Assembly (NCBI GenBank): GCA_002482865.1
Contig: DLGU01000124.1
Span: 1 to 23,176, forward strand
DNA length: 23,176 nucleotides
Source of the DNA: Porphyrobacter sp. UBA7686
Lineage (GTDB): Bacteria > Pseudomonadota > Alphaproteobacteria > Sphingomonadales > Sphingomonadaceae
Direction of reading: 5' to 3'
Part shown: positions 1-23,176 of the stretch, one piece after another
Numbering within the stretch: position 1 is the first letter of the stretch
How the letters are laid out: every line of letters begins with the position of its first letter
Notes under the pieces: generated by a model
The model's database searches: none
The model's input: only the letters and a program-made list of their open reading frames with translations
What the model was told of the DNA's origin: nothing
Made by a program: the position numbers and the translations under genes

Positions 1-1
1 C

Positions 2-1408
2 AAGGCCATCGACCTGATGGACGAAGCCGCCAGCCGCATCCGTATGGAGGTGGAAAGCAAGCCCGAGGAGATCGAGGCGCTCGACCGGCGGATCATTCAG
101 CTGAAGATCGAGGAATCGGCGCTCCAGAAGGAAACCGACCAGAATTCCAAGGACCGCCTCGTCGCCCTGCGCGAGGAACTGGCGAACCTTGAGCAACAGT
201 CGGCCGAACTCACCACCCGCTGGCAGAACGAGCGCGACAAGATCGAAGCCGAGGGCAAGATCAAGGAACAGCTGGATCACGCCCGGCTCGAGCTGGAACA
301 GGCTCAGCGTGAAGGTGACTTGGCCAAGGCGGGGGAGCTGTCTTACGGCACCATCCCCGCGCTGGAAAAGCAGCTGGCCGAAGCGCAAGGGCAGGCCGCC
401 AACGCGATGCTGCGCGAGGAAGTGACCGGGGAGGACATCGCCGGGGTCGTCAGCCGCTGGACCGGTGTGCCGGTCGACAAGATGATGGCGGGCGAGCGCG
501 AGAAGCTGCTGGCGATGGAGAGCATCCTCGGCAAGCGGGTGATCGGGCAGTCGCAGGCCATCGCCGCCGTCTCCAAGGCTGTCCGCCGCGCGCGGGCCGG
601 CTTGCAGGATCCGGGCCGCCCGCTCGGCAGCTTCCTGTTCCTCGGCCCCACGGGTGTCGGGAAGACCGAGCTGACCAAGGCGCTCGCCGGGTTCCTGTTC
701 GACGATGACTCGGCGATGGTGCGCATCGACATGAGCGAATTCATGGAGAAGCACGCCGTCGCCCGGTTGATCGGTGCTCCTCCGGGCTATGTCGGCTATG
801 AGGAAGGCGGGGTGCTGACAGAAGCCGTGCGCCGCCGCCCCTATCAGGTGGTGCTGTTCGACGAGGTCGAGAAAGCGCACTCCGATGTGTTCAACGTGCT
901 GCTGCAAGTGCTCGACGATGGCCGCCTGACCGATGGGCAGGGCCGCGTGGTCGACTTTGCCAACACGCTGATCATCCTCACCTCGAACCTCGGCAGCCAG
1001 TATCTCGCCAACCTGCCCGACGGCGCGGAGCCCGCGACGGTTGAGAAGGACGTGATGGACGTGGTGCGCGGGCATTTCCGGCCCGAGTTCCTCAACCGTC
1101 TTGATGAGATCATCCTGTTCCACCGCCTCGCGCAGGAACACATGGCTCCGATTGTCGAGATCCAGGTGGGCCGCGTGCAGAAGCTGCTTGCCGATCGCAA
1201 GATCACGCTCGACCTGACCGATGCCGCGCTGCGCTGGCTCGGACGAGTGGGCTATGATCCGGTCTACGGTGCCCGGCCGCTGAAGCGTGCTGTGCAGCGC
1301 TACTTGCAGGATCCGCTGGCGGAAATGCTGCTCGAAGGAAAATTGCCCGATGGCGCGACATTGCTGATCGATGAGGGGGATGGGCAACTCAGCATGACGA
1401 TTCGCTGA
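2..1408 (+). CDS. clpB: ATP-dependent disaggregase ClpB, C-terminal part (5' truncated by window)
   Basis: This is the Hsp100 disaggregase that, with DnaK/DnaJ, threads aggregated proteins through its hexameric cytoplasmic pore. The reading frame is already open at the left edge, so the true start lies outside the window; 468 codons are visible of a family usually near 860. The visible part starts in the end of the first AAA+ domain ([11 protein letters not shown]). A charged, heptad-rich stretch over roughly residues 20-130 is the ClpB middle coiled coil, which separates ClpB from ClpA and ClpC. The second AAA+ domain follows: Walker A GPTGVGKT (nt 644-667), pore-loop region [13 protein letters not shown], Walker [12 protein letters not shown] (nt 848-880), sensor-1 region [21 protein letters not shown] with the arginine finger region, and sensor-2 GARPLKRA. 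The C-terminal small domain is complete. No convincing terminator was seen directly after the stop. Identification is secure. Confidence 0.97.
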
Positions 1409-1508
1409 TCTGACGTCCAAAAATCCACTTTCGGCGATTTCAGGCCAATGCTGGAGGCGCGCAAGATTGTAAGTATGCGTCGTTCGATTTGATAAGCAAA
1501 GCGATTTG

Positions 1509-1538
1509 TTGCGTGCAAGCCTGCCTAGCTTTTAATAT
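1509..1538 (+). promoter_or_regulatory. Possible promoter upstream of TBDR1
   Basis: TTGCGT (1509-1514) and TAATAT (1533-1538) are separated by 18 bases in the AT-rich part of the leader. This would give a long 5' UTR of about 250 nt that includes the 1718-1748 hairpin. The match is by eye only. Alphaproteobacterial promoters are degenerate, so this is a weak call. Confidence 0.3.
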
Positions 1539-1717
1539 TCGCAAAGCCACAATCGAACAATGTTGCGGCGTTCTCGCTGACCGCCCCCTGAATGTGGGAT
1601 TAACGCAACACCGCCCGGAAAAGTTCGGGGCGGCGAGCGGGCGCTTTGACATCATACTTACGCCATTGCACAAAACGGTCACTGCGGGGACTGAATTGAA
1701 CAACCTTTGAAGCGCTT

Positions 1718-1748
1718 TCCCACCACATGGGGCAATTATGTGGTGGGA
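1718..1748 (+). promoter_or_regulatory. Perfect inverted repeat/hairpin in the TBDR1 leader
   Basis: TCCCACCACAT (1718-1728) and ATGTGGTGGGA (1738-1748) are perfect 11-bp complements around a 9-base loop. The hairpin ends 46 bases before the preferred TBDR1 start codon. No T-run follows, so it is not an intrinsic terminator. It may be an operator for a dimeric repressor or an RNA structure affecting translation. An upstream in-frame ATG at 1738 lies inside the right arm, which argues against that ATG as the start. Confidence 0.5.
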
Positions 1749-1794
1749 GAGCCGGGTTGTCGTGATGTCTCTGGTTCGGGCAACTGGAGTGACC

Positions 1795-4700
1795 ATGACG
1801 AAATTTCACAGCAATTCGATCAAGGCTTTGGCCTTTTCCGCATCAGCCATCGCTTTTGTGATCGCGGGCCCTGCCTATGCGCAGGATGCCGAGGCGCAGC
1901 CGGCGGAAGAGGAGGAGCAGGTCGATGTAACCGCGGGTGAGGCGGCCAAGGCAGAAGAAAAGACCGGTAACATCACCGTGACCGGTTCGCGCATCGTTCG
2001 CGACACCTATACCTCGATCTCGCCGCTTCAGGTGCTCACTACCGAAAATCAGCAAGCGGTTGGTGCGTTCGATCCTTCGCAGATCCTACAGCGCTCGGAA
2101 GCGGCGGCCGGTCAGCAGATCGACGCGACCTTCAACGGCTTCGTGCTCAACAATGGCCCGGGTTCGCAAACGCTGAACCTGCGCGGCCTTGGCGCTGACC
2201 GTACCCTAATCCTCGTCAACGGCCGCCGTCTCGCGCCTGCGGGCGTGGAAGGTGCTCCGTCCAACCCGTCGATCAACCTGATCCCGGCCTCGCTGGTCGA
2301 TCGCTACGACATTCTCACGGACGGTGCTTCGTCGGTTTATGGTTCGGACGCGGTCGCGGGCGTGGTGAACGTCATTCTGCGCAAGGACTTCGACGGGCTC
2401 GAAATCCAGGCCAACGGCAACATCAACCCGCAGGGCGCGGGGGAAGACTACACGGTTTCTGCCGCGTGGGGCTTCAACACCGACCGCGCCGTGTTTGGCA
2501 TCGGTCTGGAATATCAGAAGCGCGATCTCGTGCGCTTCGGGGACCGCAACTTCCTTACGGGTTGCGACGCACACCGTGAAATCGATCAGAACGGCAATAT
2601 TCGCACGCTCGGCATCCGTGACAGCGCGCTCGTTCGCCGCAACTCGGGCGGTCGGATCACCGTTAGCGACAGCGAATGTAAGGTCGGCGCGCTGTCGGGC
2701 CGTATCTTCATCGATGCGACCCGTGTGGGTTCGGTTTACTACAAGCCGGGTGCAGGTAACGTGATCGCCGACTTCTCGGAAAACACCGGCCTTGGTAACC
2801 GCGAAGTCGACTTCAATGGTGACGGCATCCGCGATGTCGACTTCCAGGATTACAACAACAACTCGAACAACAACCCCGAGACGCTCGACACGACCTTCAT
2901 CTCGGGACAGAAACTGTACAACGGTTTCGCCTATGGTGAGTACACGTTCGAAGGCGAGGCCAACATTACGCCGTTCTTCGAAGCGCAGTTCACCCGCGCG
3001 GAAATTTCGGCCCCCAACCAGTTCCAGGCGCAGATTTTCCCGTTTGTGCCTGACCTTAACCCGTTCAACCCCTGTAACATCGATACCAACCCGAACGGCC
3101 AAGACTGCCGCGCGGCGGACAATGCCTTCCAGCGTCGTCTCAATCCAGCGGTGTTCTCGGGCCCTCCGGGCACGGCGCGCCCGCTTTCGACTGGCTTCTC
3201 GCTGCCCGTCTCGCCGATCATTGCGATCCGTGGCGACCGCAACAATAACGAAGTCACGCAGGAGCAATATCGCGGTGTGATCGGTGTGCGCGGTGACCTG
3301 CCCTTCATCGGTTCGACCTGGAGCTTTGAAGTCGCGGGCACCTATTCGCGTTCGGTCGGCGTATCGACCCGCAATGGTATTCGCGAAGACCGCCTCGCGC
3401 TCGCGCTCGGTCTTGACCCCACCGCTGACTATGACGGCGACGGCATTAGCGACAATAATGGCGACGGCGTTGCCGACGACTACAACGACGCAATCTCCAT
3501 CTTCGGTGCCTTCGGCGATCCGCAGTGGATCGGCGTCTGTAACACGGCTGGTCTGGCCAACCCCGGCCAAGCCGCTGCCGACCTCACCGAGGGCTGTGTC
3601 CCCGTGAACCTGTTCGCTCCCAGCCTGCTCAACACCTTCGTCGGTGATTTTGCCACGGAGGCCGAGCGGAATTACCTGTTCGATCAGCGTCGCTTCGACA
3701 CGACCTATGAACAGACCATGCTCTCGGCCTACGTGACTGGCGACCTGTTCGAGCTGCCTGCGGGCCCGGTCGGCGTGGTGCTTGGCGGCGAATGGCGCGA
3801 GGACAAGATCCAGTCGGATCCGAATGTCGCAGCGGCCAACGGTCTGTACTTCGCCTTCTTCGCCGATAGCGGTGCGGCTGGTTCGAAGTGGATCCGCGAA
3901 CTCTACGGCGAAATCGAAGCGCCGCTGATGGCTGGCGAAACTCTGGTCGAAGAACTGACGGTCAAAGCGGCCGGTCGTCTCACCGACGAAGAGTTTTATG
4001 GCACCAACGGCACCTTCTCTGTGGGCGCAGGCTGGCGTCCGGTGTCGCCGCTGTTGATCAAGTTCAACTACGGCACGTCGTTCCGTGCACCGAACCTGCG
4101 TGAAAACTTCCTCCTCGCACAGTCGGGCTTCTTGACGCTGTTCGATCCCTGCGCGGTTCCTGCAGCTGCATTCGACCCGGCGCTGGGCTATGTCGCGGGG
4201 AACGAAACCCGCGAGCCTCAGGTGTTGGCAAACTGCCGCCGCGAAGGCCGTGATCCGACCCGCGTAGGTATCGATTCGCAAGGCTTGAACACACAGTCCA
4301 ATTCGGGCGTCGAAGTCACCTCGGGTGGTTCGCTTGAAATTGACCCGGAAACTTCGCGCTCGATCACGACCGGTTTCGCGTTCGAAGAAGACTGGGCGAG
4401 TGGGTTCGAATTCTCGTTCAACTTCAACTATTACGATATCAAGTTGAAGCAGTCGATCATCGAGCCGAGCGCACAGTTCATCATCAATGACTGCTACACC
4501 CGTGACGACGCCACTCGCAGCCCGTTCTGCGACCGGATCAGCTCGTCCACGGTTGAACGGCGTCTCGTTTCTGACGTGTTTTCTGGCTTCCTCAATCTCG
4601 ATCAGGAGTCGGTGCGCGGGATCGATTTGAACGCGAACTTCGGCTATCCGGTGACCATCGGCGAGCAGGAGATCGACCTGTCGCTCAACCTGACTGCCAA

Positions 4701-5244
4701 CCACCTGATCGAACGTTCAAGCACGTTCACCAACGACAATGGCGATATCGACACCGAAGACTTCGCCGGTGAATTCGGCTTCCCGAGCTGGATCGGCCGT
4801 GCGACCTTCAACATCGGCTTGGATGACTTCACCTTCACCTGGCAAACCCGCTATATCGGTTCAGTGGCGCAGGACCCTGTTGGCGTGGATCCGTTCTCGG
4901 ATGCCTTCAGCTTTGGTGAGAACAACACACCCACCACGGGCTTCTTCGGTGACACCTGCCTCGGCGGTGGGTCGCGCACTGGGACTACACCGAACAACGT
5001 GGTTCCGGGTGACGGCATCCTGTGCCGTGACGTTGGCTTCACGGGTGAATACTTCGAGCACGCCGCGTCGGTGCGTTGGGACAATGGCGATCTGCGTATC
5101 ATCGCCGGTGTGACCAACCTGTTCGACCGCAATCCGCCGCTGGTGGACGGCAGCGAAGTGCTGGCAATTGCCAACGCCGCGATCGGTAACGGTTACAACC
5201 TTGATGGTCGTGAGTTCTTCGCCCAGTTGCTGTATCGCTTCTGA
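1795..5244 (+). CDS. TonB-dependent outer-membrane receptor (TBDR1)
   Basis: An outer-membrane beta-barrel transporter that imports a ligand using TonB-ExbBD energy; substrate unknown. The chosen ATG at 1795 has GGAG at 1786-1789 and immediately opens a clean signal peptide (residues 1-29, cleavage after PAYA). The in-frame ATG at 1738 would bury that signal behind 19 odd residues and lies in a hairpin arm. The mature protein starts with an acidic linker, then a TonB-box/plug start (ITVTGSRI, residues 60-67), plug motifs LNLRGLGADRTLILVNGRR and DGASSVYGSDAVAGVVN, and a long barrel ending in the aromatic signature LLYRF. At 1149 residues it is long for a TBDR. The excess includes Asp/Gly-rich loops resembling thrombospondin-3 calcium sites (residues 339-352 and 545-562) and 12 cysteines in six neighbouring pairs. 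It is separated from the downstream S9 peptidase by a strong terminator. Confidence 0.95.
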   Translation: MTKFHSNSIKALAFSASAIAFVIAGPAYAQDAEAQPAEEEEQVDVTAGEAAKAEEKTGNITVTGSRIVRDTYTSISPLQVLTTENQQAVGAFDPSQILQRSEAAAGQQIDATFNGFVLNNGPGSQTLNLRGLGADRTLILVNGRRLAPAGVEGAPSNPSINLIPASLVDRYDILTDGASSVYGSDAVAGVVNVILRKDFDGLEIQANGNINPQGAGEDYTVSAAWGFNTDRAVFGIGLEYQKRDLVRFGDRNFLTGCDAHREIDQNGNIRTLGIRDSALVRRNSGGRITVSDSECKVGALSGRIFIDATRVGSVYYKPGAGNVIADFSENTGLGNREVDFNGDGIRDVDFQDYNNNSNNNPETLDTTFISGQKLYNGFAYGEYTFEGEANITPFFEAQFTRAEISAPNQFQAQIFPFVPDLNPFNPCNIDTNPNGQDCRAADNAFQRRLNPAVFSGPPGTARPLSTGFSLPVSPIIAIRGDRNNNEVTQEQYRGVIGVRGDLPFIGSTWSFEVAGTYSRSVGVSTRNGIREDRLALALGLDPTADYDGDGISDNNGDGVADDYNDAISIFGAFGDPQWIGVCNTAGLANPGQAAADLTEGCVPVNLFAPSLLNTFVGDFATEAERNYLFDQRRFDTTYEQTMLSAYVTGDLFELPAGPVGVVLGGEWREDKIQSDPNVAAANGLYFAFFADSGAAGSKWIRELYGEIEAPLMAGETLVEELTVKAAGRLTDEEFYGTNGTFSVGAGWRPVSPLLIKFNYGTSFRAPNLRENFLLAQSGFLTLFDPCAVPAAAFDPALGYVAGNETREPQVLANCRREGRDPTRVGIDSQGLNTQSNSGVEVTSGGSLEIDPETSRSITTGFAFEEDWASGFEFSFNFNYYDIKLKQSIIEPSAQFIINDCYTRDDATRSPFCDRISSSTVERRLVSDVFSGFLNLDQESVRGIDLNANFGYPVTIGEQEIDLSLNLTANHLIERSSTFTNDNGDIDTEDFAGEFGFPSWIGRATFNIGLDDFTFTWQTRYIGSVAQDPVGVDPFSDAFSFGENNTPTTGFFGDTCLGGGSRTGTTPNNVVPGDGILCRDVGFTGEYFEHAASVRWDNGDLRIIAGVTNLFDRNPPLVDGSEVLAIANAAIGNGYNLDGREFFAQLLYRF

Positions 5245-5269
5245 TCGACGAATGACTTGAATGATGACG

Positions 5270-5310
5270 AAAATGCGGCCTCTCGGCACTTGTCGAGAGG
5301 TCGCATTTTT
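5270..5310 (+). terminator. Rho-independent terminator after TBDR1
   Basis: AAATGCGGCCTCTCG (5271-5285) pairs with CGAGAGGTCGCATTT (5294-5308) through 14 Watson-Crick pairs and one G-U. One more A-T pair extends the base (5270/5309) and the loop is 8 bases. The 3' arm runs into TTTTT and then CGTTT. It lies 26 bases after the TBDR1 stop and should limit read-through into the S9 peptidase gene. Confidence 0.92.
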
Positions 5311-5408
5311 CGTTTAATGGCAGGCGTTCATCCGGCGTTGTCCCTTGGCGTCCGAAAGTTTGCCTCACCTGTTCGGTTCAACAATCTGTCCCCGAGAAAG
5401 AACTGATT

Positions 5409-7403
5409 ATGAAACTCGTCAAAGCCTCGCTTGCCGCCGCCCTGATCGGCGTTTCCGCTCTTGGTCTTGTCACCGCCATGCCTGCCCCCACGCAGGCGCA
5501 AGGCGCGATACCGATCGATGTCTGGGCGCTGCGCGATGTCGTCAACTCCGTGCAGATTTCGCCGGACGGCAAGCACCTGCTGGTCCATAAGGTCGAAAGC
5601 AAGGAAGGCGACTACATCCTCGAGATCTACCGGACTGACGATCTGTCCAAGCCGCTGCGCCGCCTCAATGCCGATCCGATGGAGATCATAACCGCGCGGT
5701 GGATCGGCAATGATTACATTTTCGGGTCGGCATGGCAGGTGAAGCGCAAGACGGTGAAGGGGCCGGAACAGGATGTCCGCGATTTTCTCGCCTATTCGTA
5801 CAACCTGTCGGAGAACCAGTTCAACCGCGTTGAAGGGAACTTCGGCATCGTCAACACCCTGCCCAACGAGCCCGATCACGTGCTGATCAGTACCGACAGC
5901 GCGCTGCCTGATCCGACCGGGGTTGATCCGCTGGCAGCGATCCGTCCGCGCTCATATTACAAGTTCAATCTCAAGACCGGCGCGAAGCAGCTAGTGCTGC
6001 GGGCCGGCGGAAAGATCCGCAGCGTCGATACCTGGGATAACCAAGGCAACCCTCGTTTCACTCAGGTTCAGGATACCGCTGCAGGCAAGCTGATTTCCTA
6101 CTACCGCAAGCCAGGTGATGGCGACTGGACCAAGCTTCAGGAGCTGGATCTCAATGATCCCAAAAACCTTTACCGCGTCTTTGCAGGGTTCCATGGGATT
6201 GCGGGCTTTGACCCTGAAAACCCCAATATCGGTTACTTGATTGACAATCCGAATGGTGAGGACAAGGCCGGACTTTACGAGTTCGACTTCACCACCGGCA
6301 AGACCGGCAAGAAGCTGTTTCAGGCCGAAGATGCCGACGTGATGGGGGTCCAGACCCACTCGATCCCCGGCAACGACAAGCTTGTCGCCGCGCGTTATCC
6401 CGGTGCCAAGATGGAGCGATTCTGGTTCGACGACGAGGAAAAGGCGCTTTACGAAGCGCTCCAGCAGCAGATCCCTTACGCCCACAACATCGACATTGCG
6501 AGCCGTTCACTGGACGGAAAGTCGATGATCGTCGCCAATGAAGGGCCGCATGATCCGGGTTCTTTTTGGCTAGTCAAGGATGGCAAGCTTGCCAAGCTCG
6601 GCAGCCGTAACCCGCTGGTAAATCCGGAGCAGCTCGCCGATGTAAAGTACATCCGCTATCCCTCGCGCGATGGCTTGACCATTCCGGGCTACGTCACCAT
6701 TCCCAAGGGCAATCCGCCGTTCCCGCTGATCGTCCAACACAATGGCGGTCCGGCTGTTAATGGCATGGTGAGCTATGACGAGATGGGCCAGATGCTTGCG
6801 ACGCAGGGCTACATGGTTTTTCACCCGGAAATTCGTATTTCGACCGGGTGGGGCCAGAAGCACTTCGATGCCGGCTACATGCAGCATGGCCTCGCAATGC
6901 AGGACGACAAGGATGACGGGGTGAAATACCTCATCGAACAGGGTCTGGCCGATCCGAACCGGGTGGCGTTTTTTGGTTGGTCTTATGGTGGCTATGCTGC
7001 ACTCGTTGCGACCAGCCGGGACGAGCAGCTTTACCAATGCTCGATCGCTGTGGCCGCAGTTGCCGATGCCGAGAAGCAATACCTCGGCCGCCGTTTCCCT
7101 GATCTGAAGGCGATCGACGACTGGAACCGCCATCGCGGCGGCACGACGGTTAATCCCATCAAGGAAGTGGGCAAGGTCAATATCCCGCTGTTGATGGTCC
7201 ATGGCGACGCCGACCGCCGCGTGATGTATTACCACATGAAAGACTATCAGAAGGCCTTTACCGAGGCTGGAAAGAAGGGTGAATTCATCACGATGGAGGG
7301 CGCGGACCACTTCGGCTACACGCTGATGTTTCCCCACCAGCAGCAGCTTTATACCAAGATGCTGGATTACCTTGCCAACGATTGCGGTCCGGGCGGTCTG
7401 TAA
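5409..7403 (+). CDS. Secreted S9-family (prolyl oligopeptidase type) serine peptidase
   Basis: A periplasmic serine peptidase of the prolyl oligopeptidase/dipeptidyl-aminopeptidase clan, 664 residues. Residues 1-30 form a signal peptide (K-rich start, hydrophobic core, cleavage after PTQA). Residues about 35-400 are repetitive beta-strand sequence consistent with the gating propeller (for example VNSVQISPDGKHLLVHKV). The alpha/beta-hydrolase domain holds the nucleophile in GWSYGGYAA (Ser525), the acid in HGDADRRV (Asp602) and the base in GADHFGYT (His634), in the family order. Upstream is only a weak purine-rich ribosome site. It follows TBDR1 by 164 bases with a terminator between, and has its own terminator. 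Context suggests cleavage of peptides imported by TBDR1. Lasso-peptide isopeptidases of sphingomonads belong to this same family, but no lasso precursor or maturation genes are visible here, so a general peptidase role is preferred. Confidence 0.93.
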   Translation: MKLVKASLAAALIGVSALGLVTAMPAPTQAQGAIPIDVWALRDVVNSVQISPDGKHLLVHKVESKEGDYILEIYRTDDLSKPLRRLNADPMEIITARWIGNDYIFGSAWQVKRKTVKGPEQDVRDFLAYSYNLSENQFNRVEGNFGIVNTLPNEPDHVLISTDSALPDPTGVDPLAAIRPRSYYKFNLKTGAKQLVLRAGGKIRSVDTWDNQGNPRFTQVQDTAAGKLISYYRKPGDGDWTKLQELDLNDPKNLYRVFAGFHGIAGFDPENPNIGYLIDNPNGEDKAGLYEFDFTTGKTGKKLFQAEDADVMGVQTHSIPGNDKLVAARYPGAKMERFWFDDEEKALYEALQQQIPYAHNIDIASRSLDGKSMIVANEGPHDPGSFWLVKDGKLAKLGSRNPLVNPEQLADVKYIRYPSRDGLTIPGYVTIPKGNPPFPLIVQHNGGPAVNGMVSYDEMGQMLATQGYMVFHPEIRISTGWGQKHFDAGYMQHGLAMQDDKDDGVKYLIEQGLADPNRVAFFGWSYGGYAALVATSRDEQLYQCSIAVAAVADAEKQYLGRRFPDLKAIDDWNRHRGGTTVNPIKEVGKVNIPLLMVHGDADRRVMYYHMKDYQKAFTEAGKKGEFITMEGADHFGYTLMFPHQQQLYTKMLDYLANDCGPGGL

Positions 7404-7428
7404 GGGAAGCGCGGACGTCAAAACACTG

Positions 7429-7457
7429 GGGCCCGGGCAGCAATGTCCGGGCCCTTT
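7429..7457 (+). terminator. Rho-independent terminator after the S9 peptidase
   Basis: GGGCCCGGGCA (7429-7439) pairs with TGTCCGGGCCC (7444-7454), 11 pairs with one G-U, closed by a GCAA tetraloop. TTT and then ACTTTGT follow. On the minus strand the same hairpin is followed by CAGTGTTTTG, so it may also end transcription of the convergent gene at 7491-8063. Confidence 0.85.
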
Positions 7458-7490
7458 ACTTTGTCGAGGGCGCCGGACGGATACCCGTCA

Positions 7491-8063
7491 TCACATGACG
7501 CGCCGGCCCTTGACCCCGATTTGTCCGTTTATGCGGATGAAGTAATATCCGAGCGAGGCCTGCTTGAAGACCACTTTGTCGCCCGGCATGATCGGGGCGA
7601 TCTTGCGGGGCGGGCTGTTGATTTCCCACATTGCGCCCTCGGCAGTAGTGAAGCGCCAAGTGCGGGGGCCAGTCTGGCGACCGCTGGCGATCGTCGTCTC
7701 GAACAGGTCTGAAGGCTCGGCCTCGTCATTGGGATCGGCCTTCAACATGTCGATCTCGGGCAAGGTGATGCCAAACAGTTGGCGCCGTGTCTTGCGCACT
7801 TCCTCCCGATCAACAAGCCGGACTTCGCCCGCTTCCACCGCGCCGAGCAGCGCGCCAACCTTGTCGTCATAACAGACCGCCCGCTCGGGGACGCCTGCGA
7901 TGCTGCGGCAGCCGCGTAGGCCGTCGAGCAAGCTAGCGGCCCCTTGTACACCGGGAACCTGAGCGACCACAGCCACGCCGCCCGCCAAGACAAGGGCGAG
8001 GGCTGCGCCGCCGCGCACAAGGCGGCGGTTCGCACGCGGACGTTTCTCTGACTTGCCGATCAT
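7491..8063 (-). CDS. Small membrane-anchored or exported protein of unknown family (Cys-pair / LFG / GVKGRRV protein A)
   Basis: I do not recognise a named family. The 190-residue protein starts at an ATG preceded by AAGGAG eight bases upstream. Its N-terminus is basic (residues 4-17), followed by one hydrophobic segment (about 18-36) that is either an uncleaved anchor or a poor signal peptide, so most of it probably sits in the periplasm. After that come a Cys pair (C52 and C64, the second in AVCYDD), GEVRLVDREEVRKTRRQLFG, a variable acidic linker, a Trp-containing strand region (TTAEGAMWEI), and the C-terminal YYFIRINGQIGVKGRRVM. The same blocks in the same order occur in the protein at 13820-14377, so these are paralogues. 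It is divergent from TBDR2 across a 249-bp region with inverted repeats, suggesting joint regulation. Confidence 0.85.
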   Translation of the reverse strand: MIGKSEKRPRANRRLVRGGAALALVLAGGVAVVAQVPGVQGAASLLDGLRGCRSIAGVPERAVCYDDKVGALLGAVEAGEVRLVDREEVRKTRRQLFGITLPEIDMLKADPNDEAEPSDLFETTIASGRQTGPRTWRFTTAEGAMWEINSPPRKIAPIMPGDKVVFKQASLGYYFIRINGQIGVKGRRVM

Positions 8064-8120
8064 GCGCGAATCTCCTTAGCGACCTTGTGAAGTCCAAGGC
8101 ACAGCAATGACATGGCCAAT

Positions 8121-8136
8121 CTGCAAACTATTGCAG
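8121..8136. promoter_or_regulatory. Inverted repeat CTGCAA-N4-TTGCAG in the divergent TBDR2 region
   Basis: CTGCAA (8121-8126) and TTGCAG (8131-8136) form a perfect 6-4-6 palindrome between the divergent genes. Single copies of the same hexamers recur at 8195-8200 (CTGCAA) and 8230-8235 (TTGCAG). This suggests operator half-sites for a dimeric regulator, but no regulator gene is in the window and the motif is short. Confidence 0.35.
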
Positions 8137-8187
8137 GTACGATACACTGAACATCCACAGTAACGTAACGAGACTGTAGCCGATCTG

Positions 8188-8210
8188 CCACAGTCTGCAA
8201 GCAACTGTGG
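8188..8210. promoter_or_regulatory. Inverted repeat CCACAGT-N9-ACTGTGG upstream of TBDR2
   Basis: CCACAGT (8188-8194) and ACTGTGG (8204-8210) are perfect 7-bp complements around nine bases that contain one of the CTGCAA hexamers. Its centre lies about 110 bases before the TBDR2 start. It could be an operator or a leader hairpin. No T-run follows, so it is not a terminator. Confidence 0.35.
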
Positions 8211-8312
8211 CTGGCTGGCATCCGGCCAATTGCAGGCAGGAACGCGATTGTCTTAAGCGCCATTCACTAACACGCGGGCACCTCGTCCGCGTGCAAATAG
8301 GGGACCTGCAAA

Positions 8313-11273
8313 ATGCAACGCTTCCACAAGGCATCACTGCTCGCCGGGACGATCATGGCTGGCGCCGTGTTCGCAGCACCGGCCTACGCTCAAACTGAGA
8401 CTGTTTCGAGCGCGGCTGAAGAAACAACCGAATCCACCGCCATTGTCGTCACCGGTTCGCGCATTCAGCGCACCGACCTCCAGTCGACCAGCCCGGTTAC
8501 CGTGGTCTCGGCCGAAGAATTCCGTCTGACCGGCGCGGTCAACGTTGAGCAGGTGCTCAACACGCTGCCCCAGGTTCTTCCCGGCCTGACCGGCTTCTCG
8601 AACAACCCCGGCAACGGCGCGGTCACGCTCAACCTGCGTAACCTTGGCGCCACCCGCACCCTGGTGCTGGTCAATGGCCGCCGCTGGATGTTCTACGATA
8701 CCAACCAGATCGTCGACTTGAACACGATTCCGCAGTTCCTGCTGGGCGGCGTTGACGTCGTGACCGGCGGTGCGTCGGCCGTTTACGGTTCGGACGCGGT
8801 TGCCGGCGTCGTCAACTTCAACCTGCGCGACATCGAAGGTCTCGAACTGGGCGGCAGCTACTCGCTGACCGGTCGCGGCGATGCTGCGCGTTACCAGTTC
8901 AACGCTGCTATCGGTTCGGCGTTTGACGACGGCCGCGGTGCGGTGACGATGTATGCCAACTACACGCGTCGTGACCCGCTGTTTGCCGACCAGCGCGAAT
9001 TCTCTGAACGCGCATCGGGTGATGGTTGCATCGTGCCCGGCAGCACGGGCCGCGGTGACATCGGTACGCCGTTCCCGAGCGGCATTGCCGTGGGCACCTG
9101 TATTGCACGTGGTGGTGCACTCGGCTTCGTGCCGCAGGGTTCGCCGACCACGCCGACCGGCACCTTCAACGCTGGTCCGACGGGCGCGCAATCGACCTAC
9201 ATCTTCAACCCCACCGGCGGTGGTTCGCGTCTGTTCCAGGATCCGGGCGATCTCTATAACTTTGCGCCCGATAACTATATTGTGCTTCCGCAAGAGCGTT
9301 ATCTGCTCGGTGCCTATGGTCATTACGAGTTCACCGACAACATCGAAGCCTATTCGGAACTGTCGTTCGTTCGCAACGATGTGAACACCGAACTCGCGCC
9401 GACCCCGGCGGGTGTTTCGGCGCCGCTGTTCGTCAACAGCCCGTTCTTCAACGACCAGACCCGTGCGCTGCTGCTGCAGAACCCGGTGGCGACTGCGACC
9501 GGCCCGGACTACCGTACCACTTCGGTCAACTTCCGCTTCAATGACATCGGCAGCCGTAACTCGTCGTTCGCTCGCGAAGCGTTCCGCGTGCTTGGCGGTG
9601 TCCGCGGCGGTATCACCGACAACATCAACTTCGACGCGTTCTATTCGTACTCGCGCACGACCAACACCAACATCCAGGCCGGCAACATTGCCCGTAGCCG
9701 CTTCATCAATGCATTGACTGTCGAATTCGCGCCCGGAAGCACGACCGACCTTCGTTGCCGCGATGCAGCTGCGCGTGCCGCAGGGTGTGTGCCGCTCAAC
9801 ATCTTCGGGAACGGCTTGGCCGACCCGGCGGCGCTGCAGTACCTGTCGATCAATGCCACCAACATCACCGAATCCGCACTGACCAACGCCGTGGCTTCGG
9901 TCAACGGCACGCTGTTCAACCTCGGTTTTGGTGCGGATGACATCGGCTTCGCGCTCGGTACTGAATACCGCAAGATGAGCTCGAACTTCATCCCTGACAC
10001 CTTCCTGTCATCGGGCGACGTGCTCGGCTTCAACGCCGGCCTGCCGACCAGCGGCGGTTATGATGTCAAGGAAGTGTTCGGCGAACTTCGTGTGCCGATC
10101 GTGGAAGATGGTCTCATCCACTCGCTCGAAGTGAACGGTGCGTTCCGTTATTCGGACTACTCGCTCGATCGCGTCGGCGGCAACTGGACCTACAACCTCG
10201 GCGGCGACTTCGCCCCGATTGAAGGTATCCGCTTCCGCGGCCAGTATTCGCGCGCAGTCCGCGCTCCGAACGTGCAGGATCTGTTCGGCGGTGCGTCGAC
10301 CGGCTTCCCGGCGGCAACCGATCCGTGCTCGGATCGTGGTCCGAGCGCAGAGCGGACCGACGCGCTTCGTGCCTTCTGCATCGCCTCGGGCGTGCCGGCG
10401 GCAGCGGTGTTCACCCGCGGGGTGCAACCGGCAGCGCAGATCCAGGCCGACTTCGGCGGCAACCCCGATGTGGGCGAGGAAACCTCGGACACCTACACCC
10501 TCGGCGTCGTCATTCAGCCCGCCTTCGTGCCGCGTCTGAACATCACGGTCGACTACTTCAACATCACCGTTGAAGACACGATCAACACCCGTCTGGGCGG
10601 CCTGAATACCGCGCTGTCGCTGTGCTTCAACACGGTGCAGAACCTTCAGGATCCGACCTGCTCGGCCTTCGTCGGCAAGCGTAACACCGGCACCGGCGCA
10701 TTGGGTCTGACATCTGGCGGCCAGAACCCGGCGTTGGTTCAGGACAACGTCGGCAAGCTCGAAACTTCGGGCATCGACGTGCAGGTGGATTACAGCCTTC
10801 CGCTGTTCAACGGCGAACTGGGTCTGTTCTACCTCGGCACCTACCTCGACAAGTATCGCAACACCCCGGTGGCCCTGCTGCCGGAGCGCGAGAACATCGT
10901 CGAAGGTACCTTCGGTCTGCCCGAGTACCGCCACAACGTGCGCGTCACCTACACGCAGGGCCCGGCTCTGTTCTCGGTGCGCTGGCGTCATGAGGGTGCG
11001 ACGCAGGACTTCCGCATCAACAACACCTTCGTTGGCAATGACCGGGTCGCTCCGACGACTCTGCCCCGTCCGACGATCGGTGCGTGGAACTACATCGATC
11101 TCGCGCTCAGCTTCGATATCGACGAGCGCATGACGATGAACGCGGGCGTCAACAACCTGTTCGACAAGGCTCCCCCGGTTCTGGGTGCGCAGGCCGAACA
11201 GAGCAACACCCTGCCGAGCTTCTTCGATGTTCTCGGCCGCGACTTCTTCGTGGGTGTGAACTTCCGCTTCTGA
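8313..11273 (+). CDS. TonB-dependent outer-membrane receptor (TBDR2)
   Basis: A 986-residue TonB-dependent transporter of unknown substrate. The ATG at 8313 has AGGGGA (8299-8304) eight bases upstream. Residues 1-26 are a signal peptide ending APAYA. The plug begins near AIVVTGSRI (43-51), followed by LQSTSPVTVVSAEEF, LNLRNLGATRTLVLVNGRR and VTGGASAVYGSDAVAGVVN. The barrel contains the family block FRGQYSRAVRAPNVQDLF and ends RDFFVGVNFRF with a terminal Phe. Eight cysteines occur as four neighbouring pairs, probably disulfides in external loops. Its plug and barrel motifs are closer to TBDR3 than to TBDR1 (for instance SPVTVVSAEEF against SPVTVVTAEEF). It is monocistronic, with a strong terminator behind it, and divergent from the small protein at 7491-8063. 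Confidence 0.96.
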   Translation: MQRFHKASLLAGTIMAGAVFAAPAYAQTETVSSAAEETTESTAIVVTGSRIQRTDLQSTSPVTVVSAEEFRLTGAVNVEQVLNTLPQVLPGLTGFSNNPGNGAVTLNLRNLGATRTLVLVNGRRWMFYDTNQIVDLNTIPQFLLGGVDVVTGGASAVYGSDAVAGVVNFNLRDIEGLELGGSYSLTGRGDAARYQFNAAIGSAFDDGRGAVTMYANYTRRDPLFADQREFSERASGDGCIVPGSTGRGDIGTPFPSGIAVGTCIARGGALGFVPQGSPTTPTGTFNAGPTGAQSTYIFNPTGGGSRLFQDPGDLYNFAPDNYIVLPQERYLLGAYGHYEFTDNIEAYSELSFVRNDVNTELAPTPAGVSAPLFVNSPFFNDQTRALLLQNPVATATGPDYRTTSVNFRFNDIGSRNSSFAREAFRVLGGVRGGITDNINFDAFYSYSRTTNTNIQAGNIARSRFINALTVEFAPGSTTDLRCRDAAARAAGCVPLNIFGNGLADPAALQYLSINATNITESALTNAVASVNGTLFNLGFGADDIGFALGTEYRKMSSNFIPDTFLSSGDVLGFNAGLPTSGGYDVKEVFGELRVPIVEDGLIHSLEVNGAFRYSDYSLDRVGGNWTYNLGGDFAPIEGIRFRGQYSRAVRAPNVQDLFGGASTGFPAATDPCSDRGPSAERTDALRAFCIASGVPAAAVFTRGVQPAAQIQADFGGNPDVGEETSDTYTLGVVIQPAFVPRLNITVDYFNITVEDTINTRLGGLNTALSLCFNTVQNLQDPTCSAFVGKRNTGTGALGLTSGGQNPALVQDNVGKLETSGIDVQVDYSLPLFNGELGLFYLGTYLDKYRNTPVALLPERENIVEGTFGLPEYRHNVRVTYTQGPALFSVRWRHEGATQDFRINNTFVGNDRVAPTTLPRPTIGAWNYIDLALSFDIDERMTMNAGVNNLFDKAPPVLGAQAEQSNTLPSFFDVLGRDFFVGVNFRF

Positions 11274-11300
11274 TCCCGGTCAGAACCGACACATAAGAGA

Positions 11301-11338
11301 GGGCGGCGGATCACACGATCCGCCGCCCTTTTCTTTTA
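11301..11338 (+). terminator. Rho-independent terminator after TBDR2
   Basis: GGGCGGCGGATC (11301-11312) and GATCCGCCGCCC (11317-11328) form a perfect 12-bp GC-rich stem with an ACAC loop, followed by TTTTCTTTT. It sits between TBDR2 and the convergent end of the minus-strand gene train at 11360. Confidence 0.95.
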
Positions 11339-11359
11339 CTCTCCGGGGGGGAGGAGGCG

Positions 11360-13042
11360 TCAGTTCGTGGCGCTGACGTCGAATGCCACGGTCATGCGGG
11401 TGCCTTGGGTGATCGGGCGGGTGCCGTGGTAGAGCGTGCTGGGAAACAGCACGAGCGTACCGGGCTGCGGGCGGACCGTGTGCAGGCTGAACAGACCCTC
11501 GGCGAGGCCGGGCGGCGGATTGCCGAGTTCAAGCCAGCCGGGCTGGCCGTCGGCGTTCACTTCGTCCGGTACCAGCCAGTAACTCGCCGAGGACAAGAGC
11601 CCCCGTGGGTGGATATGGGCCGCGTGGTGACCTTGACCGTTGAGCAGGATCGACCAGCTGCCGACAATCGTCCACGGATCGTCCCTGTGCGCAAGCAGGG
11701 GGTGACGCGGATCGGCGGGCGGCAAACCGGCGCGATATTCGGCCATCGCCCCATGAAGTGCCGCTTCGAGCCGTGCGAGCTCAGGTTCGGCGCGAGCGAA
11801 CAGCGCCCCCTTGGTCTGACTGCCGCGCTTGACCGACTGCCCGATCGGCATGGACGAATGGCGGTGCAGCTGGGTCAGGAGCGCGGTCAATTCTTCGCGC
11901 TCGCCTTCGTCCAGCGATAGCGGCAATTGCCGTACCAGCCCTGGCTGGCCGTGGAGCCATTCGTGCCGCGCGTCACCGCTCAGCCGCCAGCACAGGTCTG
12001 TGAGCGCCCACGCGACAACATCGCCGGGCTTGGCGGCGCGCACCGTGGCCAGTTCAGCCTCCGCCCGCGCAATCTCGCCAAGTCGCAGCCAGTTGCGCCC
12101 ACGCGCGGTCGCCCATTCTGCCGTCGCCATCCCTGCAAAAAGATCGAGCACGCCCTGCGCCTCGTCCGCCGCCCCCGCTTCGCCGAGCGCCACCGCCTGA
12201 GCCATCGCAAGCGCGGCGTTATCGGGCCAGGTGGCGCGCGCGCGAGCAAGGATGGCGGCGCTCTCCGCTGGCCGGTCGACCCCCTCAAGCGTCTCGGACC
12301 ATGCCAGCCACACTTCCGGTCCCGCGCCCTGCTGCGCCGCGATTTGGGCGAAGTGATCGGCAAAGTTCGCTTGCTCTCCTGCCGCCCAGCGCAGCTCGGC
12401 ATGCAGCTTGAGCGCTGCGGTCCAGCCGGGCACATGCGTGATGAGCGTCGTCGTGCACTCCAACGCTTCGTCCAGCCTGCCGGCAACTGCGAGTGCCTGT
12501 GCGTAATCGAACAGCAGGTTGGGATCGCCGCGGTTGAGGGTCAAGGCCGTCTCTAGCAGGGCGATCGCACGAGGGTCGCTGCGTTCGAGCGCAAGCCGGG
12601 CGCGACTGCGTGCGGTCTTGGATCCGCTCGGATCGAGCGCCACCGCGCGCGCCATGCTGGCTTCGGCCTCACGGTAACGCATGGCTTGCCGCTCGCTATC
12701 GGCACGCACCCGCCAATAGCCCGGATTATGCGCCGCTACCGCTTCGAATGGAGCGAGCAGGGCGGCGGCGCGTGCGGGCTGTTCCATGCGGCCGAGCGTG
12801 ATGGCCGCGTTGATCCCCGCCTCAACCAGATCGGGCGCGAGCGAAAGCGCCCGTTCGAACAGCGCCAAAGCGCGATCCAGCCGGCCCGCTTTGAAATGAA
12901 AATTGCCCGCACTGTTGGCGAGCCGTGCATCGTCAGGAAAGTCTGCCAACCCGCGCGCGTAAAGGGCCTCCGCCTCGGCATCGCGGCCCTGCGCGGCGAG
13001 CTGGCTCGCTGCCAGTGCCACGCTTTGCGCGCTTCCCGTCAT
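11360..13042 (-). CDS. TPR-repeat protein with C-terminal putative 2OG-Fe(II) oxygenase domain (copy 2)
   Basis: A 560-residue soluble protein with no signal peptide. Residues about 1-330 are tetratricopeptide-like helical repeats (AEALYARGLADFPDDARLANSAGNFHFKAGR and similar; short quotes only). The C-terminal 180 residues match the putative 2OG-Fe(II) oxygenase type seen as Pfam 2OG-FeII_Oxy_5: H473-x-x-H476-x-H478 in HAAHIHPRG, then SSASYW, a distal His539 in FPSTLYHGTRP, and Arg549 as likely 2-oxoglutarate contact. These enzymes use Fe(II), O2 and 2-oxoglutarate to hydroxylate a substrate; the substrate is unknown. It starts 16 bases after the 13059 gene, with GAGAGG six bases before its ATG. 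It is the last gene of the train and a paralogue of 16346-17887, sharing QSVK-x-G-x-QT, GSWS and the iron motifs. The TPR part probably binds a protein partner. Confidence 0.88.
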   Translation of the reverse strand: MTGSAQSVALAASQLAAQGRDAEAEALYARGLADFPDDARLANSAGNFHFKAGRLDRALALFERALSLAPDLVEAGINAAITLGRMEQPARAAALLAPFEAVAAHNPGYWRVRADSERQAMRYREAEASMARAVALDPSGSKTARSRARLALERSDPRAIALLETALTLNRGDPNLLFDYAQALAVAGRLDEALECTTTLITHVPGWTAALKLHAELRWAAGEQANFADHFAQIAAQQGAGPEVWLAWSETLEGVDRPAESAAILARARATWPDNAALAMAQAVALGEAGAADEAQGVLDLFAGMATAEWATARGRNWLRLGEIARAEAELATVRAAKPGDVVAWALTDLCWRLSGDARHEWLHGQPGLVRQLPLSLDEGEREELTALLTQLHRHSSMPIGQSVKRGSQTKGALFARAEPELARLEAALHGAMAEYRAGLPPADPRHPLLAHRDDPWTIVGSWSILLNGQGHHAAHIHPRGLLSSASYWLVPDEVNADGQPGWLELGNPPPGLAEGLFSLHTVRPQPGTLVLFPSTLYHGTRPITQGTRMTVAFDVSATN

Positions 13043-13058
13043 CGTGCGCCTCTCAAGG

Positions 13059-13790
13059 TCACAGGCTGCGCAGCCACCCCGTCACTGCCATTCGTCCGAT
13101 TGGCGCGAATGGCGGGACGTAGCTGACCAGATGTGATTGCGGCACGCGGAACAGGTTGAGCGCGTTGAAGCGGGGACGGAAACCCTCGATCACGTCGCCC
13201 TCGTCATTCAGGAACAGCAGGTAGCCGCCCCAGTCCGGATGCCAATCGTCACGCGCAAGGTTCAGCACGTAGGCGACTTCCCAACCCTCGGCGACATGAC
13301 TGTCGGTGTGGCGGCCAAGATAGTGGCCCGGCGCGAACAGGGTCGCCTGACCATCAGCCTTGACGAGGCCTTCAACGCCGGTGACCTTGCGAACCAGATC
13401 GAGGAAGTCGGGGGTGTTGAGGTGTTCGAGCAGGATCTCGTGCGCGCCGCCCGGATCCCAGCCTTCGCGGATCGCCTCCAGGATCGGGTAATGCGCAAAG
13501 CGGAAGCCGTATTCGCCGCGGGCCGAATGCTGTTCGGCATTTTGCATGGCGTGCCGGAGCGCCTGCTGGCCCTCGGGTGTGCGGCTGCGGGCGGCGCGGA
13601 TGCTGGTGGGCTTTTCGGTCCCAGCGCCGATCGCAATGCCCCAATCCGTACCCCGCGCCAGCACCATCTGGAGTTCGCTGGCGCTATCGGGCGTCAGCAC
13701 ATCGCGCAGCTGAACCCGTCCGGTCGCTGCGAAGCGGGCGGCATAGGCTGGTAAGTCGAGCGCCGGATTGAGTTCGAAAAGGGTCTTCAT
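13059..13790 (-). CDS. 2OG-Fe(II) oxygenase, prolyl-hydroxylase-like
   Basis: A 243-residue cytoplasmic dioxygenase resembling the predicted proline hydroxylase group (EGL-9/Ofd1/prolyl 4-hydroxylase-type fold). The N-terminus (ARFAATGRVQLRDVLTP) is typical of that group. The jelly-roll iron site is visible as His160-Thr-Asp162 in LGRHTDSHV and a distal His219 in VPQSHLVSYVPP. Arg232 in GRMAVTGWLR is a plausible 2-oxoglutarate ligand. GGYLLFLNDEGDV between them is the usual strand-turn region. The ATG has AGGA five bases upstream. It lies 29 bases after the small Cys-pair gene and 16 bases before the terminal TPR-oxygenase, so it is almost certainly co-transcribed. It has no TPR, unlike the other two oxygenases. 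The substrate could be a prolyl or other residue in a protein, or a small molecule; the sequence does not decide. Confidence 0.9.
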   Translation of the reverse strand: MKTLFELNPALDLPAYAARFAATGRVQLRDVLTPDSASELQMVLARGTDWGIAIGAGTEKPTSIRAARSRTPEGQQALRHAMQNAEQHSARGEYGFRFAHYPILEAIREGWDPGGAHEILLEHLNTPDFLDLVRKVTGVEGLVKADGQATLFAPGHYLGRHTDSHVAEGWEVAYVLNLARDDWHPDWGGYLLFLNDEGDVIEGFRPRFNALNLFRVPQSHLVSYVPPFAPIGRMAVTGWLRSL

Positions 13791-13819
13791 GTTTTCCTGA
13801 CTACATCGTCACGTCCGGC

Positions 13820-14377
13820 TCACCGCACGCGCCGTCCCTTGACGCCCTTCTGGCCATCGATCCGCAGGAAATAGGCGCTGAAGGCGCCGCTTTTGATCTC
13901 CAGCGACCTGCCGACCTTGGGCCGCATCAGGCCTGACGGCATCTCGTCGAGCTGCCATTCCGCGCCTTCGGCCGTGGTGATAACGTAGCGACCGTTGACA
14001 CTGCGAACCGCTGCAATGGTGGTGCTGAGTGTGGCGAATTCCTCGGCCTGCTCCGGGTCTTCCTTGTCGCTCTTGCCGCCAAAGATGCCGAGATCGGGGA
14101 GGGTGAAGCCAAACAGCTTGCGCCGCGCCTCGCGCACATCTTCGCGGTCGACGACCCGGACTTCACCGTCGCTGCTGGCGGCAACCATGGCTGACACTGC
14201 GGTGTCATAGCAGGCGAGGCGCTGGGCCGGGTCGGTCTTGGACTGGCACTCGCGCAGCGCGGTGACATAGCTGCTCTCGTCCGGGGCGACCTTGTCTTCA
14301 GCGGCGAGCGGCGCGGCGGCACCTGCGGCAATCGCAAACGCCGTGCAGGCAACGGCGGCAGCACGGATAAGGGTCAT
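13820..14377 (-). CDS. Exported protein of unknown family (Cys-pair / LFG / GVKGRRV protein B)
   Basis: Not a family I can name. The open frame extends to 14416, but the ATG at 14377 is preferred because GGGAGA lies just upstream and it directly opens a signal peptide (residues 1-26, cleavage near PLAA). The 185-residue product carries C44 and C56 (the latter in RLACYD), then EVRVVDREDVREARRKLFG, an acidic linker, TTAEGAEWQL, and the C-terminal AYFLRIDGQKGVKGRRVR. Spacing between the two Cys (12) and all later blocks agree with the paralogue at 7491-8063. The Arg-x-x-Cys-Tyr-Asp element recurs in several unrelated small proteobacterial envelope proteins, where it usually marks a disulfide. 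It lies 81 bases after the TPR-sulfotransferase stop, inside the TBDR3 train, and is the only clearly exported product there besides TBDR3. Confidence 0.87.
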   Translation of the reverse strand: MTLIRAAAVACTAFAIAAGAAAPLAAEDKVAPDESSYVTALRECQSKTDPAQRLACYDTAVSAMVAASSDGEVRVVDREDVREARRKLFGFTLPDLGIFGGKSDKEDPEQAEEFATLSTTIAAVRSVNGRYVITTAEGAEWQLDEMPSGLMRPKVGRSLEIKSGAFSAYFLRIDGQKGVKGRRVR

Positions 14378-14458
14378 GGTGGTCTCTCCCATCAAGGGCC
14401 GTTCAAGCCCTGTCATTTGCGGCCCTGATTACCCCTGCAAGCGGTTCAAGGCAAACCG

Positions 14459-16339
14459 TCAGACCTCGTAGCCCATCCGTTCCGCCCACGGCGCAAGGAT
14501 TGGCATCACAGGCGCGAGTTGATCAGCATAGCGCAGCCAGCGCCCACTCGCGCGGGTGTAGAGCTTCTCGCCGATCTGGGCGTAGCTGGCGGTCTTCACC
14601 CGGCCACGTTCTTTCGCGGTTTCCTCATGGGCAAGCAGGCGGTCATTCCAGTCGAGCCCAAGCCACGACACCAATGGCTGCAACTCGCCGCGCGAATCTT
14701 CGACCAGCCGCTCGTAACGCACCGCGTGGGCGTTGATCGGGAACAGATCGTTCGCCCGGTGCCAAGCGCGGAACACCGCGTCATAGGTCAGCGCGGCTTC
14801 CTCAAGCTCGGTGAAGCTGCGCATCGCGAAATTGAGCGTGAAATTGGCCATGAAGCAGCTCAACACCACGTCGGCCGGGTGACGTTCGGCGAGGATGAAG
14901 CGGGCGTTCGGGAACATCCGGTGGATCTGCACCGCGCGCGCCATGTTGAGCGGGTGCTTGTCGACCAGCCAGCGCTGGCCGTCCCATCCGTGGCCCACAG
15001 CGCTGGCGAAATAGGCCTCGCGGAGCTGCCCGCATTGCTGGGGGTTGAGCGCGGCGAGATCGAAATCTCCCAGCATCCGCAGGATTTCCGCCATCATCGG
15101 GCGTTCCTCCAGCACGTGCAATTCGGGCAGGCCCATCAGCATCGTGTCGAGCAGCGTCGTGCCTGAACGCGGAAAGCCAACCAAGAACACCGGATCGCGC
15201 CGCGCCGGATCACTCGCAAGCGGCGGAGCCCAGCGGGCGGCCCAATCGGGGCTCCAGCGAACCAGATCAGCCTCGACACTTTCCCGGTATGTCGGCCCGT
15301 GGCGGGGCGGCGCTTCGGCGATGGCGGCGGCGTTCATGGCTTCAAAGGCCGCGAAGGCGCGGGGGGCATCGCCGAGCCGCTCGGCGATATTGCCGATCAG
15401 CGCTGCGCGCCGCATCGGATGGATCGTGGCAGGGATCGCCTCTGCGTGGCTTGCCGCATCCTCGAACCGCCCCTCACGCTGGGCGAGCCATGCGTGCAAG
15501 AACGCAACCTCGGGCGGACAGGCTGTTGGGTCGAGGCTGGCGAGAAACGCTCCCAGCGCCTCAGTGCGGTTGGTCGCTTCGTAAAGTCGGCCGAGTTCCA
15601 GCTGCGCCTCGCCAAACTCGGGCCAGCGCTGCACCGCCGCTTCCAGCACGGTGATGGCTTCGTCGAGCAGTTCATTATGCGCCAGCGCCATGCCAAGCTC
15701 GGTCTGTGCGGCACGACTCTCCGGCGCCACCTCGACCGCATCGCGCGCCACCTTGAGGCGCGGTTCGCCTAAGTCGGCCTGACGCAGCACATCAGCGAGG
15801 TTGAGATACATCCCCACCTCATCCGGCTGATAGGTGATCGCGTGTTCGAAGGCGTTGATCGCCTGATCGAAATGGCCAGCGGCGGCGTGGATATTGCCGA
15901 GATTGTTCCAGCTGGCCGCATCTGCCGGTTCACCCTGAAGCACGCGGCCATAGGCCTGCACGGCCAGCGCCATCTCACCGCGTTGCTGACGCACCCAGGC
16001 TTCGATCCGGGCGAGGGCGGGCAGGTCTGAACCCTGCGCCAGCATCAGCGCTTCGTCCTCACGGCCCGCCGCCAGCAGTGCGCGCGCCAGATCGCCGCGG
16101 ATCTCGATATCATCGGGCCGCAACCGGGCGAGCGTTTCGAGATGCGTCACCGCGCGCCGCGCATCGCCCAGTTCGAGCGCGGCGAGGCCAGCAATCGCGA
16201 GGAAGGGCGCACCCGCTTCGGTTGCCGCAGCATGGCGCTCGGCCAGCGCCAGCGCGCCAGCGGCATCACCCGCTTGGCGCAGGCGGATCGCCTCGGTCAG
16301 AGCCGGGGGGAGCGCCGCGGTGGGGGTGGCCTGAGACAT
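14459..16339 (-). CDS. TPR-repeat sulfotransferase
   Basis: A 626-residue soluble protein with TPR repeats over about residues 1-340 (a canonical unit is WNNLGNIHAAAGHFDQAINA) and a sulfotransferase domain over about 380-626. The PAPS 5'-phosphosulfate loop is FPRSGTTLLD (389-398), and the 3'-phosphate site is RHPADVVLS with Arg486 and Ser494, the usual eight-residue spacing. The acidic block EERPMM after the loop may include the catalytic base, by analogy with tyrosylprotein sulfotransferases; that is inference. The enzyme would move sulfate from PAPS to a hydroxyl acceptor, either protein or small molecule. Its ATG is six bases after the stop of the TPR-oxygenase, with AGGA upstream, so the two are translationally close. 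The shared TPR architecture with both flanking oxygenases suggests a common docking partner. Confidence 0.92.
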   Translation of the reverse strand: MSQATPTAALPPALTEAIRLRQAGDAAGALALAERHAAATEAGAPFLAIAGLAALELGDARRAVTHLETLARLRPDDIEIRGDLARALLAAGREDEALMLAQGSDLPALARIEAWVRQQRGEMALAVQAYGRVLQGEPADAASWNNLGNIHAAAGHFDQAINAFEHAITYQPDEVGMYLNLADVLRQADLGEPRLKVARDAVEVAPESRAAQTELGMALAHNELLDEAITVLEAAVQRWPEFGEAQLELGRLYEATNRTEALGAFLASLDPTACPPEVAFLHAWLAQREGRFEDAASHAEAIPATIHPMRRAALIGNIAERLGDAPRAFAAFEAMNAAAIAEAPPRHGPTYRESVEADLVRWSPDWAARWAPPLASDPARRDPVFLVGFPRSGTTLLDTMLMGLPELHVLEERPMMAEILRMLGDFDLAALNPQQCGQLREAYFASAVGHGWDGQRWLVDKHPLNMARAVQIHRMFPNARFILAERHPADVVLSCFMANFTLNFAMRSFTELEEAALTYDAVFRAWHRANDLFPINAHAVRYERLVEDSRGELQPLVSWLGLDWNDRLLAHEETAKERGRVKTASYAQIGEKLYTRASGRWLRYADQLAPVMPILAPWAERMGYEV

Positions 16340-16345
16340 GTCGCG

Positions 16346-17887
16346 TCAATCCTGTAGAGCATGGGCCTGTCGGGGACGGGCAATATCGAAGGCGACCGTC
16401 AGTCGCTCGCCATGGGGGAAGGGGCGCGTACCATGCCACATGGTGGATGGGAACAGCACCAGACGCCCCGGTTTGGGTTCAATGACTTGGAGCGGCGCGA
16501 GGCCGGGCACAAGGTCACGCGCCTCGCCGAGCGAGAGCCAGCCCGCGTGATCATCCGTCCCCCCCGACTTACCCGCTCCAAGCGTTTCGGGCAGTGCGAG
16601 GTACAGGGCCGAACTGAACCAGCCCTGCGGGTGGACGTGATCGGTGTGAAACCCGGCATTCTCCAGTCTGACCGACCACGATCCGGCAATCCGCACCGGA
16701 GCGCGATCGGCGGGCAGGGTAGGGTGCCCGGCTTCGGGCGGCGGAAGCTGCGCGATATGCCGCGCAACGATAGCGAGCAGCCGCGCCTTGAGATTTCGGA
16801 TCGGCGGCTCAATGCGCAGCAGCAGGTTGCCGTCGGTCTGCGTTCCGCCGCGCACCGACTGATCGAGCGGGGCGGCCTTGGCCTGATGCAACCCGCGCAG
16901 ATGCGCGGCCAGAGCGGCGAGTTCTTCAGGCGCAAGGCCGATATCATAGACCCCGACGAGGCGCGGATCGCCCTCAAGCCACTGCGCGCGGGGATCGCCG
17001 GTCATCCGCCACGCCAGCGACAGATAGGGCCACAGCGCCAAGGCTCCGGGTTGGCCGACGCGGGGTTCGAGCAAAGCGGCGGCGGGTCCGGGCTGGTTGC
17101 GACGGATCAGGTGGCGGGCATACATCCACGCCTCGTTTGGGTCAGCGGGCGGCCCGGCGGCGGCGAAATGCGGATCTGCCGCGTCCAACTCGCCGCTTTC
17201 CGAAGCGATATGTCCGGTGATCAGGCTGAGCCAGCGTTGCGACCCCAGCACGGTCTGCGCCTGCGATGCCGCGGCGGCCGCCCGCGGAAGATCGCGGGCT
17301 TGCAGGGCGATCGAGATTGCGAGGTGATGCAGTTCGGGCGCGCGCGGATGCTGAGCTAGCGCCGCACCAACGCTGGCGAGTGGGTCGTCGCCCATCTGTC
17401 CGCGCAAACTGGCAAGGCTGCGATGACCATCGAGCCACAGCGCGTTGGCGGACAGGATGCCGGTCAGGAGTGCGATGCCCTCCTCTGCGCGGCCCTCGGC
17501 CAGCAGGGCAGCGGCCTGGCCCAGCAGGATCCCCCCGTCCCGCGGTGCGAGCGGGGCGGCAGCGGCGAAGAGGTCTGCGGCGGGCAGGCCGGCTTCAAGC
17601 GCGGTGCGCGCGTGGGAATGGGCGATTAGGCCATCCCGGGGGGCGAGGGTGGCTGCGGTGCGGAAGGCTTCGTAGGCGGTGAGGCTCTCTCCGCAGGCGC
17701 GGGCGGTGAGGCCGAGCAATTGCTGGGCCTGCGCATTGTCCGAGTGGCGCGCAGCGAGTCGGCGCGCGTGGGGCAGCAGCAATTCGGGAAAATCGGCGTT
17801 GATGAGGGCAAGGCCCGCACCCAGCGCGGCAGCAGGGTCGGCCAGCGGGAATTGCGCAATCCGGGCGAGGGCTTCGGCGTGCTGCAA
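16346..17887 (-). CDS. TPR-repeat protein with C-terminal putative 2OG-Fe(II) oxygenase domain (copy 1)
   Basis: Paralogue of the 11360 gene. The longest open frame starts at an ATG at 17935 (529 residues), but that ATG is the first base of the TBDR3 terminator stem, and the first codons (MAGRKARHFRFR) are only the translated hairpin and T-run. I prefer the TTG at 17887, with AGGGAA nine bases upstream, giving 513 residues that begin directly in the helical repeats. The N-terminal ~330 residues are degenerate TPR. The oxygenase domain has, numbered from 17935, H430-x-x-H433-x-H435 in HTDHVHPQG, FSSALY, His501 in FPSTMWHGTRP and Arg511. It shares GSWS, QSVR-x-G-x-QT and WRMTGDPRAQWL-type blocks with copy 2. 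It overlaps nothing, and the sulfotransferase follows six bases later. Substrate unknown. Start uncertain, family assignment good. Confidence 0.87.
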   Translation of the reverse strand: MQHAEALARIAQFPLADPAAALGAGLALINADFPELLLPHARRLAARHSDNAQAQQLLGLTARACGESLTAYEAFRTAATLAPRDGLIAHSHARTALEAGLPAADLFAAAAPLAPRDGGILLGQAAALLAEGRAEEGIALLTGILSANALWLDGHRSLASLRGQMGDDPLASVGAALAQHPRAPELHHLAISIALQARDLPRAAAAASQAQTVLGSQRWLSLITGHIASESGELDAADPHFAAAGPPADPNEAWMYARHLIRRNQPGPAAALLEPRVGQPGALALWPYLSLAWRMTGDPRAQWLEGDPRLVGVYDIGLAPEELAALAAHLRGLHQAKAAPLDQSVRGGTQTDGNLLLRIEPPIRNLKARLLAIVARHIAQLPPPEAGHPTLPADRAPVRIAGSWSVRLENAGFHTDHVHPQGWFSSALYLALPETLGAGKSGGTDDHAGWLSLGEARDLVPGLAPLQVIEPKPGRLVLFPSTMWHGTRPFPHGERLTVAFDIARPRQAHALQD

Positions 17888-17903
17888 GCTGACGGGTTCC
17901 CTG

Positions 17904-17935
17904 AAACGAAAATGGCGGGCCTTTCGGCCCGCCAT
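17904..17935 (-). terminator. Rho-independent terminator after TBDR3, overlapping the longest start of the next gene
   Basis: On the minus strand ATGGCGGGCC (17935 to 17926) and GGCCCGCCAT (17921 to 17912) form a perfect 10-bp stem with a GAAA tetraloop, followed by TTTCGTTT. It begins 23 bases after the TBDR3 stop. Transcription into the modification genes therefore needs read-through or a second promoter. Confidence 0.88.
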
Positions 17936-17958
17936 CTCGTGTCTACTGGTTCGGACGC

Positions 17959-20900
17959 TTAGAAATCAAGCGTCACGCCCGCGAACAGGTAACGACCAAG
18001 CGCATCATACTGCTGCGCGTAGACGTTGCCGTTGCACGAACCCGCCGGGCAAGCCTGCGAGCCGGTCGTCGGCGGTGCCTTGTCGAGCACGTTGTTCGCG
18101 CCGAGGACGAAGTTGAAGTTGTCCCCTGCAGCGAAGGTGAAGGTCAGGTCGAAGTAGTTGACGGCGTCGAAGCCGGCAGCACCCGGACGCGCAACCCCAC
18201 CCGGAGCCGGACCAGTGCCGCTCGGGTTGTTGAGGTTGGTGTTCGGATCGACAGCGTCCAGCGTGACGCCGTCGAAGTAACGCCAACGGACCGAGGCACC
18301 GAAGCCGCCGCGGAAGTTGAAGCCGAGACGGGCTTGGTGGCGCCACTCGGGGCTCGGCTGACCGCAAACGTTGCCGTACAGACCGACGCAATCGAAGGTC
18401 TGGTCGAGACCCGGAATGCTGACCCCCGTATCGGTCACCAGCTCATCGAGGTAGGTGCCGAGGAAGTTGAAGGTCAGCGTGCCGAGATCGCCGATTTCGG
18501 TGCTGTAGTTGACCTGAGCGTCGATACCCGAAGTCGAGAAGCCACCGATGTTCTGCGTGACGTTGGTCGTGAAACCAGCCGCCGAGCGCCACAGCGAGCC
18601 CGAGGGATCGCGGTTGATGAGGCCGCAGAAGAACGGATCAGCCGTCGACGTACAAGCCGCCAGGATGGTGTCCGAACCGATGCCGCCGATCGCCTGCGAA
18701 ATGTCGATGTTGAAGTAATCGACGCTGGCGGTGAAGCCAGGCAGGAAGGTCGGGGTCAGCACCACACCGGCAGTGTAGGTGTCGGCAACTTCAGGGTTGA
18801 GGCTGATGTTACCACCGACGAAGCCGTTGTACTGGTCGGCCGGGTTCGGAGCGACGAACTGACCAACAGTCAGGCCTTGGGCCAGACAGCCGGTGTTCGC
18901 GGCAGTGATGACGAAGCCAGCACAGGGGTCCGACGAGCCGTCAAGCGCGACGAGGTTCGGAGCGAACAGATCCTGCACCGTCGGCGCACGCACCGCACGG
19001 TTGTAACCACCGCGGATGCGGATGTCGCGGGTCGGAGCGAACTCACCTTCGATCTTGTAGGTGTCGGTGTTCACGCCGGTGCTGTAATCCGAATAACGGT
19101 AACCGCCGGTGATGGTGAAGTCATACACCCAGCTGTCCTGCGCGATCGGGATACGGACTTCGGTGAAGAATTCCTTCACGTCGAAGCTGCCGCTGACCGG
19201 AAGAGTCGCCGCGCCCTGACCAGCAAGGTCGCCCGTGCTGAAGGCCGAGTCCGAGCTGAACTGGAGGCTTTCCTTACGGTATTCCGCACCGAACACGACA
19301 TCAACGCCCTGGTCGGCCCAGGGAGTCTTGAGGCCGTATTCACCCAGCGAGCCCGACAGGAACGCGTTGGCGACCTGCTGGCTCACGACGCCGCGCGAGA
19401 AGCCCGGAGTTGCGAGGTACTGGACCGAAGCCTGCGACGGGGTAACAGTGCCCGGCGAGAAGATGTCCCAGGGCACGCAGTTCGGATCCGAACCGTCGAG
19501 CGTCGAACGGCAGACGGGGGTACCGCCGGGGCCGTTCACGACATCGAGAGCGCGGCCGAGACGGGTGACCGAGAAGTCGTTCAGATAGGTCTGGGCGTAG
19601 TTGTTACGGCCATACTGGTAGAACGCATCATACGACCAAGCCGGCGACAGATCACCCTTCACACCGATGACGGCGCGATAGCTGACGTGCTGCAGATCGT
19701 CCTGACGACCGCCACCTTCGACGTTACGACGAAGGATCTGCGCGAACGCACGGTTGTAGGTGGTGCCGGTCAGCGGATCGATGAAGTTGAACGGCGTGGT
19801 CGGCAGAAGCGGCTCGCCCAGGCCGCGAGCGACACGAGCAGCGTTTTCGGTTGCGACGTTACCGGTCACGGTGAAGGCATCACCCGGCAGCGGGCTGACG
19901 AGCAGGTTGCCGGCGTTGCAGAAGCTGGCGCGCTGACCGGCCGAAAGCAACGGGTTGTCGCAGTTGATCGACAGGGTGTTACCGAAGTTACCCGACGGAG
20001 CGATCTGGGCGACCGTACGGTCGTCCATGAACATGAACTCCATGTACGGCTTGATCGCGCTCGAGATTTCGTAATCGGCGAACACACCGGCGGTGTAGCG
20101 TTCGTCGGGACGCTGGAAGTAGTTCAGCGGACCGAAGTTGTACGGCGTGAAGCCGGGGAGCAGCGTGCGGTTCGGGCCGAACTGCGCGGTGCTCGAAGTG
20201 AAGTCAGCGCCGGTGCCGGAGTTGAAGAACACGGTGCCAGTGGCCGAGGTGGCCGAGCCGCCGCAGCTGTATTCGCGACCAAGAGTGGTCGTTTGGGCAG
20301 CGGTGTTCGCCGAGAGCGAGCAAGCCGAGTAATCGCGGCGAGCCTGAAGCACCGGATCGATCTTGCGGTAGCCGGCATAGGCGGTGACGCGGCCGCGGCC
20401 ATCGTCGAAGCTGCTGCCGAAGGCAACGGTACCATCGAAGGTGCCGCCATCGGTGACCATGCCGGTCGGGTAGCCGAAGCCACGCGCGTCATTCGCACCG
20501 CGAATGTCGTTCGAGGAACGGTTGTTGTGGTTGTAGACGCCGTAGTTGAGGTTGACCTTGAAACCTTCGAAGTCGGTATCGAGGACAAAGTTCACAACGC
20601 CCGCGACCGCGTCCGCACCGTACACCGACGAAGCACCGCCGGTCAGCACATCGACGCGCTCGATCAGAGCAGCGGGGATGAAGTTGATGTCGGCAGCCGA
20701 AGTGGTCGGCGTGCCCGGCGCCATGCGGCGGCCGTTGATCAGGACCAGCGTACGCTCTGGCCCGAGACCGCGAAGGTCGAGGGTGGCGATACCGCTTGCG
20801 CCGTTGGCGATGTTACCGCCCTGCGCAGCGAACACCTGCGGCAGCGAGTTGATGAGATCTTCCACGCGGGTCGTACCGGTGAGGGCGAATTCCTCGGCGG

Positions 20901-21102
20901 TCACGACGGTGACGGGGCTGGCCGATTCCAGGTTCGGCGAACGCAGACGGGTGCCGGTGACGACAATCGCCTGACCCTGCTCTTCAGCCTCTGCGGTGCT
21001 ATCGGTGGTAACGTCGGCATCCTGCGCGTAGGCAGGAGCGGCGACAGTCAGGGCGATGACGGCAGTTGCCGCACCAGCCTTGAGAAGCGCGTGCTTCTTC
21101 AT
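17959..21102 (-). CDS. TonB-dependent outer-membrane receptor (TBDR3)
   Basis: A 1047-residue TonB-dependent transporter heading the minus-strand gene train. The ATG at 21102 has GAGGAGGA upstream and opens a signal peptide (residues 1-26, ending APAYA). The plug starts at AIVVTGTRLR and shows SPVTVVTAEEF, LDLRGLGPERTLVLINGRR and LTGGASSVYGADAVAGVVNF. The barrel includes IRGGYNRAVRAPTVQDLF and ends GRYLFAGVTLDF with a terminal Phe. Fourteen cysteines occur as seven neighbouring pairs, more than in the other two receptors. The substrate is unknown. Downstream genes encode oxygenases and a sulfotransferase, so the ligand or the receptor itself could be hydroxylated or sulfated. A terminator follows the stop, which should give the receptor higher expression than the enzymes. 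A 13-bp palindrome sits just upstream of the ribosome site. Confidence 0.96.
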   Translation of the reverse strand: MKKHALLKAGAATAVIALTVAAPAYAQDADVTTDSTAEAEEQGQAIVVTGTRLRSPNLESASPVTVVTAEEFALTGTTRVEDLINSLPQVFAAQGGNIANGASGIATLDLRGLGPERTLVLINGRRMAPGTPTTSAADINFIPAALIERVDVLTGGASSVYGADAVAGVVNFVLDTDFEGFKVNLNYGVYNHNNRSSNDIRGANDARGFGYPTGMVTDGGTFDGTVAFGSSFDDGRGRVTAYAGYRKIDPVLQARRDYSACSLSANTAAQTTTLGREYSCGGSATSATGTVFFNSGTGADFTSSTAQFGPNRTLLPGFTPYNFGPLNYFQRPDERYTAGVFADYEISSAIKPYMEFMFMDDRTVAQIAPSGNFGNTLSINCDNPLLSAGQRASFCNAGNLLVSPLPGDAFTVTGNVATENAARVARGLGEPLLPTTPFNFIDPLTGTTYNRAFAQILRRNVEGGGRQDDLQHVSYRAVIGVKGDLSPAWSYDAFYQYGRNNYAQTYLNDFSVTRLGRALDVVNGPGGTPVCRSTLDGSDPNCVPWDIFSPGTVTPSQASVQYLATPGFSRGVVSQQVANAFLSGSLGEYGLKTPWADQGVDVVFGAEYRKESLQFSSDSAFSTGDLAGQGAATLPVSGSFDVKEFFTEVRIPIAQDSWVYDFTITGGYRYSDYSTGVNTDTYKIEGEFAPTRDIRIRGGYNRAVRAPTVQDLFAPNLVALDGSSDPCAGFVITAANTGCLAQGLTVGQFVAPNPADQYNGFVGGNISLNPEVADTYTAGVVLTPTFLPGFTASVDYFNIDISQAIGGIGSDTILAACTSTADPFFCGLINRDPSGSLWRSAAGFTTNVTQNIGGFSTSGIDAQVNYSTEIGDLGTLTFNFLGTYLDELVTDTGVSIPGLDQTFDCVGLYGNVCGQPSPEWRHQARLGFNFRGGFGASVRWRYFDGVTLDAVDPNTNLNNPSGTGPAPGGVARPGAAGFDAVNYFDLTFTFAAGDNFNFVLGANNVLDKAPPTTGSQACPAGSCNGNVYAQQYDALGRYLFAGVTLDF

Positions 21103-21450
21103 GGTGGTCTTCCTCCTCTAGGTTTGACCAAGTCAATTTACACTTCAAACGTCAAGGGCGCGCGACAAAACCGAGCCGGTGCCCTCTCCGACCTGCCGAA
21201 TGCTCCTTGCCTTTGCGCAGTGCAAACGCAATTCGCCCGGACCCGCCCGCTTGCGCGCCGCGTGTTACGCATCTGCAACAGTTGGAAGCTAAGCGATCGC
21301 GCCGAGGGGACCGGCACTCTGTCACTTTTGCCCGCTTGATTTGCGCATAGGCCTCCAATAGGCGCATTCTCACAAGCGAGTGGCGAAGCGAAACTGATTA
21401 CGCGCCGCGCGCCCGGCTCCCTTTGCGGGGGCCTGCCCAAGGAGAGAGAC
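21103..21450. other. Divergent intergenic region between TBDR3 and the thiolase
   Basis: This 348-bp stretch must carry promoters for both the minus-strand TBDR3 train and the plus-strand thiolase. I see the TBDR3 ribosome site (GAGGAGGA on the minus strand), the palindrome at 21124-21136, and the thiolase ribosome site AAGGAGAG just before 21451. No gene is supported; open frames crossing it have no start signals. I could not pick out convincing -35/-10 pairs by eye. Confidence 0.55.
21124..21136. promoter_or_regulatory. Palindrome TTGAC-CAA-GTCAA upstream of TBDR3
   Basis: A perfect 5-3-5 palindrome 22-34 bases upstream of the TBDR3 ATG, next to its ribosome binding site. Its position fits an operator that would block transcription or early elongation of the TBDR3 train. 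No regulator gene is present in the window, so the cognate protein is unknown. Confidence 0.4.
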
Positions 21451-22620
21451 ATGACCACAGCCTATATTGTCGAAGCCGTCCGCACCGCCGGTGGACGCCG
21501 CGGCGGCCGTTTGGCCGGAGTGCACCCGGTTGACCTGCTGGCAAAATCATTGGACGCGCTCGTTGAGCGCAGCGGAATTGATCCGGCCGCGATCGATGAC
21601 GTCGTGACCGGGTGCGTGTCCCAGGCGGGCGAGCAGGCGATGCAGGTTGGCCGCATGGGCGTGCTCGCCTCGAAGCTGCTCCCGCAATCGACTCCGGCCG
21701 TGACGATTGACCGTCAGTGCGGCTCCAGCCAGCAGGCGATCCAGTTTGCCGCGCAGGCCGTGATGAGCGGAACGCAGGATGTGGTCATCGCCAGCGGCGT
21801 CGAAAGCATGACCCGCGTGCCGATGGGCTCCAACGTGACGCTGCACATGAAGGAAGGCCTGTTTGCCAAGGCCGCGGGCCTTGAGGAAAAGTTCCCCGGC
21901 ATCAACTTCAGCCAGTTTGTCGGCGCCGAGATGATCGTCAAGAAGCACGGCTTCACCAAGGACGATCTCGACCGGTTTGCCTATAGCAGCCACCAGAAGG
22001 CCATCGCCGCGACCAAGGCTGGCGCGTTCGAGCGTGAGATCGTGGTGATCGAGGTCGAGACGGCCGAAGGCACCCAGTTCCACGCCATCGACGAAGGCAT
22101 CCGCTTTGACGCGACTCTGGAAGGTATCGCGGGCGTCAAGCTGATCAGCCCCGATGGCGCGCTGACGGCAGCCTCGGCAAGCCAGATCTGCGATGGTTCC
22201 TCGGCGGTGCTGGTGGTGTCCGAAGCGGCGCTGAAGGCGCATGGCCTCACCCCGTTGGCCCGCATCCACAACCTGACCGTAACGGCGGGCGATCCGGTGA
22301 TCATGCTCGAAGAGCCGCTGTTCGCGACCGACAAGGCGCTGCAGCGCGCCGGTCTGACCATCGACGACATCGACCTTTACGAAGTCAACGAAGCCTTCGC
22401 GTCCGTTCCGCTCGCATGGCTCAAGCACACCGGCGCTGATCCGGCCAAGCTCAACGTCAATGGCGGCGCGATTGCGCTGGGCCACCCGCTGGGCGCGAGC
22501 GGCACGAAGCTGATGGCGACACTGGTTCATGCCCTGCGCGCGCAGGGCAAGAAGTACGGCCTTCAGACGATGTGCGAAGGCGGCGGCGTCGCCAACGTCA
22601 CGATCATCGAGGCGCTCTAG
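21451..22620 (+). CDS. Acetyl-CoA C-acyltransferase (thiolase)
   Basis: A 389-residue cytoplasmic thiolase that cleaves 3-ketoacyl-CoA to acetyl-CoA and a shortened acyl-CoA (or the reverse). The nucleophilic Cys90 lies in VTIDRQCGSSQQA. The second-half catalytic residues are His345 in GGAIALGHPLGASG and Cys375 in TMCEGGGVANV, at the expected spacing. Length is normal for the degradative thiolases. The ATG has AAGGAGAG upstream. The RQCGSSQQA form of the active-site block resembles thiolases of acyl-CoA and steroid side-chain degradation rather than the biosynthetic PhaA type, but I would not assign a specific substrate. It is followed after 113 bases, holding a REP-like doublet, by an HSD10-like dehydrogenase, which would supply its 3-ketoacyl-CoA substrate. 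Confidence 0.95.
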   Translation: MTTAYIVEAVRTAGGRRGGRLAGVHPVDLLAKSLDALVERSGIDPAAIDDVVTGCVSQAGEQAMQVGRMGVLASKLLPQSTPAVTIDRQCGSSQQAIQFAAQAVMSGTQDVVIASGVESMTRVPMGSNVTLHMKEGLFAKAAGLEEKFPGINFSQFVGAEMIVKKHGFTKDDLDRFAYSSHQKAIAATKAGAFEREIVVIEVETAEGTQFHAIDEGIRFDATLEGIAGVKLISPDGALTAASASQICDGSSAVLVVSEAALKAHGLTPLARIHNLTVTAGDPVIMLEEPLFATDKALQRAGLTIDDIDLYEVNEAFASVPLAWLKHTGADPAKLNVNGGAIALGHPLGASGTKLMATLVHALRAQGKKYGLQTMCEGGGVANVTIIEAL

Positions 22621-22629
22621 ACTTTATCC

Positions 22630-22708
22630 GTCACCCCGGCGCAGGCCGGGACCCAGGGCCCCAAGCGCCCACTTATCCGCTCGAGATCCCGGCCTTCGCC
22701 GGGATGAC
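22630..22708. repeat. REP-like inverted-repeat doublet
   Basis: Two 24-base units lie in opposite orientation: GTCACCCCGGCGCAGG... (22630-22653) and its near reverse complement ending CGCCGGGATGAC (22685-22708). They differ at 3 of 24 positions. The right unit alone forms an 8-bp stem with a CTTC loop (22686-22705). This form (CCCGGC...GCCGGG flanked by GTCA/TGAC) is a common dispersed intergenic repeat in alphaproteobacteria, especially sphingomonads. It separates the thiolase from the dehydrogenase and may influence mRNA stability or termination between them. Confidence 0.8.
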
Positions 22709-22733
22709 GAAATTTGATTGAGAGGACATTACA

Positions 22734-23176
22734 ATGGAAGTTTCAGCCAACACCCCCGCCGTCGTCACTGGCGGTGCCTCGGGCCTCGGTGCTGCCACGG
22801 CGCGTGCGCTGGCCGCCAAGGGCGCAAAGGTCGCGATCTTCGATATGAACGAGGAGAAGGGCGAAGCGCTTGCCGCGGAAATCGGCGGCGTGTTCTGCAA
22901 GGTCAACGTGACCAGCGATGAAGATGTCGACGCCGGCTTCGCCAAGGCCCGCGCCGCCCACGGGCAGGAGCGCATTCTGGTGAACTGCGCCGGGATCGGC
23001 AACGCGATCAAGACCGCCAGCCGCAGCAAGGAAGACGGCTCGATCAAGCACTTCCCCATCAGCGCTTTCGATTTCGTCATTCAGGTCAATCTGATCGGCA
23101 CCTTCCGCTGCATTGCCAAGTCGGCCGCAGGGATGATGAGCCTCGACCCGCTCGACGAATTCGGTGAGCGCGGCGC
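22734..23176 (+). CDS. Short-chain dehydrogenase, 3-hydroxyacyl-CoA dehydrogenase type-2-like (3' truncated by window)
   Basis: The ATG at 22734 has AGAGGA (22721-22726) seven bases upstream, and the frame stays open to the window edge (147 codons visible; the family is usually near 250-260). It is a classical SDR: the nucleotide-binding TGGASGLG at residues 12-19, Asp37 at the end of the second strand (IFDMN), which favours NAD over NADP, NCAG at 84-87, and the structural/catalytic Asn119 in VIQVNLIGTF. The Ser-Tyr-Lys catalytic residues lie beyond the edge. The insertion between NCAG and the Asn helix (KTASRSKEDGSIKHFP) resembles HSD10/type-2 3-hydroxyacyl-CoA dehydrogenases. It would oxidise 3-hydroxyacyl-CoA to the 3-ketoacyl-CoA used by the adjacent thiolase. 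Confidence 0.9.
   Translation, partial: MEVSANTPAVVTGGASGLGAATARALAAKGAKVAIFDMNEEKGEALAAEIGGVFCKVNVTSDEDVDAGFAKARAAHGQERILVNCAGIGNAIKTASRSKEDGSIKHFPISAFDFVIQVNLIGTFRCIAKSAAGMMSLDPLDEFGERG

Follow-up and report, generated by a model that had tools for sequence, protein, structure and literature searches.

Which molecule is modified by the oxygenases and the sulfotransferase that are encoded beside a TonB-dependent receptor (TBDR) in a Porphyrobacter genome? An earlier note on this DNA had described a train of six minus-strand ORFs, interpreted as a hydroxylation/sulfation system tied to the receptor and acting either on an imported ligand or on a polypeptide. Within the window, that is, the whole 23,176-nt stretch that was analyzed, all six ORFs were found at the places and on the strand given there, and all of their families except CYS exceeded the Pfam cut-offs. 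The train and two neighboring genes are as follows.

17959..21102, minus strand: TBDR3, a TonB-dependent receptor of the enzyme-linked lineage, 1047 aa (Pfam plug and barrel; FastTree)
16346..17935, minus strand: OXa, a TPR superhelix plus PF13759 oxygenase, 529 aa (Pfam, AlphaFold, fold matches, start codons)
14459..16339, minus strand: ST, a TPR superhelix plus tyrosylprotein-sulfotransferase-like domain, 626 aa (PF13469, TPST matches, AlphaFold)
13820..14416, minus strand: CYS, a small protein with a signal-peptide-like start and a Cys pair, 198 aa (ORF; recurrent TBDR neighbor)
13059..13790, minus strand: PHD, a prolyl-hydroxylase-like oxygenase (PF13661) with an HxD motif, second module (Pfam; motif by eye)
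11360..13042, minus strand: OXb, a second TPR plus PF13759 oxygenase, second module (Pfam; similarity to OXa)
8313..11273, plus strand: TBDR2, a second receptor of the TBDR3 lineage, convergent with OXb (Pfam; clade of TBDR3)
7491..8063, minus strand: a CYS paralogue adjoining TBDR2 (blastp match to CYS; HMM)

Plug and TonB-dependent beta-barrel domains exceeded the Pfam cut-off in both TBDR3 and TBDR2. The gap between TBDR3 and OXa is 23 bases from the ATG that yields 529 aa, or 71 bases from a TTG at 17887 that yields 513 aa. The remaining gaps are 6 (OXa-ST), 42 (ST-CYS), 29 (CYS-PHD) and 16 bases (PHD-OXb). Thus, the gaps of 6, 29, 16 and, for the TTG start, 71 bases given earlier stand, and the 81 bases given for ST-CYS hold if CYS starts at an inner ATG (185 rather than 198 aa).

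The order TBDR3-OXa-ST is kept in 9 of 11 genome loci with ST (L003-L010 and L012; 54-98% identity). At L013 the same order is kept at 41-54% identity, and a TPR-AspH gene separates TBDR3 from OXa; at L011 TBDR3-ST remains with no OX detected; genes in the compared loci were called by our own ORF picker and HMMs, not by a gene finder. PHD-OXb is missing in 6 of the 11 loci examined, including five (L005, L008, L010, L012 and L013) in which TBDR3, OXa and ST are nevertheless present. The train is therefore not a single unit tied to TBDR3, as had been proposed, but consists of two separable modules: a core module, TBDR3-OXa-ST-CYS, and a second module, PHD-OXb, which is convergent with TBDR2, a receptor that the earlier note left out. 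Both lineage receptors in the window come with a TPR-oxygenase of their own. The proposed co-occurrence of TPR-oxygenase, TPR-sulfotransferase and TBDR is conserved, with a linkage that extends past close relatives and into another class. A confinement of the genes to close relatives, which the earlier note had named as counting against its proposal, was thus not observed.

In Sphingomonadales, a TBDR lies within 3 kb of 58 of the 84 TPR-OX ORFs in 80 OX-picked regions, which are part of all OX places found; the rough chance value is about 10%. The nearest TBDR of these 58 belongs to the lineage in 48 cases, falls outside it in 6 and is absent from the tree in 4. Convergent order of OX and TBDR is the most common (34/58), so that co-transcription is not needed. 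The enzyme-linked lineage encompasses 106 TBDRs (SH 0.97, FastTree), four of them from another class. It includes none of the 24 control TBDRs, which were picked from matches to TBDR3 and hence are its nearer relatives. Enzymes are linked to 95 of the 106, a biased rate because most tree receptors were chosen for a nearby OX, and to 2 of the 24 controls, which come from the same genomes. In all 8 other genomes, each chosen for having OX, no more than 4 kb separates the best TBDR3 homologue from a TPR-OX gene. Counted from the receptor side, 39 of the 82 best TBDR3 homologues among the matches listed are within 4 kb of an OX, or 39 of 54 when only genomes with a listed OX place are counted; this count covers 95 OX places and part of the ST places, and at least 4 receptors have ST only. 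Among 20 lineage loci without TPR-OX, hand-picked from 43 mostly by score, 12 carry TPR-AspH, ST, ST2 or PHD instead (9/17 without G038, G123 and G054, where ST was known beforehand), and the other 8, one of which lies at a contig end, carry none of these. Of the 54 tree receptors that fall outside the lineage, 23 likewise have an enzyme no more than 4 kb away, several of these being second receptors of the same loci.

Beyond Sphingomonadales, 4 of the 5 OX loci examined in another class have TBDR linkage, with a sixth OX place outside the sample. For 23 of 29 OX ORFs of at least 380 aa outside the order there is no TBDR within 3 kb (five class-level ORFs lie near contig ends, one ORF of 307 aa, L119, was left out, and class-level ORFs were counted by PF13759 and length with TPR presence unchecked). 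No TBDR was detected at the 6 distant ST loci of another class that were examined, out of 17 distant ST places. As for single loci, receptors L199 and L066 lie at contig ends, L081 has an OX about 4 kb away, and L135, from the phylum sample, has its receptor 3-4 kb from OX with ST and TPR-AspH between them and stands outside the 4/10 count. Taken together, TPR-oxygenases and TPR-TPST-like sulfotransferases are frequent companions of a distinct TBDR lineage in different families, and the receptor-tied gene set envisaged earlier is conserved and linked to TBDRs in Sphingomonadales and in another class.

Could this linkage be due solely to shared inheritance of an old clpB-thiolase locus, without a functional tie? 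Indeed, clpB and thiolase genes flank many of the loci. The correlation between OX and TBDR distances (r = 0.67, n = 73; shuffle maximum 0.15) favors a tie between receptor and enzyme, but shared inheritance would produce it as well, and among distant receptors r is 0.27. However, the linkage is also seen where these flanks are missing, involves more than one enzyme family and extends to another class, and the control TBDRs of the same genomes are mostly unlinked. We regard this explanation as the least probable of those weighed here.

The nature of the enzymes narrows the range of substrates. ST matches PF13469 (Sulfotransfer_3) with 128.7 bits, its TPR models exceed the Pfam cut-off, and its AlphaFold model has a pLDDT of 91.7. 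The catalytic domain matches tyrosylprotein sulfotransferases (TPSTs) along its length, and the TPRs match OGT. In Foldseek, OGT and other TPR proteins come first and the first TPST is at rank 29; TPSTs lead only in a second look with VIA-align, where rows within 1 Z are tied. R391, G393, T395 and E412 are invariant in 33 sequences, consistent with a PAPS loop and with the Glu at the position of TPST2 E99, the alignment pairing the Glu of ST with that of the TPSTs. TPSTs are type II membrane proteins of the Golgi lumen; in ST, inspection by eye reveals no N-terminal membrane segment, and TPR helices come first. On sequence and model, ST is a bacterial TPR-fused tyrosylprotein-sulfotransferase-like enzyme that may sulfate tyrosine.

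PF13759 is matched by OXa with 70.8 bits and by OXb with 62.2 bits (curated cut-off 27), and OXb is 36% identical to OXa across OXa residues 91-520. TPR models exceed the Pfam cut-off in OXb; in OXa none does, and the helical repeat is seen in the AlphaFold model (pLDDT 93.4). PHD matches PF13661 with 56.1 bits and contains an HxD. Canonical 2-oxoglutarate (2OG)-Fe(II) oxygenases have an HxD/E...H metal triad. In the OX family this HxD is not conserved; instead, H433, H435, H501 and R511 are present in all 122 aligned sequences, which reads as HxH...H...R, with a candidate HxH...H metal site in place of the usual HxD. Neither OXa nor OXb belongs to the AspH family PF05118, and separate TPR-PF05118 (TPR-AspH) genes neighbor the loci in relatives. 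The fold of OXa, in Foldseek and VIA-align comparisons of the AlphaFold model, resembles TPR-AspH, EF-Tu prolyl hydroxylase and PHD2; the closest folds to its oxygenase domain are the uncharacterized 3bvc and 2rg4, and CurM, which does not act on polypeptides, is also among the matches. AspH ranks first in Foldseek and is absent from the VIA-align rows shown, which excludes nothing. With Foldseek TM-scores of about 0.3 between whole OXa and AspH, what matches is the order of the domains and not a single rigid body.

These features bear on the possibility that the cell imports a small ligand, such as an aromatic compound, and modifies it in the cytoplasm for catabolism or detoxification. TBDRs often sit with genes for the use of their ligand, a conserved thiolase gene is divergent from TBDR3, and none of the four enzymes has a signal peptide visible by eye, as had been noted earlier. 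However, three of the four are TPR-fused, and their best characterized matches (TPST, AspH and prolyl hydroxylases) act on polypeptides, CurM excepted. Moreover, PAPS-dependent sulfation is costly for catabolism, and no inner-membrane transporter gene was found in the train. Catabolism or detoxification of a small ligand therefore appears unlikely, and sequence and fold together suggest that the substrates are polypeptides and not small molecules. The earlier alternative of an imported ligand or a polypeptide is thereby refined; the polypeptide modified may be the receptor or a peptide.

Still less probable, in our view, is that the substrate is some other exported protein, such as CYS or a general envelope protein, and that the enzymes have no more than the locus in common with the receptor. 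CYS is a conserved neighbor with a signal-peptide-like start, and some PF13759 and ST relatives lie away from TBDRs. Yet relatives of CYS adjoin TBDRs both with and without enzymes: they occur beside enzyme-less receptors (e.g., L194 and L211) and were not called in enzyme loci such as L094 and L100. CYS itself matches no Pfam family above the cut-off and has no convincing relative among solved structures.

No acceptor residue stood out in the receptors: independently of phylogeny, no Tyr, Asp, Asn or Pro distinguishes those with a linked enzyme from those without. The plug motif D138-x-N140 is among the columns conserved in 95 enzyme-linked and lost in 8 enzyme-less lineage receptors; over all rows, D..N is present in 90/95 linked receptors and N..D in 5/11 enzyme-less lineage members. 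This motif was rejected as an enzyme mark, given that D..N also occurs in 18 of the 31 receptors that lie outside the lineage and lack a linked enzyme, and may reflect phylogeny. Several Tyr residues (for example, Y258, Y506, Y758 and Y1038) are more common in 33 ST-linked receptors than in the 44 that lack both ST and ST2, an excess inseparable from membership in the TBDR3 subclade.

Alternatively, the enzymes could tailor a small RiPP-like peptide (a siderophore, a signal or a lasso peptide) that is encoded elsewhere or by other cells and imported by the receptor. A congeneric genome (G143) contains a lasso-type cluster with Asn synthase, PqqD and Transglut_core3 above the cut-offs and two TPR-PF13759 oxygenases. 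In a published table on Pontixanthobacter/Allopontixanthobacter, lasso B2, sulfotransferase, aspartyl beta-hydroxylase, sulfotransferase, PqqD and Asn synthase genes have near-consecutive cluster numbers (PMC10040529), and another paper describes hydroxylation of a lasso precursor by CanE and the occurrence of TBDRs in lasso isopeptidase clusters (PMC9266682). In the window, an S9 peptidase adjoins TBDR1. The 55 PDB sequences that it matches at E 1e-10 are FAP/DPP4-, acylaminoacyl- and other S9 peptidases, and none of them is named a lasso isopeptidase.

Against such a peptide, the gaps of 6-42 bases leave no room for a precursor gene within the train, and among 27 small intergenic ORFs compared with 15 loci none is well conserved upstream of TBDR3 or in the train. 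Those upstream of TBDR3 were discarded as precursors, with about 40-66% identity in L005, L008 or L010 as against 80-89% for TBDR3 itself. No precursor, B1, B2 or cyclase was found among the window proteins. PF13471 (lasso B2) occurs in 49 of 147 genomes, at 67 places; it was not found in the window's own genome, which is 71% complete. A radius of 20 kb around each of the 95 listed TPR-OX places (scores above about 67 bits) contains none, and the smallest distance is 22.9 kb. Two weak OX matches in G143 (43.9 bits, below the listed 95), however, lie a few kb from a PF13471 place and belong to the lasso-type cluster described above. The provision of each lineage receptor in the window with its own oxygenase also speaks against an imported peptide, which we consider slightly less likely than the receptor as the substrate.

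The reading that we prefer, with a probability of roughly 0.37, is a receptor-linked polypeptide-modification cassette in which the newly made receptor chain is the likeliest substrate; the receptor is slightly favored over a peptide ligand. The TPR superhelix of each cytoplasmic enzyme would hold an extended polypeptide, the 2OG oxygenase would hydroxylate a side chain, and ST would transfer the sulfate group of PAPS to a tyrosine or a hydroxyl. As a conjecture, the substrate might be the plug or loops of the new receptor chain, modified before Sec export, and hydroxyl and sulfate on the mature receptor could tune ligand binding or protect the surface. Against the receptor as substrate stand the 8 of 20 loci without any of the enzymes, the failure to find an acceptor residue, and the occurrence of both enzyme families at a distance from TBDRs, including the TPR-PF13759 enzymes of the lasso-type cluster. 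Somewhat more tentatively, we propose that the TPR-TPST-like enzyme and the TPR-oxygenases decorate a dedicated TBDR lineage in the cytoplasm before export, with the chain held as in AspH and OGT. Among the open-access PMC papers searched, we found neither modification of outer-membrane proteins of this class nor a description of this gene set.

Were the receptor the substrate, hydroxylation and sulfation of outer-membrane proteins would give aquatic bacteria a new layer of surface chemistry, with a bearing on phage entry and the uptake of nutrients. Were it a peptide, the receptors would mark an unknown family of peptides that carry hydroxyl and sulfate groups. In both cases, the analysis has identified a bacterial TPR-tyrosylprotein-sulfotransferase-like enzyme that can be assayed at once.

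Several known systems share parts of this arrangement. Methanobactin operons likewise combine a receptor, MbnT, with a sulfotransferase, MbnS; no MbnB/MbnC-type genes are among the Pfam matches of the window. RaxST of Xanthomonas is a reported case of bacterial sulfation of a peptide tyrosine, in RaxX (PMC6637879), whereas no RaxX-like precursor or export genes were found in the window, and ST carries TPRs. With lasso tailoring by CanE, the likeness is 2OG-dependent hydroxylation of a peptide, and with lasso isopeptidase clusters it is the presence of a TBDR (both in PMC9266682). The lasso-type cluster of the congener has TPR-PF13759 enzymes in common with the window, in which no lasso B1, B2 or cyclase was found. 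Human AspH combines TPRs with an Asp/Asn beta-hydroxylase, whereas the catalytic family of OXa is PF13759, not PF05118. Compared with TPST1 and TPST2, finally, ST is bacterial and apparently cytoplasmic, is fused to an OGT-like TPR superhelix and adjoins a TBDR.

The window is a contig from a draft genome (2.6 Mb, 71% complete), and the loci closest to it belong to Porphyrobacter and Erythrobacter. Its genes are arranged as follows:

Plus strand: end of clpB (Pfam)
Plus strand: TBDR1, a TonB-dependent receptor (TBDR), and an S9 peptidase
Plus strand: TBDR2, a second receptor, convergent, its 3' end facing the end of OXb
17959-21102, minus strand: TBDR3, a third receptor, followed on the same strand by OXa, ST, CYS, PHD and OXb
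16346-17935, minus strand: OXa, a TPR-oxygenase with PF13759 (Pfam)
Minus strand: ST, tyrosylprotein-sulfotransferase-like, Sulfotransfer_3 and many TPRs (Pfam)
Minus strand: CYS, a small protein with a signal-peptide-like start and a Cys pair, no Pfam family above the cut-off
Minus strand: PHD, a prolyl-hydroxylase-like oxygenase with PF13661 (Pfam)
11360-13042, minus strand: OXb, a TPR-oxygenase with PF13759 (Pfam)

From TBDR3 to OXb, the gaps are 23, 6, 42, 29 and 16 bases; the values of 71 and 81 reported earlier are recovered if the TTG is taken as the start of OXa and the inner ATG as that of CYS. TBDR1 and the S9 peptidase, the latter with a signal-peptide-like start, form a pair at 1738-7403. 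At the contig end, the start of an SDR-like gene was recognized by eye (22734-23174, plus strand; 99% identical in locus L003), and the 135-aa minus-strand ORF that overlaps it (22673-23080) is probably spurious.

The earlier note treated 11360..21102 as a single TBDR-linked gene train. Among eleven genome loci fetched with ST, the order TBDR3-OXa-ST is intact in nine (L003-L010, L012); in a Sphingomonas locus (L013) the order is kept with a TPR-AspH (TPR plus PF05118) gene inserted between TBDR3 and OXa, and in L011 TBDR3 is followed by ST, with no oxygenase detected. PHD, OXb and a convergent TBDR2 occur in five of the eleven loci (L003, L004, L006, L007, L009) and were not seen in the remaining six. 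Because these three genes are present or absent together, PHD-OXb belongs with TBDR2, and the core is TBDR3-OXa-ST(-CYS). Thus, the first part of the proposed train holds, whereas PHD-OXb is separable from it. Relatives of CYS adjoin many TBDRs, whether enzymes are present or absent.

OXa has matches, some of them weak, in 94 of 147 Sphingomonadales genomes (E 0.001). In 80 regions chosen by these matches, a TBDR lies within 3 kb of 58 of the 84 TPR-oxygenase ORFs of at least 380 aa (34 pairs convergent, 18 codirectional, 6 divergent), and a sulfotransferase within 3 kb of 20. As a rough estimate from the TBDR numbers per genome (25-42 candidates in 8 of 9 genomes), about 8-12% of random genes would have a TBDR this near. 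Outside the order, the oxygenase has a near TBDR in 2/19 cases (class sample) and 4/10 cases (phylum sample), so that the family also occurs in other contexts; the latter four are 4 of the 5 fetched loci of family f176, from another class. Linkage beyond close relatives, which the earlier note had proposed to look for, is therefore present both within Sphingomonadales and in another class. The ST family likewise occurs in other contexts: no TBDR was detected at any of the six loci fetched from 17 distant ST places in another class. In one Sphingomonadales genome, three consecutive TPR-sulfotransferase matches lie within about 5 kb (G022:C71:5881-11005).

Starting from the receptor, the best TBDR3 homologue lies within 4 kb of a TPR-oxygenase in 8/8 other genomes, all selected for having the oxygenase, and in 39 of the 82 best homologues listed after searching 147 genomes (39/54 where the genome has a listed TPR-oxygenase place). 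Twenty of the other 43 were chosen by hand, mainly by score; 12 adjoin TPR-AspH, ST2 (a sulfotransferase-like family), ST or PHD (9/17 without three already known to have ST near), and eight have none of these alongside. Among control TBDRs of the same genomes, such an enzyme lies within 4 kb in 2/24 (L186, L181), L181 being a homologue of the window's own locus. Pfam catches ST2 weakly (PF13469 in 4/12 members, best E 0.0017); it adjoins same-lineage receptors in L197-L213, e.g., L198:13110-14132.

In a FastTree phylogeny of 160 receptors, TBDR2 and TBDR3 fall within one clade of 106 (SH 0.97) that contains 0/24 controls and includes receptors from another class (L139, L140, L142, L143) as well as three of the same class but of other families (L115, L118, L135). 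An enzyme lies within 4 kb of 95/106 members, which is not a rate because most were fetched for their oxygenase, vs 23/54 outside, several of these being second receptors at the same loci. Oxygenase and receptor distances correlate across 73 pairs, as expected under both partnership and common inheritance; r is 0.67, compared with at most 0.15 after shuffling, and is 0.27 among pairs whose receptor distance exceeds 0.5. At TBDR3 residues 138-140, the plug DxN is replaced by NxD in 5/11 enzyme-less and 1/95 enzyme-linked lineage receptors.

The linkage of the genes, their domains and the conservation of catalytic positions are observed directly. As for function, the TPR enzymes, predicted to be cytoplasmic, would hold an extended chain that the oxygenase would hydroxylate and the sulfotransferase would sulfate. 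We tentatively place first, at a probability of roughly 0.37, the receptor itself as substrate, because the window's two lineage receptors have one TPR-oxygenase apiece, the intergenic gaps of the gene train hold no precursor gene, lasso B2 was not found in the window's own draft genome (71% complete), and the same receptor lineage is accompanied by differing enzyme families. Against this count the existence of enzyme-less receptors, members of both enzyme families away from TBDRs, a search of the receptors that found no acceptor residue, and a parallel with lasso peptides. This parallel sustains the alternative, which we consider slightly less likely than the receptor reading, that a peptide ligand is modified. 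A congener (G143) has a lasso-peptide-type cluster (L232:765-7406) in which Asn synthase, PqqD and Transglut_core3 exceed the cut-off, HPr-kinase-like proteins fall below it, and two TPR-PF13759 oxygenases lie one on each side of PqqD. According to excerpts of PMC10040529, lasso B2, sulfotransferase, aspartyl beta-hydroxylase, sulfotransferase, PqqD and Asn synthase of Pontixanthobacter/Allopontixanthobacter have near-consecutive cluster numbers, and one might guess that these genes are adjacent to one another; an excerpt of PMC9266682 describes hydroxylation of a lasso precursor by CanE. These cases support peptide substrates for the oxygenase family.

For the gene combination, including a TPR-TPST-like enzyme tied to a TBDR lineage, we found no description in the open-access literature searched; each component is a member of a known family. 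The PF13759 proteins OXa and OXb have an invariant HxH...H...R where HxD...H is usual, and their metal site would be unusual if all three histidines bind iron.
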